Positions 1-64,000 of a DNA stretch of 64,000 nt are shown piece after piece (the stretch's first letter is position 1; every line of letters begins with the position of its first letter). The notes beneath the pieces are model-generated. The model saw only the letters and a program-made list of their open reading frames with translations. It ran no database searches and was not told the origin of the DNA. The position numbers were made by a program, and so were the translations under genes. The stretch lies in NCBI RefSeq assembly GCF_004323735.1, contig NZ_CP036455.1, forward strand, positions 3,653,101-3,717,100, in the 5' to 3' direction. The stretch comes from Streptomonospora litoralis (GTDB taxonomy: Bacteria; Actinomycetota; Actinomycetes; Streptosporangiales; Streptosporangiaceae).

Positions 1-60
1 GTTGCGCCCGTGTTGCGGGAACAGGGTAAGAAGCCGCTGTCGCCCTGCTGTTGCGCCCGA
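1..60 (+). repeat. Short direct repeat upstream of the biosynthetic operon
   Basis: The 10-mer GTTGCGCCCG occurs at 1-10 and again at 51-60, exactly 50 bp apart, with a partial match GTTGCGGG at 12-19. The repeats lie upstream of the first gene of the operon and could be binding sites for a pathway regulator. No regulator gene is seen beside them in the window, and the left edge cuts off further context. I could not find a convincing -35/-10 pair here. Confidence 0.3.
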
Positions 61-149
61 CTTGCGTGCGGTTCAGTAGAAATATTCCGCGTCGGAGCAC
101 CGCCGCCCGCACCGGCGGCGGCATCGGCCCGCTAATGAAGGAGACGCGT

Positions 150-1367
150 GTGACACCGCCATCGGCCTGGGGCGTGCTAGCAGAAAGATTGGCCGCCACG
201 CAGCGGCGCGTTCGGTCACTGGAATCCGAGCCGGACCGGCGCAACAGTTTCCTGCCCTACACAGTCGAACGCGATTCGGCCTATGCCGAATTCGAGGGCT
301 CGCGGCTGCTGATGATGTCCGGTTACAGCTACCTGGGCCTGGCGGGCGACGAACGGGTGGTCGCGGCCGCGAAGTCGGCGGTGGACACCTACGGCACCGG
401 CAACCACGGCGTCCGCGCGCTGGCCGGCACCATCCCGCTGCACGAGGAGCTGGAAGCGGAGATCGCCCGCTTCGCCGGGCGCGAGGCCGCGATCGCGTTC
501 GGCTCCGGCTACGCCGCCAACGTCGGCACGGTGGGCGGCCTGGTCGGGGCCGGCGACACCGTGTTCATCGACAAGTACGACCACGCCAGCATCGTCGACG
601 GCTGCCGGCTGAGCGGGGCCGAGGTGACCCGGTTCCGCCACAACGACGTCGAGCACCTGGGGCGGCGGCTGGCCGCCTCCCGCACCCGCGGCCTGCGGCT
701 GGTCATCGTGGACAGCGTCTACTCCATGGACGGCGACATCGCGCCCCTTCCGCAGCTGCGGCGGGTCTGCGACGAGCACGACGCGCTGCTGATGGTCGAC
801 GAGGCCCACGCCCTGGGGGTCATCGGCGCATCGGGCGGCGGCATCGAGGACCACTTCGGCGGCGAGGTCCGGGTCGACGTGAAGCTGGGGACGCTGTCCA
901 AGGCGATCCCGTCGATGGGCGGCTGGGTGGCGGGCGACCAGGCGCTGATCGGCCACCTGCGGTACGCGGCGCGGCCCTTCCTGTTCTCCGCCGCGCTGGC
1001 TCCGGCACAGGCTGCTGCCGCGCTGGAGTCCCTGCGCATCCTGCGCGCCGAGCCGGAACGGGTCGCCCACACCCAGCACGAGTCCGCGCGGCTGCGCGAT
1101 CTGCTCTCCGCGGCGGGTCTGCGCACCGCGGCGAGTGAGACGGCGGTGATCCCGCTGATCGCGGGCGGCGACGAGACCGCCTACGACTTCGCGACCGCCT
1201 GCCGCCACGAGGGCGTCATCGCCCTGCCGGTGGTCACCCCGGCCGTGCCCAACGACCTGGCCCGGCTGCGGATCGCGGTCACCGCGCGGCACAGCAAGGC
1301 CGACATCGACTTCGCCGCGGAAGCCTTCCTCAAGGCCGCGCGCACCTCGGCCGTACTGCCGTCCTGA
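150..1367 (+). CDS. Alpha-oxoamine synthase (PLP-dependent, BioF/KBL-like)
   Basis: A 405-residue member of the alpha-oxoamine synthase family, which joins an amino acid to an acyl thioester with loss of CO2 (8-amino-7-oxononanoate synthase, 2-amino-3-ketobutyrate ligase; PigH/RedN in prodiginine synthesis contain this domain). Family marks are visible: the DEAHALGVIG segment that holds the PLP-ring aspartate, and the Schiff-base lysine in LGTLSKAIPSMGG at about residue 251. The chosen GTG at 150 has AAGGAG (138-143) six bases upstream; an ATG at 135 and one at 51 are in frame but lack this spacing. It is free-standing, without the carrier domains fused to it in PigH. The substrate is unknown. 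As first gene of the operon it probably supplies an amino ketone to the pathway. Confidence 0.85.
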   Translation: MTPPSAWGVLAERLAATQRRVRSLESEPDRRNSFLPYTVERDSAYAEFEGSRLLMMSGYSYLGLAGDERVVAAAKSAVDTYGTGNHGVRALAGTIPLHEELEAEIARFAGREAAIAFGSGYAANVGTVGGLVGAGDTVFIDKYDHASIVDGCRLSGAEVTRFRHNDVEHLGRRLAASRTRGLRLVIVDSVYSMDGDIAPLPQLRRVCDEHDALLMVDEAHALGVIGASGGGIEDHFGGEVRVDVKLGTLSKAIPSMGGWVAGDQALIGHLRYAARPFLFSAALAPAQAAAALESLRILRAEPERVAHTQHESARLRDLLSAAGLRTAASETAVIPLIAGGDETAYDFATACRHEGVIALPVVTPAVPNDLARLRIAVTARHSKADIDFAAEAFLKAARTSAVLPS

Positions 1368-1396
1368 AGACACCGTTGGAGCGGACGCGAGTTCCG

Positions 1397-2632
1397 ATGC
1401 GCAATTCATCCAGACCACCCGTCGCCATCACCGGCTGGGGCGTCGTGACGCCGGCCGGCTGCAGCCCCGACGACCTGTGGGCCGGCCTGCGGGCCGGAAA
1501 GTCCACCGCCGCCGTCCTCACCTCACCGGAACTGGCCCGCCACCGGATGCACATCGGCTGTGCGGTGCGCGGGCTGGACGGGGCCCGCGAGGTCTCGGCC
1601 AAGGACGCCCGCAGACTCGACCCGTTCACGGTGTACGGCACCACGGCGGCGTTGGCGGCCCACCGCGACGCCGGCTCCCCTGCGCCCGAGCCCGGCCGCG
1701 GCGCGATCGTCGTCGGCAACGCCGTCGGCGGCCGCTCCACCAGCGACAGCCAGAGCCGCAACTACGTGGAGCAGGGCCCGGGGCGGGTCAACCCGCTCAT
1801 GCCGCTGATGACCATGCCCAACGCCGCCGCGGCGCGGATCGCCATGGACCTGGGATGGCAGGGCCCCGCCACGACCATCGCCACCACCTGCTCCAGCGGC
1901 GCGGACGCGGTGGGCCACGCCCTGCTGCTCCTGCAGACGGGCCGGGCCGACGCGGTGCTCGCCGGCGGCTGCGAATGCACGCTGACGCCCGTCACCCTCG
2001 CCGCCTTCGGCAATCTCAACGCCGTCTCCAAGCGCGTCGACCGGCCCGAGCACGCCTGCCGCCCCTTCGACACCGACCGGGACGGGTTCGTGATGGGAGA
2101 GGGCGCCGGATTCGTGCTGCTGGAGCGCAGCGCCGACGCCCGCGCCCGCGGAGCCGCGCCTTACGCGGAGATCGCCGGGTACGGCTCCACCTCCGACGCC
2201 TACCACCTGTCCATGCCCCGCCCCGACGGCAGCGGCGCCGCCGACGCCATGGCCCAGGCCATCTCCGACGCGGGGCTGGCGCCCTCCGACATCGTGCACG
2301 TCAACGCCCACGGCACCGCCACTCCGCACAACGACCGGGCCGAGGCCGCAGCGCTGCACCGGGTGTTCGGCGCCCACCAGCCGCCGGTCACCGCGCCCAA
2401 GGGCGTCCTCGGGCATTTGATCGGCGCGGCCGGCGCCGTCGAGCTCGTAGCGACGGTGCAGGCCATGGCGCGCTGCGAGGTCCCGCCCACGGCCAACCAC
2501 GAGCGGGCCGAACCCGGCCTGGAGATCGACGTCGTGCACGGTGAACCGCGCGCGGTGCACTCGGGCCCGGCACTGACCAACTCCTTCGGATTCGGCGGCC
2601 ACAACGCCGCCCTGGTGGTGACACCCGGATGA
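1397..2632 (+). CDS. Ketosynthase, FabF/KAS II-like
   Basis: A 411-residue stand-alone beta-ketoacyl synthase. The catalytic triad is intact: Cys165 in TTCSSGADA, His305 in NAHGTATPHND and His340 in GHLIGAAGAVE. It should carry out decarboxylative Claisen extension of a carrier-bound starter with malonyl-carrier. In prodiginine pathways a ketosynthase of this kind (PigJ/RedX) extends pyrrolyl-S-carrier before an oxoamine synthase acts, and the same pairing occurs here. A TTG at 1376 is an alternative start (418 residues); neither start has a strong ribosome site. The gene begins 29 bp after the oxoamine synthase and its end overlaps the MaoC gene by ATGA. No acyltransferase or chain-length factor is visible, so malonyl loading would come from elsewhere. 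Confidence 0.85.
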   Translation: MRNSSRPPVAITGWGVVTPAGCSPDDLWAGLRAGKSTAAVLTSPELARHRMHIGCAVRGLDGAREVSAKDARRLDPFTVYGTTAALAAHRDAGSPAPEPGRGAIVVGNAVGGRSTSDSQSRNYVEQGPGRVNPLMPLMTMPNAAAARIAMDLGWQGPATTIATTCSSGADAVGHALLLLQTGRADAVLAGGCECTLTPVTLAAFGNLNAVSKRVDRPEHACRPFDTDRDGFVMGEGAGFVLLERSADARARGAAPYAEIAGYGSTSDAYHLSMPRPDGSGAADAMAQAISDAGLAPSDIVHVNAHGTATPHNDRAEAAALHRVFGAHQPPVTAPKGVLGHLIGAAGAVELVATVQAMARCEVPPTANHERAEPGLEIDVVHGEPRAVHSGPALTNSFGFGGHNAALVVTPG

Positions 2633-3513
2633 CCGCTCCCCGACCCGCGACCGACGACACCGCTCCGCCGCCCGAGCCCGCCCCGGCATCCCACGTCATG
2701 GCCGACGGGAGCCGGATGGCCCTTCACCGCGCCGCCCTGCGCGCCGACCTGGGGCCCGCGTCGACGCCGGAGCCCTCCCCGATCTACCCGTTCGTGCTCG
2801 CCCACCCCGTGGCCGACGCCACCGTGCGCGGCATGGCCGACGACGGCGCCGAATCGCCGAGCGTCGTCCACCTCGGCCAGGAGATCCGCATCCGGCGGCT
2901 CCCCCGCCCCGCGGAGGAGATCGGCGCCGCCCCGGAGGTCCTGGCCGTGCGCGCGCAACCGGGCGGCTGCAACGTCGCCGTACGCATCACCCTGACGGAC
3001 GCGGCGGGCGAACCGGTGGCCGTGCTGCTCAGCACCGTGCTGCTGTCTGGGGCGTCCCCGGCCCCGTTCGGCACGGCGCACCGCATGAGCGCGCCGGCCC
3101 GAAGCGGATCCGGTGAGGCCGTCGGCGTGACCCACCGCCTGAGCGAGGAGTGGATCGCGGACTACGCCGAGGCGAGCGGCGACCGCAACCCCATCCACCT
3201 GGACCCCGCGGCGGCGCGCGCGGCGGGCTTCGACACGGTGATCGCCCACGGCATGGGGGTGCTGGGGCTGGCCTGCGAGGAGGTCGTCGACCGCTTCGCG
3301 GCCGGCTCCCCCGCACGCGTCCGCTCGATCGGCGCGCGCTTCTCCGCACCGGTGGGGGCCGGTGAGCCCCTCACCATGGCCCTGGAGCCCGACGCCGATC
3401 CCGCCGGCGGCCCCGTCGCGTTCTCCTGCAGGACCGGACGCGGTCTGGCCGTCAAGGGCGGCTGGGTGGAGCTTCACCCCGCCCGCGGAGCTGCGGAGCC
3501 GGACGATGGCTGA
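2629..3513 (+). CDS. MaoC-family hydratase/dehydratase (double hotdog)
   Basis: A 294-residue protein with an N-terminal hotdog-like half (about 40-140) and a C-terminal MaoC half (about 160-285). The C-terminal half carries the hydratase-2 motif YAEASGDRNPIHLD with the catalytic Asp185 and His190, followed by GFDTVIAHGMGVLGL. Such proteins hydrate or dehydrate (3R)-hydroxyacyl / enoyl thioesters. Here it probably processes the beta-carbon of an intermediate made by the upstream ketosynthase, although no ketoreductase is encoded in the visible operon. Start and stop overlap both neighbours, which points to translational coupling. Confidence 0.8.
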   Translation: MTAPRPATDDTAPPPEPAPASHVMADGSRMALHRAALRADLGPASTPEPSPIYPFVLAHPVADATVRGMADDGAESPSVVHLGQEIRIRRLPRPAEEIGAAPEVLAVRAQPGGCNVAVRITLTDAAGEPVAVLLSTVLLSGASPAPFGTAHRMSAPARSGSGEAVGVTHRLSEEWIADYAEASGDRNPIHLDPAAARAAGFDTVIAHGMGVLGLACEEVVDRFAAGSPARVRSIGARFSAPVGAGEPLTMALEPDADPAGGPVAFSCRTGRGLAVKGGWVELHPARGAAEPDDG

Positions 3514-5032
3514 GCTCGCCGACCCCCTCGCCGGGATTCTGCACCAGGTGCGGCACCGGCCCCAGGCGCCCGCGCTCCACTGGCGCGGCACCCGGGTGAC
3601 CTACGGCGGCCTCTACGAGCGGGCGCGCCGCGAATGCGACCGGATCGCCCGCCTGGACTCGCATCCGGGGGAACCGGTCGCGGTGCTGGCCGACAAGTCG
3701 CCGGAGGCGGTGGCGCTGATCCTGGCCTGCCTGCTGCTGCGGCGCCCCTTCCTGCTCCCCTCGACGGCGCTGGCCGACACCCAACTGGCCGACCTGGCCG
3801 CCCAGGCGGGCTGCCGGCAGGTGCTTACCCCCGAGGGGGCGCCCGGGCGGCCGCTGCCCCCGGGGCGGGAGCAGCGGCGCACGCCGCCGCCGGGGACGAC
3901 GTTCATGCTCACCACCTCCGGCTCCACCGGACTGCCCAAGGTCGTGCCGCTGGAGGCGGCCGCCGTGCACCGGTTCGCCGCCTGGGCGGCCCCGGCGTTC
4001 GGGATCGGCCCCGGCACGCCGGTGCTCAACTACGCCCCGCTGAACTTCGACCTGTGCCTGCTGGACGTCTGGGCGTCGCTGGCCCGCGGCGCGCAGGTCG
4101 TGCTGGTCGACCCCGAGCGCGGGCTCGACGGCCGGTATCTTCTCGACCTGGTGCTGGGCTACGGCGTGCAGGTCGTGCAGGCGGTGCCGATGGCCCACGG
4201 GCTGCTCGCCGACGCGGCCGCGGCACGGGGCGCCGATGCACCCTCGGTGCGGCACGCGCTGTTCACCGGCGACGTCATGCCCGAACGCACGCTCTCCGCG
4301 CTGCCGGGACTGTTCCCCCGCGCCCGGCTGTACAACGTCTACGGCTGCACCGAGACCAACGACAGCTTCGTCCACGAGGTCCCCCGCGCCGAGGCGCGCG
4401 CGGCGCAGGGGCCGCCGCCCATCGGGACTCCGCTGCCCGGGGTGCGGGCGCTCGTCCTGGACGAGCGGGGGCAACAGATCGACGGGGCCGGGGCGGGCGA
4501 GCTGTACGTGCGCACGCCGTTCCAGTCGCCGGGCTACCTCGACGCCGCCAAGCGCGCCGAGAGGTTCGCCGGCCACCCGCTGGGACAGGACGACGGCCGC
4601 TGGTACCGCACCGGCGATCTGGTGGAGCGCGACGCCGCCGGCTGCCTGCGGCTCACCGGGCGTGCCGACTTCCAGGTCAAGATCCGGGGAACCGCCGTCA
4701 ACACGGCCGAGGTGGAGCGGGTGCTGCTGAAGCACCCCGATGTGCTGGAGGCGGGGGTCGCCGCCGTCGCCGACCCCGAGACCGGCCGCCGCCTCGTCTC
4801 CGCGGTGCACCGCGCCCCCGGGTCCGGCCTCAACAGCCTCACTCTGCGCGGGCACCTGTCCCGCAACCTGCCGCGAGCGGCCGTACCGCCCGTCCTGCGG
4901 ATCAGCGACGAGCCGCTGGCCAAGACGCCGACCGGAAAGGTCGACCGCGGCGTCCTCGATCACCCGGCGGGCGGCTCCGACCGCCGCCGGGAAGCCGGAA
5001 ACGAACCGACTGCGAAGGGAAGCCCGCTATGA
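3506..5032 (+). CDS. Amino-acid adenylation enzyme (stand-alone A domain)
   Basis: A 508-residue AMP-forming enzyme that should activate an amino acid and load it on the carrier protein encoded next. Visible cores: TTSGSTGLPK (136-145, ATP loop), FDLCLLDVW with Asp182, YGCTETND (279-286), RWYRTGDLV, and the C-terminal AKTPTGK with catalytic Lys478. Asp182 aligns with GrsA Asp235, the residue that binds an alpha-amino group, and the next pocket positions read L and L. That start, D-L-L, is also how I remember the proline-activating PltF signature, but my hand alignment of later pocket positions does not follow proline enzymes, so the substrate is open. The ATG at 3506 overlaps the MaoC stop by 8 bp, and the stop overlaps the carrier start (ATGA). 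Confidence 0.85.
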   Translation: MAELADPLAGILHQVRHRPQAPALHWRGTRVTYGGLYERARRECDRIARLDSHPGEPVAVLADKSPEAVALILACLLLRRPFLLPSTALADTQLADLAAQAGCRQVLTPEGAPGRPLPPGREQRRTPPPGTTFMLTTSGSTGLPKVVPLEAAAVHRFAAWAAPAFGIGPGTPVLNYAPLNFDLCLLDVWASLARGAQVVLVDPERGLDGRYLLDLVLGYGVQVVQAVPMAHGLLADAAAARGADAPSVRHALFTGDVMPERTLSALPGLFPRARLYNVYGCTETNDSFVHEVPRAEARAAQGPPPIGTPLPGVRALVLDERGQQIDGAGAGELYVRTPFQSPGYLDAAKRAERFAGHPLGQDDGRWYRTGDLVERDAAGCLRLTGRADFQVKIRGTAVNTAEVERVLLKHPDVLEAGVAAVADPETGRRLVSAVHRAPGSGLNSLTLRGHLSRNLPRAAVPPVLRISDEPLAKTPTGKVDRGVLDHPAGGSDRRREAGNEPTAKGSPL

Positions 5033-5292
5033 GCCACACGGACGCCATCAGGCAGTTCGTCATCACCGAGTTCCTGCCCGACCTCGACCCCGGCGACCTC
5101 GCCGACGACCACGACCTCATCACCGACAGCGTCATCGACAGCGTCGGCACGCTCAAGCTGATCGCCTGGGTGGAGAACACCTTCGACCTCAGGGTCGGCG
5201 ACACCGAACTGGACCCGGACAACTTCCGCACCGTCACCGCGATCGACTCCTTCATCGCGCGGATGCGCGAGGCCGAAGCGGCGGAGAACTGA
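5029..5292 (+). CDS. Acyl/peptidyl carrier protein
   Basis: An 87-residue acidic free-standing carrier protein. The phosphopantetheine attachment serine is most likely Ser38 in VIDSVGTLKLI; the hydrophobic residues after the serine fit helix II of carrier proteins. A good ribosome site (AAGGGA, about 5014-5019) precedes the ATG, which overlaps the stop of the adenylation gene. The pairing with a stand-alone A domain suggests it holds the activated amino acid while the dehydrogenase-like enzyme (7573-8718) acts on it. It is the only carrier in the visible operon, so the ketosynthase may need it too, or a second carrier outside the window. Confidence 0.88.
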   Translation: MSHTDAIRQFVITEFLPDLDPGDLADDHDLITDSVIDSVGTLKLIAWVENTFDLRVGDTELDPDNFRTVTAIDSFIARMREAEAAEN

Positions 5293-5294
5293 CC

Positions 5295-6353
5295 GTGCAC
5301 GAGGTGATCACCGCCCTGCTGAACCGGCGCCCGGTGACACGGGCCGAGGACTGGCGGTCGCTGTGGGACCGGCTCGGCTCCGGTGGGCTGGACCGGGCCG
5401 AGGCGGCCGCGCTGCTGGGCTCCCTGGCCACCCACCCGCCCGAAGCGCCCACCCTGCGCGCCCTGCTCGACTCGCTCTCCCGGCGCCCGGCGGCATCGGC
5501 CGACCGGTGCTGGCCCGCGACCGTCAACACCGTCGGCACCGGCGGCGGGCCCTCGACGTTCAACGTCTCCACCGCGGCCGCGTTCGTGGCGGCGGCGATG
5601 GGCGTGCGGGTCGTCAAGACGGGCTCGCGCGCCTACAGCAGCCGACTCGGCTCGGTCGATCTGCTGGAGCGGCTGGGGGTGCGCCTGACCGGCTCGCTGG
5701 AGGAGACGGCCGACGCCGTGGACCGCGACGGCATCGCCTTCGCCGGCCCGTTCGTGTATCCGCCGGAGCTGACCGCACTGGCGCGGGCCATGGCGCCGGT
5801 GGCGCTGCGGCCCTTCGGACGCTTCCTCAACGCCGTCGGCCCCTTCCTCGCCGATTTGCCGGTCGCCGCCCAGGTCACGGGCGTCTCGGCGGCCATGCCG
5901 CTGGCCGAGCTCCGCCAGGTGGCACAAGGCGTCGACGACCGCCTGATCTGGCTGTGCACCAACGACCTCGGCGCCGACGAACTGCTCGGTTTCTGCGACA
6001 ACACCGTCTACTCCAACGCCGCAGGAGGCGGCACCCCCGTGCTGCGGCTGCGCCGCGGCGAACTGCTGCCCGAGCGCGGCGGTATCGAGGACCTGCGGCC
6101 GTTCGAGCCGGACGACGCCGTACGCCGCTTCCGCGAGGTGCTGGCCGGTCCCCCGGGTGCGGCCACCGACACCGTCTGCCTCAACGCCGCCGCCGCCGCG
6201 GTGGCGGCGGGCGCGGCCGACGACTGGCCGCAGGCGCTGGACGCCGCCCGGGAGGCGGTCGCCGAGGGGGCCGCCCTCGCCCTCCTCGACCGGCTGCGCG
6301 AGCGGTCCCAGACGCCGGGAACGCTGCAGGCGAGCGGGGGCCGCCATGGCTGA
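5295..6353 (+). CDS. TrpD-like phosphoribosyltransferase with altered acceptor site
   Basis: A 352-residue homologue of anthranilate phosphoribosyltransferase, which transfers ribose-5-phosphate from PRPP to the amine of anthranilate. The PRPP/Mg elements are recognisable: NTVGTGGG followed by TFNVSTAAAF, and Asp228-Glu229, matching the metal-binding D-E pair near 223-224 in studied TrpD. The acceptor site differs: the usual K-H-G-N-R reads K-T-G-S-R (Thr109), the conserved His near 154 is Tyr155, and the arginine of the R-T-I-F-N segment is replaced in my alignment. These are the residues that hold anthranilate in known enzymes, so the acceptor may be a different amine. The GTG start lies 2 bp after the carrier stop; the end overlaps the TrpA-like gene by 8 bp. 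Confidence 0.82.
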   Translation: MHEVITALLNRRPVTRAEDWRSLWDRLGSGGLDRAEAAALLGSLATHPPEAPTLRALLDSLSRRPAASADRCWPATVNTVGTGGGPSTFNVSTAAAFVAAAMGVRVVKTGSRAYSSRLGSVDLLERLGVRLTGSLEETADAVDRDGIAFAGPFVYPPELTALARAMAPVALRPFGRFLNAVGPFLADLPVAAQVTGVSAAMPLAELRQVAQGVDDRLIWLCTNDLGADELLGFCDNTVYSNAAGGGTPVLRLRRGELLPERGGIEDLRPFEPDDAVRRFREVLAGPPGAATDTVCLNAAAAAVAAGAADDWPQALDAAREAVAEGAALALLDRLRERSQTPGTLQASGGRHG

Positions 6354-7179
6354 CTTCTTCTCCCACCGACCGGCCGGCCGTGTGGGACTGGCCGTGTTCC
6401 TCAACGCGGGCGACCCGCCCCTCGACGTCCTGGCCGACGTCGTGCACATGCTGGACGAGGCGGGCGTCGAGTGCCTCGAACTCGCGGTGCCGTTCCCGGA
6501 CTCGGTGACCGACGGGCCGGTGGTGCAGCGCTCGGCGCGGCGCGCGCTCGACCGCGGTACCGACCTCGACGCCGTACTCGCCTTCGTCTCGCGGATACGG
6601 CCCCGCCTGGCCCGGATGCGCATCGCGCTGCTGGCCGACTGGAGCCACTCGCTGAGTCCGCGCGGTCTCGGCGAAGCGCTCGGCGACGTCGCCGAGTCGG
6701 GGGCCGACGCGCTGCTCACCCACGCCCTGCCGCCGCGGATGCGCGACGAGTACTACCGGGCGGCGCGCGAGAGCGGTGTCGCCGTAGTCACCACCTGCTA
6801 CCCGCAGTCGCGCCCGGAGGTCGCGGCCGAGGCCGCCGCCAACGCCACCGGATACCTCTACCTCGTGGCCCGCTACGGGCGCAGCGGCACCGGCCCGGTC
6901 GGCGGGCACGCGGCGCTGGCGGGCACCGTCCGGCGCCTGCGGGAGAGTACAGCCGCCCCGATCGCGCTGGGATTCGGAGTCCGCACACGCGCGGACGTGG
7001 CGGCCGTGGCCGCCTCGGGGGCCGACGCCGCCGTCATCGGATCGGCGGGGGTGACCCGCGTCGAGGAGGCCCAGGAGCAGGGCGCGGACCCGGCGGCCCG
7101 GCTGCGGGAGTTCGTCCTGGAATGCCGTCCGCCCTTGCCCGACCAGACCGCCCAGGAATCCGCCAACAGCACGGCATGA
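6346..7179 (+). CDS. TrpA-like (tryptophan synthase alpha homologue)
   Basis: A 277-residue TIM-barrel protein of the TrpA family, which cleaves indole-3-glycerol phosphate to indole and glyceraldehyde-3-phosphate. Both catalytic acids are kept: Glu45 (LELAVPF) and Asp56 (VTDGP), with the same 11-residue spacing as Glu49/Asp60 of E. coli. The phosphate-site end ([16 protein letters not shown]) is also present. The loop between the two acids reads PDSV where TrpA normally has SDPL, a region that in TrpAB contacts the beta subunit. No TrpB gene is present, so the enzyme may release a free heteroaromatic product, as plant BX1-type lyases do, or cleave an analogue made by its TrpD/F/C-like neighbours. 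Confidence 0.82.
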
Positions 7180-7189
7180 GGAGCAGCGC

Positions 7190-7564
7190 ATGATCATCCG
7201 GGACATCGAGAACGTGAAGACCGTCGACTGGGGCAACGGGCTGAGCCGGCGCTTCCTGCTGCAGGAGGACGGTGTCGGCTACAGCATCACCGACACCATC
7301 GTCAGCGCCGGGACCCGCTCCCGCCTGGAGTACCGCAACCACCTGGAGTCCTGCTACTGCATCGAGGGGTCGGGGGCCGTCATCGAGCTGGACGGCACCG
7401 TCCACCCGCTCCGCCCCGGGCGGATGTACTCCCTCGACAAGCACGACGCGCATTTCCTGGTGGCCGACCCCGACACCGACCTGCGGCTGGTGTGCGTCTT
7501 CACCCCGGCTCTGCAGGGCGACGAGGCCCACCGCCTCGACGAGTCCCTCGCCTCGGCGTACTGA
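7190..7564 (+). CDS. Ectoine synthase (EctC) homologue, orphan
   Basis: A 124-residue cupin closely resembling EctC along its whole length. EctC is an iron-dependent cyclo-dehydratase that closes the tetrahydropyrimidine ring of ectoine. The iron ligands known from EctC are present: Glu in YCIEGSG, Tyr in RMYSLDKHD and His in HDAHFL. The N-terminal SRRFLL...DGVGYSITDT and YRNHLE segments also match the family. EctA, EctB and EctD are absent, and the gene sits inside a metabolite operon with its own GAGGAG ribosome site (7178-7183). I infer a ring-closing dehydration on a pathway intermediate rather than ectoine synthesis, though import of N-acetyl-diaminobutyrate as substrate cannot be excluded. 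Confidence 0.85.
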   Translation: MIIRDIENVKTVDWGNGLSRRFLLQEDGVGYSITDTIVSAGTRSRLEYRNHLESCYCIEGSGAVIELDGTVHPLRPGRMYSLDKHDAHFLVADPDTDLRLVCVFTPALQGDEAHRLDESLASAY

Positions 7565-7572
7565 GGACCGGC

Positions 7573-8718
7573 GTGTTCGAGGCGACCACCGAGGCCGCGG
7601 AGCTGCGCAAGGGCCTGGCCGACTGGGCGAAGGACCTCAGCGAGGGCCACATCGAGGCCGACGAGGCAGGGGAGTTCCCCTGGCACAAGTGGCGGATGAT
7701 CCAGCGGAGCGGTCTGCTCGGGCTGCCGTTCGCGCAGCCGTGGGGCGGCCTGGAGCGCTCGCTGCCCGAAGTCCTCCACGTGCTGGAGGGGCTGGGCGAG
7801 TACTGCCGCGACTCCGGGCTGAGCTTCTGCGCCACGACGACGATGGCCAGCACCGGCGTCCCCGTGGAGCGGTTCGGCACGGCGGAGCAGCAAAAACGGT
7901 ATCTGCCCGGAATCTGCTCGGGCGAGCTGATCGGGGCGCACGCCATCACCGAATCCGAGAGCGGCTCCGACGCGCTGCGGATGGCCACGCGGGCCGAACC
8001 CGACGGCGACGGCTTCGTGCTGCACGGCAGCAAGCTCTTCGTCACCAACGCACCGATCGCCGACGTGTTCGTCGTCTACGCGCGCACCCACCCCGACGGC
8101 GGTCCGCTGGGTACGACGGCGTTCCTGGTGGACCGCGACACACCGGGCCTGACGTGCGGTGCCCCGGCCAGGAAGATGGGGCTGCGCACCGCTCCGATGT
8201 CGGAGCTGTCGCTGGACGGCGTCCGCGTCGCCCGGGACCGGGTGGTGGGCCGGGTCGGCGGCGGATTCCTGGTGATGGACCACGTGATGAAGCGGGAGAT
8301 CCTCTTCACCGCCGCCGTGCACGCGGGCGAGATGGAACACCGGCTCCAGCGGTGCCTGGACTACGCGAAGAGCCGGCACGCCTTCGGTCGGCCGATCGGT
8401 TCGTACCAGTCGGTCACCAACCGCATCGCCGAGATGCGGATCCGCCTCGATACGGCCCGCAAGTGGATCTTCGACACCGGGGAGCGCCTCGCGGCGGGCC
8501 ACGACGTCACAGTCGATCTCGCCGCGACCAAGCTCGTGACCAGCGAGGCGAACGTGGCCGGCAGTCTGGCCGCCGTCGCCATCTTCGGCGGCCACGGCTA
8601 CATGGTCGAGCAGGGGATGGAGAAGGAGGTCCGCAACGCCGTGGGCGGGACCGTCTATTCGGGAACGAGCGACATCCACTACAACCGCATCGCCGCGGCG
8701 CTGGGGCTGGATCCGTGA
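7573..8718 (+). CDS. Acyl-CoA dehydrogenase-like flavoenzyme, probable aminoacyl-carrier oxidase
   Basis: A 381-residue protein of the acyl-CoA dehydrogenase fold. FAD-binding signatures are visible (AHAITESESGSDA, FVTNAP, FGGHGYMVEQG). The catalytic base normally found near the C-terminus (Glu376 in medium-chain dehydrogenase) is replaced by Ser363 in VYSGTSDIHY, while Glu242 in MKREILF lies where isovaleryl-CoA dehydrogenase and prolyl-carrier oxidases place their base. This, and the nearby A domain and carrier, make a prolyl- or aminoacyl-S-carrier desaturase plausible. The GTG start is 8 bp after the EctC stop; the end overlaps the TrpF-like gene by GTGA. A plain acyl-CoA substrate remains possible. 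Confidence 0.8.
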   Translation: MFEATTEAAELRKGLADWAKDLSEGHIEADEAGEFPWHKWRMIQRSGLLGLPFAQPWGGLERSLPEVLHVLEGLGEYCRDSGLSFCATTTMASTGVPVERFGTAEQQKRYLPGICSGELIGAHAITESESGSDALRMATRAEPDGDGFVLHGSKLFVTNAPIADVFVVYARTHPDGGPLGTTAFLVDRDTPGLTCGAPARKMGLRTAPMSELSLDGVRVARDRVVGRVGGGFLVMDHVMKREILFTAAVHAGEMEHRLQRCLDYAKSRHAFGRPIGSYQSVTNRIAEMRIRLDTARKWIFDTGERLAAGHDVTVDLAATKLVTSEANVAGSLAAVAIFGGHGYMVEQGMEKEVRNAVGGTVYSGTSDIHYNRIAAALGLDP

Positions 8719-9449
8719 GTGCGCGACACCCCGGCCCGCCGGCGGCGGGCGGGCCGGGGACCCTCCTCAAGGCCTGCGGGGCAGTGTCGGCGCGGGAGGT
8801 CGCGGCCGCGGCCGCCGGCGGCGCCGACTGCGTGGGGCTCTGGCACGGGATTCCCGGCGGCCGCGCGGAACTCGCCGAGCACACGGCGAGGGGGTTGGCG
8901 GCCGAGGCCCGCTCGCACGGCGTGGAACCGGTCCTGGTCACCTTCGGCGACGACCCGGCGGCGCTGGCGGCCGCCGCCGACCGCACCGGGGTGCGGTGGG
9001 TGCAGCTGCACGCCTACCAGCTCCCGCGGGTGGTGGGCGGTCTGCGCGAGAGGGCACCCGGCGCCGTCCCGGTCAAGGTGCTGCACGTGGACGGCGGCGG
9101 GCGGTGCCTGGAGCTGCGGCTGGCCGACGCCTATGCCCGGGCCGGGACCGAGATGTTCCTCCTCGACACCGCGACCGCCGACGGACGGGTCGGCAGTACG
9201 GGCCAGGCGCTGGACGCGGTCGGCGTGCTGCGCATCGCCGACCGGCTGCCCAGGCCCTTCCTGCTGGCCGGAGGCGTCACCGCGGCCCGCCGGGCGGACT
9301 ACGACCGCGTCGTCGAGCACCCCATGTTCGCCGGGGTGGACGTCGACACCGGCGCCCGGGGCGGGGACGGGGAACTGTCCGAAACCGCGGTAACCGAACT
9401 CTCCCGCGCCTGGCGGACGGGGCGCGGGCGACGAAAGGAGCGCAGCTGA
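8715..9449 (+). CDS. TrpF-like phosphoribosyl-anthranilate isomerase homologue
   Basis: A 244-residue TIM-barrel homologue of TrpF, which performs the Amadori rearrangement of N-phosphoribosyl-anthranilate. The catalytic pair is retained: Cys21 in LKACGAVSA (general base) and Asp151 in MFLLDTATADG (general acid). The phosphate-binding end is present as LLAGGVTAA and GVDVDTGA. The N-terminus is about 14 residues longer than usual. The start overlaps the dehydrogenase stop by GTGA and the stop overlaps the TrpC-like start. The active chemistry should be unchanged; the substrate would be whatever amine the altered TrpD homologue ribosylates. Confidence 0.82.
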   Translation: MSARHPGPPAAGGPGTLLKACGAVSAREVAAAAAGGADCVGLWHGIPGGRAELAEHTARGLAAEARSHGVEPVLVTFGDDPAALAAAADRTGVRWVQLHAYQLPRVVGGLRERAPGAVPVKVLHVDGGGRCLELRLADAYARAGTEMFLLDTATADGRVGSTGQALDAVGVLRIADRLPRPFLLAGGVTAARRADYDRVVEHPMFAGVDVDTGARGGDGELSETAVTELSRAWRTGRGRRKERS

Positions 9450-10207
9450 TGGCGCACGACTTCATCGACGCCCTGCTCGGTGCCGAGCGGCCGGTGATCG
9501 CCGAGATCAAGCGCAGGGACTCCCACGGCCGGGACCTCTTCGCGGGGCGCGGACCGGCCGACATCGTCTCCGCCTACGAACAGGCCGGGGCACCGTGCCT
9601 CTCGGTGGTCACCGGATCCTGGTTCGGCGGCAGTGAGGCACTGCTGGCCGAGACCGCAGAGCTGACACGGCTGCCCCTGCTGCAGAAGGACTTCGTCACC
9701 AGGCGCGACCAGATCACCCGGGCGGCCGACCTCGGCGCCGCCGCGGTGCTGATCACGGCCGAACTGCTGCCCCGCCCGGCACTTCAGTCGCTGGTCGCCT
9801 CCTGCCTGGACACGGGGCTGACCCCGTTCGTCGAGGTGACCGAGCAGCCCCAAGCGGCCGCTGTTCCGCACGCCGAGCAGTGCGTGATCGCGGTCAACAA
9901 CAAGAACATCCGCACCCGGGAGCGCGACGCGGGCGACACCGGCCGCAGCCTCACGCTGCTGCCCGCGCTGCTGGAGGCGGGCACGCGCTGCCCGGTCAGC
10001 GCCAGCGCGGTACCCGACCCGCACGTCGGCGCCCGGCTGCTGGACGCCGGGTTCGCCGGACTGCTGGTGGGCACGGCGCTGCTGCGCGACGGCGATCCGC
10101 GGGGCTGGCTCGACACCGTGGCGCGGCGGCGGCAGGTGCCGCCGGCCCAGCCGCCCGCAGGCACCGAAGTCGCGGATGCGCCGGCCCCGCTCGGCGGGCG
10201 ACCGTGA
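9449..10207 (+). CDS. TrpC-like indole-3-glycerol-phosphate synthase homologue
   Basis: A 252-residue TIM-barrel homologue of TrpC, which closes the pyrrole ring of indole-glycerol phosphate with loss of the anthranilate carboxylate. Catalytic residues known from Sulfolobus IGPS are mostly in place: Glu19 and Lys21 (AEIKRRD), Lys80 (LLQKDF), Glu129 (FVEVTEQ) and Asn150 (AVNNKN). Two differences stand out: the usual N-x-R becomes N-N-K, and the I-S-E-S-G-I strand reads VSASAV, removing a conserved acid. The protein lacks the long N-terminal helix of typical TrpC. AAAGGAG (9434-9440) precedes the ATG at good spacing. It probably forms a pyrrole ring on an unusual ribulosyl-amine. Confidence 0.82.
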   Translation: MAHDFIDALLGAERPVIAEIKRRDSHGRDLFAGRGPADIVSAYEQAGAPCLSVVTGSWFGGSEALLAETAELTRLPLLQKDFVTRRDQITRAADLGAAAVLITAELLPRPALQSLVASCLDTGLTPFVEVTEQPQAAAVPHAEQCVIAVNNKNIRTRERDAGDTGRSLTLLPALLEAGTRCPVSASAVPDPHVGARLLDAGFAGLLVGTALLRDGDPRGWLDTVARRRQVPPAQPPAGTEVADAPAPLGGRP

Positions 10208-11085
10208 GCGCGCCGCCGCGCGCGGCGCCCGCCGGCGCCGACATCCGGCGCATTCGCCTGGACGCCGGTGGAATCACCCTTTCGGGGCTGCTGGCGCGTC
10301 CCACGGGCCCGCCGCGGCCGGGTGGCGCGAACCGTCCGGTCGTACTGGCCGTCCACGGCCGGTCCATGCGGGCCGACTACTTCCACGCCCGCACCCACCC
10401 CGACCTCTCCCTGCTGGATGTAGCCGTCGCCCGCGGACACACCGTTGTGGCCCTGGACCGGCCGGGCTACGGTGCATCGGCCGAGCGGCTGCCCGAGGGC
10501 CAGACGGTCGACGAGCAGTCGGCGACCGTGCACGCGGCCCTGCGCTCGTTCTCCGCCGACCATGCGGCCCGGGCCGGCTTCGTCGTGCTCGCCCACTCCC
10601 ACGGCGGCAAGCTGGCCCTGCGGCTCGCCGCCGACGACTCCGCGGGCCGCATCCGCGGGCTGGACATATCGGGGTGCGGAGTCGAGTACTCCGCGGCGGC
10701 GCGCGGTCTGCCGTCCTCCCTGGGCGCCGGCGCGTCGCGGCTGAACTGGGGGCCGCTGCGGCTCTACCCGCCGGGCACCTTCCAGCAGGCGCGCAGCCTG
10801 CTGGCGCCCACTCCGCCCAGGGAGGACGGCGAGTGGCTGCGCTGGCCGCACCAGTACCGCGACCTCGCCCCGCGGGTGCGGGTCCCGGTGCGCTTCACCT
10901 TCGCCGACCACGAGGCGTGGTGGCGGCTGGGGGACTCCGATCTGGCCGAGCTGGCCGGGGCGCTCACCGCGGCGCCGCGGGTGGGCGTCCACCGCCACCC
11001 CGACGCCGGGCACAACATCAGCCTGGGCTGGAGTGCGCGCGCCTACCATCTGCGCGCCCTCGAATTCCTCGAAGCGTGCCGCTGA
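10204..11085 (+). CDS. Alpha/beta hydrolase
   Basis: A 293-residue alpha/beta-hydrolase. The oxyanion-hole segment is VLAVHGRS and the nucleophile elbow is LAHSHGGKLA with the catalytic serine between histidine and histidine-glycine. A late PDAGHN segment supplies the likely catalytic histidine, and the aspartate probably lies in the FADHEAWW region. It is the last gene of the operon, its GTG overlapping the TrpC-like stop by GTGA. Likely roles are release of the product from the carrier (type II thioesterase-like) or hydrolysis or cyclisation of an ester or amide; the sequence does not decide between these. Confidence 0.78.
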   Translation: MSAPPRAAPAGADIRRIRLDAGGITLSGLLARPTGPPRPGGANRPVVLAVHGRSMRADYFHARTHPDLSLLDVAVARGHTVVALDRPGYGASAERLPEGQTVDEQSATVHAALRSFSADHAARAGFVVLAHSHGGKLALRLAADDSAGRIRGLDISGCGVEYSAAARGLPSSLGAGASRLNWGPLRLYPPGTFQQARSLLAPTPPREDGEWLRWPHQYRDLAPRVRVPVRFTFADHEAWWRLGDSDLAELAGALTAAPRVGVHRHPDAGHNISLGWSARAYHLRALEFLEACR

Positions 11086-11104
11086 GGCCGGGCGCCGGGC
11101 GCCG

Positions 11105-11863
11105 CTAAAGTCCCAGTACCCGGCGCAGCTCCCGGGCCTGGCGGCGGGAGACCTCGACCCGGCTCTTGCGGGGGTCGTCCATCAGCAGCATCAGCGTGCC
11201 CCGGAAGTCGGGGGCCAGTTCACGCACGTAGTCGAGGTTCACCAGGTAGGAGCGGTGCGCGCGGAAGAAGTGCGCACCGCGCAGGCGGCGCTCCAGCTCG
11301 TTCAGGGAGAAGTTGACCAGCACCCGCTCGTCGGCGAGCTGCAGGTAGGAGTATCCGCGCGCCGCTCCGGCGTAGATGATCGAGGACTCGTTGAGCAGCA
11401 CGGTCCGGTCGCCCTTGTGCACCGGGATGCGGTGCGGCGAATCCGCGCCGTCGGACCGCCGCGGCGGCTCCGGCTGCGGTTCGCCCTCCTCGGGGCGGGC
11501 GGCCAGGGCGCGGTCCAGCGCCCGCTCCAGCCGCTCGGCGTCGAAGGGTTTGACCAGGTAGTCGGCGGCGTCCAGATCGAACGCCTCGACCGCGTAGTCG
11601 GGAAACGCCGTGGTGAAGATGATCCTCGGCGGGTGCGCCGCCTCGCGCAGCTTGCGGGCGACGTCCAGCCCGGTGCCGCCGGGCATCCGGATGTCCATCA
11701 GCACGAGGTCGTAGTCCAGGGAGTCCAGCAGCAGCAGCGCTTCCTCGGCGTTGGACGCCTCGCCGACCACCTGAACGTGGTCGAACCGGGACATCAGGTA
11801 ACGGAGATCCGCCCGCGCCGGAGCCTCGTCGTCGACGATGAGGCATCGCGCGCGCATAGTCAT
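11105..11863 (-). CDS. LytTR-family response regulator
   Basis: A 252-residue response regulator. The receiver domain (about 1-125) shows the acidic pair in LIVDDEAP, the phospho-acceptor aspartate in LVLMDIRMP and the lysine in YLVKPFD. A variable linker rich in Pro and Glu follows, then a LytTR DNA-binding domain (about 150-252; IYAGAARGYSYL, FFRAHRSYLVNL). LytTR domains bind direct repeats spaced about two helical turns apart. The start overlaps the stop of the sensor kinase gene (ATGA). It probably controls the two symporter operons that diverge upstream; see the repeats at 15725-15772. Confidence 0.9.
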   Translation of the reverse strand: MTMRARCLIVDDEAPARADLRYLMSRFDHVQVVGEASNAEEALLLLDSLDYDLVLMDIRMPGGTGLDVARKLREAAHPPRIIFTTAFPDYAVEAFDLDAADYLVKPFDAERLERALDRALAARPEEGEPQPEPPRRSDGADSPHRIPVHKGDRTVLLNESSIIYAGAARGYSYLQLADERVLVNFSLNELERRLRGAHFFRAHRSYLVNLDYVRELAPDFRGTLMLLMDDPRKSRVEVSRRQARELRRVLGL

Positions 11864-13149
11864 CCAAAGGGGATTCGCAGATCGATGACGGTCCCGCCGC
11901 CCTCGGTGGACTGGATGTCCAGACGATAGCGCTCCCCGTAGAGCGATGCCAAGCGTCCAGCGATATTGCTCAGCCCTTGGCCGTCGCCTTCGCCGCGCTC
12001 ACCGTCGGAGATGCGCTTCAGCAGGTCGGCGGGGATTCCGACTCCGTCGTCGGCGACCCGGATGGAGGTGGTGCGGGTCAGCGGATCCACCCGCGCCTTC
12101 AACGTCACCGTGCCGCCCTCGACCTTGCTCGCCAACCCGTGCTTGATCGCGTTCTCCACCAGCGGCTGGATGATGAGGACCGGGACGTGGGCGGTGAGCA
12201 CCTGGGGATCGATGTCGTAGCGCACCTGCACGCGTTCGCCGTAGCGGGCCTGTTCCAGCGACACGTAGGTGCGCACGAAGAAGTACTCCTGGCCGAACTC
12301 GGCGAAGTGCCCCTCCTGGCGCACCACGTAGCGGAAGAAGTCGGACAGGCGCACCAGCAGCTGCCGTGTCTCCTCGGTGTCGGTGTGCACCTTGGATGCG
12401 ATGGTGTTGAGGGTGTTGAACAGGAAGTGCGGGTTGATCTGGGCGCGCAGCGCGTCGAGCTTGGCGTCGACCGCGAGCCGCTGGCGGCGGTTGAGCTCGG
12501 CCAGCTCCAGGTGCAGCGAGAGGATACCCGCCAAGCCCTCCACCACCCCCTGCGGCGACAGCGCACCGTCGCCGCGGTACACCTGCAGGGTGCCGACGGT
12601 GCGGTTGCCGTCGGTCAGCGGCGCCACGACCGCGGTGCGCAGCGGGCACTGCCCGTGCGGGCACCCGAGTTCGCCGCGGCGGCGCACGAGGACGGTCTTG
12701 CCCCGGCTCAGTGCGCGTTCCGTCGGTGCGGGGGCGGTGTCGCCGAAGCGGTGGTGGTCGCGCCCCGGCCCCACGAAGGCGAGGACGCGCTCGCGATCGG
12801 TGATCGCGACGGCGGCGCCGCTGAGCAGCGGCTGGAGGAGCTGGGCGGTGCGCCGCGCGCCCTCCCCGGTCAGCCCGGAGCGCAGCGGCATGGACCGGCC
12901 GACCGCCGCGATGGTGGTGCCGTGCCGGCCCTGCTGCAGGCGGGTGGTGATCGGCTGTGCGGGGCGCTTGCTGCGGGGGCCGCGCAGCGCCGAGGGGTAG
13001 CCGAAGATCAGCGCCGTGGTCAGGCCGGTGCCGATCAGCAGGGTTGTTCCGGTACCCAGCGGGGGCGCCGTGATCAGCTGGGTGACCAGGTAGACCGCTC
13101 CCCAGGCGAGGAGGATGACGCCGGCGAGGGGGAGGCTGCCGTTGCTCAT
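11860..13149 (-). CDS. LytS/YehU-type sensor histidine kinase
   Basis: A 429-residue sensor kinase. Two N-terminal membrane helices (about 5-27 and 33-52) are followed by a GAF-like region (about 90-200) containing a Cys-rich GCPHGQCPL stretch that might bind metal or sense redox. The phospho-acceptor histidine is in AQINPHFLFNTLNTI, typical of the His_kinase family of LytS, and the ATP-binding domain ends with PLVENAIKHG, VADDGVGIP and GQGLSNIAGRL. It pairs with the overlapping LytTR regulator. The ligand may be the substrate of the symporters encoded in the same operon, as in other transporter-coupled LytST systems. Confidence 0.88.
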   Translation of the reverse strand: MSNGSLPLAGVILLAWGAVYLVTQLITAPPLGTGTTLLIGTGLTTALIFGYPSALRGPRSKRPAQPITTRLQQGRHGTTIAAVGRSMPLRSGLTGEGARRTAQLLQPLLSGAAVAITDRERVLAFVGPGRDHHRFGDTAPAPTERALSRGKTVLVRRRGELGCPHGQCPLRTAVVAPLTDGNRTVGTLQVYRGDGALSPQGVVEGLAGILSLHLELAELNRRQRLAVDAKLDALRAQINPHFLFNTLNTIASKVHTDTEETRQLLVRLSDFFRYVVRQEGHFAEFGQEYFFVRTYVSLEQARYGERVQVRYDIDPQVLTAHVPVLIIQPLVENAIKHGLASKVEGGTVTLKARVDPLTRTTSIRVADDGVGIPADLLKRISDGERGEGDGQGLSNIAGRLASLYGERYRLDIQSTEGGGTVIDLRIPFG

Positions 13150-14831
13150 CGGCGTTCTCCGTTCCGCCCGCCGAAGCCGGCGACCGTCAGCCGGGCGAGC
13201 CGCACCGCCCGGCGGTCGGCCGCGGTGCCGTGCATGCGCAGCCAGATGCGGTCCACATCAGCGGGCGGCCGGCTCAGCAGCGACACCGCCACCGTCGCCG
13301 CCGCGGCGCAGGGCGCGGAGACGAACGTGGGCGTCATCAGCACCTGTGCGTAGTCGGCATCGTTGTGCAGCAGCCCCGCCGCGCACATCACCACCGCGAC
13401 CGCCGTCCCGGTGATCATGCCCGCCACGGCGCCCGGCCCGGTCGTGCGCCGCCACCAGATGGCCAGGATGAACACGGGGGTGAGCGCGGAGCCCGCGAGA
13501 GCGAACGCCCAGGTGACCATGGTCGCCACGATGGAGGGGAACTGCCCGGTGAGCGCCTCGGGGCGCACGCCCAGCGCCAGCCCCGCCGAGAGCACGGCCA
13601 CGACCGCGACCGCCGCGCGTCCGGCCCACAGCGCCTGGCCCTGGGTGGCGTTGGGATTGATGTAGCGCTCGTAGATGTCGTGGCCCCATGAGGCCGCCGA
13701 GGCCAGCAGCAGCCCGGCGATGGTCGAGAGCACCGCGACCAGGGCGCCCACCGCGATGAGGCCCAGGCCGGCGCGGCCGCCGAAGATCTGCCCGAGCACC
13801 AGCAGCGCGTACTCGGGCACACGCAGCACGCCGCCGGTGGTCAGTGCACCGACCCAGGGCAGCTCGGCGGCGACGTCGGCGATGATGGAGCGCGCCGCGG
13901 TGCCCAGCAGCACCGCCAGGATGTAGAACAGGCCGGCCAGGCCCACGACCCACACGGTCGTCATGCGCGCGGCGGTGCCGGTGGGGCTGGTGAAGTAGCG
14001 GTTCATGATGTGCGGCAGCCCGGCGGTGCCCAGGGCCAGCGACAGGATCAGCGCGAACTGCCCCAGTTGGTCGTACTGTCCGCCCGGCTCGCCGAAGAAG
14101 GCGGCCTCCTCGGGGTGCAGCCGGTTGACGACCGGCTCAAGGCGCCACCCCCCGCCGCTGTCGGAGGGGTTGGCCAGCGGGCGCGAGGAGAGTTCCCGCA
14201 GCGCGTCGGGATAGCTGAATCCCGAGCCCACCACCACGATGGCCAGCCACACGAAGATGGCCAGCAGCAGCAGGAACTGCACGGCCTGGGTCCAGGTGGT
14301 GCCGCGCATCCCGCCCAAGGCCACCATCAGCATGATCGCGGCGGTGGAGATCACCACCCCGGTGGCATACGGCGACAGGTCGCCCACGCCGTGGCCGACG
14401 AACAACTCCCAGATGATGCCGCTGGCCACCGCCTGGGGGACGAGGTAGGCCAGGATGATCAGCTGCACGATCGCGACCGACGTCAGCCGCACGCTGTGCG
14501 ACTCCAGCCGCCGGCCCAGGAAGTCGGGGATGGAGAACTCGCCGAAGCGGCGCAGCGGCGCGGCGATGAACAGCAGCACCGGCACGAACCCCGCGGCGAA
14601 GCCGGTCGCGTACCACATGCCGTCCAGACCGGAGGCGTAGACGGCCGCCGCCACGCCCAGAAACGACGCGGCCGAGAAGTAGTCGCCGCAGATGGCGCAG
14701 GCGTTGGTGACGACCCCGACGCGGCGCCCGGCGAGGTAGAACTCGAAGGTGGAGGCGCGCTGCGGGCGGATCAGGACGGCGACCGACACCACGGCCGCCA
14801 GCAGCACGACCAGGAGCAGGATGCTCGCCAT
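13146..14831 (-). CDS. Sodium:solute symporter (SSS family, ActP-like)
   Basis: A 561-residue integral membrane protein with about 13 hydrophobic segments. The start MASILLLVVLL is a membrane helix and is followed by EFYLAGRRVGVVTNACAICGDYFSAASFLG, the segment typical of SSS carriers and acetate/monocarboxylate permeases. It should import a small organic acid with sodium. The ATG overlaps the preceding small gene (ATGA), and the stop overlaps the sensor kinase start, so transporter and sensor are co-translated. The upstream in-frame sequence to 15446 has no membrane character and was excluded. Confidence 0.87.
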   Translation of the reverse strand: MASILLLVVLLAAVVSVAVLIRPQRASTFEFYLAGRRVGVVTNACAICGDYFSAASFLGVAAAVYASGLDGMWYATGFAAGFVPVLLFIAAPLRRFGEFSIPDFLGRRLESHSVRLTSVAIVQLIILAYLVPQAVASGIIWELFVGHGVGDLSPYATGVVISTAAIMLMVALGGMRGTTWTQAVQFLLLLAIFVWLAIVVVGSGFSYPDALRELSSRPLANPSDSGGGWRLEPVVNRLHPEEAAFFGEPGGQYDQLGQFALILSLALGTAGLPHIMNRYFTSPTGTAARMTTVWVVGLAGLFYILAVLLGTAARSIIADVAAELPWVGALTTGGVLRVPEYALLVLGQIFGGRAGLGLIAVGALVAVLSTIAGLLLASAASWGHDIYERYINPNATQGQALWAGRAAVAVVAVLSAGLALGVRPEALTGQFPSIVATMVTWAFALAGSALTPVFILAIWWRRTTGPGAVAGMITGTAVAVVMCAAGLLHNDADYAQVLMTPTFVSAPCAAAATVAVSLLSRPPADVDRIWLRMHGTAADRRAVRLARLTVAGFGGRNGERR

Positions 14832-15184
14832 CACGGCGGTGGCGCCCCGTCCTGGTGGTGGGCCTCGCGGGCGGGGCCGCCGAGCATCCGCTCCTCGACC
14901 GCGTTGGACAGGGTCGCGGCGGCCAGGCAGATCACGAAGAAGAAGGCGTAGAGCCCGAGTCCGGTCATGGCGAACATGGGGCTCATCCCGCCGAAGAGGC
15001 GACCTTGCGACCACCAGTCCAAGGCGGCCGTCAGCAGCGGCACGGCCACGATGACGCCGGTGAACACGGCGACGTGGCCGATGGCGACGCGCCGCAGGGT
15101 GCGGAAGGCCGCGTCGACCTCGGCGGGAGTGTCGTGCTCGTCGGCGGAGCCCAAAGAGATCTCCGGCTCCTCGGGGCGGGGCAC
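14831..15184 (-). CDS. Small two-helix membrane protein, symporter accessory
   Basis: A 117-residue protein with two predicted membrane helices (about 36-57 and 69-91) between hydrophilic ends. Small proteins of this kind (DUF485 or similar) commonly precede acetate-type SSS symporters and are thought to be accessory subunits; I do not see a clear DUF485 motif, so the family name is left open. The GTG start at 15184 is 3 bp from the upstream gene, and the stop overlaps the symporter ATG. Confidence 0.7.
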   Translation of the reverse strand: MPRPEEPEISLGSADEHDTPAEVDAAFRTLRRVAIGHVAVFTGVIVAVPLLTAALDWWSQGRLFGGMSPMFAMTGLGLYAFFFVICLAAATLSNAVEERMLGGPAREAHHQDGAPPP

Positions 15185-15187
15185 GGC

Positions 15188-15610
15188 TCAGGCCGGGGAC
15201 GCGGCGGACATGCGGCGGGCCGCCCGGACGAGCAGGACCGTGCCGGCGCCGACGATGACCAGGCCGACGCCGGGCAGCAGCTTGCCCCAGCTGTCGGTGG
15301 CCATGCTCAAGTACACGAGCGTGCCGAGCTGCCACAGCACGAGGCCGCCGGCTGCGGCGGCCGGGATGATCGCGTGGGCCAGGGCGACGCGCCGGTAGGG
15401 CAGCAGGGCGCCGGCCAGCGCGAGACCGCCGGCGCACAGCACCCACAGGCCCGGCCCGGCCATGCCGTTCAGGTTGCCCAGCGGCGTGGAGACCCAGGGG
15501 GTGAACGCCCCGATGATCAGCAGCAGACCGCCGGCGAGCAGGCCGACGCTGCCGGTGTGGAAGATGCGCCGCGCTGCGGTGGGGGCGGCGGAGCCGGTGG
15601 AAGGCGACAT
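15188..15610 (-). CDS. Four-helix membrane protein, function unknown
   Basis: A 140-residue protein with four hydrophobic segments (about 20-42, 50-68, 78-100 and 112-130) and an N-terminal Ser/Thr/Ala-rich tail. No named family is recognised. It is the first gene of the minus-strand operon that continues with the small membrane protein, symporter, sensor kinase and LytTR regulator, so its expression should follow theirs. Confidence 0.7.
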   Translation of the reverse strand: MSPSTGSAAPTAARRIFHTGSVGLLAGGLLLIIGAFTPWVSTPLGNLNGMAGPGLWVLCAGGLALAGALLPYRRVALAHAIIPAAAAGGLVLWQLGTLVYLSMATDSWGKLLPGVGLVIVGAGTVLLVRAARRMSAASPA

Positions 15611-15724
15611 GGCCGAATCCTAACCATTGGCGACGCCCCTGTTGAGAGGGCCGGACCCGGAATCCGCGGGCGGCTGCGCCAGCGGTCGGCGGGTCGCTGC
15701 GAGCGGTAGAAACTGTGACCTATG

Positions 15725-15772
15725 CCATTCGTCGACCCCAGGCGACCGTTCGGGAGACGAATCGGCCGTTCG
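15725..15772 (+). promoter_or_regulatory. Three AlgR-like direct repeats, candidate LytTR operator
   Basis: The heptamer CCATTCG at 15725-15731 is followed by CCGTTCG at 15746-15752 and CCGTTCG at 15766-15772, with periods of 21 and 20 bp, so all three fall on the same face of the helix. LytTR proteins bind direct repeats at this period, and CCGTTCGTC is the known core of Pseudomonas AlgR sites. The repeats lie in the 268-bp region between the two diverging symporter operons, one of which encodes the LytTR regulator. Confidence 0.55.
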
Positions 15773-15878
15773 CCCGCATCGGGCTTGTGTCGAAGGCCAC
15801 AAATGCGCTGATGTCTACCCCAGCGGTACGGGGCCCGCGTGTCGAGAAGTCCCTACCCGGTTGCTAGGAGAGACGAAC

Positions 15879-16214
15879 GTGGCTGATACGGAAGACAAGA
15901 GCCCGGGACCCCCGGGCGGTAACGGCTGGAGGCGTGAGTACTGGAAGCGGAACCTCGGCCTCATGGTGGTCCTGCTGGCGATCTGGTTCATTGTTTCGTT
16001 CGGCTGCGGCATCCTCTTCGTGGAGCAGCTCAACCAGATCGTCATCGCCGGGTTCCCGCTGGGGTTCTGGTTCGCGCAGCAGGGGTCGATCTACGTGTTC
16101 CTGCTGCTCATTCTGGCCTACTGCCTGTTCATGGACCGCCTCGACAAGCGGTTCGGGGTCTATGAGTACGACGAAGCCTCCGGCGGCAAGAGCGATGAAG
16201 GGGGTGCGTCGTGA
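15879..16214 (+). CDS. DUF4212 small membrane subunit of symporter
   Basis: A 111-residue protein with two membrane helices (about 27-52 and 65-88) and the features of DUF4212: REYWKRNLG before helix 1, FGFWFAQQG-like sequence before helix 2, and YEYDE after it. Members are encoded directly before a sodium:solute symporter and are regarded as its small subunit. The GTG at 15879 has TAGGAGAG upstream; the stop overlaps the symporter start (GTGA). Confidence 0.88.
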   Translation: MADTEDKSPGPPGGNGWRREYWKRNLGLMVVLLAIWFIVSFGCGILFVEQLNQIVIAGFPLGFWFAQQGSIYVFLLLILAYCLFMDRLDKRFGVYEYDEASGGKSDEGGAS

Positions 16215-17893
16215 GCGATATCCAGATCTGGACGACGATCTTCATCGTCCTGTCCTTCGGCGCCTATATGACGATCGCCTGGCGCAGCCGCGTTCGTGAG
16301 ACCGAAGGCTTCTACGTCGCCGGCCACGGCGTGCCCACGATCGCCAACGGGGCGGCGATCGGGGCCGACTGGATGTCGGCGGCGTCGTTCATCTCCATGG
16401 CGGGCCTGATCGCCTTCCTCGGTTATGACGGCAGCATCTACCTGATGGGCTGGACCGGCGGCTATGTGCTGCTGGCCCTGCTGCTGGCCCCCTACCTGCG
16501 CAAGTGGGGCAAGTACACGGTCCCCGAGTTCGTCGGCGACCGGTACTCCGAGCTGGTGCGCACCGTGTCGGCGGTCGCGGCGATCATCGTCTCCTTCACC
16601 TACGTCGTGGGGCAGATGAACGGCGGCGGCATCGTGTTCAGCCGCTTCCTCAACGTCGACATCACCTGGGGCGTGATCATCGCCGCGGTGGTCATCTTCG
16701 TCTACGCCGTGCTCGGCGGCATGAAGAGCATCACCTACACCCAGGTGGCCCAGTACACGGTGCTGATCATCGCCTACCTGATCCCGGCCGTGGCCGTGGC
16801 GCAGACGATGACCGGCATCCCGATCCCGCAGGTGTCCTTCGGCCAGATCCTCAGCGGCCTGAACGACCTGTCCGTGGAGCTGGGTCTGCAGGTCTTCACC
16901 GACCCGTTCAACAGCCGGCCGATGATCGACATCTTCCTGGTCACCATGGCGCTGATGATCGGTACGGCGGGTCTGCCGCACGTCATCATCCGCTTCTACA
17001 CCACGAAGACGGTCCGCGGCTCGCGCTGGTCGGCGTTCTGGGCGCTGTTCTTCATCGCCCTGCTCTACACCACCGCCCCCGCGGTGGGCGCCTTCACCAA
17101 GTTCAACCTCCTGCAGGGGGTCAACGGCGTCTCGACCGACAACCTGCCGCAGTGGGTCCAGAACTGGGCGGCCACCGGTCTGGTGCAGGTGAACGAGAAC
17201 GCCAATGTGGTCAACTCGGTGAGCAACGACCCCGCGGCGGGTGCGGACCTGACGGTCAACAACGACATCCTGGTGCTGGCCTCGCCGGAGATCGCCGGCC
17301 TCCCGGCGCCCATCGTCGGGCTGGTAGCGGCGGGCGGCTTGGCGGCGGCCATGTCCACGGCGGCCGGCCTGCTGCTGGTCATCTCCTCCTCGGTCTCCCA
17401 CGACCTGTACTTCCGCTACTTCCGCAAGTCGGCGGGCGACTACGAGCGCCTGTTCGCCGGGCGGATCGCGATGGCCGTGGCGATCGTGGTCGCGGTGGTG
17501 GCGGGCATCAACCCGCCGGCGTTCGTCGCGCAGGTGGTGGCGTTCGCCTTCGGTATGGCGGCGTCCAGTTTCTTCCCGGCCATCGTGCTGGGCATCTTCT
17601 GGAAACGCTGCAACGCCACAGGGGCCGCGGCCGGCATGATCGTCGGCCTGGGCTTCACCATCGCCTACATGCTCTACACGCTGGAGGTGTTCGGGCTGGC
17701 GGCCCACGACCCGGTGTTCGGGATCAGCCCCGAGGGCATCGGCGCCGTCGGCGCGCTGGTCAACGCCGTGGTGACGATCGTGGTCTCGCTGCTGACGGCG
17801 CCGCCGTCGCGGCACATCACCGACATGGTGGAGAGCATCCGCTACCCGTCGGTCCCGCGCCACACCTCGGCGGCGGACTCCGGCGGCGAGTAG
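16211..17893 (+). CDS. Sodium:solute symporter of the DUF4212-linked subfamily
   Basis: A 560-residue carrier with about 13 membrane segments. ETEGFYVAGHGVPTIANG and GADWMSAASFISMAGLIAF near the N-terminus are the SSS signature. The pairing with DUF4212 places it in the subfamily annotated as probable acetate or monocarboxylate symporters. It diverges from a second, different SSS operon that carries the LytST-type sensor pair, so the two carriers may be used under different conditions or for different acids. A strong hairpin at 17942-17974 ends the unit. Confidence 0.88.
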   Translation: MSDIQIWTTIFIVLSFGAYMTIAWRSRVRETEGFYVAGHGVPTIANGAAIGADWMSAASFISMAGLIAFLGYDGSIYLMGWTGGYVLLALLLAPYLRKWGKYTVPEFVGDRYSELVRTVSAVAAIIVSFTYVVGQMNGGGIVFSRFLNVDITWGVIIAAVVIFVYAVLGGMKSITYTQVAQYTVLIIAYLIPAVAVAQTMTGIPIPQVSFGQILSGLNDLSVELGLQVFTDPFNSRPMIDIFLVTMALMIGTAGLPHVIIRFYTTKTVRGSRWSAFWALFFIALLYTTAPAVGAFTKFNLLQGVNGVSTDNLPQWVQNWAATGLVQVNENANVVNSVSNDPAAGADLTVNNDILVLASPEIAGLPAPIVGLVAAGGLAAAMSTAAGLLLVISSSVSHDLYFRYFRKSAGDYERLFAGRIAMAVAIVVAVVAGINPPAFVAQVVAFAFGMAASSFFPAIVLGIFWKRCNATGAAAGMIVGLGFTIAYMLYTLEVFGLAAHDPVFGISPEGIGAVGALVNAVVTIVVSLLTAPPSRHITDMVESIRYPSVPRHTSAADSGGE

Positions 17894-17941
17894 GCCCTCC
17901 GCCCACCCTGACCCCATCCCCTACGCGCAGAAACCGAGCCC

Positions 17942-17974
17942 GGCCCCTCCCGTCTCCTCCCAGCGGGAGGGGCC
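17942..17974. terminator. Bidirectional hairpin terminator
   Basis: A perfect 11-bp stem (17942-17952 with 17964-17974, GGCCCCTCCCG and its complement) around an 11-base loop. It lies between the convergent symporter and CapA genes and could serve both. No T-run follows, which is common in high-GC actinomycetes. Confidence 0.75.
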
Positions 17975-18031
17975 GCCTCGTGCCCGCACCGCTCGCCGCG
18001 GCGCGCCCCGCACGGGCCGCGCCGCGGCGGT

Positions 18032-19162
18032 TCACACAGCCGCAGCCGGGACCGCCGCGAGGGAGCCGTCGGGCTCTCGGCGGATACGGCAGCCCAGACC
18101 GCGGCCGGCATCGTCGAGGGCGCCCTGCAGCCACCGCGCGTCGCCGTCCCCGGCGTGTTCCAGGCGCATCCGCCGGGCGCGCAGCGGAACCATCCGCAGT
18201 CCGACGAGCCGACCCGAGCCGGTCTCCACCTCGGCGAAGTACAGCAGCCGCAGATCGCCGCGGTACTCCTCGTAGCCGGGAATCCCCTCGTAGTCGCTGA
18301 CGAGGTCGCCGCAGCCGTAGAGGACGAGCCTGCCGCGATACATGCCTACGGCTCGCGGGTGGTGCGAGGAGTGCCCGTGCACGACGTCGGCGCCGCCATC
18401 GATCAGCGCATGCGCGAACGCGGTCTCCTCGGGAGCGGTCTCGAAGCCCCAGTTGCTCCCCCAGTGCACCGAGACGACCGCGATGTCGCCCGGCCGCTTG
18501 GTGCCGCGGATCGCCTCGGTGACACGGCCCGCCGTCTCGACCGGGCGGCTCTCGGCCCGCTCGGCCAGGGCGGCGCCGGAGCGCTCGGGTGTGGCGGCCC
18601 AGTCGTACGGGATGCCGCTGGAGTGAGTTCCGCGGGAGAAGACGAGGACGCGCCCGCCGCCGGCGAGGGGGACGGCAGCGGGACGGTGGGCCTCGTCGGC
18701 GCCGCGTCCCGCACCGACCGCCCTCAATCCCGCCGCCGACAGGCTGTCGAGCGTCTCGGCCAGGCCGGCGCGGCCGAAGTCCAGCACGTGGTTGTTGGCC
18801 AGAGTGCAGGCGCTCGGCTCGGCGGCGCACAGGCAGTCGAGATTGGCCGGATCCATCCGGTAGTGGACGGCCTTGCCGGAGGCGAAATCGCCGCTGCGGG
18901 TCACGCTCGTCTCCAGGTTGAGCACCCGCGCATCCGGTCCGACGCGCGCCAGCTCACCCAGCGCGGCACCCCAGGGCCAGGCGGGATCCACAGGGGCGGG
19001 GATGGGGCCGTTGGCCCGCTCGGCCAGCCGGACGTAGTCGCCGGCGTCGCGTATCTGCGGCTCCCGCAACTCGGGGTCGCCGGGGTGCGGCAGGATCCGG
19101 TCGACGCCGCGGCCGAGCATGACGTCGCCGCAGAGGAACAAGGTCACCGTGGCGGCAGCCAT
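18032..19162 (-). CDS. CapA-family (poly-gamma-glutamate synthesis type) metallophosphatase-like protein
   Basis: A 376-residue CapA-fold protein. The metallophosphatase-like motifs are present: CGDVMLGRGVD at the start, LNLETSVT, LANNHVLDFG, SVHWGSNW and VHGHSSHHPR. In Bacillus CapA is part of the polyglutamate capsule machinery; actinomycete homologues are mostly uncharacterised and no capB/capC is nearby. No clear signal peptide is seen; the initial hydrophobic stretch is part of the first beta strand. It is transcribed alone, converging on the symporter. Confidence 0.85.
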   Translation of the reverse strand: MAAATVTLFLCGDVMLGRGVDRILPHPGDPELREPQIRDAGDYVRLAERANGPIPAPVDPAWPWGAALGELARVGPDARVLNLETSVTRSGDFASGKAVHYRMDPANLDCLCAAEPSACTLANNHVLDFGRAGLAETLDSLSAAGLRAVGAGRGADEAHRPAAVPLAGGGRVLVFSRGTHSSGIPYDWAATPERSGAALAERAESRPVETAGRVTEAIRGTKRPGDIAVVSVHWGSNWGFETAPEETAFAHALIDGGADVVHGHSSHHPRAVGMYRGRLVLYGCGDLVSDYEGIPGYEEYRGDLRLLYFAEVETGSGRLVGLRMVPLRARRMRLEHAGDGDARWLQGALDDAGRGLGCRIRREPDGSLAAVPAAAV

Positions 19163-19269
19163 GCTTTCAGCCTAGGTGTGACGGTGTCCTGGCACGTCGG
19201 TGACAGGCGACACGCCCGGAACAGGGGGTGAAAAAGGAGGGGGAAACAGGAGAGGGTCTTCTGATCCCG

Positions 19270-19790
19270 GATAGTGGCCAAGGCGGCTCGGGTTCGCTGG
19301 GCGGCCTTGTTGGTCTGCCGGGAGGCGGGTGGTCTTGCGGAAAGCAGCGGCGAAGGTAGCGGGTGGCCGGGCCCGCGGTCGACGGGCCGGGCGCCCACCG
19401 GTTGCGGCGGGCGGCGGGCCGGGTCGGGTCTGCTGGGCGGTCTTGTCGGTCTGCCGGGTGTCAGGGGGTCTTACGGAAAAGCGGCGACGACGGTGGCAGC
19501 GGGGCCGGGCCTGCGCCCATCGGTTCGGGTGCCCGCCGGTTGGGCGCCCGGCGGGGCCACCGAGGACGGCGAAGGGCGGGGCCCGCCGGGCGTCGGTTCC
19601 GGTGCCCGCCGGTTGCGCGCGCGGCGGCGGCCCGGGTCCACTGGGCGGCCTTGTGATCGGCCGGGCGGCGGGTGGCCTGCAGAAAAAGCGGCAGCAAGGA
19701 CGCCGGATGGCGGGGCCCCGCCCAACGGAACCGGTGCCCGCCGGTGGCTGCGGGCGGCGAGGGGGTCGTGTGTCCGTTATGTCGCAGGGC
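19270..19790 (+). repeat. Left repeat array of composite element copy 1
   Basis: This gene-free stretch consists of degenerate alternating repeats. Motif A (CTGGGCGGCCTTGTTGGTCT and variants) begins at about 19297, 19433 and 19641. Motif B (GGTGCCCGCCGGTTG and variants) falls between these. The same two motifs recur at 22.0-22.4, 23.2-23.5 and 38.7-39.0 kb. Frames through the array give only low-complexity Arg/Gly/Pro polypeptides that change with every copy, so I do not call genes here. Confidence 0.7.
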
Positions 19791-20345
19791 GACGGGACGA
19801 TCGTGGGCATATGACGAAATCCAGCGGCGTTTCTTGGGAGTTTGGCCACGATCGCCGCGGTCGACCCCGGGACATCGGACATAGCGGGCGCGGGGACGGG
19901 GAGGCGCCGCCGTGTTCCGGCCGGGCCCGCGCAGGCCGGAGGCCGCGCGGCGGGGGGTCGCGGGTGCTCACACGCCCCCGGGGGTGCGCCGAATCGGGGG
20001 GCGGGGGGCGACGACGCGTCGCTCGTTGCGCCCGGGCGCGGCCGCCGCGAGCTCCACCCCCCGATGGGGTGGACTTTTGGGGGCCTATGACCGTTTTGCG
20101 GTCGACCTCGGCGGGCACAGCGGCCACGAGGTGCACGAAAAGTCGACGCCGGGGCGCTTTTCGCGCCATTCGGCGCGCCTCGTGCGCCACCGCCGCAGCA
20201 GCGCGGGGGCAGACCCACCGGGAACTCGGGCATTCGTGGGCAAAATGCCCCGTTTCGATTCGTATCGCGGAGTGACGGTGCGAGGGCGGCACCTCAGGGC
20301 GGCACCCAGGCCGATGCCGCCGCACCTACGTGCAACTCGTGCCCC
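19790..20345 (+). repeat. Composite element copy 1, core
   Basis: About 550 bp without a convincing gene, matching 22660-23165 over its right-hand 450 bp at clearly high but imperfect identity. Shared blocks include GTGGACTTTTGGGGGCCTAT, CGAAAAGTCGACGCCGGG, GGCATTCGTGGGCAAAA and GCCGCCGCACCTACGTGCA. A small hairpin at 20089-20103 (GACCG, loop TTTTG, CGGTC) is matched by a covarying one in copy 2. The frames carrying ATG codons here do not resemble known proteins and are not preserved between copies. Function unknown: non-autonomous mobile element, structured RNA or chromosomal site are all possible. Confidence 0.65.
19798..19854. repeat. Long hairpin at the start of core copy 1
   Basis: CGATCGTGG (19798-19806) pairs with CCACGATCG (19846-19854), and inside it GAAA (19816-19819) pairs with TTTC (19830-19833). 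Core copy 2 has a hairpin of the same plan at 22600-22653 with different sequence, and copy 3 at 38986-39014. Keeping the fold while changing bases suggests the structure matters. Confidence 0.5.
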
Positions 20346-20349
20346 GACC

Positions 20350-20560
20350 CGGTCGCATGACCGCCGGCCCGGCCCCGCATCAGCCCCGCGCCGACAACCG
20401 GGCGGCCCCGGGCGGTCCCACCACCCGCGGCCGAGCCCCGGCCCCGCCGCCGCCACTCGCGCCGTCGCAGACCCCGTCGGCCGCCGCCACCGGCGAGCAC
20501 CCGAACCGACAACTGCGGGCCCCACTGCCCGCCGCCCTCACCGCGGCACCGGAACGCGCT
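20350..20560 (-). repeat. Right (inverted) repeat array of composite element copy 1
   Basis: The same motif B seen in the left array occurs here on the opposite strand (ACCGGCGAGCACCCGAACCG at about 20490), so the core is bracketed by inverted arrays. The right array of copy 2 (23165-23590) has the same arrangement. This makes each copy a large imperfect inverted structure. Confidence 0.55.
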
Positions 20561-20569
20561 GATCATCGC

Positions 20570-20797
20570 TATGGATCGGCGGCGTTCGGCGACGGCGAGG
20601 ACTACCGGGCCGCTGTGGCCCGGACCCTGGAGACGGTGAAGGGCCTGCCCCCCGCTGAGGGCGGGCAGGAGGTCCTCTACCCTGGTGAGCGCAGCGCGGC
20701 GACTGCGGTGGCGCTCAACGAGCAGGGCGTCCCTGTGGCGGCGAAGGTGTGGCAGGACGTCACCGCCGCCGAGCGGCTCGGCGTACCGCTCCCCCAA
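20570..20797 (+). pseudogene. Remnant of an Ldh2-family (malate/L-lactate/ureidoglycolate) dehydrogenase
   Basis: Translation in the frame of 20570 gives YGSAAFGDGEDYRAAVARTL and ETVKGLPPAEGG followed by EVLYPGERSA, NEQGVPV and WQDVTAAERLGV. This is the C-terminal tail of Ldh2-family dehydrogenases; the intact family member at 57799-58941 has the matching LPAAEG, VYLPGEPEAE and NGVPL blocks. The first 250-300 residues, including the active site, are missing. The fragment lies between composite element copy 1 and the siderophore-interacting protein gene, so insertion or recombination at the repeat may have destroyed the gene. Confidence 0.65.
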
Positions 20798-20962
20798 GCG
20801 CGAACGGCACCGCACACCCCTGATCCGCGATCGAGTAGGCCCGCTCTTCGGACACCGGCCGCATCCGACCGGGGCGGGCCGCCGGGACACCGCGCCCCGG
20901 CGGCCCGCCCCGTCGCATGTACGCGCCGGGGCCGCGGCGGCGGGCCGAGGAGGATAACGACC

Positions 20963-21814
20963 ATGGCAGAACGCGGCGGGCGCAGAAGTCCGCGGGCCAG
21001 GCGCGCCCTGGTACAGCGGGTCGAGCGGCTCACCCCGCACATGATCCGCGTCGTACTGGGCGGCGACGGGCTAGCCGACTTCGACGCGGACACCTATACC
21101 GACCACTACATCAAGCTGCTGTTCCCCGCCGACGGCGGCGCCTACCCCGAGCCCTTCGACGTGGCCCGCATCCGCGAGGAGGAGCCGCGCGCGGCGTGGC
21201 CGATCATGCGCACCTACACCGTCCGCCACTGGGACGCGCAGGCGCGCGAGCTGACCGTCGACTTCGTGCACCACGGCGACAAGGGCGTCGCAGGACCGTG
21301 GGCGGCCGCCGCGCAACCCGGTGACGAGCTCTACTTCTCCGGCCCCGGCGGCGCCTACGCACCCGACCCGGCCGCCGACTGGCACCTGCTGGCCGGCGAC
21401 GAGAGCGCGCTTCCGGCCATCGCGGCCGCGCTGGAGCGGCTGCCGCAGGACGCCCGTGCCCACGTGTTCATCGAGGTCGCCGATCCCGAGGAGGAGCAGA
21501 AGCTGCAGAGCCCCGGCGGCGTCTCGCCGACCTGGCTGCACCGCGGGCAGGAACCCTACGGCGTGCCGCTCGCGCGCGCCGTGCGGGACCTGGACTTCCC
21601 CGCCGGGCATGTGCACGCCTTCGTACACGGCGAAGCGGGCTGCGTCCGCGAACTGCGGCGGCTGCTGCGCAACGAGCGCGGGATCCCGCTGGAGCAGCTG
21701 TCCATCTCCGGCTACTGGCGCACGGGTCTGAACGAGGACGGCTGGCAGTCGGCCAAGCGCGAGTGGAACCGCGCCAGCGAAGAGGAGACCGAGGGGGCGG
21801 CGCAGGAGGGCTGA
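20963..21814 (+). CDS. Siderophore-interacting protein (flavin ferric-siderophore reductase)
   Basis: A 283-residue member of the ViuB/SIP family, FAD-dependent reductases that release iron from ferric siderophores in the cytoplasm. The N-terminal FAD-binding half contains DHYIKLLFP and the flavin motif RTYTVRHWD, then GAYAPDPAADWHLLAGDESALPAIAAAL and the C-terminal SISGYWRTGLNEDGW, all typical of the family. The ATG at 20963 follows GAGGAGGA (20947-20954) at good spacing; the upstream in-frame sequence is repeat and pseudogene. It is transcribed alone, lies between two repeat copies, and has a very strong terminator. No siderophore genes are adjacent. Confidence 0.9.
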   Translation: MAERGGRRSPRARRALVQRVERLTPHMIRVVLGGDGLADFDADTYTDHYIKLLFPADGGAYPEPFDVARIREEEPRAAWPIMRTYTVRHWDAQARELTVDFVHHGDKGVAGPWAAAAQPGDELYFSGPGGAYAPDPAADWHLLAGDESALPAIAAALERLPQDARAHVFIEVADPEEEQKLQSPGGVSPTWLHRGQEPYGVPLARAVRDLDFPAGHVHAFVHGEAGCVRELRRLLRNERGIPLEQLSISGYWRTGLNEDGWQSAKREWNRASEEETEGAAQEG

Positions 21815-21830
21815 CACCCGGCCCGTTCCC

Positions 21831-21876
21831 CGACACGAAGCGCCCGCCGACTCCAGTCGGCGGGCGCTTCGTGTCG
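21831..21876 (+). terminator. Strong hairpin terminator
   Basis: A perfect 22-bp stem (21831-21852 with 21855-21876) separated by two bases lies 17 bp after the siderophore-interacting protein stop. It is the longest terminator-like stem in the window. Confidence 0.85.
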
Positions 21877-22039
21877 CGCGGCCGACGGGTGGCGGGCGCC
21901 GCCCCGCTCCGTGGACGCATACGAGGCCAGCGCCTGGTGTGGAGTGAAGAACCGTCGCCCGCCCGACCGGACCTCCGGCTCCGCACGAGCCGCGCCCCGG
22001 CCCGGTCGCCGCGGCTAAGCCGTGTTGAAGAAGTGCTGG

Positions 22040-22450
22040 ATCGGCCCGGCTCCCATGGGCGGGCGGGCCGGGGCGGCTCGGGTCGGCTGTGCGGCCCTGT
22101 CGACCTGCCGGGTGTCGGGCGGACTCGACGGGAAGGCGGCAGCGGGCACGGCGAATGGCCGGGCCCGATCCCAACGGGCCGGGTGCTCTCCGGTGGCGGT
22201 GGTCGGCGAGGGGCGGCGTGGGGTGGCGCCCGCGCCCAACGGGCCGGGTGTGCGCCGGTGGCGGTGCGTAGCGAAGGGGCGGCTCGGGTCTGCTGGGCGG
22301 CCTTGTTGGTCTACCGGGCGGCGGGTCGTTTGGCGGGGAACGACGGGAGCGAGGACGGCGCCGGGTCCGGCCCGCGGTTGTCGGGCCGGGTGCTCGCCGG
22401 TGGCGGCGGTCGGCGGGGGCGGCGTTGGGCCGCGGCGGGCCGGTTGGCGC
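22040..22450 (+). repeat. Left repeat array of composite element copy 2
   Basis: Degenerate alternating repeats of the same two motifs as at 19270-19790. Motif A occurs at about 22087 and 22293, motif B (GGGCCGGGTGCTCGCCGGTG type) at about 22172, 22240 and 22376. No gene is supported. The 220 bp before it (21877-22039) hold nothing I recognise. Confidence 0.7.
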
Positions 22451-22522
22451 ATCCAATGCGCGGTTTTCACCGGATTGTGGCCGCTGTCTGGTCGAAACCC
22501 TGCAATAGGTGGCATCGGCCCC

Positions 22523-22584
22523 CGCCGAGTCTGTCTCCAGGGCTGGATTCGGCGCCGAATCCAGCCCTGGAGACAGACTCGGCG
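22523..22584. repeat. 62-bp perfect palindrome
   Basis: Two 31-base arms (22523-22553 and 22554-22584) are exact reverse complements with no spacer, centred on GGCGCC. Perfect spacer-free palindromes of this length are normally unstable in bacteria, so retention suggests recent origin or a function. A related but imperfect palindrome with the same centre (GATTCGGCGCCGAAA) lies at 39158-39215; its arms differ from this one largely by paired changes. Confidence 0.9.
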
Positions 22585-22599
22585 CGGCTTGGCCCGTCT

Positions 22600-22653
22600 A
22601 TCGCGAACTTATGGTCGCAGGAAAGCGCATTCCCGCGGCCAAAAGTTCGCGAT
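22600..22653. repeat. Compound hairpin in core copy 2
   Basis: ATCGCGAACTT (22600-22610) pairs with AAGTTCGCGAT (22643-22653). Inside, GGTCGC (22613-22618) pairs with GCGGCC (22635-22640, one G-T pair) and GGAA (22620-22623) with TTCC (22630-22633). Part of the same sequence (CCCGTCTATCG, GAACTTATGG) occurs inverted at about 39005-39035. Confidence 0.6.
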
Positions 22654-23164
22654 CATCGCCGGATGGACCGGCATAGGGAACATACCGGCGCCGGTGGGCC
22701 GGCTGGGTGCCGCCGTGTCCCCTACCGAGCCCGCACCGGCCGGAGGCAGCGGGGTGGGGCGCGATCGCGGGTGCCCGCACGGCCCGGGGCGCGCCAAATT
22801 GGGGGCCGGGGGCGACGGCGCGTCGCTCGTTGCGCCCGGGCGCGACCTCCGGGAGTCGCACCGCCCGATGAGGTGGACTTTTGGGGGCCTATGCCCGTTT
22901 TGCGGGCGGCCTCGGCGGGTGCCGTGGCCACGAGACGCACGAAAAGTCGACGCCGGGGGCGTTTTCGCGCCATTCGGCGCGCCTCGTGCGCCCTCGCCGC
23001 AGCAGCGCGGAGGCAGACCCACCGAGAAATCGGGCATTCGTGGGCAAAACACCCCGCTTTGTTTCGAATAGCGGAATAGAGGTGCGAGGACGGCACCTCG
23101 GGGCGGCACCCAGGCTGATGCCGCCGCACCTACGTGCATCTCGTGGCCCCGACCCGGCCGCATG

Positions 23165-23590
23165 ACCGACGTCGGGCCCCGCATCAGGTCCGCCCGACGA
23201 CCGGGCGGCGCCCCCCGGGGGCCGGTGACCGCCGCCGACCACCGCAGGCCCGGCCCCGCCGGCGCCGTCGCTGCCCTTCGTCGGCCGCCGCCACCGGCGG
23301 GCACCCGAACCGACTACCGCAGGCCCAGCCATCCGCCACCGTCGCCGCCGCTTTCCAGCCAAGACCACCCGCCACCCGGCAGACCGACAAGACCGCACAG
23401 CAGACCGGAGCCGCCGCCCCGTCGCGCGCGCCACCGGCGAGCACCCGACCCGGTGACCGCGGGGCCGGCCCACCGCCGCCCTCGATGCCGCCTTCCCCAA
23501 AGACCTCCCGGCACCCGGCAGACCACAAGGCCGCCCAGCGAACCCGAGCCGCCCCGCCGCCGACCCCTGGCGTCCGGTGCGCGCCGGACG
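23165..23590 (-). repeat. Right (inverted) repeat array of composite element copy 2
   Basis: The two repeat motifs run on the minus strand: motif A complements end near 23403 and 23539, motif B complements occur near 23300 and 23440. Together with the left array they bracket core copy 2 as inverted arrays. The array ends against the terminator of the next minus-strand gene. Confidence 0.65.
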
Positions 23591-23596
23591 CCAGGG
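23565..23596 (-). terminator. Hairpin terminator
   Basis: A perfect 13-bp stem (23565-23577 with 23584-23596, CCCTGGCGTCCGG and complement) with a 6-base loop. It lies 20 bp after the stop of the minus-strand gene 23617-23913 and supports that small gene as real. Confidence 0.75.
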
Positions 23597-23616
23597 CACT
23601 CCCGACTCGCTCCCCT

Positions 23617-23913
23617 CTAGGTCGATGGCGGCTCGTCGCGGTAGTAGGCGCCGTCTTCGCCGACCCGGTCGAACTGCGCGGCGACCCATGCGGCCGACAG
23701 GATCGAAGGACGGCCTGCTCGCGCCGGCGGGTCCTCCAGTTCACGGACGAACCGTTCCAGATCGGGGTGGATGACGGTGGGCGCGTGGTCGGCGCCGGGA
23801 TCGACCGCGGTCGCGATCCACAGATGCTCGGTGCGGCGGATGCTCCAGCGGTGGGAGTAGCGGGCCTTCAGCATGCCCAGCAGCACCGCGGCGGTGGCGT
23901 CGTCGGCATCCAT
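23617..23913 (-). CDS. Small conserved hypothetical protein of GntR module
   Basis: A 98-residue protein, acidic at the start (MDADDATAAVLLGML) with a compact alpha/beta-looking composition; no named domain is recognised. It is the second gene of a two-gene minus-strand unit that diverges from a short GntR regulator, an arrangement seen repeatedly in actinomycetes. Its start touches the stop of the upstream gene (23913), and a terminator follows. Confidence 0.6.
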   Translation of the reverse strand: MDADDATAAVLLGMLKARYSHRWSIRRTEHLWIATAVDPGADHAPTVIHPDLERFVRELEDPPARAGRPSILSAAWVAAQFDRVGEDGAYYRDEPPST

Positions 23914-24461
23914 CAGCGCACCCCCACCGGCCGGGACGGCGTTCCGGGCGTGAAGGCGAGATCGGGCCGCTGGGCGATGAGCGCGCGCAGGGGCGGACCG
24001 AGCGCGCTACGGACGTCGTCCAGGCTGTCCGTGCCAGGTCGCCCCGGCACGGCGCGGGTGTCGGTGATGCCGACGAGTTCGGGCCGATCGGTTCGGGGTG
24101 CGCCGGTGTGGCACCGCCGAGGCTGCTCGACCACTCGACGGTAGGGGCGCACGGCGGCGACGGCCGCCGGTTCGGCGATGCGGGACCGTTGCGGGCCGAC
24201 CGCGAGCACGTAGGGGCGCACGGCGGCGACGGCCGCCCGTTCGGCGATGCGGGACCGTTGCGGGCCGACCGCGAGCACGTAGGGGCGCACCAACGCCGCG
24301 CGCGGCGCCACCTCGCAGGGAGCGGGCGCCGGAGTACTCGGCAGGGGCACGTACGGGCGCACGCGAGCGGTGCGGCGCGTGTTCGGGCGGGCAGGTCGAC
24401 CGGTATGCGGCGGAAACGCCGCACGCCACAGCGCGACCGCGCGGGCCATTAGGGTGTGCAT
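23913..24461 (-). CDS. Hypothetical protein with RPYV repeats
   Basis: A 182-residue Arg/Pro/Ala-rich protein of unknown function. It starts MHTLMARAVALWRAAFPPH and carries four RPYV-type motifs (VRPYVPL, VRPYVLAVGPQRSRIAE twice, VRPYRR). The middle copies come from a 69-bp tandem DNA repeat (24141-24290). The beginning resembles a degenerate sequence at 24890-24988, consistent with a duplicated module. A start at the fifth codon (ATG) is also possible. Confidence 0.5.
   Translation of the reverse strand: MHTLMARAVALWRAAFPPHTGRPARPNTRRTARVRPYVPLPSTPAPAPCEVAPRAALVRPYVLAVGPQRSRIAERAAVAAVRPYVLAVGPQRSRIAEPAAVAAVRPYRRVVEQPRRCHTGAPRTDRPELVGITDTRAVPGRPGTDSLDDVRSALGPPLRALIAQRPDLAFTPGTPSRPVGVR
24141..24290. 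repeat. 69-bp tandem repeat inside the RPYV protein gene
   Basis: Units start at 24141, 24210 and 24279 (GTAGGGGCGCAC), exactly 69 bp apart; the first two are complete and differ at very few positions, the third is partial. The period is a multiple of three, so each unit adds 23 residues to the minus-strand protein without breaking its frame. Confidence 0.85.
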
Positions 24462-24568
24462 GTCTACCAGGTCCTCTCTGGTGGGCCACGGCCCCGGGCG
24501 GCTGCAACCGTCGCGGGGCCTCTACAGGTGCAGGGGTATTCACTTTACGCTACCTGACTTGACCTGTC

Positions 24569-24610
24569 ACGTCCCGTCTCTTTACGTCCCATGCTGATGA
24601 GCGACGTCCC
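24569..24610 (+). promoter_or_regulatory. Three ACGTCCC direct repeats in the GntR divergent promoter
   Basis: ACGTCCC occurs at 24569-24575, 24584-24590 and 24604-24610, between the diverging RPYV gene and GntR gene. Spacing is 15 and 20 bp. The sites may be bound by the GntR protein, but GntR operators are usually palindromic, so this is uncertain. Confidence 0.35.
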
Positions 24611-24630
24611 AGCCCAACTAGCGTTGTGCC

Positions 24631-24870
24631 ATGGGCGATGCACTGGAAGGACCTGAACCGCTGCACAAGCAGATAGCGGGCATCATGCGTCGCCGTATCC
24701 AAGACGGCACCTACCGGCCGAATCAGCGCGTGCCGTCCGAGTCGGAACTGTGCGACGAGTTCGACGTCTCGCGCCGGACCGTGCGGGCGGCCTATGCGAT
24801 CCTCGCGGAGGAAGAGCTGATCGTGACCTCGCCCGGCCGGGGCACCTTCGTCCGCGTCCCGCCCGAGTAG
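24631..24870 (+). CDS. Short GntR-family regulator (DNA-binding domain only)
   Basis: A 79-residue protein made up of just the GntR winged helix: PLHKQIAGIMRRRIQDG, VPSESELCDEFDVSRRTVRAA (recognition helix) and the wing TSPGRGTFVRV. Larger GntR proteins carry a ligand-binding domain that is absent here, so this may act as a simple autorepressor. It diverges from the two-gene hypothetical unit and is followed by a decayed second copy of the same module. Confidence 0.85.
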   Translation: MGDALEGPEPLHKQIAGIMRRRIQDGTYRPNQRVPSESELCDEFDVSRRTVRAAYAILAEEELIVTSPGRGTFVRVPPE

Positions 24871-24889
24871 CCGCGGCCAGCGGCGGTGC

Positions 24890-24988
24890 GGCTCGTTTCC
24901 GGACGGAGAGTCGATCGCCATGCGGCGGAAACGCTGCACGCAACAACGCGGCTGCCCGCCCAACCTGCCCGGAATCAGCCCAGGTCAC
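24890..24988 (-). pseudogene. Remnant of a second RPYV-type gene start
   Basis: On the minus strand this reads AAALLRAAFPPHGDRLS, matching ALWRAAFPPHTGRPA at the start of the RPYV gene; the plus-strand DNA shares ATGCGGCGGAAACG with 24403-24420. The reading frame then runs into the 3-prime end of the GntR gene. It is what remains of a duplicated gene. Confidence 0.5.
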
Positions 24989-25002
24989 CTAAGGTCACGA
25001 TC

Positions 25003-25250
25003 ATGTCCATCGACCGCGACGGTGTACAGGCGCCGTATCAACAGTTGGCGGCCATCCTGCGGGCCCGAATCGATTCCGGAGAGATCCCTCCCGGACGCCG
25101 TGTCCCCTCGCAGAGCGAACTGGAGCAGGAGTTCGAACTCGGCAGAAACACGATCAGGAAGGCCTTGGAGGTACTGAAGGGCGAGGGGCTTCTCATCACG
25201 GCACTGGTCGCGGCCTGTTCGTCACCGAAGGCGACGGCGCGCCGCAGTAG
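25003..25250 (+). pseudogene. Second short GntR regulator, frameshifted
   Basis: From the ATG at 25003 the frame gives a GntR winged helix: YQQLAAILRARIDSGEIPPG, VPSQSELEQEFELGRNTIRKA, then LKGEGLLIT. At about 25197 the expected wing moves to another frame, where GTGRGLFVTEGDG is followed by a stop at 25248-25250, exactly where the intact paralogue at 24631 would end. The in-frame continuation is unrelated sequence. A single-base loss near 25190-25200 (or a sequencing error) explains this. With the intact neighbour it indicates a tandem duplication with decay of one copy. Confidence 0.7.
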
Positions 25251-25360
25251 CCGGGCGAGTCGGGCGCGACTCGGCCGCGCTCTCATCGGGCCATCAGCGC
25301 ACGCAGGGCACCCCCGAAGCCGGAAGCCCCTCCGGCAGCACCCACCCCTGCGGCGGCGGA

Positions 25361-26020
25361 TCACATGGCGACGAGCATGTAGGCCATCGCGGCCGCCATC
25401 AGGGCCAGGGTCAGGGCGACCGAGACTCGGGTGCGCGGCCGTTGGGCCGGGTCGGTCTGCGGAGCGGCCGACAGCAGAGCCGGTCCGGCACCGCCGTCGG
25501 TGCCACTCGGCGCGGCGGGCAGCGGGGGCTCCGCACCGGCGACGGCCGGGCGGGCGAAGGCCGGGAGCCGGTCGAAGGCGCGGACGGTCCAGCCGAAGGC
25601 GGCGACGGCCAGGTAGAGGGCGAGGAGCAGGCCCGGCCATGCGGGACGCACCGCGGGGTCGACGAGCATGTAGGTCATGGCCAGGTAGTCCAGCGCGGAC
25701 ATGGTCCAGATCGGGTTCAGCGCCCCCTCGCGCGAACGCAGCCCCAACGCGGCGCCGACGGTCGCCAGTGCCAGCGCCGCGAAGAGCGCGAGCCCGCCCC
25801 CGTAGAGGGGTTCGTAGTCCATGCGGGGCAGCAGGTACATCGCCGCCATTCCCGCCGCCATCACCGCGTGACCCAGGTGCCACCACCGCCGCTGCCCGTG
25901 CATCCCCGCGCCGTGCACCCCGTGCACGGCGGCCACCGCCGCCAGCACGACCGCACCGCCCAGGCGCAGCCACTCGGGCATCCCGGGCATCGCCACGGCG
26001 TGTCCCGTGTACTCGCCCAT
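25361..26020 (-). CDS. DUF5134 integral membrane protein
   Basis: A 219-residue membrane protein with about six hydrophobic segments; the pattern WWHLGHAVMAAGMAAMYL near residue 47 is the mark of DUF5134, a family of unknown role found next to copper or cytochrome functions in actinomycetes. His and Met residues cluster in the first half, including HGVHGAGMHG. The ATG at 26020 begins MGEYTGHAVAMPGMPEWL; the long in-frame extension to 27709 overlaps the GH43 gene and is not coding. Confidence 0.72.
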   Translation of the reverse strand: MGEYTGHAVAMPGMPEWLRLGGAVVLAAVAAVHGVHGAGMHGQRRWWHLGHAVMAAGMAAMYLLPRMDYEPLYGGGLALFAALALATVGAALGLRSREGALNPIWTMSALDYLAMTYMLVDPAVRPAWPGLLLALYLAVAAFGWTVRAFDRLPAFARPAVAGAEPPLPAAPSGTDGGAGPALLSAAPQTDPAQRPRTRVSVALTLALMAAAMAYMLVAM

Positions 26021-26322
26021 ATGCGCTGCGACCACCGCTGGCGCCCCCTCACCTCGACCGGCCGCCGACGATCCGCGGGAGCACCCTGTTCGGCACGCCC
26101 GGCACAGGCCGCTCACCCTCCGGCACCCGTACGGGGGCGTACCCCCGGCCGTGCTGCGCGACGTGCCGGGCCGGTGACCGGAAACGGCCGCGGCCCCGGA
26201 CTCGGCGCACCTCCATGCTCCCGAGTCCCCACACTCCACAGGGCCCCCACCGGGCCTGCGGACCGGGCGGCCGGATCGGCGATCCGGCCGCCCGCGAACG
26301 GGTCGGTTCGCCCATAGGCCCC

Positions 26323-27342
26323 TCAGTGCACGTAGGGCCAGCCCGCGGAGTCCCAGCCGAGCCAGTTGACGCCGAGCAGTGCGGTGCCGTCGTCGGCGTA
26401 GTAGTGGTACGCGAGGATGTCGTTGTCGCTGTCGGCGAAGACGTCCTGGTGGCCGGGGCCGTTGATGCCGCCGTGGCCGGCGAGGATCTCGGTGCCGCCG
26501 CCGTCCGTCATCGCCGTGCCGTTGCGGTCGTAGTAGGGGCCGGTGATGCTGCGTGAGCGGCCGACCATGATGCGGTAGGTGCTGTCGGCCCCCTGGCAGC
26601 ACATGTCGAAGGAGACGAACAGGTAGTACCAACCGCCGCGGCGGAAGAGGGTCGGGGCCTCGATGGCGCCGCCGCCGCGACCCGCGAGGGAGTGCAGCGC
26701 GCCGTTCGCGGGTTTGCCGGTGGCCGGGTCGATGCGGACCATCTTGATGCCCGACCAGTACGAGCCGAACGCGAGCCACCAGCGGCCCCCGCCGTCCACC
26801 TGCAGGTGGGGGTCGATGGCGTTGTGGTCGTCGGAGGGGAACGACTCGATCACCAGGCCCTCGTTGCGCCACGTTCCCGAGTCGCCGCTGGTGCTGGTGG
26901 CCAGGAAGATCGCCGAACGGTTGGAGCCGAAGGTGGATGCGGAGTAGTAGAGGTGGTAGCGGCCGCCGTGCAGGGACAGGTGCGGCGCCCACAGGTTGCG
27001 CGCGCCGTCGGTGTAGGGGCTCGTCCAGGGGGCGCCGCCGGGGAACACGGAGCCGGCGTCGGAGAAGGCGGTCCGGTCGGTGGAGGTCTTCAGGGCCACC
27101 TCGTTGCCGGTATGGGCGACGAGATAGCCGCCTTGGTGCCGCTTGACGAAGGAGGGGTCGTGCACCCGGACGTCTCCGGTGACGTGGCCGGGGCCGGGGT
27201 ACTCGGCGGCCGCGGCGCGGCGGGGACCGGCCGTCCCGGCGACGGCCGAGGTCGCGGCCAGCGCGCCGGTGGCCAAGGCGGCGCCGAGCACGCGCCGGCG
27301 CGACAGGATCGGTAGCGATGGGGTTCGGGGGCGTTCGCTCAA
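26323..27342 (-). CDS. Secreted GH43 arabinan endo-1,5-alpha-L-arabinanase
   Basis: A 339-residue enzyme with a twin-arginine signal (SRRRVLGAALATGALAATSA, cleavage after AAAA). The five-bladed GH43 fold is shown by the three catalytic acids: Asp in VHDPSFVK (base), Asp in NAIDPHLQ (pKa modulator) and Glu in AIEAPTLF (acid). Folded export through Tat fits a metal-containing glycosidase. It should cut arabinan side chains of plant pectin. A LacI-type palindrome lies 145 bp upstream of the start. Xylan-degrading genes occur further along, at 40.5-45.3 kb. Confidence 0.88.
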   Translation of the reverse strand: MSERPRTPSLPILSRRRVLGAALATGALAATSAVAGTAGPRRAAAAEYPGPGHVTGDVRVHDPSFVKRHQGGYLVAHTGNEVALKTSTDRTAFSDAGSVFPGGAPWTSPYTDGARNLWAPHLSLHGGRYHLYYSASTFGSNRSAIFLATSTSGDSGTWRNEGLVIESFPSDDHNAIDPHLQVDGGGRWWLAFGSYWSGIKMVRIDPATGKPANGALHSLAGRGGGAIEAPTLFRRGGWYYLFVSFDMCCQGADSTYRIMVGRSRSITGPYYDRNGTAMTDGGGTEILAGHGGINGPGHQDVFADSDNDILAYHYYADDGTALLGVNWLGWDSAGWPYVH

Positions 27343-27486
27343 GGTGTCTCCTGGATCTCGGGGGATGCGGCGGTGCGGTCACCGCCGGGGTGCCGCGGGC
27401 GTCGCCGCGGCACGCGAGGAGGGTCCGGTCCGGGCCGGTGTCTCGACCTGACGGGTCAGGCGGAGCCACGGGTGCCCGACGGTTGT

Positions 27487-27500
27487 TGTTAGCGCTAACA
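27487..27500 (-). promoter_or_regulatory. LacI-family operator upstream of the arabinanase
   Basis: TGTTAGCGCTAACA is a perfect 14-bp palindrome with the central CG step bound by LacI-family repressors. It lies about 145 bp before the arabinanase start. It differs from the palindromes at the xylan locus, so a different repressor, not seen in this window, probably reads it. Confidence 0.65.
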
Positions 27501-27679
27501 TTTCGCGGCGGATGCGTATAGGGGTCGATCTGTGTGGGCGACGCCGGACGGCCGCCGCGGGGGTGGTCGGGCGGCGGTTCGTGAACCGGCGCCCCGTTTC
27601 GCATCCGCGAGCCGATGCGGCCGCGATTTCCATCGCGCCGTGCGCCTCGGGGATCGGGACCGGGTCGTCGGTTGCGGTT

Positions 27680-27704
27680 CGGTTGCGAACACGTTTCGTA
27701 ACCG
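27680..27704. promoter_or_regulatory. Inverted repeat of unknown role
   Basis: CGGTTGCGAA (27680-27689) and TTCGTAACCG (27695-27704) are inverted with one mismatch and a 5-base spacer. It sits in the 575-bp gap between the arabinanase start and the end of the amidohydrolase gene. Apart from this and the LacI palindrome I see nothing else in the gap. Confidence 0.35.
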
Positions 27705-27869
27705 TTCATGCATCGTAAGCTCGCCGTTTCGGAGCGTCAACCCTTGCGAACACGAGCGCGCTGCGGGCCGAGCGGCCTCCGGCGCCGCAAGCCGCCCCGG
27801 ATCACCCGGCGCGCGGCCCACCCGGCCGATCACACCGCCGACCCCGGCACCGATGCATCCGCGCGGCGC

Positions 27870-27901
27870 GGCCCCGGCCCGCCGTGCCGCGAGCCGGGGC
27901 C
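27870..27901 (-). terminator. Hairpin terminator of the amidohydrolase gene
   Basis: GGCCCCGGC (27870-27878) pairs with GCCGGGGCC (27893-27901), a 9-bp stem with a 14-base loop, 17 bp after the amidohydrolase stop. Confidence 0.5.
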
Positions 27902-27917
27902 GGAAACGGGGCCGTTC

Positions 27918-29399
27918 TCACCCCTCCCCCGCCGCGGCGCGGCGGCGGGTGGAGGAGTCGCGGAACTCGGTGTAGGTGTAAGGGTTGTCCAGGATTTTCG
28001 TGGGCGGGATGTCGGGGTTCATGCCTTCGTTCCAGGCGTCGCCCATCTCTTGGCGCAGGTAGTCCAGGGTCGTATCGGCCGCGCGGCGGGCGGCGGGCAG
28101 GTCCGCGCCGACCAGGAGGTGGTCGTGCTTGACCACCCGCCCGTCGACGAGGACGGTGTGCACATCGGCGCGCTGTGCCTGGAAGGCGACGTGGCCATAG
28201 GGGTTGAGCAGCGGGAACATCACAGGTGAGGCGTCGTTCTTGATGAGCACGACGTCGGCCTTCTTGCCCGGTTCCAGACTGCCGACGAAGCGCGAGAGGC
28301 CCAGCGCGTGCGCGCCGCCGCGGGTGGCGCAGTCCACCACGTGCTCGGCACGCAGGTGGCTGTGGGTGACGGTCTCGTCTCGCGCGTGGGCCTCCAGGTG
28401 CTCGCGGGAGCGGTCGGCGCCCAGAGTGGCCCGCATGGCGCTGAACATGTCGGAGCTCCACCAGACCCCCGTGTCCGTGGACAGCGAGACGGGGATGCCG
28501 TGGCGGCGCAGCCGCCAGGTGGGCGGGTAGCCCTGGCCCGCGCTCTGCTCGCTCTCGGTGGAGACCGAGACCGAACCGCCGGTCGCGGCGATGCGCTGGT
28601 AGGAGTCCTCCGACAGCGAGGCGGCGTGCACGTAGACGGTTTCGGGGGTCATGAACCCGTGCTCGTGCATGAGCCGGATGCCGTTGTCGCCGGTGGCGCC
28701 CCAAACGCCGGCGTGCGTGGTGACGGCGGCGCCCAGTTCGCGGGCGGCCTCGAAGGCGGGACGCTCGGGGAAGGACTCCTCGCCGGTGACGTCGAAGGCG
28801 ATCTGGAAGCCGAGCATGTCGTCGCGCCTGCCGTGGAACCGCCGCTCGTAGAAGGCGCGGAACTCGGGCGAGGCGGCCCACTCCCAGGGGGCGGTGTGGA
28901 TGTTGCCGTAGCCGAAGACGTAGCGGCCGGGCACCTCCTCCAGCGCGTCGACGGCGGCATCGGCGTGGTCGGGGGTGACGAGCCCGTGCGACCAGTCGAC
29001 CGTGGTCGTCACGCCGGCGTCCAGGGCCTCCCAGGCGCCGAGCAGGTTGCCGGTGCGGATGTCCTCGGGCCGGAACCGGGAGCCCCATTCCAGGTAGAAC
29101 CACACGAAGTACTGCGACAGCGTCCAGTCGGCGCCGTAGCCGCGCAGGACGGTCTGCCACATATGGCGGTGGGTGTCGATCATGCCCGGCATGACGATGC
29201 CGCCGGAGGCGTCGATCTCGCGGGCGGATTCGGGCACGTCGAGACCGGGCCCGACCGCCTCGATGCGGTCACCGGACACCAGCACGTCGGCGTCGTGCAG
29301 AACCCGCCCCGTGCCGTCCATGACCAGGACGGTGCCGTTCCTGAAGACGATGGGCCGCCCCGGCTCGGGGACCGGCTCGCGAGGGGTGTCGTCGGCCAT
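27918..29399 (-). CDS. Amidohydrolase/deaminase (chlorohydrolase-SsnA type)
   Basis: A 493-residue member of the amidohydrolase superfamily near TrzN/AtzB, guanine- and S-adenosylhomocysteine-deaminase enzymes. Metal ligands are visible as HRH in MIDTHRHMWQ, His in VTTHAGVWG, and Asp in LSTDTGVWWS; the C-terminal GSLEPGKKADVVLI closes the family pattern. Such enzymes hydrolytically deaminate or dechlorinate N-heterocycles. The ATG at 29399 follows GGGAG; the longer frame to 29564 runs through the divergent promoter. It diverges from the CoA-transferase operon and shares with it a 14-bp palindrome. Confidence 0.83.
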   Translation of the reverse strand: MADDTPREPVPEPGRPIVFRNGTVLVMDGTGRVLHDADVLVSGDRIEAVGPGLDVPESAREIDASGGIVMPGMIDTHRHMWQTVLRGYGADWTLSQYFVWFYLEWGSRFRPEDIRTGNLLGAWEALDAGVTTTVDWSHGLVTPDHADAAVDALEEVPGRYVFGYGNIHTAPWEWAASPEFRAFYERRFHGRRDDMLGFQIAFDVTGEESFPERPAFEAARELGAAVTTHAGVWGATGDNGIRLMHEHGFMTPETVYVHAASLSEDSYQRIAATGGSVSVSTESEQSAGQGYPPTWRLRRHGIPVSLSTDTGVWWSSDMFSAMRATLGADRSREHLEAHARDETVTHSHLRAEHVVDCATRGGAHALGLSRFVGSLEPGKKADVVLIKNDASPVMFPLLNPYGHVAFQAQRADVHTVLVDGRVVKHDHLLVGADLPAARRAADTTLDYLRQEMGDAWNEGMNPDIPPTKILDNPYTYTEFRDSSTRRRAAAGEG

Positions 29400-29420
29400 C
29401 TCGCAGCTCCCGCGGTTTGT

Positions 29421-29434
29421 CGGACGTTCGTCCG
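29421..29434 (-). promoter_or_regulatory. Palindromic operator, amidohydrolase side
   Basis: CGGACGTTCGTCCG is a perfect 14-bp palindrome 22 bp upstream of the amidohydrolase start. A near-identical palindrome (CGGACGTAAGTCCG) stands at 29592-29605 before the diverging CoA-transferase gene, so one regulator probably controls both directions. Confidence 0.6.
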
Positions 29435-29557
29435 TCAGGCGATCGAAAAGTCCTTTCAGACTGATGTGACAGCGGTCACTTGTCAATGGCCCCACAAGAC
29501 CTCTCGAACCCGTCGGCCATATTCGCAAGCCCGGACGCACGGAGGGCATCGTTCCCC

Positions 29558-29605
29558 TTGACACAGCGCACCGGCGGACCGACGCTGATTTCGGACGTAA
29601 GTCCG
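29558..29605 (+). promoter_or_regulatory. Promoter and palindromic operator of the CoA-transferase operon
   Basis: A consensus -35 box TTGACA is at 29558-29563; a good -10 is not evident. CGGACGTAAGTCCG (29592-29605), a palindrome apart from its central pair, lies downstream of it, where binding would block transcription. The same operator type occurs at 29421-29434 on the divergent side. Confidence 0.5.
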
Positions 29606-29632
29606 TACAGTGAACACAAGGAAGGCCGCTCG

Positions 29633-30823
29633 ATGAATGAGCCGACGGGGGACGGCCCGCTGTCGGGCCTGTTGGTCGCAGACCTCTCCCGGGTCCTCGC
29701 GGGCCCGTACGCCACGATGCTGCTCGCCGACCTCGGCGCGGAGGTGATCAAGGTGGAGTCCCCCACGGGGGACGACACCCGGACCTGGTCGCCGCCCACG
29801 CGCGGCGACCAGGCGACTTATTTCCTGTCCGTGAACCGCAACAAGCGCTCGGTCGCACTGGACCTGGCCGATCCCGGCGACCTGGAGGCGGCCCGCGAGC
29901 TCACCCGGCGCGCCGACGTCGTGATCGAGAACTTCAAACCCGGCGGCCTCGAACGCTTCGGCCTGGACTACGCCAGCGTCAGCGCGGACAACAGCGGCGT
30001 CGTCTACGCCTCCATCTCCGGGTTCGGCTCGGGCGCGGGCGCCGCCATCCCCGGCTACGACCTCATGGTCCAGGCGATGTCGGGGCTGATGAGCCTCACC
30101 GGCGACCCCGACGGGCCGCCCTTCCGCGCCGGCATCTCGGTGTTCGACGTGATCACCGGAATGCACGCCGCCATCGGGATCCTCTCCGCCGTCCACGAGC
30201 GCACCCGCTCCGGCCGCGGCCAGCACGTGGAGGTCGACCTGCTCTCCTCGGCCCTGTCCGGCCTGGTGAACCAGTCGGGGGCCTACGCCGCCGGCGGCAC
30301 GGTGCCCTACCGGATGGGCAACGCCCACCCCAGCCTCTTCCCCTACGAGCCGCTGCCGGCGGCCGACGGCGACATCATCGTCATCGCGGGGAACGACGCG
30401 CAGTTCGCCCGCCTGTGCGAGGCGCTGGGCCGCCCCGACCTGGTCGGCGACCCCCGTTTCGCGCACAACCAGGACCGCACCGCCAACCGCGGCGAGCTGC
30501 GCCCGCATCTGGTCGAGGCGCTCGGCGCACGCACGAAGGCCGAGTGGTTCGACACCCTCATCGGCGCCGGTGTGGCCTGCGCACCGATCAACACCGTGGA
30601 CGAGGGGGTCGCCTTCGCCGACTCCCTGGGCCTGACCCCGGTCGTGGAGGCGGGCGAGGGTGAGGCCGCGGTACCGGGCATCCGCAACCCCATCCGCCTT
30701 TCGCGCAGCCGGGCGCGCTACACCTACCCGCCGCCCCGCCTGGACGAGCACTCCGCGCAGATCCGCGCGTGGCTTGGCGGCGCCGGCGGCGACGACGGCA
30801 CCGAGGAGGACGACCGTGGCTGA
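29633..30823 (+). CDS. Family III CoA-transferase (CaiB/BaiF type)
   Basis: A 396-residue class III CoA-transferase. The N-terminal GLLVADLSRVLAGPYATMLL and ADLGAEVIKVESP are family signatures; the catalytic aspartate, which forms the aspartyl-CoA anhydride, is in PGYDLMVQAMSGL. It moves CoA between carboxylic acids, activating the substrate of the pathway. The ATG at 29633 follows GGAAGG. The stop overlaps the citrate-synthase-like gene, and the pair occurs in 2-hydroxy/2-methyl-acid catabolism elsewhere; the exact substrate cannot be read from the sequence. Confidence 0.87.
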   Translation: MNEPTGDGPLSGLLVADLSRVLAGPYATMLLADLGAEVIKVESPTGDDTRTWSPPTRGDQATYFLSVNRNKRSVALDLADPGDLEAARELTRRADVVIENFKPGGLERFGLDYASVSADNSGVVYASISGFGSGAGAAIPGYDLMVQAMSGLMSLTGDPDGPPFRAGISVFDVITGMHAAIGILSAVHERTRSGRGQHVEVDLLSSALSGLVNQSGAYAAGGTVPYRMGNAHPSLFPYEPLPAADGDIIVIAGNDAQFARLCEALGRPDLVGDPRFAHNQDRTANRGELRPHLVEALGARTKAEWFDTLIGAGVACAPINTVDEGVAFADSLGLTPVVEAGEGEAAVPGIRNPIRLSRSRARYTYPPPRLDEHSAQIRAWLGGAGGDDGTEEDDRG

Positions 30824-31646
30824 GGGATCCGAGCACACCGCACCGAGTTTCCCGACCTCGCTGGGCACCTCCACGTCGTCGACGATCTCCCTGCTCGGCC
30901 GAGACCTGGCCGAGGAGCTGATGGGCCGGGTCGGCTTCGGCGAGCTGGTGCTGTGGATGGTGACCCAGCGGCGCCCCTCCCCCGGCCGGGTGCGCCTGTT
31001 CGAGGCGTGCCTGGTGGCGCTTGCCGACCACGGCTTCACCCCCACCGCCATCGCAGCCCGGCTGACCTACCTCAGCGCACCGGATTCCCTGCAGGGCGCC
31101 CTTGCCGCCGGCCTGCTCGGTGGCGGATCGCGGTTCCTGGGCGTCACCGAGGACACCGGACGGTTCCTGGCCGAGGTCCTCAAAACGCGGGAGGAGCAGC
31201 CCGCCACGCCGGCCGAGTGGGACGACCTGGCGCTGGAGGTCGTCACCCGCGAGCGCGCCGCCCGGCGGATCATCCCGGGCTTGGGCCATCCCGTGCACAA
31301 GGAGGGCGACCCCCGCACGCCCGCGCTGCTGCGCATCGCCGCGGAGGAAGAACTCAAGGGCCCGCACCTGCACCTGTTCGAGGCGATCGGGCGCACCCAC
31401 GAGCAGGTGCTGGGGCGGCGGCTGGTCCTCAACGGCGCCGGGGTCTGCGGCGCGGCGCTGGCCGATCTGGACCTGCCGCCCGACCTGCTGCGGGGGTTCG
31501 CGCTGCTGGCGCGGGCGGGCGGACTGCTGGGGCAGCTCGCCGAGGAGCGGCGCCGCCCGATGGCCATGGACACGTATCTGCTCGTCGACCGCAACGCCAC
31601 CTACACCGCACCCGAGGACGGAGACGACGATGGCCTACGCGACTGA
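30816..31646 (+). CDS. Citrate synthase superfamily protein, citryl-CoA lyase-like
   Basis: A 276-residue protein, much shorter than citrate synthase (about 430), as in the citryl-CoA lyase-like branch. The histidine of GLGHPVHKEGDPRTP and the GAGVCGAALADL segment match the conserved active-site regions; the usual citrate-synthase aspartate region is less clear. It probably cleaves or forms a C-C bond in an acyl-CoA, in partnership with the upstream CoA-transferase. The GTG at 30816 overlaps the CoA-transferase end by 8 bp, and the stop overlaps the dioxygenase by 17 bp. Confidence 0.78.
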   Translation: MAEGSEHTAPSFPTSLGTSTSSTISLLGRDLAEELMGRVGFGELVLWMVTQRRPSPGRVRLFEACLVALADHGFTPTAIAARLTYLSAPDSLQGALAAGLLGGGSRFLGVTEDTGRFLAEVLKTREEQPATPAEWDDLALEVVTRERAARRIIPGLGHPVHKEGDPRTPALLRIAAEEELKGPHLHLFEAIGRTHEQVLGRRLVLNGAGVCGAALADLDLPPDLLRGFALLARAGGLLGQLAEERRRPMAMDTYLLVDRNATYTAPEDGDDDGLRD

Positions 31647-32493
31647 GGACAACATCACCGGGCTGGCGGTCGAGCGCTGGGCGACCGCGGACTCCCCCCG
31701 GATGGCCGAGCTGATGACGGCGCTGGTGCGCCACCTGCACGCTTTCGCCCGCGAGGTCCACCTCACCGAGGACGAATGGCTGGCGGCGATGCGCTGGCTC
31801 ACCGAGACCGGGCGGATCAGCGACGACAAGCGCGAGGAGTTCATCCTGGCCTCGGACGTACTGGGGCTGAGCATGCTGGTCGTGCAGATGAACAACCGCT
31901 TCGGGCCGGGCGCCACCCCGGCGACCGTGCTGGGCCCCTTCTACATCGACGACTCCCCCGCCGCGCCCTACGGCCACGACATGTCCGACGGCGCCGAGGG
32001 CGTGCCGCTCTTCGTCCACGGCACCGTCCGCGACGACACCGGAGCGCCCGTCGGCGGGGCTGTGCTGGACGTGTGGCAGGCCGATTCGGAGGGCGTCTAC
32101 GAGGCCCAGCTCGCCGACGTCGACGAAGCGCGGCTGCGCGCCAAGTACCGCACTCGCGACGACGGCTCCTACTGCCTGCGCAGCGTCGTGCCGCTGGGCT
32201 ACTCCATTCCCATGGACGGGCCGGTGGGCGAGCTGGTCGAGCGCACCCGCATCAGCCACTTCCGCCCCGCCCACATCCACTTCCTCATCAACGAGCCCGG
32301 CTACGAGAAGCTCATCACGCACATCTTCGAGGAAGGCACCCGCTACCTGGACTCCGACGTCGTGTTCGGCACCAAGCGGGAGCTGATCGTGCCGTTCCAC
32401 CGGCACGAGTCGGGCACCGCTCCCGACGGCACCGCCTTCGACACACCCTTCGCCACCGCCGGGTTCGACTTCGTGCTGCAGCCGAAGGCGTGA
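31630..32493 (+). CDS. Intradiol ring-cleavage dioxygenase (catechol/hydroxyquinol 1,2-type)
   Basis: A 287-residue non-haem iron(III) dioxygenase. The iron ligands can be placed: Tyr in LGPFYIDD, Tyr in VPLGYSIP, and the two histidines of HFRPAHIHFLI. An N-terminal helical dimerisation domain of about 100 residues precedes, as in catechol and hydroxyquinol 1,2-dioxygenases. It opens an ortho-dihydroxy aromatic between the hydroxyls to a muconate. Its place behind CoA-transferase and lyase genes suggests an aromatic-degradation operon, though no maleylacetate reductase or muconate cycloisomerase is present. Confidence 0.85.
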   Translation: MAYATEDNITGLAVERWATADSPRMAELMTALVRHLHAFAREVHLTEDEWLAAMRWLTETGRISDDKREEFILASDVLGLSMLVVQMNNRFGPGATPATVLGPFYIDDSPAAPYGHDMSDGAEGVPLFVHGTVRDDTGAPVGGAVLDVWQADSEGVYEAQLADVDEARLRAKYRTRDDGSYCLRSVVPLGYSIPMDGPVGELVERTRISHFRPAHIHFLINEPGYEKLITHIFEEGTRYLDSDVVFGTKRELIVPFHRHESGTAPDGTAFDTPFATAGFDFVLQPKA

Positions 32494-33005
32494 TCGTCGT
32501 GGACACGGGTCTGCTCCTGCTGCGGGTGGCGCTGGCGGCGCTGCTGCTGGGCCACGCCGCCCAGAAGAGCCTGGGCCGGTTCCGCGGTGCGGGGCTGGAA
32601 GGCTCCGCGACGATGTTCCACGCCCTGGGCTTCCGCCCCGCACGGCCGATGGTGGTGGCGGCGTCGCTGTCGGAGACCGCGGGCGCCGCGCTGGTGCTGC
32701 TGGGCGCGGCCACCCCGCTCGGATCGGCGATCGTGTGCGGCACCATGGTCGTGGCCGCCGCGGCGAACGCCGACAAGGGGCTGTGGGCGCACCACGGCGG
32801 CTACGAGGTAGCACTTACCTACGGCCTGATAGCCGCGGCGCTGGCGTTCACCGGCCCGGGCGCCTACTCGGTGGACGCCGTGCTGGGACTGGCCGCACCG
32901 CCGTTCTGGGTCGGAGCCTGTGCCGTGGTCGTGGGCGCCGTCGCGGCGACACCGCTGCTGCTGCGGCGCCGCGCCCTGCTGCGCCGTTCCGAGTCCGCCG
33001 GGTGA
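32490..33005 (+). CDS. DoxX-family membrane protein
   Basis: A 171-residue protein with four or five hydrophobic segments. LLLLRVALAALLLGHAAQKSLGRF at the start and GFRPARPMVVAASLSETAGAALVLLG are typical of DoxX proteins, whose bacterial members are linked to quinone or thiol redox and stress responses. The GTG at 32490 overlaps the dioxygenase stop by GTGA; a second GTG at 32499 is also possible. It ends the operon that begins with the CoA-transferase. Confidence 0.8.
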   Translation: MIVVDTGLLLLRVALAALLLGHAAQKSLGRFRGAGLEGSATMFHALGFRPARPMVVAASLSETAGAALVLLGAATPLGSAIVCGTMVVAAAANADKGLWAHHGGYEVALTYGLIAAALAFTGPGAYSVDAVLGLAAPPFWVGACAVVVGAVAATPLLLRRRALLRRSESAG

Positions 33006-33149
33006 ACCGGGCGCCCGGACGGCGCGCCGGGCCGCGCCGCGGCCCCGCAGCGCACACCCGGACCGCTGCCGCCGATCGGCGCGGACGCGGGCGCTAGGCT
33101 GAACCGGTGGCCTGCCGCAACCGGGCGAGACGTCTGTGAAAGGTCGTGC

Positions 33150-33965
33150 ATGCGTCGAGACAGCACCCCCGAGTTCATCGAGGCGCTCGCGCGCGGACTC
33201 GACGTCCTGCGCTGCTTCGAGCCCGGGCGGCCCGCGATGACGCTCTCGGAGCTGGCGACCGCCACCGGGCTCGCCCGGCCCACCGTCCGCCGCATCCTGA
33301 TCACCCTGGAGCAGCTGGGCTACGTGCGCAGCAGCGGCGGCGAGTTTTCGCTGACGCCGCGGGTGCTCGACCTGGGCATGGCCTACATCCGCTCGCAGAG
33401 CATGTGGGACCTGGCGGTGCCGCACCTGCGCAAGCTGGTCGAGCAGACCGGCGAATCCTGCTCGATCGCCCAGCTGGACGGCTCCGACATCGTCTATGTC
33501 GCCCGCGTGGCGGTGCCCAAACTCGTCACCCTGGCGGTCACCATCGGCACCCGCTTCCCGGCGCCGGTCACCTCACTGGGCAAGATCCTGCTGGCGTCGC
33601 TCTCCCCGACTGAACTCGACCGGACCCTGGCCGAGGCGTCCCGGTCCGGGATCGAGCCGCGGTGCCGGCGCACGCGCGACGAGCTCGACGCCGTGCTCAG
33701 CAAGGTGCGTGCGCGGGGCTGGGCGCTGACCGACGAGGAGCTCGCGCCGGGCATCCGCTCCGTCGCGGCACCGATCCGCGACGGCGAGGGCGCCGTGGTC
33801 GCCGCGGTCAACGTCAACGCCCACGCCGCCGAGACGCCCGTGGAGACGCTCACCGAGCGCCACCTGCCGCTGCTGCTGGGCGCGGCCAGCTCCATCAGCG
33901 CCGACTGGGAGGCGTGGAAGGCCCACCCGATGGAGGTGCTCACCCCCGCTCGCCGACAGGACTGA
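33150..33965 (+). CDS. IclR-family regulator (PcaR/PobR-like)
   Basis: A 271-residue regulator with an N-terminal winged helix (ALARGLDVLRCFEPGRPAMTLSELA, GLARPTVRRILITLEQLGYV) and a C-terminal GAF-like effector domain (MWDLAVPHLRKLVEQTGESC to SISADW). IclR proteins of this kind often activate aromatic-degradation genes. It follows the dioxygenase-DoxX operon on the same strand after 144 bp, which suggests but does not prove that it controls that operon. Its own promoter region lacks the CGGACG-type palindrome. Confidence 0.88.
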   Translation: MRRDSTPEFIEALARGLDVLRCFEPGRPAMTLSELATATGLARPTVRRILITLEQLGYVRSSGGEFSLTPRVLDLGMAYIRSQSMWDLAVPHLRKLVEQTGESCSIAQLDGSDIVYVARVAVPKLVTLAVTIGTRFPAPVTSLGKILLASLSPTELDRTLAEASRSGIEPRCRRTRDELDAVLSKVRARGWALTDEELAPGIRSVAAPIRDGEGAVVAAVNVNAHAAETPVETLTERHLPLLLGAASSISADWEAWKAHPMEVLTPARRQD

Positions 33966-34054
33966 GCGGCCCTTCGCGGCGGCCGCACGGCCCGCCTCGG
34001 CATTCGCGGGCCGCGGCCCGGATTCGCCGGCGCCGGTGCGGGAAGGAAAACCGT

Positions 34055-34357
34055 GTGGACCGGCTCGACCGCACGGAGGACGGGCGCTTCGTCGTCGTCG
34101 GCGGTCGGCGTTGGCGGGCGAGCGACCCGCTGCTTCCCGAACGGGTGCGCGAGCGCCTGGTCGCCCACCTGATGTCGGCCCGGCGCGCTGTCGGTGCGGC
34201 ACTGCGCGCCGGCGACGGCGAAGCCGAATCCGCCGCCCGCGAGCGCGTCCGGCTGGCCAAGACGGGCTTGGGCGAGCGGAGCACGCCCTGGTGGGAGCTG
34301 GCACCGGCCGAGCGGCGCGAGCGCTGGGAGGAGGCCCTGCGCGCGCTGGACGCGTAG
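34055..34357 (+). CDS. Small conserved actinobacterial protein of unknown function
   Basis: A 100-residue basic protein. FVVVGGRRWRASDPLLPERVRERLVAHLM, a helical middle rich in Arg, and KTGLGERSTPWWEL match a widespread small actinobacterial family sometimes labelled, without good reason, as a Tol transporter. The GTG at 34055 has GGAAGGA upstream (34041-34047). It lies between the IclR and aconitase genes, transcribed in the same direction. Confidence 0.75.
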   Translation: MDRLDRTEDGRFVVVGGRRWRASDPLLPERVRERLVAHLMSARRAVGAALRAGDGEAESAARERVRLAKTGLGERSTPWWELAPAERRERWEEALRALDA

Positions 34358-34436
34358 CCGGGCGGCGTGTGACGAGTGCCCCGTTTGCCGTGCTGCTGTG
34401 CGGTCAGCCTCGACGGGTAAAGAGGGAAGGAGCGAG

Positions 34437-36395
34437 ATGGGACGCGGTGTCGCACACAAGCTGATCGAATCTCACCTGGTCGAAGGCGAGTTGGTGCCGG
34501 GGCGGCCGATCGCGCTGAGCGTCGACCAGACCCTCACCCAGGACGCCACCGGCACGCTGGTGATGCAGGAGCTGGAGGCACTGGGACTGGACCGCACCCG
34601 GGCCGAGGTCAGCGTGCAGTACGTCGACCACAACCTCCTCCAGGCCGACGAGAAGAACGCCGAGGACCACGCGTTCCTGCACTCGGCGGCGCGCCGGTAC
34701 GGGCTGTGGTACTCGAAGCCGGGCAACGGCGTATCCCACCCCACCCACATGCAGCGTTTCGGCGTGCCCGGAAAAACCATGGTCGGCTCCGACTCCCACA
34801 CCTGCGCGGCGGGGTCGCTGGGCATGCTGGCCGTGGGCGTCGGCGGTCTGGAGGTGGCCATGGCCATCGCGGGGCGACCGCTGCGGATCACGGCGCCGCA
34901 GATCTGGGGCGTGCGGCTGAGTGGCGAGCTGCCCGAGTGGACCTCGGCCAAGGACGTCATCCTGGAGATGCTGCGACGGCACACCGTCTCGGGCGGCGTC
35001 AACCGCATCATCGAGTACCACGGGCCCGGCGTCGACACCCTGACCGCGATGGACCGCCACGTCATCGCCAACATGGGCGCGGAACTGGGCGCCACCACCA
35101 CGGTCTTTCCCGCCGACGAGGCGGTGCGCGACTTCCTGCGCGCCGAGGGCCGCGAAGAGGACTTCACCGAACTGCTGGCCGACCCCGACGCCGAGTACGA
35201 CGTCACCGACGAGATCGATCTGTCGACGATCGAACCGCTGATCGCGCGGCCTTCGGCGCCGGACAAGGTGGTGCCCGTGCGCGAGGCGGCGGGCGAGGAC
35301 GTCGGCCAGGTCGTCATCGGCTCGTCGGCCAACCCCGGGCTGCGCGACTACGCGATCGCCGCGGCCATGGTGAAGGGGCGCCAGACCGACAGCGCGGTCA
35401 GCTTCGACGTGAACCCGTCATCGCGCCAGATCTTCTCCGACATGACGCGGATGGGCGCCACCTTCGACCTGATCAACGCGGGTGCCCGTATCCACCAGGC
35501 GGGCTGCCTGGGCTGCATCGGCATGGGCCAGGCGCCCGCCGTCGGCCGCAATTCGCTGCGCACCTTCCCGCGCAACTTCCCCGGACGGTCGGGCACCAAG
35601 GAGGACTCGGTCTGGCTGTGCTCGCCGGAGACCGCGGCCGCCTCAGCGCTGGCGGGCGTGATCGCCGACCCGCGCGATGTGGCCGAGAAGATGCAGATCG
35701 CCTACCCCGAGCTGGACCTGCCGGAGCGCTCGGGGGTCAACACGAGGATGCTGGTTCCTCCGCCCCCGCGTGCGGAGTCGCTGCAGGAGGAACTGGTCAA
35801 GGGCCCCAACATCTCGGCGCTGCCGGACTTCCCGCCACTGCCCGACAGCGTGGAGGCGCCGGTGCTGCTCAAGGTCGGCGACGACGTCTCCACCGACGAG
35901 ATCTCCCCGGCCGGCGCCCAGGCCCTCCCGTTCCGCTCGAACGTGCCCAAGCTGGCGGAGTTCACCTTCACCCGGATCGACGAGGACTACCCGCGCCGGG
36001 CGCGCGAGATCGCCCAGGCTTCGGGGCACATCGTGGTCGGCGGGGAGAACTACGGCCAGGGCTCCTCCCGCGAGCACGCCGCCATCACCCCGCGGTACCT
36101 GGGCCTGCGCGCGGTGATCGCGAAGTCATTCGCCCGCATCCACTGGCAGAACCTCGCCAACTTCGGCGTCCTGGCGCTGACGTTCGCCGACACGGCCGAC
36201 TACGACCGCATCGACGCCGGCGACGTGCTCATCCTCGACGACCTGCACAAGGTCCTGCCCGGCGGCGGGGACGTGACGGTGCGCAACGACACCAAGGGCG
36301 AGGCCTACACCCTGCGCCACAGCCTCACCGAGGGCCAGGTCGAGGCGGTCCTGGCCGGCGGGCAGATCCCGCTGCTGGCGAGCGCGTTGGCGTGA
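34437..36395 (+). CDS. Aconitate hydratase, compact 4Fe-4S form
   Basis: A 652-residue aconitase-family protein. The three cluster cysteines are seen in SDSHTCAAG and GCLGCIGMG, followed by the swivel domain (from about 500) with GENYGQGSSREHAA, the substrate-binding segment. It is shorter than bacterial AcnA (about 890) and LeuC+LeuD-like in length, as in the single-chain aconitases of some actinobacteria and archaea. It isomerises citrate or a homologous tricarboxylate, which fits the citryl-CoA-type gene upstream. AGGGAAGGAG precedes the ATG; a terminator follows. Confidence 0.87.
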   Translation: MGRGVAHKLIESHLVEGELVPGRPIALSVDQTLTQDATGTLVMQELEALGLDRTRAEVSVQYVDHNLLQADEKNAEDHAFLHSAARRYGLWYSKPGNGVSHPTHMQRFGVPGKTMVGSDSHTCAAGSLGMLAVGVGGLEVAMAIAGRPLRITAPQIWGVRLSGELPEWTSAKDVILEMLRRHTVSGGVNRIIEYHGPGVDTLTAMDRHVIANMGAELGATTTVFPADEAVRDFLRAEGREEDFTELLADPDAEYDVTDEIDLSTIEPLIARPSAPDKVVPVREAAGEDVGQVVIGSSANPGLRDYAIAAAMVKGRQTDSAVSFDVNPSSRQIFSDMTRMGATFDLINAGARIHQAGCLGCIGMGQAPAVGRNSLRTFPRNFPGRSGTKEDSVWLCSPETAAASALAGVIADPRDVAEKMQIAYPELDLPERSGVNTRMLVPPPPRAESLQEELVKGPNISALPDFPPLPDSVEAPVLLKVGDDVSTDEISPAGAQALPFRSNVPKLAEFTFTRIDEDYPRRAREIAQASGHIVVGGENYGQGSSREHAAITPRYLGLRAVIAKSFARIHWQNLANFGVLALTFADTADYDRIDAGDVLILDDLHKVLPGGGDVTVRNDTKGEAYTLRHSLTEGQVEAVLAGGQIPLLASALA

Positions 36396-36409
36396 TCCGA
36401 ACGGCCGCT

Positions 36410-36444
36410 GCCGGCAGGCCCGTGCCCTCCCGCGGCCTGCCGGC
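36410..36444 (+). terminator. Hairpin terminator of the aconitase gene
   Basis: GCCGGCAGGCC (36410-36420) pairs perfectly with GGCCTGCCGGC (36434-36444), an 11-bp stem with a 13-base loop, 15 bp after the aconitase stop and before the convergent MFS gene. Confidence 0.75.
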
Positions 36445-36486
36445 CGCTCGCAAAGGTTTTGCAGGGCATCAGCCTCAACCGCCTGA

Positions 36487-38037
36487 TCAACGAGCGGCTC
36501 GCCCGTACCTAGGACGGTTGGTCGGCGACGGTCCCGTATGGCGCCGGAGGCCGTCGGCGGGTTCGGCGGGCTCGGGCGTCGGCTCGGGGCGGGCGGCGCG
36601 CGGCAGCAGGGGCACGAGAGCCAGCGCCAGCAGGAACGCGGCCGCGTTGTAGCAGAGCGTCGTGGCGGCCGCGTCGGCGAACGCCCGGCGGTGCGCGGGG
36701 TCGCCCGGGTCGGCGGGGGCGCCGGTCGCGGCGAGCCAGAAGAAGAGCACGCCGACCACCGCCACGCCCACGGCGGTGCCCAGTTGCATGACGGCGTTGG
36801 CCACGCCCGAGGCGGCGCCGGCGTCGTCGTCGGGCACGTCGGCCAGCACCACCCCGGTCAGGATCGGCACGCACATGCCCATGCCCGCCCCCATCGCCAA
36901 CACCGGCAGGGCCGCGTGCCACCACGCCACTGCGGGGCCGAGGAGTGCGAGCACCCCGATCAGGGCGAGGGCCGAGGCGGTCATCACGGCCAGCCCGATG
37001 CCGATGACCCGGCGCCCGCGGGTGGTGGCGTAGCGGCGGGCGACACCGGAGGTCAGGACGATGCCCACCGGCCAGCTCACCACGGCCGCCGCGGTGCGCA
37101 GCGGCGACCAGCCCAGGCCGAGCTGGAAGTCGTAGGTCAGTACCAGGAACAGCGACGCCAGGCCCGAGAAGAGCACGAACATCACCACCGCCCCGGCCGC
37201 GAACGAGCGCCGGGCGAACAGGGCGGGAGGGACCAGCGCCGAGCCCGTCGTGCGGTCGCGGCGGCGCTGGTGGAGGGCGAACAGGAGCAGCAGCGGGACT
37301 GCCGCGCCCAGCAGGGCCAGTGTCCAGGCGTCCCAACCGCGCTCGCGCCCCTGGATGAGCGGGAACATGACCGCGAACATCGCGAGGCCGGCCAAGGCCA
37401 TACCGACGGGGTCGGGGCGCAGCGGACGTGCGGCGCGACTTTCCGGCATCAGCCACAGCGCGAGCGCGACGGCCGCGGCGCCCAAGGGGACGTTGACGTA
37501 GAAGACGGCGCGCCAACCGAGGCCGAACAGGTCGGCCTCGGTCAGCACGGCCCCCAGCAGCGGACCGCTGACGTTGGCCAGGCTCAGCGTGACGCCGTAG
37601 AGGGCGAAGGCCCGGGCGCGCTCGCGGTGGTCGAAGAGGACCACGATGACCGACATCGCCTGGGGGACCATCAGGGCCGCGGCGACGCCCTGGGCGAGGC
37701 GGCCGGCTATGAGCACCTCGGCGGTCGGCGCGGCGCCGCACATCAGCGAGGCGGCCGTGAAGCAGGCCATGCCCGCGACGAACATGCGTTTGCGGCCGAG
37801 GATGTCGCCCAGGCGCCCGCCGGTGACCAGCACGAGGGCGAAGGCCAGGGAGTAGCCCGCGAGCACCCACTGCGCGGCCGAGTAGCCGGCGCCGAGGCCC
37901 GTCTGCAGGCGGGGAAGCACGATGTTCACGATCGTGGCGTCGACGAGGTCCATGAAAAGGGCGATGAGGACCACCCCGAGGACCACCCAGCGGGTGGGCT
38001 TCGGTGACGCGGTCGGGGGTGCCGGGACGTCCGTCAT
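36487..38037 (-). CDS. MFS drug exporter (DHA2/EmrB-QacA type)
   Basis: A 516-residue transporter with about 14 membrane segments. LDLVDATIVNIVLPRLQTGLG-like sequence in helix 1 (LFMDLVDATIVNIVLP), the GRLGDILGRKRMF loop between helices 2 and 3, and the proton-antiporter motif GPLLGAVLTE near helix 5 identify the DHA2 group. It should expel hydrophobic drugs or an endogenous metabolite. The ATG at 38037 replaces a longer in-frame start at 38076. It diverges from a MarR gene across a 100-bp region with inverted repeats, so MarR repression is likely. Confidence 0.88.
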   Translation of the reverse strand: MTDVPAPPTASPKPTRWVVLGVVLIALFMDLVDATIVNIVLPRLQTGLGAGYSAAQWVLAGYSLAFALVLVTGGRLGDILGRKRMFVAGMACFTAASLMCGAAPTAEVLIAGRLAQGVAAALMVPQAMSVIVVLFDHRERARAFALYGVTLSLANVSGPLLGAVLTEADLFGLGWRAVFYVNVPLGAAAVALALWLMPESRAARPLRPDPVGMALAGLAMFAVMFPLIQGRERGWDAWTLALLGAAVPLLLLFALHQRRRDRTTGSALVPPALFARRSFAAGAVVMFVLFSGLASLFLVLTYDFQLGLGWSPLRTAAAVVSWPVGIVLTSGVARRYATTRGRRVIGIGLAVMTASALALIGVLALLGPAVAWWHAALPVLAMGAGMGMCVPILTGVVLADVPDDDAGAASGVANAVMQLGTAVGVAVVGVLFFWLAATGAPADPGDPAHRRAFADAAATTLCYNAAAFLLALALVPLLPRAARPEPTPEPAEPADGLRRHTGPSPTNRPRYGRAAR

Positions 38038-38100
38038 AGTGGACTCCGCGAGAGAGTAGAGTGCAGAGAAGAACATCAGGAGAGAATCACTATAATCGAC

Positions 38101-38119
38101 TCTCTCTATTTCAGAGAGA
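38101..38119. promoter_or_regulatory. Inverted repeat between MFS and MarR genes, likely MarR operator
   Basis: TCTCTCT (38101-38107) and AGAGAGA (38113-38119) form 7-bp arms with a 5-base centre ATTTC. A consensus -10 TATAAT is at 38091-38096 on the plus strand, just before the repeat, so a bound MarR dimer would block transcription of its own gene. The surrounding region is rich in further GAGAG/CTCTC half-sites. Confidence 0.6.
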
Positions 38120-38138
38120 TTAGATCAGAGGTGTGCCG

Positions 38139-38624
38139 GTGTCAACGTCAACGCCCGAGGAACCGGTGCCGGCGAGCGTCGGCGCCCTCTACGAGGAACT
38201 GCGCGTAGCGGCGTCCCTGGCCGTGCGGTTCCACGCGGCCCTCGCCGCGCACGCCGGTGTCAACATCACCGACGTCAGCTGCCTGGGCGCGCTGGACAAG
38301 AACGGGCCCATGAGCCCCGGCGAACTGGCCGATCACACGGGCCTCTCCCGCGGCGGCGCCATCACCGCCGTGGTCGACCGGCTGGAGAAAGCGGGCTTCG
38401 TGCAGCGCCGCCGCGACGAACGGGACCGCCGCAGAGTGGTCGTCGAACTCCTCCGCGAGGGCGCCTACGCGCGGCTCACCGAGACGTTCGACGCGCTGGA
38501 CCGCTCCTACACCGAGGTGATCGCCGACTACCCGGAGGAGCAGCGGCAACTGCTCCTGGAGTTCACCCGCCGCATCAACGCCCAACTGGAGGAGCGAACC
38601 GGCGCGTTGCAGAGCGGGGCCTGA
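38139..38624 (+). CDS. MarR-family regulator
   Basis: A 161-residue MarR protein with the winged helix LADHTGLSRGGAITAVVDRLEKAGFVQRR and the wing DERDRRRVVVEL. Dimerisation helices lie at both ends. I chose the GTG at 38139 because AGAGG (38127-38131) is seven bases upstream of it; the GTG at 38133 is too close to that site. It probably represses the diverging exporter gene. Confidence 0.87.
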   Translation: MSTSTPEEPVPASVGALYEELRVAASLAVRFHAALAAHAGVNITDVSCLGALDKNGPMSPGELADHTGLSRGGAITAVVDRLEKAGFVQRRRDERDRRRVVVELLREGAYARLTETFDALDRSYTEVIADYPEEQRQLLLEFTRRINAQLEERTGALQSGA

Positions 38625-38689
38625 GCACACCGCGCGCGGAGACCGTCGGCCCGTCCCCGAATACCCGGGGGCGCCCGGCCATCCGCTTC

Positions 38690-38985
38690 CTGCAGCGGCG
38701 GCACGCCCCCCGCGTCTGCGCCCATCGGTTCGGGTGTGCGCCGGTTTCGCGCACGGCGGGGCGGCAAGGGCGGCGGTGGGTCCGGCCTGTGGTTCTCGGG
38801 TCGGGTGCTCGCCGGTGACGGCCGCCGACGGAGGCGGCGACGGTCCGCTGGGCGGCCTTGCTGATCGGCCGGGCGGCGGGTGGCCTTCACCGGAAGGCGG
38901 CGACGGTGGCAGCCGGGGCGCGCCTGCGATCATCGGTTCGGGTGCCCGCCGGTTGAGCGCGCGACGGAGGCGGCGGGACGGGTGC
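38690..38985 (+). repeat. Repeat array of composite element copy 3
   Basis: The two motifs of the other arrays recur: motif A at 38848, motif B near 38724, 38795 and 38930. No gene is supported between the MarR stop (38624) and the methyltransferase stop (39395) except a small response-regulator fragment. Confidence 0.7.
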
Positions 38986-39225
38986 TGGCCATTGGAAAGC
39001 GATTTCCGTGGCCATAAGTTCACGATAGACGGGAAAACCGCGCCGAATCCGCCCGGATATCCACCCCGCCGCCCCGGTGGGCTCACCGAGCGCGTGGTTT
39101 TCGTCAAAAAACGGCCCGGATCCGGCGATTTCCTCGCAATGGATGACCGCAGCCGCATCGAGTCTGTCTTTAGAGTCAGATTCGGCGCCGAAACTGACTC
39201 CACAGACACCCTCGGTGCGCGAACC
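38985..39225 (-). repeat. Composite element copy 3, partial core in inverse orientation
   Basis: A hairpin TGGCCA-GGAAA...TTTCC-TGGCCA (38986-39014) is followed by CATAAGTTCACGATAGACGG, the reverse complement of the segment at 22593-22612. An imperfect palindrome centred on 39186/39187 (arms 39158-39186 and 39187-39215, 23 of 29 positions paired) corresponds to the 62-bp palindrome of copy 2. The remainder of the core and the right array are missing. Confidence 0.6.
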
Positions 39226-39229
39226 CCAA

Positions 39230-39375
39230 GAGAGCGGGCGCTGCCGCCTCCGCCCGCCGCCGCACCGCCTCGTCCAGGCTGAACGGCTTGGTCACGTGGT
39301 CGTCGGCGCCGCGGGCCGTGTACCCGCTCAGCTCCCGCGACGCGGTCGGCAGCTCGCGGATTTTCGCGCCGAGAA
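39230..39375 (-). pseudogene. Fragment of a response-regulator receiver domain
   Basis: On the minus strand one frame reads LSGYTARGADDHVTKPFSLDEAVRRR, which matches the region around the conserved lysine of OmpR-type receivers (typically ARGADDYVTKPFS). The phospho-aspartate part and the DNA-binding domain are missing and no start fits. It lies between repeat copy 3 and the methyltransferase gene, again a broken gene beside the repeat. Confidence 0.45.
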
Positions 39376-39394
39376 CGCGCAGGTGCGGTGGCGC

Positions 39395-40231
39395 CTACGG
39401 GCGTTCCGGCGCGCCGTCCCAGCGGCCGATGCCCGCCAGGCCCGACGCCTGCTCGGGGGAGAAGTACGGCTCGGTGCCGCGGGGACGCCAGTCGGCGGCG
39501 TGGACGACGCCCGGCGGGACGGGCGCGAGGTCGGCGAAGAAGGCCTTGATCTGCTCCTGGGACCGCGGCTGCAGCCGTGCGCTGGAGGAGCGATAGGCGT
39601 CGCGGGCGACGTCGGCGCGGTCGGGGCTCGTGTCGGACTCGCCGTGGGTGATGGCGACGTAGGAACCGGGCGCGAGGTGCTCCAGGTGGCGGCGCAGCAG
39701 CGCGTAGGGCTGCTGGTCGTCGGTGACGAAGTGCAGCACCGCCAGCATCAGCAGTCCTACCGGGCGGTCCAGGTCGATACGCGAGGCCAACTCCCGATGG
39801 GTGTAGAGCGACTCGGGATCGCGCATGTCGGCCTGCACGACCCCGGTCAGCTCGGGCTCGTCGGCGAGCAGGGCCTCGGCGTGCACCCGCACGACCGGGT
39901 CGTAGTCGACGTAGACGACGCGGGCCCGGGGGTGGTGGCGCCGGGCGACTTCGTGAACGGGGTCCTGGGTGGGCAGGCCCGAGCCGATGTCGACGAACTG
40001 GTCGATGCCCTGCTCGCAGAGGAACTCGACGGCCCGCCCCAGGAACAGGCGGTTCACCTTGGCCGCCTGGCGGACCTCCGGCAGCGCCTCCATCAACTTG
40101 TCGCCCATCTGACGGTCGACCGCATAGTTGTTCTTGCCGCCCAGGTAGTAGTCGTAGAGCCGGGCGGGGCTGGGGACGGTGGTGTCGACGCCGACGGGGG
40201 CGGCGGGCTCCGGGGAGGGCGCGTCGGACAT
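39395..40231 (-). CDS. DUF574-type SAM-dependent methyltransferase, paralogue 1
   Basis: A 278-residue protein of the actinobacterial DUF574 (Methyltransf_19) family. The N-terminal ARLYDYYLGGKNNYAVDR is the family signature. The SAM-binding loop is FVDIGSGLPT and the ribose-contacting strand VVYVDYDPVV. Substrates of the family are unknown; streptomycetes and relatives carry dozens. Two more paralogues lie at 45444 and 50498. Confidence 0.85.
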   Translation of the reverse strand: MSDAPSPEPAAPVGVDTTVPSPARLYDYYLGGKNNYAVDRQMGDKLMEALPEVRQAAKVNRLFLGRAVEFLCEQGIDQFVDIGSGLPTQDPVHEVARRHHPRARVVYVDYDPVVRVHAEALLADEPELTGVVQADMRDPESLYTHRELASRIDLDRPVGLLMLAVLHFVTDDQQPYALLRRHLEHLAPGSYVAITHGESDTSPDRADVARDAYRSSSARLQPRSQEQIKAFFADLAPVPPGVVHAADWRPRGTEPYFSPEQASGLAGIGRWDGAPERP

Positions 40232-40503
40232 GGCAAAACCCGTTCGTGTATGGGGCGTGTGGGTGGGGGACGGACTGGGCGCCGGGCGGGGAAGAGCCCG
40301 GACGCGTCGACTCTAGTGGCGTGCGCGCGTTCCCGCGATCCCCCGATCCCCTGCACCGCGGGGCTTCCCGGCCGCATGCGACGACTTGGGCGCCTGCCGC
40401 GGCGTACGGCGGCAAGCGCGCTGCGGGCGCGGCGGCGGCCCCTTGGCGACGTCGCCCTTCGCCCACGTGCTGCCGTCTTACGGCCGCCCGGGCCCGCGGG
40501 CGC

Positions 40504-40537
40504 CCGCCCCGGCCGGTTGCGTAGTCGGCCGGGGCGG
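40504..40537 (-). terminator. Hairpin terminator of the GDSL esterase gene
   Basis: CCGCCCCGGCCG (40504-40515) pairs perfectly with CGGCCGGGGCGG (40526-40537), a 12-bp stem with a 10-base loop just downstream of the esterase stop. The rest of the 316-bp gap to the methyltransferase start shows nothing else I recognise. Confidence 0.75.
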
Positions 40538-40547
40538 AGACCGGCGG

Positions 40548-41885
40548 TCACCGGGGCCGGTGGTGTCCCGGCCGGAAGAGGCGGGTGGGGATCGCGTCGG
40601 CCATGGCCTGCATGCCGGCGTCGTTCGGGTGCAGGTGGTCGCCGCTGTCGTATTTCGGGTTCAGCCGCAGCGGATCGTCGGGGTCGCGCATCACCTCGGC
40701 GAAGTCGATGACGGCGTCGTAATCGGCGCTGTTGCGGATCCACTCGTTGACGGCCCGGCGCTTGGCCTCGTTCTCCTCGCTGTAGAAGCCGAGGGTGTCG
40801 CCCTTGAACGGCAGGATGGTGCCTCCGTAGATGCGCAGTCCGGCGGCGTGGGCGCGGGCGATGAGCTGGCGGTGGCCGCCGATGATCTCCTCGGCCGTGA
40901 CGGTCTCGGACTCCGGCGCCGAGGTGCCGGGGTGGCCGAGGTCGTTGACGCCGAGCAGCACGATCACGTGTTCGGCGCCGGGTTGGGCCAACACGTCGCG
41001 GTCGAAGCGGCCCAGTGCGCTCTGCCCGAAGAACGCCGCGTAGGACTCGGCGTCGCTGCCCTCGGGCGGGTTGGGGTCGTGCAGCAGCCGGTTGCCCGAG
41101 ATCCCCGCGTTGAGCACGCCGGTGCGCCGCAGGCGCTCGGCGAGCAGGTCGGGCCAGCGGTTGTTCGCCCCGACCGTCGACTCGGCGCCGTCGGTGATGG
41201 AATCGCCCAGCGCGACGACGGCCCCGGTGTGCTTGCCGCGGGCGCGCACGCTGACGCCGGACAGGAAATGCCACTGGGTGAGTGTGCGCGTCGCCGATAC
41301 CGAGGTCACGCCGGTGGCGTTTCCGGACGCGACCGCGTTCTCCTGGTAGGAGAACCCGTGCAGCGTGGTCACCGGCGTGCGCTCGGGAAGGTGGATGCTG
41401 ACCACCACCTCCGAGCGCGCGGGCAGCCGCAGCCGCACCGGGTCGCTGAGCATCGGTGCCCCCGCCGGGACGGTGACCGACTCCTTGCCGCCGAAGGTGA
41501 CCCGGCGGTCGGTGCGCAGTGCGATGTCGGTGCCCGACGAGCCCGCGCGCAGGGCCACGCGCACCTCACCGATGCGCAGCGGGGTCTCGCCGAACTCGTT
41601 GGTCAGCCGCAGCCGGACCCGGTCGCCGCCGACGCTGGTGTGTACGACCTGGCGGATCGTCTCGTCGTCCAGGACGGGTGTCGACGACTCCGGAGTTGCG
41701 GTGGGTGCGGTGGCCCAGGTGCCGACCCAGCTGCGGGGGCCGTGGTGGTCCGGGGGCCCCGGGTGCCAGCGGGGCTGTGCCGAGCTGTTGGCGGCGCCGA
41801 GGGAGAGCAGCAGCAGCGCGCCCGCCAGCACGGCGGCGATGCTGCGGGGGCGGCGGCGCGGTGGGGGACTCGTCGTAGCGGCCAT
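40548..41885 (-). CDS. Secreted SGNH/GDSL-family esterase
   Basis: A 445-residue secreted hydrolase. An Arg-rich N-terminus and hydrophobic stretch (IAAVLAGALLLLSLGAANSSA) form a signal peptide. A beta-rich domain (about 50-215) precedes the SGNH domain: VVALGDSITDGA (serine), NAGISGNR (Gly), LLGVNDLG (Asn) and DHLHPNDAG (catalytic Asp-x-x-His). Proteins of this layout deacetylate polysaccharides or lipids. It lies 3 bp behind the NodB deacetylase gene and near a GH10 xylanase, so xylan acetyl-esterase activity is a fair guess. Confidence 0.82.
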   Translation of the reverse strand: MAATTSPPPRRRPRSIAAVLAGALLLLSLGAANSSAQPRWHPGPPDHHGPRSWVGTWATAPTATPESSTPVLDDETIRQVVHTSVGGDRVRLRLTNEFGETPLRIGEVRVALRAGSSGTDIALRTDRRVTFGGKESVTVPAGAPMLSDPVRLRLPARSEVVVSIHLPERTPVTTLHGFSYQENAVASGNATGVTSVSATRTLTQWHFLSGVSVRARGKHTGAVVALGDSITDGAESTVGANNRWPDLLAERLRRTGVLNAGISGNRLLHDPNPPEGSDAESYAAFFGQSALGRFDRDVLAQPGAEHVIVLLGVNDLGHPGTSAPESETVTAEEIIGGHRQLIARAHAAGLRIYGGTILPFKGDTLGFYSEENEAKRRAVNEWIRNSADYDAVIDFAEVMRDPDDPLRLNPKYDSGDHLHPNDAGMQAMADAIPTRLFRPGHHRPR

Positions 41886-41888
41886 CGC

Positions 41889-42710
41889 CTACCCCCGCCG
41901 GGCCGGGCGGGCGAAGTGCCATCCGTCGGCGCGCAGACCGGGGATGATGCGGTCGACGGCCGCGACCGTCTGGCTGCGGTCGCCGCCGCCGTCGTGCAGG
42001 AGCACCACCGAGCGCGGCGTGATGCCCTCCTCCAGGCGGCGGACCAGCTCGTCGGTGCCCGGCGGCACCCAGTCCTCCACGGCCAGGCTCCAGCCCAGCG
42101 GCTGCATGCCCAGTTCGGCGGAGACCTCGGGCGTCTGGCCCCAGGCTCCGTAGGGCGCGCGGAAGTAGGGGATGCGGGCGTGCGGGACCGCGTCGCGGAT
42201 CGCGTCGTTGGTGGCGCGCAGGTCGGCGCGGATGTCGGCGGGCGACCACGTGCTCATGTCGTCGTGGCGCATGGTGTGGTTGCACAGCGTGTGCCCGGCG
42301 GCGGCGATGCGCCGCACGATTTCCGGATGCTGCCGCACGTGCTCGCCCCACAGGCAGAACACGGCTTTGACGCGGTGCTCGCGCAGCACGCCGAGCAGGC
42401 GGGGGGTGTCGTCGGGGTCGGGCCCGTCGTCGAAGGTCAGCGCGACAGCCTTGCCGCCGCGCTGTGTCGAGTCGACGATCTCCGCGGTGGCGGGACCGCC
42501 GGGACCGTGGTGGCCGTGGTGCGCATCGTGGTGGCCGGGACCGTGGTGGCCGTCGTGGCCGTGGCCGCGGTGGTGTCCGTCGTGGCCGTGGTGGCGCGCG
42601 GGCGTCTGGCCCGCGTGCGCCGGCGCCACGGCGCAGAGGGCGAATCCGATGGTGAGCAGGGACACGAGCACGCGCCCCCGCGTACGCGAACGTCCGGAAG
42701 TGGTCGTCAC
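41889..42710 (-). CDS. Secreted polysaccharide deacetylase (NodB/CE4) with His-rich linker
   Basis: A 273-residue exported protein: signal peptide (LVSLLTIGFALCAVAPAHA), then a striking linker of about 45 residues made mostly of His, Gly and Asp, then the NodB domain. NodB motifs are complete: TFDDGPD, the metal histidines of NHTMRHDD, RAPYGAW and the catalytic LLHDGGG. CE4 enzymes remove acetyl groups from xylan, chitin or peptidoglycan. The palindrome 28 bp upstream also occurs before the GH10 xylanase gene, which favours xylan as substrate. Confidence 0.85.
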   Translation of the reverse strand: MTTTSGRSRTRGRVLVSLLTIGFALCAVAPAHAGQTPARHHGHDGHHRGHGHDGHHGPGHHDAHHGHHGPGGPATAEIVDSTQRGGKAVALTFDDGPDPDDTPRLLGVLREHRVKAVFCLWGEHVRQHPEIVRRIAAAGHTLCNHTMRHDDMSTWSPADIRADLRATNDAIRDAVPHARIPYFRAPYGAWGQTPEVSAELGMQPLGWSLAVEDWVPPGTDELVRRLEEGITPRSVVLLHDGGGDRSQTVAAVDRIIPGLRADGWHFARPARRG

Positions 42711-42737
42711 ACAGGTCTCCTCAGCCGCGACACACGG

Positions 42738-42755
42738 TTCCGGAAGTTTCCGGAA
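42738..42755 (-). promoter_or_regulatory. Operator-like palindrome before the deacetylase gene
   Basis: TTCCGGAA-GT-TTCCGGAA is an 18-bp palindrome lying 28 bp upstream of the deacetylase start. The core CGGAA-N2-TTCCG recurs at 44030-44041 before the xylanase gene. The LacI regulator encoded between them is the obvious candidate to bind both. Confidence 0.6.
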
Positions 42756-42840
42756 TGTGAAGGCAACCTAAAGAGCGCCGTACCGCCGTGTCAACGACCC
42801 CGGGGCCGAAAATCCCCGCCGCGGCCCGCCACGCCCGGCC

Positions 42841-43887
42841 TCACCCCGAAACCCTGCCCGGCACGGCCGCCGTGCTGTCGCGGACGACCAGTTCGGTGGC
42901 CAGCTCGACCCGCGGACTCTCGATCGCCTCGCCGCGCACCAGCCGGTGCACGGTGCGCACCGCGAGCCGGCCCATGTCCGCCAGCGGCTGGCGCACCGTG
43001 GTCAGCGGGGGCGAGGCCCACCGCGCCTCTGGCAGGTCGTCGAAGCCGATCACGCTGACGTCGGCCGGCACGCGCAGCCCGCGCCGGCGCAGCGCCTCGT
43101 AGACGCCCAGGGTCATCTGGTCGCTGGCGGAGAACACGGCGGTCGGCGGGTCGGCGAGGCCGAACAGGTGCTCGCCCGCACGAAAGCCCGACTCGTAGTC
43201 GAACTCGCCGGGCACGACCAGGTCGGGGTCGACGTCGAGCCCGGCGGTCTCCAGCCCGGCCCGGTAGCCGTCGAGGCGGGCGCGGCTGCACCACAGCTCG
43301 GGCCGCCCGGCGACGAAGCCGATGCGCCGGTGCCCGCGGCTGATCAGGTGGTCGACGGCGCTGAGGCCGCCGGCCCAGTTGGTCGAGCCGATCGTGGGCA
43401 CGGCCAGGTCGGGCACCCCCACGGGGTCGATCACCACCGCGGGCACGTGCAGCTCGTCCAGCTCCGCGCGCAGCGAGGAGTCCAGGTCGGTGGTGACCAG
43501 GACGGCGCCGTCGCTGGTGCGCGAGCGCACGTTGCGCAGCCACTGCCGGGTGGAGCTGGCCCGCCGGTGGATCGCCGAGACGACGATGCCGCTGCCCGCG
43601 TCGTGCGCCGCGTCCTCCACCCCGCGGATGATCTCCACCGCCCACGGACTGTCCAGGTCGTTGAAGACCAGATCCAGCAGCCCGACCATCTCACCGGCCT
43701 TGTCGCCGGCCTTGCTGCCCCGGCGGCGGTAGCCGCGTGTGCGCAGCAGGCCCTCGATGCGCTCGCGGGTGGCCGGAGCCACGTCTCCCCGGCCGTTGAG
43801 GACACGCGAGACGGTGGGCGCGGACACGCCCGCCTCCGCCGCGATGGCGGAGATGGTGACGGCTGCTGGGGACGGGGAATCGGCCAC
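42841..43887 (-). CDS. LacI-family repressor of the xylan locus
   Basis: A 348-residue LacI/GalR regulator. The helix-turn-helix and hinge are TISAIAAEAGVSAPTVSRVLNG followed by APATRERIEGLLRTRGY; the periplasmic-binding-like ligand domain continues to the end with typical TVSVIGFDDLPEARWASPPLTTVRQP. The GTG at 43887 has AAGGAGGA upstream; the ORF extension to 44052 lacks a start with a ribosome site. It sits between the deacetylase-esterase pair and the diverging GH10 gene and probably responds to a xylo-oligosaccharide. Confidence 0.88.
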   Translation of the reverse strand: MADSPSPAAVTISAIAAEAGVSAPTVSRVLNGRGDVAPATRERIEGLLRTRGYRRRGSKAGDKAGEMVGLLDLVFNDLDSPWAVEIIRGVEDAAHDAGSGIVVSAIHRRASSTRQWLRNVRSRTSDGAVLVTTDLDSSLRAELDELHVPAVVIDPVGVPDLAVPTIGSTNWAGGLSAVDHLISRGHRRIGFVAGRPELWCSRARLDGYRAGLETAGLDVDPDLVVPGEFDYESGFRAGEHLFGLADPPTAVFSASDQMTLGVYEALRRRGLRVPADVSVIGFDDLPEARWASPPLTTVRQPLADMGRLAVRTVHRLVRGEAIESPRVELATELVVRDSTAAVPGRVSG

Positions 43888-44029
43888 TGCTCCTCCTTCG
43901 TACCTACCCAGAGTACGGACACAGCGGGCCGGGGATGCCGGGCGGGCGGCCGGCGCCGGCCGCCCTGCGGGGCCTCGGGGGATTGACGCCCCTGTCCAGG
44001 AGCGCTTACTGTCCTTCGACGCCGTATCA

Positions 44030-44041
44030 CGGAATTTTCCG
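44030..44041 (+). promoter_or_regulatory. Operator-like palindrome before the xylanase gene
   Basis: CGGAA-TT-TTCCG lies 37 bp upstream of the xylanase start and repeats the core of the palindrome at 42738-42755. GAAA/TTTC inverted pairs are also known operators of streptomycete xylanase genes. Binding by the adjacent LacI protein is inferred. Confidence 0.55.
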
Positions 44042-44078
44042 GAAATTAACAACGGCAGACCGAATGGGAGTCCCCCCG

Positions 44079-45320
44079 ATGAAACCCATCCGCATCGCCA
44101 CCACCGCCCTGGCGGCAGCCGCCCTCACCCTCCCGCTGGCAGCGTCGCCGGCCTCCGCCGACTTCTCCTTCGGCGGCGGGCACGGCTGGCCGCCCGACCA
44201 CGCCAACGGCAAGTTCCAGAAGTTGCGCTGGGCCGCGCCGCACGACTTCTACATCGGCACCGCCGTCGCCGGCGGCGGCCACCACGAGGAACAGAACTAC
44301 CCCGACCCCTTCACCTCGGACCACAAGTACCGGAAGAAGCTGGCCCGCCAGTTCAACTCGGTCTCCCCCGAGAACCAGATGAAGTGGGAGTACATCCACC
44401 CCGAGCGGGGCGAGTACAACTTCGAGATGGCCGACCGCATCGTCGACTTCGCCGAGCGCAACGGGCAGGTCGTCCGCGGCCACACGCTGATGTGGCACAG
44501 CCAGAACCCGGCGTGGCTGGAGGAGGGCGACTTCTCCGACTCCGAGCTGCGCGCGATCCTGCGCGACCACATCACCACGGTCGTCGGCCGCTACAAGGGC
44601 CGGATCCAGCAGTGGGACGTCACCAACGAGATCTTCGACAGCGAGGGCAACCTGCGCACCGAGGAGAACATCTGGCTGCGCGAGCTGGGCCCGGGCATCA
44701 TCGCCGACTCCTTCCGCTGGGCGCACCAGGCCGACCCGCATGCCGAGCTGTACCTCAACGACTACGGCGTCGAGAGCATCAACGCGAAGAGCGACGCCTA
44801 CTACCAGCTCGCCAAGGACCTGCTCGCCGACGACGTGCCGCTGCACGGATTCTCCACCCAGGCCCACCTGAGCCTGAACTACGGCTTTCCCGGCGACCTG
44901 GAGGAGAACCTGCGCCGCTTCGACGAACTGGGCCTGGGCACGGCCATCACCGAGATGGACGTGCGCATGGACCTGCCGGAGAGCGGCGAACCCACCGAGG
45001 CGCAGCTGGAGAAGCAGGCCGACTACTACCGGCAGGGATTGTCGGCGTGCCTGGACGTCGAGGGCTGCGACTCCTTCACCATCTGGGGCTTCACCGACAA
45101 GTACTCCTGGGTTCCCGTCTTCTTCGAGGGCCAGGGCTCGGCAACGGTGATGACCGGCGACTACACCCGCAAGCCGTCCTTCTTCGCGCTGCACGAGGAA
45201 CTGCAGGAGGCGAAGTGGGACGACTGGTGGCCGTGGCGCAACGGGCGCGCGCACTGGGGCGACGGCGACCGCGACGGGCACGACGGGCGCGGGCACGGCG
45301 ACCACGGCCGCGGCCGCTGA
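44079..45320 (+). CDS. Secreted GH10 endo-1,4-beta-xylanase
   Basis: A 413-residue secreted enzyme. The signal peptide ends near SPASA (about residue 28). The GH10 barrel shows the acid/base glutamate in QQWDVTNEIF and the nucleophile in TAITEMDVRMD, with HTLMWHSQNPAW between. No carbohydrate-binding module follows; instead there is a Trp-rich strand and a 20-residue tail of His, Gly, Asp and Arg. The ATG at 44079 has GGGAG (44065-44069) nine bases upstream; the ATG at 44064 would swallow that site. It cuts internal xylan bonds and is expected to be induced through the LacI regulator. Confidence 0.92.
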   Translation: MKPIRIATTALAAAALTLPLAASPASADFSFGGGHGWPPDHANGKFQKLRWAAPHDFYIGTAVAGGGHHEEQNYPDPFTSDHKYRKKLARQFNSVSPENQMKWEYIHPERGEYNFEMADRIVDFAERNGQVVRGHTLMWHSQNPAWLEEGDFSDSELRAILRDHITTVVGRYKGRIQQWDVTNEIFDSEGNLRTEENIWLRELGPGIIADSFRWAHQADPHAELYLNDYGVESINAKSDAYYQLAKDLLADDVPLHGFSTQAHLSLNYGFPGDLEENLRRFDELGLGTAITEMDVRMDLPESGEPTEAQLEKQADYYRQGLSACLDVEGCDSFTIWGFTDKYSWVPVFFEGQGSATVMTGDYTRKPSFFALHEELQEAKWDDWWPWRNGRAHWGDGDRDGHDGRGHGDHGRGR

Positions 45321-45349
45321 CCGGCCCACCCGGCGCCGCAGCCGGCCGC

Positions 45350-45392
45350 GCGCGGTTCGCCGCTTTCCTGGGCAGGGGGCGGCGAACCGCGC
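45350..45392. terminator. Hairpin terminator between xylanase and methyltransferase
   Basis: A perfect 14-bp stem (45350-45363 with 45379-45392, GCGCGGTTCGCCGC and complement) around a 15-base loop lies between the two convergent genes and can serve both. Confidence 0.8.
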
Positions 45393-45443
45393 GGGCCGCC
45401 GGGCGGACGCAGGCCGTCCGCCCGCCGACGCCCGCCCTTCGAC

Positions 45444-46286
45444 TCACGGCTTGACGGCGACGCCGGCGTGTTCCCAGATGGTCTTGCCGGGGATCTCGAC
45501 CGGGTCGACGCCCGGCTTGCGCCAGGTGTCGCAATCGACGAGCCGGGCGGGCTCCGCGTCGTCCGGCGCGGGGGACACGAGGTCCAGGCCGGCGACGGCC
45601 GCCTCGCACTCCTTGGAGGAGCGCACCCGCCCCCACGGCGCGCCCGAGGCGTGCACGCGGCGCGTGAATTCGTCGGCCGCCTCGGGGGTGTCGGAGCACA
45701 GGTGCGAGTAGACCAGTGCCGAGCCGGAGGGGAACGGGTCGAGGTAGCGCCGGACCAGGCCGAAGGGGTCGTCCTCGTCGGGGATGCAATGCAGCAGCGA
45801 GACCAGCATCAGGCACACCGGCTGCGCGGTGTCGAGCAGCCGACGGGTTTCGGGGTCGTTCATCACGGTCTCGACGTCGCTCAGGTCCGCGGTGATGACC
45901 GCGGTCGTGTCGTTCTCGACGAGCAGCGCGCGGGCGTGCGTGAGCACCATCGGGTCGATGTCGACGTAGACGACGCGGTTCTCGGGCGAGTTCCGCTGGG
46001 CGACCTGGTGGGTGTTCTCGACTGTAGGGAGTCCGGAGCCCAGGTCGAGGAACTGGCCGATGCCCAGGTGTCCGGACACGTAGTCGACGGCGCGGGACAG
46101 GAAGGCGCGGTTCTGGTGGGCGAGGACGGTGGTCCCCGGGTTGGTCTCCTCGACGGCGGCGGCGAGTTCGCGGTCGAGGGGGAAGTTGTCCTTGCCTCCC
46201 AGCAGCGCGTCGTAGGCGCGGGCGACGGTCGGCTTCGACAGGTCCAGTTCGGCAGCGGGTGAAGGGGACCGGGGTGCATCGCTCAT
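45444..46286 (-). CDS. DUF574-type SAM-dependent methyltransferase, paralogue 2
   Basis: A 280-residue DUF574 protein. VARAYDALLGGKDNFPLDR is the family start, FLDLGSGLPTVENTHQVAQ the SAM loop and VVYVDIDPMVLTHARALL the following strand. It shares its layout with the proteins at 39395 and 50498, and like them has no gene partner that reveals its substrate. Confidence 0.86.
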   Translation of the reverse strand: MSDAPRSPSPAAELDLSKPTVARAYDALLGGKDNFPLDRELAAAVEETNPGTTVLAHQNRAFLSRAVDYVSGHLGIGQFLDLGSGLPTVENTHQVAQRNSPENRVVYVDIDPMVLTHARALLVENDTTAVITADLSDVETVMNDPETRRLLDTAQPVCLMLVSLLHCIPDEDDPFGLVRRYLDPFPSGSALVYSHLCSDTPEAADEFTRRVHASGAPWGRVRSSKECEAAVAGLDLVSPAPDDAEPARLVDCDTWRKPGVDPVEIPGKTIWEHAGVAVKP

Positions 46287-46528
46287 CGGGTCTGCTCTCT
46301 CCTGTTCGAGGGGCTGGGGGAGGATCGCGCGGTATGCGAGCCCCGTCTTCGAGAGAGACTACGGGGCCCCGGCGGCCTCTACGGGAGATTCCGGCGAATC
46401 CGGCCGCGCCGGAACCGCCGCCGTGTCAACGGTGCGCGCAAGCACTTGCGGCGCCGGTCGCCGCAAGGCGCTGGAGCCCTGCCGGGGCAGCGGATCAGGC
46501 TGGGCAGGAAGCGGAAGGAGGGCTGCTC

Positions 46529-46909
46529 GTGTCCGCCGAAGCGCCTACCGGCTCACCTCGCGTGGTGTCGCTGTCTTGGGGCCGCATGGAGGTGGAGGGC
46601 GTGGGCACCGGCAAGGACTTCAAGCTCCACCCCGCCGGCGGCCGCCCCTGGGATTGGAACGAGACCGGAACACGGCACTCCCCCGGCGTCCTCCCCGCCG
46701 ACGTCGAGGAACTGCTCGACCGCGGCGCCGCGGTCGTGGTCCTCTCCCGCGGCATGCAGGAGCGCCTGGGCGTCGACCCGCGGACACTGGAGCTGCTGGA
46801 GTCGCACTCGATCGAGGTCCACACGGCCGAAACCACCGAGGCGGTCCGCATCTACAACGCCCTCGCCCCCACCCGCCCGGCCGGCGGCCTCTTCCACTCG
46901 ACCTGCTGA
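46529..46909 (+). CDS. Mth938-like (DUF498) domain protein
   Basis: A 126-residue protein made of one Mth938 domain: SLSWGRMEVEG, GKDFKLHPAGGRPWDWNETGTRHSPG and the later VVLSRGMQERLGV and AVRIYNALA are typical. The fold is shared with NDUFAF3 in eukaryotes; the bacterial role is unknown. The GTG at 46529 has GGAAGGAGG just upstream. It is a stand-alone gene. Confidence 0.82.
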   Translation: MSAEAPTGSPRVVSLSWGRMEVEGVGTGKDFKLHPAGGRPWDWNETGTRHSPGVLPADVEELLDRGAAVVVLSRGMQERLGVDPRTLELLESHSIEVHTAETTEAVRIYNALAPTRPAGGLFHSTC

Positions 46910-47000
46910 GTCGCTTCGGCCGCCTCATCGGCGGGGAGCACCGGCCCTGGAACGTCGAGCGGTGCGCCATGTGGTCTCGCGGGGGCGTGTCAGGCCCGTC

Positions 47001-48269
47001 TCACGGCCGCTCGGAGGCGGGGCCGGGCGGTTCGCCGGATGCGGCTCGGGCGGCGCGGCCCAGGAGGAGGTCGCGTTCGCGGGTGTTGGCGGTCAGGGAG
47101 GCGGCCTTCTCGAATTCCGCTCTGGCCTCGGTGCGGCGGTCCAGGGACTCCAGTAGATCGGCGCGGACGCTGGGGAGCAGGTGGTAGTCGCGCAGCGCGG
47201 GAACGTCGGACAGCTCGTCCACGAGTTTCAGCGCGGCGGCCGGGCCCTCGGCCTTGGAGAGCGCGACCGCGCGGTTGAGCGCCACGACCGGTGAGGGCTG
47301 CACGTCCAGCAGCCGGGTGTAGAGCGAGGCGATCATCGGCCAGTCGGTGTCCTCGTAGTGCACCGCTTTGGCGTGGCAGGCGGCGATCGCGGCCTGCAGG
47401 GAGTAGGGGCCGCGTCCGGCGCGCTGCAGGGAGGCGAAGCCGCGGTTGATCAGCATCCGGTTCCACTTGGTGCGGTTCTGGTCGGCGAGCAGCACCGGCT
47501 CGCCGTCGACACCGGTGCGGGCTCCGGCGCGCGACGCCTGGAACTCCAGCAGCGCCGCCAGTCCGTGCACCTCCGGCTCTTCGGGCATCAGGCCCGCGAG
47601 GACGCGCGCCAGGCGAAGGGCGTCCTCGCACAGCGCAGGACGCAGCAGGTCGTCTCCGGCGGTTGCGGAATAGCCCTCGTTGAAGACGAGGTAGACGACC
47701 TCCAGCACCGAGGCCAGCCGCTCGCCGCGCTCGGCGCCGTAGGGGACCTCGAAGGCGACGTCGGCCTTCGCCAGGGTCCGCTTGGCGCGCACGATGCGCT
47801 GGGCGACGGTCGGCTCGGCGGCCAAGAAGGCGCGGGCGATCTCCCGGGTCGTCAGCCCGCCGAGCAGCCGCAGCGTCAGCGCGACCCGCGCCTCGGTGGA
47901 CAGCACCGGATGGCACGTGGTGAAGATCAGCCGCAGCACGTCGTCGTCGATGTCGTCGGCGTCGGCCGGGTCGTCCGCCGGCGGCGTTTCGGCGAGCGAC
48001 CGGCCGACCTCGGCCAGCTTGCGGGCGTAGGTCTCGCGGCGGCGGACGAGGTCGATGGCGCGGCGCTTGGCCGCGGCCATGAGCCAGGCGCCCGGCTTAT
48101 CCGGGACGCCCGACTCCGGCCACTGCTCCAGCGCCGCGACGACGGCGTCCTGCGCGATCTCCTCGGCGATGCCGACGTCGCGCACGACCCGCGTGACACC
48201 GGCGATGATCCGCGCGGACTCGATACGGAAGACGGTCTCCACCGTCTCCGCTGTGTTCCTCTCGCTCAC
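47001..48269 (-). CDS. ECF42-type RNA polymerase sigma factor with TPR-like extension
   Basis: A 422-residue sigma factor, twice the usual ECF length. Sigma2 (about 15-80) contains AEEIAQDAVVAALEQW and PGAWLMAAAKRRAIDLVRR; sigma4 (about 110-180) contains LTLRLLGGLTTREIARAFL. The C-terminal 240 residues (from about 180) are the extension of the ECF42 group (LLADQNRTKWNRMLI, EDTDWPMIASLYTRL, ALNRAVALSKAEG), with tetratrico-like helices. ECF42 factors have no classical anti-sigma and are linked to DGPF proteins; one is encoded just upstream. Confidence 0.88.
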   Translation of the reverse strand: MSERNTAETVETVFRIESARIIAGVTRVVRDVGIAEEIAQDAVVAALEQWPESGVPDKPGAWLMAAAKRRAIDLVRRRETYARKLAEVGRSLAETPPADDPADADDIDDDVLRLIFTTCHPVLSTEARVALTLRLLGGLTTREIARAFLAAEPTVAQRIVRAKRTLAKADVAFEVPYGAERGERLASVLEVVYLVFNEGYSATAGDDLLRPALCEDALRLARVLAGLMPEEPEVHGLAALLEFQASRAGARTGVDGEPVLLADQNRTKWNRMLINRGFASLQRAGRGPYSLQAAIAACHAKAVHYEDTDWPMIASLYTRLLDVQPSPVVALNRAVALSKAEGPAAALKLVDELSDVPALRDYHLLPSVRADLLESLDRRTEARAEFEKAASLTANTRERDLLLGRAARAASGEPPGPASERP

Positions 48270-48318
48270 GCCTCGATCTCAGCATCGACGCCCGCGCCGG
48301 GCAAGCACGGTGTGCTCA

Positions 48319-48675
48319 CTACTCGGCGATCTCGCGGACCTCGACCGACGTGGTCGGCTCGTACCGCCCCTGGACCTCCAGGAAGCGCCGCGCCCACTCC
48401 AGGGCCTCCGCCTTGTCCTTGGCCTGGATGATGGTGTACCCGCCGACGACCTCCCGGCTTTCGGTGAACGGACCGTCGGTGTAGTGGGCCTTGTCGCCCG
48501 ACCAGGTGACCTTGGTGGCCTCGGAGGTCGGGGCGAGCTCGGCCATGTCCAGCACCACCCCGGCCTTGGTGATCTCCTCGTAGAGCTCTCCCATGCGCTG
48601 CTGGAGCTCGGCGCTGGGCGCCTCGGCGGGGCGGTTCTGCTCGTCGTGGTAGCTGATGCTCAGAAAGCGCGGCAT
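48319..48675 (-). CDS. YCII-related DGPF-domain protein, ECF42 partner
   Basis: A 118-residue ferredoxin-like protein of the YCII-related family. The motif TDGPFTESREVVGGYTIIQAKDKAEALEWA contains the D-G-P-F signature of proteins encoded with ECF42 sigma factors. It is placed 49 bp upstream of the sigma gene on the same strand, probably in one transcript. Its function is uncertain; regulation of, or by, the sigma factor has been proposed for the family. Confidence 0.88.
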   Translation of the reverse strand: MPRFLSISYHDEQNRPAEAPSAELQQRMGELYEEITKAGVVLDMAELAPTSEATKVTWSGDKAHYTDGPFTESREVVGGYTIIQAKDKAEALEWARRFLEVQGRYEPTTSVEVREIAE

Positions 48676-48914
48676 GGTGGCTCCTCGCTCGGGTGGGGCG
48701 GGGGCTCTCCCCGCCTCTCACCCGGTGCGTCGAACGGGGAGGCGCAGGATCGACAGGCGCCGCGAAATTTTTCCGGCGGGTCCCGCGGCGGCTCTATGGC
48801 GGAGCCGGAGCGCCGCGGCGCTCCGGCCAGCACCCGCGGCCGACGCGGGCCGACCGGACGCGCTGTGTCGCCGGACGAACACCGAGCGCATGGCCTGCGC
48901 TTTCCGCCGACCGC

Positions 48915-48943
48915 TTGCCGCAGGGTGGGAAATACCCGATAAT
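48915..48943 (+). promoter_or_regulatory. Sigma-70-type promoter of the MFS gene
   Basis: TTGCCG (48915-48920) and GATAAT (48938-48943) are 17 bp apart, a good -35/-10 pair, 41 bp before the ATG at 48985. The rest of the 309-bp gap shows nothing else I recognise. Confidence 0.6.
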
Positions 48944-48984
48944 CGGCCGTCCTTGTGTCGCGGAAAAAGAGGCCCTATCTCCCG

Positions 48985-50406
48985 ATGAGCGATACGGCGC
49001 CCCCTGCCCGGAAAAGCTCGGAGCGGAACACCAAGACCAGACTGGGCGGTGCATTCTCCCGATTCTGGGCGGGCTCGCTCTCCAGCAATCTCGCCGACGG
49101 GGCCATGCTCACGGCGTTGCCCATGGTGGCGGCCCTGCTCACGAACGATCCCCTGCTGGTGTCGGGGCTGATGGTCGCCCGGTTCCTGCCCTGGCTGCTG
49201 ATCGGATTGTTCGCCGGTGTTCTCGTGGACCGCCTCGACCGGGTGCGGATCATGGTCGTCGGAAACACCGTTCGCGGCGGTGCACTGGCATTTCTCGCGG
49301 TGCTGGTGGCAACCGGGCAGGCCACCGTCTGGTGGCTTTATGCCGTGATGTTTGCGGTGATGCTCTGCGAGGTCTGCTACGACCTCGCCGGGCGATCGGT
49401 GCTGCCCGACGTGGTACCGCCGGGAACGCTGGACCGCGCCAACGGCCGCCTGGAGGGCGGCAAGATCGTCGCCGAGCAGTTCGCCGGTGCTCCGCTGGCC
49501 GGCTTCCTGTTCGCCGTCACCGCCGCTCTGCCCTTGGCGGCCAACGCGGGCGCCTATCTGCTCGGTGCGCTGGTGCTGCTGGGCATGCCCCTGGCCGTGC
49601 GGCGCCCGCCCGGGTCGAAGAAAGCGGAGAGTGCGGACGGCGGCGGTGTGCGCTCGGTCTTCCCCGAGATCGGCGACGGGATGCGGGTGGTTTTCGCCGA
49701 TCGGCGGTTCCGCGCGGTCGTGCTGCTCATCTCGGCGGTGAACCTCGCCCTGATGGCGCAGGCGAGCATCCTCGTACTGCTGGTCCAGGAACACTTCGGC
49801 GTTCCCGCAGCCCTGTACGGTGTTTTCCTGGCATCCGGAGCGGTGGGCGGCCTGCTCGGCTCGCTCGCGGTCGGCCCGATCGCGGGCCTGCTCGGCCGGT
49901 TCGCCACGGGAGCGACCTGCTATGCGCTGATGGGCGTGATGTCCGCCGCCTTCGCGCTCTCGCCGCACCCCGTCGTCGCCGGTGCGGCCTGGTGCGCGGT
50001 CGGTTTCACCGCAGCGGTGGCCAACGTCGTCGCCGCCGGCGTCTGGCAACTCGTCGTGCCTCGGCACCTGCTCGGCCGCGCGCTCTCGTGCATACAGACG
50101 GTGGGCACCGGGGCCTCCCCGCTAGGCGCCGTAATCGGCGGGCTGCTGGGCCGCGTCGACCTGCGCCTGCCCTCGCTGGCGGCCTGCGCGACGATCGTGG
50201 TGGCCGTGGCACTGACCGCCCCGGCGCTGCGCGCACTGGCCGGGCGCGCCGATTCCGCCGAGCGGGCGGCCTACGAGAAACCCGAGGAACCCGGGGACGG
50301 ATCCGCTGCCGCACAGGCCCCGCTGCGGTCCGCCCACGACGCGCGGCACGACTGCGCGGGAGATTCCGCGCGCGGGCGGCCGCCGCCGGGATCCGCCGGC
50401 GGCTGA
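48985..50406 (+). CDS. MFS transporter (macrolide-efflux/MFS_3 type)
   Basis: A 473-residue transporter with about 12 membrane segments. FSRFWAGSLSSNLADGAMLTALPMVAALL at the start, LIGLFAGVLVDRLDRVRIMV between helices 2 and 3, and DLAGRSVLPDVVPPGTLDRANGRLEGG are characteristic of MFS_3 efflux proteins (MefA-like). The last 70 residues are hydrophilic and not part of the family. Export of an antibiotic-like compound is likely but the substrate is unknown. It is transcribed alone. Confidence 0.83.
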   Translation: MSDTAPPARKSSERNTKTRLGGAFSRFWAGSLSSNLADGAMLTALPMVAALLTNDPLLVSGLMVARFLPWLLIGLFAGVLVDRLDRVRIMVVGNTVRGGALAFLAVLVATGQATVWWLYAVMFAVMLCEVCYDLAGRSVLPDVVPPGTLDRANGRLEGGKIVAEQFAGAPLAGFLFAVTAALPLAANAGAYLLGALVLLGMPLAVRRPPGSKKAESADGGGVRSVFPEIGDGMRVVFADRRFRAVVLLISAVNLALMAQASILVLLVQEHFGVPAALYGVFLASGAVGGLLGSLAVGPIAGLLGRFATGATCYALMGVMSAAFALSPHPVVAGAAWCAVGFTAAVANVVAAGVWQLVVPRHLLGRALSCIQTVGTGASPLGAVIGGLLGRVDLRLPSLAACATIVVAVALTAPALRALAGRADSAERAAYEKPEEPGDGSAAAQAPLRSAHDARHDCAGDSARGRPPPGSAGG

Positions 50407-50497
50407 GCCGCGTCTCCGGGATGCGGCGGCCGTGCCGCCCGAGGGCCGGTCCGGGGCCGCCCCGCTCCCGGTGCGCCCGCGCGCTCACCGCCCCCGG

Positions 50498-51304
50498 TCA
50501 GGGCTTGCGGGCCACGCCGCAGTACTGGTCGGCGTCGCGCGCGGCGTCGGCGGTCTCGTCCGGCCGCCAGCGCGTCGCCGAGACCACGCCGGGGTCGAGG
50601 AGGTGCAGCCCCGTGAAGAAGCCCGCGAACTCCTCGGGGCTGCGCAGGTGGTACGGCAGTGCGGCCGTGGCGTTCCACCGCTCGGCGGCCTCCACCATCT
50701 CGGGGCTGGTGCTGCTGCCGTCGCACAGGGCGAGGAAGCTGCCGGAGGGCAGCGCGTTCATGTAGCGGGCGACCAGTTCGTGGGCCTCTCCGGTGTCGGC
50801 GATGTGGCCCATCGTGCCCAGCACGGTCAGCGCGACGGGCCGGGAGAGGTCGAGCAGCGCGGCGGCGCGCTGCAGCACGGCCTGCGGGTCGCGCAGATCC
50901 GCGTCGACGTAGTCGGTCGCGCCCTCCGGTGTGCCGACCAGCAGCGCACGGGCGTGGGAGAGCACCAGCGGGTCGTTGTCGACGTAGACGATGCGCGACT
51001 CGGGCGCCACCTCCTGCGCCACCTGGTGGGTGTTGTCGCGGGTCGGCAGGCCGGTGCCGATGTCGAGGAACTGGCGGATTCCCTCTTCGCGGGCGAGGTG
51101 CGTGACGGCGCGGATGAGGAAGGCCCGATCGGCGCGGGCCGCTTCGACGATCTCCGGATAGGCGGCGAACACGTAGTCGCCGACCTCGCGGTCGGCCGCG
51201 TAGTTGTCCTTGCCGCCCAGCCAGTAGTTCCACACCCGTGCGGAGTGGGCGACGGTCGTGTCGACACCGGCCGGAGCCGGTCCGGTCTCGGAGGTGCTGT
51301 CCAT
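50498..51304 (-). CDS. DUF574-type SAM-dependent methyltransferase, paralogue 3
   Basis: A 268-residue DUF574 protein. ARVWNYWLGGKDNYAADREVGD is the family start, FLDIGTGLPTRDNTHQVAQ the SAM loop and IVYVDNDPLVLSHARALL the next strand. The ATG at 51304 was chosen because the family signature starts about 22 residues later; longer frames to 51508 are Arg/Pro-rich and unsupported. Third such gene within 12 kb. Confidence 0.85.
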   Translation of the reverse strand: MDSTSETGPAPAGVDTTVAHSARVWNYWLGGKDNYAADREVGDYVFAAYPEIVEAARADRAFLIRAVTHLAREEGIRQFLDIGTGLPTRDNTHQVAQEVAPESRIVYVDNDPLVLSHARALLVGTPEGATDYVDADLRDPQAVLQRAAALLDLSRPVALTVLGTMGHIADTGEAHELVARYMNALPSGSFLALCDGSSTSPEMVEAAERWNATAALPYHLRSPEEFAGFFTGLHLLDPGVVSATRWRPDETADAARDADQYCGVARKP

Positions 51305-51547
51305 GGTGTCCCTCCCGGGGGCGTCGCGTCCGCCGCCGATTCGGCGGAGCGATCCGAAAGTCTGGCCCGCGCGGGCGTTCGGCGCAACAGGCGGGTTCGC
51401 GGGACTGCCCACCGGACGGGCGAAGGGGGGCAGGCGAGGCACGGTGCGGGGGCCGGGAGGACACGAGCGCAGCGCGCACACCGGCGTGGGCGCGGACATC
51501 GGGGACAATCGGGCGCTCGCCGCATCCCTTGCAATTCCGCGGTTAGC

Positions 51548-51562
51548 TACTTATTTTAAGTA
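51548..51562 (+). promoter_or_regulatory. HxlR-type operator at the regulator start
   Basis: TACTTA-TTT-TAAGTA is a 15-bp palindrome that ends one base before the GTG start. HxlR/DUF24 regulators bind TACT-N-AGTA type palindromes of this form, so autorepression is likely. The region is markedly AT-rich against its surroundings. Confidence 0.65.
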
Positions 51563-51563
51563 T

Positions 51564-51992
51564 GTGACTATCTCAACAGCTACCGGAGGCGGCGGCGCCG
51601 GAGCATCGGACGCTGCGCCCTCCCGGGTTTCCCACGACCAGGATTGCGACGTCTTCCAGGAGGTGCTGGAACTCGTCGGGCGCCGGTGGATGGGGGTGAT
51701 CCTGTTCGCCGGTGCACGCGGGGCCCAGCGATTCAGCGAGTACCGCAGGTTCATCGGCGGCATCTCCGACCGCATGCTGTCGCAGCGGCTGAAGGAGTTG
51801 GAGTCCCTCGGCCTGCTGGAGCGCGAGGTCGTGCCCACCACGCCGGTGCAGATCCTCTACCGCCCATCGCCGCGCGGCCGCGGCCTGCTGGACGCGCTGG
51901 AGCCATTGGTCAGCTGGGGGCACGCGCACCGCGAGGACGGCTCCGCGGCGCCGGAGGACGAGCGCGTCGGCGCGGGCGCGCCGACGCGCTAG
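51564..51992 (+). CDS. HxlR-family regulator
   Basis: A 142-residue winged-helix protein: DCDVFQEVLELVGRRWMGVILFAGARGAQRFSEYRR, then ISDRMLSQRLKELESLGLLEREV and YRPSPRGRGLLDALEPLVSWGHAH, all typical of HxlR. A single cysteine (in QDCDV) sits where redox-sensing family members have theirs. No ribosome site precedes the GTG, so translation may be leaderless or the true start may differ. No target gene diverges from it; it may act on its own promoter. Confidence 0.82.
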   Translation: MTISTATGGGGAGASDAAPSRVSHDQDCDVFQEVLELVGRRWMGVILFAGARGAQRFSEYRRFIGGISDRMLSQRLKELESLGLLEREVVPTTPVQILYRPSPRGRGLLDALEPLVSWGHAHREDGSAAPEDERVGAGAPTR

Positions 51993-52181
51993 ACAAGTCG
52001 TCGGCGGGTCTTCCGGGCCGGCTGCGAGCTGCCAAGGGCCCCTCTGGAGCGACCGGACGGGCGTTCCGTGTGGGGTTCTACGGGGGCGCCTCGGGCGGAG
52101 CCGGGCACCTTCGTCGTAGCCGCAGGTGCCTCCGACGACTCCCGCCGGCGATCTCGGGCCGCCGCGCCTGCCGACGAGAAA

Positions 52182-52215
52182 GGGCGGCGGCGGGCGCCCC
52201 TCCCCGCCGCCGCCC
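52182..52215. terminator. Hairpin terminator between HxlR and aldolase genes
   Basis: GGGCGGCGGCGGG (52182-52194) pairs perfectly with CCCGCCGCCGCCC (52203-52215), a 13-bp stem with an 8-base loop, between two convergent genes. It probably ends the long minus-strand lar/tct operon. Confidence 0.75.
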
Positions 52216-52239
52216 GGCATCAGCGCCGGATGCGCCGCA

Positions 52240-53175
52240 TCATCCGGTGGGCAGCTCGGCGCGCTTGTCCTTCCCGGCCAGGCGGGCGAGCAGGAAGTCG
52301 ACCTCCTCGCGCGCGGTCGGCGACAGCGGGGCCGAGGGCCGCCGCTGCGCCTCGCTCGCGAGGATGCCGCGGCGCATGAAGACGTACTTGCGCACCGCCA
52401 GCCCCGCCCCCGGCTGCTGCTCGTAGCGCAGCAGCGGCAGGTGGGCGTCGAAGAGGTCGTGGGCGGCCTCGCGCTCGCCGCGGGCGGCCAGTTGCACCAG
52501 TTCCACGAGCATGTCGGGGAAGCAGTAGCCGGTCATCGCGCCGTCGGCGCCCCGCTCGGGTTCGAAGTCCAGAAACAGTCCGCCGTTGCCGCACAGGATG
52601 GACAGCCGCCGCATCGACCCCTCGGCCTCGAAGCCGCGCAGCGCGGAGATCTTCTCCAGACCCGGCCAGTCCTCGTGCTTGAGCATGACGCAGTTGGGGT
52701 TCTCCTCGGTGATAGCGCGGATCACCTTAGGCGCCATCACCACCGAGAAGGTCAGCGGGTAGTCCTGGATGACGAAGGGGATGTCGGGCCCGATCGCCTG
52801 GGCGGCGTTGCGGTAGTAGGCGATGATCTGGTCGTCGGTGCGCAGCGAGTTGGGCGGCGCGATCATCACCCCCGCGGCTCCCGCGTCCATCACCTCCCCG
52901 GCGAGGGCGCGCATGGCCGCGAATCCGGGGGCCGAGACGCCCACCACGACCGGAACACCGGCGCGGGCGACGACCCGCGAGGCGACGTCCACCGCCTCGG
53001 CGTGCTCCAGTTTGGGCGCCTCGCCGAGTTGGCCCAGCACGGTGATGCCGGAGACGCCCGACTGCAGGTAGAAGTCGGTCAGCCGGTCCAGCGAGGTGCG
53101 GTCGAGGGCTCCGTCGTCGTGGAAGGGGGTCGGCGCGATCGCGAACACGCCGCGCTCCGAAGCGGTGATCGGCAC
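52240..53175 (-). CDS. DapA-family aldolase/lyase
   Basis: A 311-residue class I aldolase of the dihydrodipicolinate synthase family. The Schiff-base lysine is in NCVMLKHEDWPG, the catalytic tyrosine in FVIQDYPLTFSV, and GVSGITVLGQLGEAPKL carries the substrate carboxylate-binding Gly-x-x-Gly-Glu. Family members cleave or dehydrate 2-keto-3-deoxy sugar acids. The GTG start at 53175 follows AAAGGAG. It is the last gene of the operon, behind an IlvD/Edd dehydratase whose product, a 2-keto-3-deoxy acid, it could split or dehydrate. Confidence 0.85.
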   Translation of the reverse strand: MPITASERGVFAIAPTPFHDDGALDRTSLDRLTDFYLQSGVSGITVLGQLGEAPKLEHAEAVDVASRVVARAGVPVVVGVSAPGFAAMRALAGEVMDAGAAGVMIAPPNSLRTDDQIIAYYRNAAQAIGPDIPFVIQDYPLTFSVVMAPKVIRAITEENPNCVMLKHEDWPGLEKISALRGFEAEGSMRRLSILCGNGGLFLDFEPERGADGAMTGYCFPDMLVELVQLAARGEREAAHDLFDAHLPLLRYEQQPGAGLAVRKYVFMRRGILASEAQRRPSAPLSPTAREEVDFLLARLAGKDKRAELPTG

Positions 53176-53257
53176 GGTTCTCCTTTGCGGGTCGGGTGGT
53201 TGCCGAGTGGGATCGGTGACGGTCGGCCCGGGCGGGGCCCGAAGCCGGAAGCGGGCT

Positions 53258-54973
53258 CTAGAACTTGGGTTGGCGGTACTCCTGGACCGGGTCGCTCCCG
53301 CGCAGCACACCGAAGTCGCAGCCCTGCGGCGCCTGGCCGACGTTGTCCACGAAGATGCGCCCGTAGCCCCGGCTGTAGTGGGCCGGGGGCGGTTGCCACG
53401 CGGCGCGGCGGCGCCGCAGTTCGTCTTCGCCGACGTCCAGCGTCAGGGTGCGGGTGTCGATGTCCAGCTCGATCATGTCGCCGTCGTGCACCAGCGCCAG
53501 GGGGCCGCCTACGGCGCTCTCCGGTGCCGCGTGCAGCACGACCGTGCCGAACGCGGTCCCGCTCATCCGCCCGTCGCTGATACGCAGCATGTCGCGCACG
53601 CCCTCGCGCAGCAGGCGCCGGGGAATGGGCAGGTTGCCCACCTCGGGCATGCCGGGGCCGCCGACGGGGCCGGCGTTGCGCAGCACCAGCGCGCTGGAGG
53701 CGTCGACGTCCAGCTCCGGGTCGTCGATGCGCGCCTTGAGGTCGTCGACGTCGGAGAACACGACGGCGCGGCCGCGGTGGCGCAGCAGCGCGGGATCGGC
53801 GGCGCCGTGCTTGATCACCGCGCCCTCGGGGGCGAGGTTGCCGCGCAGAACCGCGATGCCGCCTTCGGTCCGCACCGGATCCTCCAGCGGGCGGATCACC
53901 TCCGCGTCCTCCACGCGCGCTCGGGCGACGCTGTCGGCGAGGCTGCCTCCGGTCACCGTCGGCGCGCCGCCGTGCAGCAGCGGCAGCAGGCGGCCGAGCA
54001 GCGCCGGTACGCCGCCGGCGTTGTGCAGCTCCTGCATCTGATAGCGGCCGGTGGGCTTGAGGTCGGCCAGCACGGGCGTGCGGCGGCTGATCTCGTCGAA
54101 CAGCTCCAGCGGCAGCTCGACCCCCGCCCGTCCGGCGATCGCGGGCAGGTGCACGACGGCGTTGGTGCTGCCGCCCAGCGCGGCGAGCAGCGTCAGCGCG
54201 TTCTCGAACGAGGCGCGGCTGAGGATCTTCGAGGGCCGCAGGTCCTCCTCGGCCAGGGCGGTCGCCCGCCGGCCCGCGGCCTGGGCGTGCTGGAGCCGGC
54301 GCGCGTCGACCGCCGGGATGCTCGCGTTTCCCGGCAGCGCCAGGCCCAGCGCCTCGGTCAGCGAGTTCATGGTCGATGCGGTGCCCATGACCATGCAGTG
54401 GCCGGGGCCGCGCACGATGCCGTCCTCCAGCGCCCGGTAGGTGTCGTCGTCGATCTCGCCGGCGCGGTGCTCGGCCGTCAGCCGCCGGCAGTCGGTGCAG
54501 GCGCCGAGCGTCTGGCCGCGGAAGTGCCCGTTGAGCTGCGGTCCGCCGCTGAGGGCGATAACCGGGAGGTCGGCGGAGATCGCGCCCATCAGCGCGGCGG
54601 GCGTGGTCTTGTCGCAGCCGACCAGCAGCACCGCGGCGTCCAGCGGCTGGGCGCGCAGCATCTCCTCGGTGTCCATCGCGGCGAGGTTGCGGTGCAGCAT
54701 GGAGGTGGGCGCGAGGAACGTCTCGCCCAGCGAGATGGTCGGGAACTCGACCGGGGTCCCGCCCGCCTGCCACACCCCCTGCTTCACGGCGTCGCACAGG
54801 GTGCGGAAGTTGCTGTGGCAGTTGTTCAGGTCGCTGAAGGTGTTGCAGATGCCGATGAGCGGGCGCCGGATGCTCTCGTCGTCCAGGCCCGTGGACTTGG
54901 CCATGGCCCGGTGGGTGAACCCGGCGACCCCCTCTTCGGCGAAGAACTGCTCGCTGCGCCGTGCCGATTCCAC
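53258..54973 (-). CDS. IlvD/Edd-family dehydratase (sugar-acid dehydratase)
   Basis: A 571-residue Fe-S dehydratase. Cluster-binding cysteines are seen in CNTFSDLNNCHSNF, LVGCDKTTPAAL and GACTDCRRL; the C-terminal RISDGRMSGTAFGTVVLH completes the active site. The length and the YRQPKF-type ending suit the aldonate dehydratases (arabonate, xylonate, gluconate) rather than branched-chain IlvD. The GTG at 54973 has GGGGGAG upstream and overlaps the larC stop by one base region. With the DapA-type gene it would convert an aldonate to a keto product. Confidence 0.85.
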   Translation of the reverse strand: MESARRSEQFFAEEGVAGFTHRAMAKSTGLDDESIRRPLIGICNTFSDLNNCHSNFRTLCDAVKQGVWQAGGTPVEFPTISLGETFLAPTSMLHRNLAAMDTEEMLRAQPLDAAVLLVGCDKTTPAALMGAISADLPVIALSGGPQLNGHFRGQTLGACTDCRRLTAEHRAGEIDDDTYRALEDGIVRGPGHCMVMGTASTMNSLTEALGLALPGNASIPAVDARRLQHAQAAGRRATALAEEDLRPSKILSRASFENALTLLAALGGSTNAVVHLPAIAGRAGVELPLELFDEISRRTPVLADLKPTGRYQMQELHNAGGVPALLGRLLPLLHGGAPTVTGGSLADSVARARVEDAEVIRPLEDPVRTEGGIAVLRGNLAPEGAVIKHGAADPALLRHRGRAVVFSDVDDLKARIDDPELDVDASSALVLRNAGPVGGPGMPEVGNLPIPRRLLREGVRDMLRISDGRMSGTAFGTVVLHAAPESAVGGPLALVHDGDMIELDIDTRTLTLDVGEDELRRRRAAWQPPPAHYSRGYGRIFVDNVGQAPQGCDFGVLRGSDPVQEYRQPKF

Positions 54974-56205
54974 TACCGCTCCCCCTTCGCCGTCTCCACC
55001 GTCTCCACCGTCTCCGCCTCCGGGCCGCCGTCGGGCCGGGGCCGCTGCCGCTGCGCCTCGCGCGCCGCGCGTTCGACGACACTGCGCAGCGGCAGGTCCA
55101 GTGCGCGCGCGGCGGCGGCCGCGTCGTCGTACTCGGGCTTGGCGTGCCAGGGCCCGTGTTTGACGCGGATGCGGCGGCCCTCGACCTCGACCTCGCACGT
55201 GCTGCGCGGCAGGGCGCTGCGCGACACCGGCGTGCGGCGCACGCCCAGGCTGCCGGTCTCGCGCAGCACCAGCTCCTCCAAGCCGGACGCCTGCTCGGGA
55301 CGGCACAAGACATGCACGGTGTGTGCGGGCCGCCCCTTCTTCATCACGACGGGCGTCGCCCACGCGTCCGCCGCGCCCTTCTCCAGAGCCGACTCGACGA
55401 CATGGGCCAGCGCCTCCCCGGTGACGTCGTCGACGTTGGTCTCCAGCACCACGTGGTGCTCCGCGCCGCCGCCGTCCGCCGGGGCCGCGGCGCCGACCGG
55501 CTCGCCCAGAGTGGCCTGCAGGACGTTGGGCCGGTCGGCCAGCTCCCGGCTGCCCGCGCCGTAGCCGGTGGCCCGCACCACCATCGGCGGGGGCGGGCCG
55601 TAGGAGGTCCCGGCGGCGCCCAGCAGCGCGGCTCCGGTCGGGGTGACCGTCTCGGCCGCGATGCCGGCGCCCACCACCGGCACCCCTTCCAGCAGGGCGA
55701 GCGTGGCCGGCGCCGGTGCGGGCAGGTACCCGTGGGCCGTGGCCACGGTGCCCCGGCCCAGCACGGGCGGCGCCGAGACGACCCGCTCGACACCGAGCAG
55801 GTGCAGGGCCGCGGCGGTGCCGACGGTGTCGACCACGGTGTCCAGGCCGCCGATCTCGTGCAGGTGCACGTCTTCGGGGGCGGCGCCGTGCAGCCGCGCC
55901 TCGACGCGGGCGATCGACGCGATCGCGGCGGCGGCCAGGCCGGCCACGGGTTCGGGGCGTGCGCGGCGGGCGTGGTCGAGCAGCACCCGCGCGGGCCGGG
56001 CGGTGGCGGTGTCCTCCACGGTCACGACGGCCCGCGTCGCGCTGACGCCGTGCTCCGCCTCGCGGCGCGCCTCCAAGCGCCAGCCGTCCAGCCCGGTGGC
56101 CTCCACCGCGGCGGTGATCTCCGCGGCGGGCGCGCCCAGGTCGATCAGCGCGCCCAGCAGCATGTCGCCGGACACCCCGGCGGAGGGGTGCAGCCACAGG
56201 ATCAC
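54973..56205 (-). CDS. larC: LarC, nickel insertion protein for the nickel-pincer cofactor
   Basis: A 410-residue LarC. It begins ILWLHPSAGVSGDMLLGALIDLG, the family N-terminus, then HLHEIGGLDTVVDTVG (LarC1), and TNVDDVTGEALAHVVE, PVVMKKGRPAHTVHVLC and RVKHGPWHAKPEYDDA (LarC2). LarC uses CTP to insert nickel into the pyridinium-bis-thiocarboxylate cofactor. In lactobacilli the two halves need a frameshift; here they are one open frame. The GTG start overlaps the larB stop. A His-poor linker between the halves replaces the His-rich loop of some homologues. Confidence 0.9.
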   Translation of the reverse strand: MILWLHPSAGVSGDMLLGALIDLGAPAAEITAAVEATGLDGWRLEARREAEHGVSATRAVVTVEDTATARPARVLLDHARRARPEPVAGLAAAAIASIARVEARLHGAAPEDVHLHEIGGLDTVVDTVGTAAALHLLGVERVVSAPPVLGRGTVATAHGYLPAPAPATLALLEGVPVVGAGIAAETVTPTGAALLGAAGTSYGPPPPMVVRATGYGAGSRELADRPNVLQATLGEPVGAAAPADGGGAEHHVVLETNVDDVTGEALAHVVESALEKGAADAWATPVVMKKGRPAHTVHVLCRPEQASGLEELVLRETGSLGVRRTPVSRSALPRSTCEVEVEGRRIRVKHGPWHAKPEYDDAAAAARALDLPLRSVVERAAREAQRQRPRPDGGPEAETVETVETAKGER

Positions 56206-56918
56206 TCCCGCCCCCTCTCGACCGCGGCGGCGATGCGGTGGGCGGCCATCGCGGCGCCGAAACCGGAGTCGATGTTGACGACGGTGAGCCCGGCCGCGCA
56301 CGAGCTGAGCATCGCCAGCAGCGCGGTCACCCCCTCCAGCCCGGCGCCGTAGCCGGTGGAGGTGGGCACGGCGACGACGGGATGGGCCACCAGCCCGCCG
56401 ACGACGCTGGCCAGCGCCCCCTCCATGCCCGCGACGACGATGAACGCCTGGTGGGCCTGCGCCTCGCCGACGCTGTCCAGCAGCCGGTGCAGCCCGGCCA
56501 CGCCCACATCGCGGTAGACACCCACGCCCAGCCCCACCGCGCGCGCTACGGCGGCCGCCTCGGCCGCCACCGGACCGTCGGCGGTCCCCGCGGAGAGCAC
56601 CGCGACGGAGAACGCGCGCGGCCGCGCCGGGCGCCAGGTCACGAGCCGGGCCCGGGCGTCGTAGGAGCCGCCGGGGTGGGCGGCCAACACCTCGTCCGCG
56701 GTTTCGGGGTCGGCGCGGGTGACCAGCACGGGCCCGGTGGCCGCGCTCAGCAGTTCGCCTACGATCGCTGTGATCTCGGCGGGCCGCTTGCCGGGCGCGT
56801 AGACGCACTCGGCGACGCCCTGGCGCGCCTCGCGGCCGGTGTCGACGCGGGCGAACCCGAGGTCGGTGAATCCGGCCCGCTCGGCGTGCCCGCCGCCATC
56901 CCCGTTGACGCTGGTCAC
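56202..56918 (-). CDS. larB: LarB, nicotinate-dinucleotide carboxylase/hydrolase
   Basis: A 238-residue LarB. The N-terminal half (FARVDTGREARQG, ECVYAPGKRPAEI) and the PurE-like C-terminal half (SVAVLSAGTADGPVAAEAA, VAGMEGALASVVGGLV, PVVAVPTSTGYGAGLEG) are complete. LarB carboxylates and hydrolyses nicotinic acid adenine dinucleotide, the first step of the nickel-pincer cofactor. The GTG at 56918 has GGGAGG upstream and overlaps the larE stop. Confidence 0.9.
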   Translation of the reverse strand: MTSVNGDGGGHAERAGFTDLGFARVDTGREARQGVAECVYAPGKRPAEITAIVGELLSAATGPVLVTRADPETADEVLAAHPGGSYDARARLVTWRPARPRAFSVAVLSAGTADGPVAAEAAAVARAVGLGVGVYRDVGVAGLHRLLDSVGEAQAHQAFIVVAGMEGALASVVGGLVAHPVVAVPTSTGYGAGLEGVTALLAMLSSCAAGLTVVNIDSGFGAAMAAHRIAAAVERGRE

Positions 56919-57802
56919 CGTGCACCTCCCGCGGCCGCTCCGCCGGCGTCCACCACCGGCAGCAGCGCGTTGAGCCGCCCACCGGAGAAGCCGCCCAGGT
57001 CCACCGCGCAGAAGGTGAACCCGCACGCCAGCACCGCCGGCTCCAGTTCGCCGCGCAGTTCGGCGGCGCGTTCGACCTGCGCGTGGGGCACCTCGATGCG
57101 CGCGACGGTGCCGCCCGCGTGGGCGCGCACCCGGGCCACCGGGAAGCCGTGTGCTCGGACCGCCTGCTCGGCGGCCTCGATCCGCTGCAGGATCTCGGGG
57201 GTGACCGGGTCGCCGTAGGCGACGCGGGAGGCCAGGCAGGGGGCGGCCGGCTTCTCGGCGGTGCCCAGTCGCAGTCCTCGGCTGGCCCGGCGCACCGCGG
57301 CCTTGTCGAGCCCGGCGTCGGCCAGCGGGGTGACGGCGCCGCGCTGGGCGGCGGCGCGCTGGCCGGGGCGGTGGTCGCCGAGGTCGTCGAGGTTGGTGCC
57401 CACGGCGACGGCGGCGCCGGGAAGCAGCGCCCTCAGCGGCGCCAGCGCGTCGAACAGCGCCGATTTGCAGTGGAAACAGCGGTCGCCGCCGTTGGCGACG
57501 TAGTCGGGGCGCTCCCCCTCATCGGTGCACACCTCCAGATGGGCGATGCCGTGCTCGGCGGCGAAGTCCCGTGCGGCGCGGCGCTCGGCCGCGGCGAGGC
57601 CGGGTGAGACGGCGGTGACGGCGAGCGCGCGGGCGCCCAGCTCCCGGTGGGCGGTGTAGGCCAGCAGCGCGGAGTCGACGCCGCCGGAGTAGGCGACCAG
57701 CAGGTGTTCGTGGTTGCGCAGCGACGCGCGCAGCCGCTCGACGGCGGCGTCGGCGGATTCGGCGGCGGCCCGCTCGGCGGTGGCGGCTTCGGCGGCGCTC
57801 AT
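56915..57802 (-). CDS. larE: LarE, sacrificial sulfur transferase
   Basis: A 295-residue PP-loop enzyme. The ATP-binding loop is LVAYSGGVDSALLAY; GDRCFHCKSALF and AAPCLASRVAYGDPVT carry the family cysteines. LarE gives up cysteine sulfur to turn the cofactor carboxylates into thiocarboxylates; the second motif corresponds to the sacrificial cysteine region of Lactobacillus LarE. The stop overlaps larB, and the start overlaps the dehydrogenase stop, so cofactor genes are translated together. Confidence 0.9.
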   Translation of the reverse strand: MSAAEAATAERAAAESADAAVERLRASLRNHEHLLVAYSGGVDSALLAYTAHRELGARALAVTAVSPGLAAAERRAARDFAAEHGIAHLEVCTDEGERPDYVANGGDRCFHCKSALFDALAPLRALLPGAAVAVGTNLDDLGDHRPGQRAAAQRGAVTPLADAGLDKAAVRRASRGLRLGTAEKPAAPCLASRVAYGDPVTPEILQRIEAAEQAVRAHGFPVARVRAHAGGTVARIEVPHAQVERAAELRGELEPAVLACGFTFCAVDLGGFSGGRLNALLPVVDAGGAAAGGAR

Positions 57803-58941
57803 CGCGGGGCCCCTTCCGCCGATTCGGCCGCGGCCGCCGGTGACGCGGCCGGGTCGGCGTCGCCCAGGACCGCGGTCAGCGCGCCGCCGATGCCCAGCTC
57901 CCGCGCGACGCCGCGCAACTCCGCGCGGACGCCCTCCGACAGCGGGACGCCGTTCCGGCGGCGATGGTCCGCACGTTCGGCCTCGGGTTCGCCGGGCAGG
58001 TACACGCGCCCGTGGCCCTCGGCGGCGGGCAGGGCGGCCACCTCCTCGGCCAGGCTTCCGACACGCGACGCGAACTCGTCGGCGGGCAGGAACACCTCCG
58101 GGCTCATCGCCAGGAAGAAGTGCCCCAGGTCCTGGGGGTGGTCGTCGTTGTCGTAGAGCGGCGGGATGTGCGGCCCGTGGCGCGACCCCGACAGCAGCGC
58201 GGAGAGCACCTCCACCAGCAGCGCCAGTCCCGACCCCTTGGCACCGCCCAGCGGCAGCAGGGAGCCGTCGAGGGCGGCGGCGGGATCGGTGGTGGGCGCG
58301 CCCTGGCCGTCCAGCGCCCAGCCCAGCGGAATCGACTGCCCGTTCTTGCCCGCCAGGATGATCTTGCCCTTGGCGACGTGGCTGGTGGCCATGTCGAAGA
58401 CGATGTCGGGGCGGCCTCCGGGGGTCGGCACCGCGTAGGAGACGGGGTTGGTGCCGAAGTAGGGGTCCTTGGCGCCCCAGGGGGCCATGGCCGCCGGTGC
58501 GCTGGTCGTGGCCAGCGCGACCAGCCCGGCGCGCGCGGCGCGGGCGGTGTAGTGGGCGAGCATGCCGCAGTGGTTGGAGTTGCGCACGCTGACCATGCCC
58601 ACGCCCGACTCGGCGGCCTTGGCGATCGCGGTGCCCATGGCCTGCTCGGCTGCGACGATGCCGGGGCCGTTTCCGGCGTCCAGCAGGGCGCTCACCGGGG
58701 TTTCGGTGAGGACCCGGCGCCGGGGGCGGGCCTCGACCAGGCCCAGCCGGAGCCGGTGGACGTAGATCCCGGTGCGGCTGACGCCGTGGGAGTCCACGCC
58801 CCGCAGGTCGGCCTCGACGAGGTGCGCGGCGATCGCCTCGGCGTCGGACGCGCTCAGTCCGGAGGCGGTGAAAATCGCCGCCACCAGTTCGCTCAGCCCT
58901 TCGGGTTCGACGCCGGCGGTCTGCCCGTTGTCGACGGTCAT
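57799..58941 (-). CDS. Ldh2-family NAD(P)-dependent 2-hydroxyacid dehydrogenase
   Basis: A 380-residue member of the malate/L-lactate/ureidoglycolate dehydrogenase (Ldh2) family. ADLRGVDSHGVSRT holds the catalytic histidine, then VRNSNHCGMLAHYT and FGTNPVSYAVPTPG are family signatures. It oxidises a 2-hydroxy acid to a 2-keto acid. The position next to a LarA-type racemase suggests that the racemase supplies the enantiomer this enzyme needs. A C-terminal fragment of another family member survives at 20570-20797. Confidence 0.88.
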   Translation of the reverse strand: MTVDNGQTAGVEPEGLSELVAAIFTASGLSASDAEAIAAHLVEADLRGVDSHGVSRTGIYVHRLRLGLVEARPRRRVLTETPVSALLDAGNGPGIVAAEQAMGTAIAKAAESGVGMVSVRNSNHCGMLAHYTARAARAGLVALATTSAPAAMAPWGAKDPYFGTNPVSYAVPTPGGRPDIVFDMATSHVAKGKIILAGKNGQSIPLGWALDGQGAPTTDPAAALDGSLLPLGGAKGSGLALLVEVLSALLSGSRHGPHIPPLYDNDDHPQDLGHFFLAMSPEVFLPADEFASRVGSLAEEVAALPAAEGHGRVYLPGEPEAERADHRRRNGVPLSEGVRAELRGVARELGIGGALTAVLGDADPAASPAAAAESAEGAPR

Positions 58942-59036
58942 GTGCTGTTCCCGCTTTCGTGTGGTGGTGTGGTGATCGGTCGGCCGGGGGCAGGCGTCCG
59001 CGCGGCGGGCCGGGCGCGGACGGCGCCCGGCCGGTG

Positions 59037-60293
59037 TCACGGCAGCAGCCTCCCCCCGGAGTCGAACCGCAGTTCGGGGGTGCGCTCGGTGACCTCGGCC
59101 TCCTCGTTTTCGGCGACCTCGGCCAGCACCGGGTCGGAGACCCACATTTCGTCGAGCGCGAGGGTGTTGTCGATGACGGCGAGACGCACGTCGGCCTCGC
59201 GCTCGGGCCGGAGCATGTCGCCCATGGCCGCCAGCACGGCCGCGTCGTCGGGATAGGTCATCGGCACCGCGGCGCGCTGCGGACCGCCGCTGGTCAGGCA
59301 GTTGAGGTAGGTGGCGCCGCGGTCGACGGCCCGGGCCAGGCGCTCGGTGGTGAAGTCGGCCAGGCCCATCCCGGTGGCGTTGCCGTGGGAGTCTTCGGCC
59401 AGGTCGAGTACCGCCAGGCAGCGGATGCGGGGGCGCTCGGGCTCGGCCATGCCTTCCAGCCGCAGCCGCCCGATCACGTTGGTGTCCATGCCGCAGCCGC
59501 TGTAGGACTTGCCCATCTCGCGCACCACGAGGGCGTCGAGGTCGTCGACGGGCAGCCGCGGCAGCAGGCGGCGGGCGCTCTCCAGCAGGCGCGCCTCGCC
59601 CTCCGCCATGCGGCCGGCGTCCAGCGCCTCGATCGCCGCCAGACCCTCGTAGGGGTCCTGGACCAGGCCGAGGCCGCCGATCAACGGAACGCGTGCCATG
59701 ACCGCGGAGCTGATCGCGGCGATCGCGTCGACCATGCTCGCCCAGCCGAGCCGGTGCACCATGGCCGCGCCGCGCGCCCGGCCCGCACCCACCGAGAGCA
59801 TCTTCAACAGGCCGCTCTCGTGCGGCCCGTGGAAGGAGGTGTGCGGTTTGATCCGGTTCACCGCTACGACGGCGTCGGCCGTGGCGGCCTCCTCCGCGAA
59901 GTACACCGGCAGCCCCGGCAGCGGGTCGCCGGTTTCGCCCAGGTCGGCCACCCGGTCCGAGCAGACGACGGGTGCGCCCAGCGCCTCCTCGGTGATGCCG
60001 AGGCTGTCGAGCACGTCGCGCTGGCCGGCCGGGGTGCCGCCGCCGTGGCTGCCCATCGCCGCGAACAGGAAGGGGCGGCAGCCGCGGTCGGCGGCCGCGC
60101 GCACCGCGCCGCGCAGCACGCCGACGACCCCGCCGATGCCGCGGCTGCCCGCGGTGAAGGCCACCCGCGCCCCGGCCGGTACGGCTCGGCGCTCCAGCAG
60201 GTCCGCCACCTCGGCGCGGGCCCGCTCTTCGGGGTCGGGCAGGGCCGCCGAAGGCAGGCTGCGCCGGATGCGGTTGAGGGGTACCGACCTCAT
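59037..60293 (-). CDS. LarA-family nickel-pincer racemase/epimerase
   Basis: A 418-residue LarA homologue. Residues known from lactate racemase are present: His in AAMGSHGGGTP (His108 type), His in NRIKPHTSFHG (His174 type), the cofactor-linking lysine in GLLKMLSVGAG (Lys184 type) and His in MVHRLGW (His200 type). Homologues include malate and short-chain hydroxy-acid racemases and gluconate epimerase, so the substrate need not be lactate. The full cofactor set larE, larB and larC is in the same operon. The start overlaps the tctA stop. Confidence 0.86.
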   Translation of the reverse strand: MRSVPLNRIRRSLPSAALPDPEERARAEVADLLERRAVPAGARVAFTAGSRGIGGVVGVLRGAVRAAADRGCRPFLFAAMGSHGGGTPAGQRDVLDSLGITEEALGAPVVCSDRVADLGETGDPLPGLPVYFAEEAATADAVVAVNRIKPHTSFHGPHESGLLKMLSVGAGRARGAAMVHRLGWASMVDAIAAISSAVMARVPLIGGLGLVQDPYEGLAAIEALDAGRMAEGEARLLESARRLLPRLPVDDLDALVVREMGKSYSGCGMDTNVIGRLRLEGMAEPERPRIRCLAVLDLAEDSHGNATGMGLADFTTERLARAVDRGATYLNCLTSGGPQRAAVPMTYPDDAAVLAAMGDMLRPEREADVRLAVIDNTLALDEMWVSDPVLAEVAENEEAEVTERTPELRFDSGGRLLP

Positions 60294-61816
60294 GCGCCGA
60301 CCCGCTCCCGCTCGCTCTCGGGGATCCGCCGGCGCAGCCGGCGGGCCAGCAGCGGCGCCAGCAGCGAGAGCGCGATGAGTGCCATGAGCACGACCGAAAG
60401 CGGCCGGGACAGGTAGTAGCCGAGCATGTCGCCCTGGGCCATGACGACCGACTGGCGCAATCCCTTCTCGGCGATGGCGCCGAGGATGAGGCCCAGCACG
60501 ATCGGTGCCGGGGGCACTCCGACCTTGCGCAGCAGGTAGCCGATTCCGCCGGCCGCCAGCATCACCCACACGTCGGCCATGCTGTTGTTGACCGAGAAGC
60601 TGCCCACGACGCACAGCGCCACGATGACCGGGACGAGCACGCCGATCGGCACGCGGGTGGCACGCACGAAGTAGCGGGCGCCGAGGATCGCGATGACCCC
60701 CATCAGCAGGTTGGCCAGCAGGAAGCCGAGGATGATCGCGTAGGTGATGCCGCCGGACTCGGCGAACAGCTGGCCGCCGGGCTGCAGCCCGTGGATGAGC
60801 AGCCCGCCGAGGATGACCGCGGTGGCCGACCCGCCGGGGATCCCCAGGGTCAGCAGCGGGATCAGGGCTCCGCCGGTGACGGCGTTGTTGGCGCACTCGG
60901 CGGCGGCCACGCCCTTGATGGACCCCTTGCCGAACTCCTGCTTCTCCGCCCCGCGGGCGAAGCGCTTGGCCTCGTTGTAACCGACCCAGGAGCCGACGTC
61001 GCCCCCGGCGCCGGGCAGGAGGCCGACGAAGACGCCGATGCCCGAGGAGCGCAGGATGGTGGCGGCGATCCGCCGCAGCTCGGCCAGCGTGGGCATCGCC
61101 CGCCCGCGCAGGCCTTCTGCCATGCCTTCGGGGGCCGCGCCGCGCCCCTCGGCCAGTACCAGCACCTGGGAGAGCGAGAACAGGCCGATCAGCGCGGGCA
61201 CCAGTTCGACGCCCGACTGCAGGGCGGTCGTACCGAACGTGAAGCGCGGGTAGCCGGTGAGGATGTCGATGCCGATGGTGGCCGCGAGCAGGCCCAGCGC
61301 GCCGGCCGTGAATCCCTTGAGCAGCGAGCCCGCGGACAGGCTGCCGATGATCAGCAGCCCGAACAGCGCGATCAGGAAGTACTCGGGAGCCGAGAACGCG
61401 AGTGAGACCTCGGCCAGCGGCGGCGCGAGCAGCAGCAGCGCGAACGCGCTGACGATGCCGCCGGTCATGGAGGCCAGCGCGGAGACGCCGAGCGCCTTGG
61501 CTCCCTTGCCCTGCAGGGTGAGCTGGTACCCGTCCAATGCGGTGGCCGCACCGGCGGGCGTGCCCGGGGTGTTGATCAGAATGGCCGAGAGGGAACCGCC
61601 GTAGGTGGCGGCGGCGTAGATGGCGGTGAGCATCGCGATGCCGGCCACGGGGTCCATGCTGAAGGTGACCGGCACCAGCAGCGCGATGCCCATCGTCCCG
61701 CTGAGTCCGGGCAGGGCGCCGATGAGGATGCCGCCGACGACTCCGGCGGCGACGGCGAGCAGAACGGCCGGCGTCAGCAGGTTGGCCAGCGCTTCGGCGA
61801 GCAGTGCGGTATCCAT
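60290..61816 (-). CDS. tctA: Tripartite tricarboxylate transporter, large subunit TctA
   Basis: A 508-residue membrane protein with about 12 helices. GIALLVPVTFSMDPVAGIAML, PGTPAGAATALDGYQL and the LIPLLTLGIPGGSATAVILGGLLIHGLQPG segment are typical of TctA. It is the permease that moves an organic acid delivered by TctC, driven by an ion gradient. It forms one operon with tctB (9 bp apart) and LarA-type gene (overlap). Confidence 0.9.
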   Translation of the reverse strand: MDTALLAEALANLLTPAVLLAVAAGVVGGILIGALPGLSGTMGIALLVPVTFSMDPVAGIAMLTAIYAAATYGGSLSAILINTPGTPAGAATALDGYQLTLQGKGAKALGVSALASMTGGIVSAFALLLLAPPLAEVSLAFSAPEYFLIALFGLLIIGSLSAGSLLKGFTAGALGLLAATIGIDILTGYPRFTFGTTALQSGVELVPALIGLFSLSQVLVLAEGRGAAPEGMAEGLRGRAMPTLAELRRIAATILRSSGIGVFVGLLPGAGGDVGSWVGYNEAKRFARGAEKQEFGKGSIKGVAAAECANNAVTGGALIPLLTLGIPGGSATAVILGGLLIHGLQPGGQLFAESGGITYAIILGFLLANLLMGVIAILGARYFVRATRVPIGVLVPVIVALCVVGSFSVNNSMADVWVMLAAGGIGYLLRKVGVPPAPIVLGLILGAIAEKGLRQSVVMAQGDMLGYYLSRPLSVVLMALIALSLLAPLLARRLRRRIPESERERVGA

Positions 61817-61825
61817 AGGTGCCCC

Positions 61826-62407
61826 CTACTCGAACAGCAGCCCGGCCGGGAGCGGCACGCTGAGCTGGTAGACGAACAGCAGCTGGACGAATGCGACGAC
61901 GCCGACCACGACACCGGCGAGGATGCGCCAGTCGCGCACTCCGCCGAACCACAGGTGGCCCAGCAGGTACAGCGCGGTCGCGGGCAGGAAGCCGATCACC
62001 TGGAGCAGCGCGATGTAGGCGACGACGACCAGCAGGGTCAGGGCGGGGCCGCGCAGCACACGGCGGCTCCACTCGCCGTCGCCGCGGGCCGAACCGGTGG
62101 TGGCGGTCTCCGGGGCGGGGGCGGAGCCGTCGGTGTCCGAGGCGGTGCCGGTGCCCGGTTCGGTGCCGGCGGTCGCGGCCGCCCCGGGGACGGCGGGCGA
62201 GCGGAGGGCGCGCACCGTGATCGCGACGGCCAGCACCAGCAGCAGTGCGAGGACACCGCGCGGCCAGGCGGCCGCCTGGGCGGATAGCCCCAGCGTGTAG
62301 GCCAGGAAGCCGAGCGAAACGGCTATCAGCGCCAGGCCGAGGATCAGGTCGGGCGACGGCGAGCGCCCTGTGCGCGCTCGGGTCGGCGATGGGGTCGAAC
62401 TGGACAT
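61826..62407 (-). CDS. tctB: Tripartite tricarboxylate transporter, small subunit TctB
   Basis: A 193-residue protein with four helices: a first pair near residues 20-62, a Thr/Pro/Ala-rich loop of about 45 residues, and a second pair near 115-180. This fits TctB. The ATG at 62407 follows GAGGAG; an in-frame ATG at 62425 lies upstream of that site. Confidence 0.82.
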   Translation of the reverse strand: MSSSTPSPTRARTGRSPSPDLILGLALIAVSLGFLAYTLGLSAQAAAWPRGVLALLLVLAVAITVRALRSPAVPGAAATAGTEPGTGTASDTDGSAPAPETATTGSARGDGEWSRRVLRGPALTLLVVVAYIALLQVIGFLPATALYLLGHLWFGGVRDWRILAGVVVGVVAFVQLLFVYQLSVPLPAGLLFE

Positions 62408-62545
62408 GGTCGGTCTGCTCCTCACACCGGCCCCGTGGCTGCGGGCCGGGATGCGGCGGGCTGCGCGGACGCTGCGGACACGGGGACGGCAGGCCGCCTG
62501 GTAATGGGTGTGCGGGACGGGCGGTGCGGGCGGTGCGGGCGCGGA

Positions 62546-62567
62546 GGCGCCGCCTCGGGGCGGCGCC
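62546..62567 (-). terminator. Hairpin between tctC and tctB, likely attenuator
   Basis: GGCGCCGCC (62546-62554) and GGCGGCGCC (62559-62567) form a perfect 9-bp stem with the tetraloop TCGG, inside the 208-bp gap between tctC and tctB. A partial stop or RNA-stabilising stem here would raise the amount of binding protein over the membrane subunits, as is common for such operons. Confidence 0.55.
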
Positions 62568-62615
62568 CGCGGTCACGCGGCTCGCACCCGGCGGTTTCGC
62601 GGCCGCCGAACCCGG

Positions 62616-63701
62616 CTAAACGGAGACCTGGGGGCCCCAGATGTACTTCCTGCCGATGCGGCGGGTGGTCTCGTCGTCCTGGGCGATCATCTTCCGGTAG
62701 GCCTCGGGGGCCCGGTAGTCGACCTCCAGCCCCTGCTTGCCGAGCTCCGCGGTGTGCTCGGGGTCGGTGATGGCCTTGCGGCAGGCGGTGCTGAGCGTGT
62801 CCACCAGGCCCGGATCGAGGCCGGCCGGACCGGCGATCCCGCGCGAGGACCACGACTCGACGCCGGGGAAGCCGGCCTCGGCCAGGGTCGGCACGTCGGG
62901 CAGGTACTCGGAGCGTTCCGGGCTGTTCTTCATCACCGCCACGACCTTGACCTCGCCGGACTCGTGGTGCGAGGTGAGTTCGCCGACGTTGGCGAAGACG
63001 ACGTCGACGTTGCGGCCGAGCAGGTCGGAGATCCCGTCGGCGGAGCCCTCGTTGTGCAGGACGCTGAACCGCGTCCGGTACCTGTCGCTGAGGCGCAGCG
63101 AGGCGTAGTGGTCGTCGCTGCCCACTCCCGTGGAGGTGACGATCAGCTCGTTGTCCTTCGCGTGGGCCATGAGCTCTCCGATGTCGCCGAACCGCTCGTC
63201 CTCGGGGTGGATGGCGATGGCGCCGTAGTCGGTCACCTGATTGGCGATGTAGGTGAAGGAGTCGGGGCCGACCTCCTCCCGGCCCAGGCGCGGGTCGAGG
63301 TAGCCGGTCATGAAGTTCGGTGAGTTGACGAAGCCGAGGGTGTAGCCGTCGGGGTCGGCCCGCACGATCTCGTTCCAGCCTGCCCATCCTCCGCCGCCGG
63401 GGCGGTTGACGATCTGGATCTCGCCGCCGAGCCGCTCCTCCAGGAAGGGCTGCAGGATCCGGGCGCCTACGTCGGTGCCGCCGCCCGCCGCATAGGCGAT
63501 GACGACCTGGATCGGCCGCTGCGGGTATCCGCCCCCACCGCCGCTTGCCGCTCCGCAGCCGCTGAGCAGGCCCCCGGCTGCGGCGCCGGCCAGGCCGAGT
63601 CCGCCCGCGCGCAGGAAGTTCCTGCGGTCGATCGCGGGTGGTCGTGGTGGTGGCGTTGGCTTTTCGGGCACGCCGAATCTCGCCTCCTTGGAATTTGGCA
63701 T
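62616..63701 (-). CDS. tctC: Tripartite tricarboxylate transporter substrate-binding lipoprotein TctC
   Basis: A 361-residue extracytoplasmic binding protein. Its N-terminus has a twin-arginine-like IDRRNFLRAGG, a hydrophobic stretch and the lipobox LLSGC, so it is a lipoprotein probably exported by Tat. YPQRPIQVVIAYAAGGGTDVGAR and IVNRPGGGGWAGWNEIVRADPDGY are the Bug-family signature; the ligand is usually a carboxylic acid. It is the first transporter gene of the operon, behind the GntR gene. Confidence 0.9.
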   Translation of the reverse strand: MPNSKEARFGVPEKPTPPPRPPAIDRRNFLRAGGLGLAGAAAGGLLSGCGAASGGGGGYPQRPIQVVIAYAAGGGTDVGARILQPFLEERLGGEIQIVNRPGGGGWAGWNEIVRADPDGYTLGFVNSPNFMTGYLDPRLGREEVGPDSFTYIANQVTDYGAIAIHPEDERFGDIGELMAHAKDNELIVTSTGVGSDDHYASLRLSDRYRTRFSVLHNEGSADGISDLLGRNVDVVFANVGELTSHHESGEVKVVAVMKNSPERSEYLPDVPTLAEAGFPGVESWSSRGIAGPAGLDPGLVDTLSTACRKAITDPEHTAELGKQGLEVDYRAPEAYRKMIAQDDETTRRIGRKYIWGPQVSV

Positions 63702-63775
63702 ACCTCTCCTGAGGAGCCGTGGTGAAAGGCGGCGCGTGCAGCGGGGGGTGGGGGCCGCCCCCGGTCGCGGAGGGC

Positions 63776-64000
63776 TCAGCCCTCGGTCGACTCCTGCTGC
63801 TGCGCGAGGAACTTGATCATGGTGGCCTCACCGGCTTCGAGGTGACCGATGAGCGCGGTGCGGGCCGCAGTCAGGTCCTTTCTTCCGATCGCCTCGCAGA
63901 CGTCCGTGTGCTCGCTGACGACCTCGGTCATCCGGCCCTCGTAGCCGGGCGCCAGATAGTGCCGGATGCGGTGGATCTGCTTCTCGTTGACGGCGTAGAA
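63776..64000 (-). CDS. GntR-family regulator, FCD domain (partial, cut by window end)
   Basis: Only the last 74 codons lie in the window. They read FYAVNEKQIHRIRHYLAPGY, then VSEHTDVCEAIGRKDLTAARTAL, then GHLEAGEATMIKFL, which is the C-terminal part of an FCD ligand-binding domain: HTDVCEAI, a Lys-Asp turn and the GHLE histidine. FCD regulators bind organic acids and metal, and are the usual controllers of tct and sugar-acid operons. It lies 74 bp upstream of tctC on the same strand. Confidence 0.75.
   Translation of the reverse strand, partial: FYAVNEKQIHRIRHYLAPGYEGRMTEVVSEHTDVCEAIGRKDLTAARTALIGHLEAGEATMIKFLAQQQESTEG

Follow-up and report, generated by a model that had tools for sequence, protein, structure and literature searches.

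The stretch of DNA examined (the window) covers 64,000 nucleotides of the Streptomonospora litoralis genome and begins with an operon of twelve genes, all on the + strand and packed or overlapping. The first three genes, an optional module, encode an alpha-oxoamine synthase (OAS) with the BioF/Kbl/SPT fold (150..1367; PF00155, and TIGR00858 with 387 bits, below the cut-off of 426), a FabF-type ketosynthase (KS, 1397..2632; NF005589 with 434 bits, over the cut-off) and a MaoC-type dehydratase (2629..3513; PF01575, 76.6 bits). Eight core genes follow. They encode a stand-alone adenylation (A) enzyme (3506..5032), recognized by family models, a carrier protein of 87 residues (5029..5292; PF00550), a TrpD-like phosphoribosyltransferase (5295..6353; PF00591 with 130.5 bits, TIGR01245 with 147 bits, below the cut-off of 199), a TrpA-like retro-aldolase (6346..7179; TIGR00262 with 150.7 bits, over the cut-off), an EctC-like cupin cyclase (7190..7564; NF009806 with 139.7 bits, over the cut-off), an acyl-CoA-dehydrogenase-like protein (ACAD, 7573..8718; best NCBIfam model the prolyl-carrier dehydrogenase RedW, below its cut-off), a TrpF-like Amadori isomerase (8715..9449; PF00697 with 26.0 bits, cut-off 22.7) and a TrpC-like ring-closing enzyme (9449..10207; PF00218 with 109 bits from model position 36). 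The TrpD-like start was set from homologues; the gene calls gave 5289 or 5304. The last gene, also optional, encodes an alpha/beta hydrolase (10204..11085; PF12697, 48 bits). Every operon protein passed a Pfam curated cut-off, the carrier barely (20.9 versus 20.8 bits). Gene calls and family models thus agree with the original prediction of twelve mostly overlapping genes in one direction, in this order and of these families.

Catalytic residues are kept in the chain-building enzymes and in the carrier. The PLP lysine of the stand-alone oxoamine synthase (405 residues) is found in 40/40 sequences, the Cys-His-His triad of the ketosynthase in 48/48 and the phosphopantetheine serine of the carrier in 76/76. 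The left edge of the window, suspected of cutting off further genes, does not do so for the operon, whose first gene starts at 150, but it does so for the cluster: approximately 13 kb to the left contain probable cluster genes for KASIII, an SDR reductase, an FMO, an FAD oxidase and a PPTase.

TrpE and TrpB are missing from the operon, as had been noted before. The trp copies in the window are extra copies, since other trp genes exist in the genome: a second TrpA at C1:2426737 with an adjoining TrpC homologue (L026), three PF00591 (TrpD fold) matches in all, with a stronger one at C1:2251465, and five chorismate-binding (TrpE fold) matches. On account of these genes the operon was rejected as the primary trp operon, and the possibility raised earlier that the window holds the sole trp genes of the genome does not hold. 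A second EctC, at C1:569648, scores higher than the operon EctC, and neither ectA nor ectB was found in the operon by family models.

The core genes, in the order A enzyme, carrier, TrpD, TrpA, EctC, ACAD, TrpF and TrpC, form a cassette, a portable set that would lead to a rare fused heterocycle. Among 80 loci of named genomes, 65 hold the complete set, and 64 of these have the genes in this order. The cassette occurs in Streptomyces, Kitasatospora, Nocardiopsis, Lentzea, Kibdelosporangium, Micromonospora and Actinoplanes, and also in Roseomonas and Azospirillum. This recurrence in other genera, which the original prediction had proposed to search for, shows that the arrangement is not due to chance. 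The TrpC loci were gathered by patterns, one of which contained AVNNK, and 78/80 contain this motif, so the conservation of the TrpC Asn and Lys is partly by construction; six genomes found through TrpA also carry NNK in TrpC. The sequences are not independent, the 84 TrpC proteins representing 69 clusters at 90 percent identity. EctC, an orphan in the original prediction, is no stray member of the set and is among the best conserved proteins, most loci showing an identity between 54 and 83 percent; for the L109 cassette the best EctC match in its genome reaches only 40 percent. A replacement of ACAD by an FAD amine-oxidase-like gene in Roseomonas and Azospirillum was considered and rejected, the ACAD gene being located just outside the flank first examined.

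The original prediction knew of no described cluster with this set, but the kosinostatin cluster has the core. Discrete A enzyme and carrier genes lie beside the Trp-like set, and TrpD, TrpF, TrpC and TrpA occur together; judged from its genes, the cassette is very probably of the kosinostatin type. The comparison with kosinostatin (kst in Micromonospora sp. TP-A0468, record JN038178; ksn in S. albidoflavus), which shares the A, carrier, EctC, ACAD and TrpD/A/F/C-like set, was made through locus L092. L092 is a complete ordered cassette in Nocardiopsis alkaliphila YIM 80379, a strain reported to carry an almost complete kosinostatin gene cluster (PMC7918784), and its core proteins are 42 to 67 percent identical to those of the window. 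Table 5 of PMC7918784 gives the kstB and kstC genes the task of forming a pyrrole and, dependent on PRPP, a pyrrolopyrrole, and loss of ksnC3, a putative TrpF linked to the window TrpF by family, is reported to abolish kosinostatin in Streptomyces albidoflavus (PMC13099267). Because L092 lies in a strain with a reported kosinostatin cluster and a TrpF-like gene is reported to be needed for kosinostatin, the Trp-like annulation in the operon appears to be of an already known kind.

The genes around the cassette differ. PMC5321127 describes kosinostatin as a hybrid of type II PKS and NRPS origin that bears a branched octose, and L092 carries genes that by eye look like sugar-nucleotide genes, together with one of a transglutaminase-like family (F4). 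The window instead has KS, MaoC and oxoamine synthase, with the KASIII, SDR, FMO, FAD oxidase and PPTase genes to the left; a chain-length factor, and with it a type II PKS, was not found in the operon, in the 13 kb to the left or in the proteins examined on the right to approximately 24000, and neither were sugar genes such as those for a branched octose. The difference, from the gene content, is that a kosinostatin-type cassette is coupled to oxoamine synthase, KS and MaoC instead of to a type II PKS and sugar genes. Since the chain-building enzymes are other than those of kosinostatin, a different compound is expected, probably one outside the quinocyclines.

The core can occur without the genes for oxoamine synthase, KS and MaoC. 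No homologues of these three were found in the 33-35 kb around the core in genomes G136, G340 and G353, and 20 of the 65 complete cassettes had none of them in the flank examined (this flank covered 0.15 to 4.4 kb on the upstream side of A and, on the downstream side of TrpC, roughly 3 to 10 kb; L102, among the loci without the module, begins at a contig end). Three more complete cassettes had a partial or weak module match and 42/65 were accompanied by KS/oxoamine-synthase chain-building genes. No product of this class was found in the literature searched and, to our knowledge, no metabolite is assigned to this branch. If the glutamine origin proposed below is true, the 42 of 65 sampled complete cassettes belong to a larger, so far undescribed cluster family.

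The A enzyme pocket consists of D235, L236, L239, Q278, T301, D330, S331 and K517 in an alignment of 74 sequences, in PheA numbering; a PDB search with the A domain placed the pocket and gave no specificity. Asp235 is kept in 74/74 and Lys517 in 73/74 sequences, which would fit alpha-amino acid substrates, and the pocket is polar (Gln278, Thr301, Asp330 and Ser331). The code of the window enzyme differs from the textbook glutamine code, DAWQFGLIDK. It has D, L and L in common with the proline/pyrrole code DLLYLALV and differs at 278, 301, 322 and 330. A literature search for three of the observed A codes found nothing. The string DAWQFGLIDK occurs in two papers. For the nicotinate-accepting A domain MxcE the code is given as PLPAQGVVNK (PMC8400222).

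PMC5321127, PMC8400222 and table 5 of PMC7918784 give nicotinic acid as the origin of the pyrrolopyrrole, each with reference to Ma et al. 2013. Applied to the same cassette, the A enzyme and carrier would load nicotinate, EctC and ACAD would take part in a ring contraction, and the PRPP/Trp-like ring would then be added. Despite its published standing this origin is unlikely, though it keeps some weight: Asp235 is invariant, nicotinate has one nitrogen and the bicycle two, and the eight conserved genes include no ring-opening or aminating enzyme (by family, none is an amidotransferase, an aminotransferase or an oxygenase that opens rings). In addition, PMC7918784 argues that the proposed deformylase kstB7 is probably not involved. 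The genes suggest instead that the pyrrolopyrrole unit starts from glutamine, on account of the invariant Asp235, an EctC lacking the carboxylate-binding Asn and the atom count, glutamine supplying both ring nitrogens. If the glutamine route is true, the accepted nicotinic-acid precursor of a published antibiotic pathway is corrected.

The operon EctC shares with ectoine synthase the cupin fold, the Fe ligands and the amide and amine contacts. In PlEctC numbering, Thr40, Tyr52, Glu57 and Tyr84 are kept in 75/75 sequences; Glu57 and Tyr84 are Fe ligands together with His92, which is kept in 74/75 with one gap. The operon protein differs in a shifted Trp, in that no ectA or ectB was found in the operon and in Asn38, which is Thr in 72/75 sequences, Ala in L077 and L116 and Cys in L083. 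In P. lautus EctC, Asn38 is reported to hold the substrate carboxylate (PMC6344544), and its replacement fits a substrate without a free carboxylate; Thr40 is the contact to the alpha-amine. Ectoine synthase has a side reaction from glutamine to the cyclic amidine ADPC (PMC4795551, PMC6344544), worded as condensation of two glutamine molecules in the former and as glutamine condensation in the latter. Membership of the EctC family and Asp330 in the A pocket could also be read as a cassette whose substrate is 2,4-diaminobutyrate, free or N-acetylated, and whose product is an ectoine-like ring. This is highly improbable, as EctA and EctB were not found among the families of the operon or among the 12/16 recurrent neighbour families that were annotated, and an ectoine ring would offer TrpD no exocyclic amine. 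A link between EctC and anthelvencin biosynthesis was not supported either, anthelvencin being unmentioned in the 15 literature matches listed of 146. If the glutamine reading is true, a group of orphan EctC proteins gains a natural role.

Glu242 of ACAD is kept in 75/75 sequences. The nearest NCBIfam models are RedW and PigA (325 and 317 bits), but at 324.8 bits the protein is far from the curated RedW cut-off of 650. In the original prediction A, carrier and ACAD turn proline into a pyrrolyl-carrier, in the manner of prodiginines; KS and oxoamine synthase build the bipyrrole and the Trp-like enzymes annulate the pyrrole. The prodiginine enzymes (RedM/O/W/N/X) do share KS and oxoamine synthase functions with the operon, besides those of A, carrier and ACAD. 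The operon differs in its stand-alone oxoamine synthase, an ACAD score of half the RedW cut-off, a polar A pocket partly unlike the proline code and the extra EctC and Trp-like genes. Since a pyrrolyl carrier offers TrpD no amine, EctC is left without a role and 20/65 complete cassettes lack oxoamine synthase, KS and MaoC in the examined flank, a prodiginine-like route is very unlikely.

The original prediction was right in part: the Trp-like enzymes are probably re-used for adding a pyrrole ring at an amine, and TrpA keeps its retro-aldol residues, Glu49 and Asp60, in 75/75 sequences. In TrpF, Cys7 and Asp126 are kept in 80/80. In TrpD the KHGN motif has become K-T/S-G-S, with Ser last in 76/76 and Thr (62) or Ser (14) second. 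A basic residue near the position of the anthranilate-carboxylate Arg is kept (Lys in 42/76, Arg in 34/76), so that TrpD may still recognize a carboxylate. The TrpC protein, in SsIGPS numbering, has the catalytic Glu51, Lys53, Lys110 and Glu159 in 84/84 sequences, in common with indole-3-glycerol phosphate synthase (IGPS; best PDB match P. aeruginosa 6Y88). It departs from IGPS in Arg182, which is Lys in 84/84, in Glu210, which is Ala in 84/84, and in having no room for the N-terminal lid helix: in 73/76 loci a distance of 9 to 35 codons separates the TrpF stop from the Glu51 equivalent downstream (18 codons in the window), the exceptions being L048, L063 and the miscalled L111.

Arg196 of P. 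aeruginosa IGPS, the equivalent of Arg182 by our own mapping, is reported to contact the substrate carboxylate (PMC7681013). The changes at 182 and 210 fit a substrate without a free carboxylate, and the absent lid would admit a carrier-bound one. Because Glu219Ala, the Glu210 equivalent, left M. tuberculosis IGPS without detectable activity (PMC10591298), the natural Ala indicates a re-tuned site, more than the mere loss of a contact to the carboxylate. PMC7681013 reports turnover without decarboxylation as a promiscuous activity of IGPS, roughly a thousand times slower than the normal reaction, and the operon TrpC is proposed to be non-decarboxylating. If true, it is a natural non-decarboxylating IGPS, seen in the laboratory only as promiscuity, and the tryptophan enzymes have been fully recruited to carrier-bound chemistry.

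Plants release indole with TrpA in the absence of TrpB, and the operon likewise has TrpA without TrpB; the Trp-like genes could accordingly make free indole from primary-pathway anthranilate, the remaining genes being a separate pathway. The altered TrpD motif and TrpC Glu210, the fixed gene order with A, carrier, EctC and ACAD, and the homology to the kosinostatin cassette make this extremely improbable.

The operon is rather probably the core of a cluster that makes carrier-bound 1,6-dihydropyrrolo[2,3-b]pyrrole, a bicyclic amidine, by way of glutamine and then extends it. The A enzyme would load L-glutamine onto the carrier, and the EctC-like cupin would condense its alpha-amine with the side-chain amide, with loss of water, to a 5-amino-pyrroline from which ACAD would take off four electrons to give the 5-aminopyrrole-2-carboxyl-carrier. 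TrpD would add phosphoribose to the exocyclic amine, TrpF would perform the Amadori shift, and TrpC would close the second pyrrole at ring carbon 4, with H+ lost instead of CO2. TrpA would split off glyceraldehyde-3-phosphate, so that the Trp-like set adds two ribose carbons. KS/KASIII, a reductase and MaoC would take over the acyl unit and extend its chain, which the oxoamine synthase would join to an amino acid; this stage, with an amino-ketone product that is not a quinocycline, is the least certain. That the quinocycline and the KS/OAS-family pyrrolopyrrole both come from one molecule of carrier-bound glutamine, by way of an EctC-like amidine, an ACAD aminopyrrole and a PRPP-derived ring closed by a non-decarboxylating TrpC, is slightly favoured on balance.

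In a phylogenetic tree of 69 concatenated cores, rooted at the midpoint, 25 loci were labelled as lacking KS/MaoC, and all but two of them (23) share one clade. The two outside are L102, whose sequence starts at a contig end, and L083, where MaoC but no KS was detected. The TrpB-like and the transglutaminase-like loci were not monophyletic. Kibdelosporangium-type loci were at first taken to lack the oxoamine synthase, which was rejected when a homologue with 63-65 percent identity was located approximately 19-22 kb upstream of A in 4/4, the distances being by coordinates, with the same contig assumed for three and read directly in one (L158). The alpha/beta hydrolase is present in 22 of the 38 loci having the eight core genes together with OAS, KS and MaoC.

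The operon extends over positions 150-11085 on the + strand and contains all twelve predicted genes, which mostly overlap by a few bases. In order, they encode a BioF-like oxoamine synthase, a FabF-like KS, a MaoC protein, a stand-alone A enzyme, a carrier, TrpD-, TrpA- and EctC-like proteins, a RedW-like ACAD, TrpF- and TrpC-like proteins and an alpha/beta hydrolase. Neither TrpE nor TrpB is encoded in the operon, as had also been claimed. The S. litoralis genome contains a second TrpA with an adjoining TrpC homologue, a TrpD-fold match stronger than the operon copy, five TrpE-fold matches and a second EctC. The trp-like and EctC genes of the operon are therefore extra copies, and not the only trp genes of the genome. 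Genes for a LytTR response regulator, a histidine kinase and a sodium:solute symporter adjoin the operon on the - strand (11105-15446).

Judged by sequence, the eight genes from the A enzyme to TrpC (the core) are of a known kind, the kosinostatin pyrrolopyrrole cassette. A pyrrolo[2,3-b]pyrrole was derived from the enzyme set first, and a literature search for this ring then led to kosinostatin. Its bicyclic amidine is reportedly built by a process resembling tryptophan biosynthesis, as the abstract of Ma et al. from 2013 has it. The core of Nocardiopsis alkaliphila YIM 80379 (L092, G136 in the same-family search) matches that of the window gene by gene with 42-67 percent identity. PMC7918784 describes an almost complete kosinostatin BGC in this strain; for the pathway it gives kstB genes as loading nicotinic acid and forming a pyrrole, which kstC genes and PRPP turn into the pyrrolopyrrole. 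When ksnC3, which encodes a putative TrpF (phosphoribosylanthranilate isomerase), is lost, kosinostatin is no longer made (PMC13099267). Annulation of this Trp-like sort is thus already known. The original prediction named no described cluster with this set. For the core one exists; for its combination with oxoamine synthase and KS no description was found among the hits opened in the literature searched, subscription papers and cluster databases being outside that search.

Among 341 same-family genomes, six, including S. litoralis itself, had a match to the TrpA-like protein (E up to 1e-26). The oxoamine synthase-KS-MaoC part was present in three of these (S. litoralis, G017 and G155); the other three (G136, G340, G353) had A-carrier-TrpD-TrpA-EctC-ACAD-TrpF-TrpC only, with no oxoamine synthase-KS-MaoC within 33-35 kb. 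A TrpC alignment, scanned against a genome collection covering 84,980 species, gave 84 confirmed stretches, from which at least 80 loci were retained, the 80-locus set including seven strains twice, going by their titles. All eight core genes lie on one strand in 65/80 loci, with the gene order of the window in 64 of the 65 (in L105 TrpF-TrpC has moved to the front). Six of the 15 incomplete loci reach contig ends (L044, L051, L057, L062, L090, L096), two stretches stop before an ACAD that is present in both genomes (L101, L115), and L046 is without A and TrpF. L086, L100, L109, L117, L118 and L119 have one to seven core genes within the fetched stretch; their whole genomes were searched for ACAD and EctC only. 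In the L118 genome ACAD was not found at E 1e-60, a fragment of it being present in the locus itself, and for EctC the L118 and L109 genomes had matches of only 42 and 40 percent. The L100 genome has the eight core genes scattered along one contig. On this comparative evidence the cluster is real and well conserved.

The core is also found in Roseomonas (L101), Azospirillum (L115) and an Acetobacteraceae MAG (L105). In Roseomonas, core genes are separated by one gene resembling phytoene desaturase/protoporphyrinogen oxidase and another with weak similarity to AfsA. The record labelled Rhodococcus rhodnii (L072) has a genome of 12.4 Mb and a core nested inside Kibdelosporangium, and is probably mislabelled.

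The positions of the A pocket (PheA numbering) were identified from motifs and by aligning solved A domains, and their residues were tallied over 74 sequences. Asp235, Gln278, Asp330 and Ser331 are invariant (74/74 each), followed by Lys517 (73/74), Leu236 (72/74), Thr301 (71/74) and Leu239 (70/74). The Asp235 points to an alpha-amino acid as substrate, and glutamine is the favoured, though far from certain, starting unit. Glutamine on the carrier would give a cyclic amidine, which the ACAD would convert to an aminopyrrole, and this origin would account for both nitrogens of the bicycle. A side reaction of ectoine synthase forms ADPC, from two glutamine molecules according to PMC4795551 and from glutamine according to PMC6344544. 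A start from nicotinate is contradictory to this and appears unlikely: nicotinic acid is the origin given in the literature (PMC5321127, PMC7918784, PMC8400222), but the nicotinate-accepting MxcE has the code PLPAQGVVNK (in the last of these sources) as against Asp235 in every A pocket counted.

Catalytic residues are retained, while residues tied to a free carboxylate are altered in EctC, TrpC and TrpD. Retained are TrpA Glu49/Asp60 (75/75), TrpF Cys/Asp (80/80), the carrier Ser (76/76), ACAD Glu242 (75/75; the base, at a guess) and TrpC Glu51/Lys53/Lys110/Glu159 (84/84, the 84 sequences forming 69 clusters at 90 percent identity). EctC Asn38 is replaced by Thr (72/75), Ala (2) or Cys (1), but Thr40, which contacts the alpha-amine, is retained, as are the ligands of the amide and the iron. 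The TrpD motif KHGN has become K-T/S-G-S; near the carboxylate Arg a basic residue is retained (Lys 42/76, Arg 34/76). In TrpC, Arg182 is Lys and Glu210 is Ala in 84/84; this Lys is partly selected, since the search pattern AVNNK occurs in 78/80 loci, and the M. tuberculosis enzyme becomes inactive when the corresponding Glu is changed to Ala (PMC10591298). TrpC is also without the lid. The Pfam match begins at model position 36, and only 9-35 codons separate the stop of TrpF from the Glu51 equivalent in 73/76 loci (18 in the window; outliers L048 with 89 codons, L063 with 47, and L111, which is miscalled). IGPS can close the ring weakly without the carboxylate (PMC7681013), and the electron-rich aminopyrrole carbon may need less help in such a closure.

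The suspicion that the left edge cuts off further genes was borne out. The cluster probably runs on for about 13 kb (C1:3639795-3652811 of the contig; loci L161 and L023), with genes for an SDR (named via a 66 percent homologue), a KASIII (Cys, His and GN motif seen by eye), an FMO-like enzyme, an FAD oxidase, an SRPBCC protein, a hydrolase, a PPTase, an AraC regulator, two anthrone-oxygenase-like proteins, an NmrA-like protein and a SARP-like regulator. For most of these, a homologue lies close to the same core in Kibdelosporangium banguiense (46-70 percent) or Nocardiopsis salina (46-81 percent, the 81 being for part of the FMO only). Their occurrence together with KS, MaoC and oxoamine synthase suggests chain extension and amino acid condensation as the second half of the pathway; the pyrrolopyrrole acyl unit, or a separate chain, would be extended and then condensed with an amino acid.

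Oxoamine synthase, KS and MaoC accompany the core in 38/65 complete loci, 22 of them with the hydrolase. KS and MaoC adjoin the core in four Kibdelosporangium-like loci, where the oxoamine synthase lies, from coordinates, 19-22 kb upstream of A. Three (L083, L103, L120) have partial or weak matches, and in 20 none of the three genes was found in the flank examined (0.15-4.4 kb upstream of A). In a tree built from concatenated cores, the window falls next to N. salina, within the KS/MaoC branch.

A TrpB2-like gene, a family call from an NCBIfam scan of one of eight, directly precedes the TrpF/TrpC-like genes in 8/80 loci (L099, L109, L110, L111, L112, L114, L117, L119), which suggests that some relatives make a tryptophan analogue with the unusual bicycle. 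A transglutaminase-like gene (Pfam scan of one of nine) follows ACAD in L089, L092, L097, L099, L103, L110, L112, L114 and L120; its product is possibly an acyl transferase taking from the carrier. In a further branch from Streptomyces and Kitasatospora (L081, L082, L084, L085, L104), the locus listed carries an NRPS condensation-carrier gene on the opposite strand, upstream of the core.
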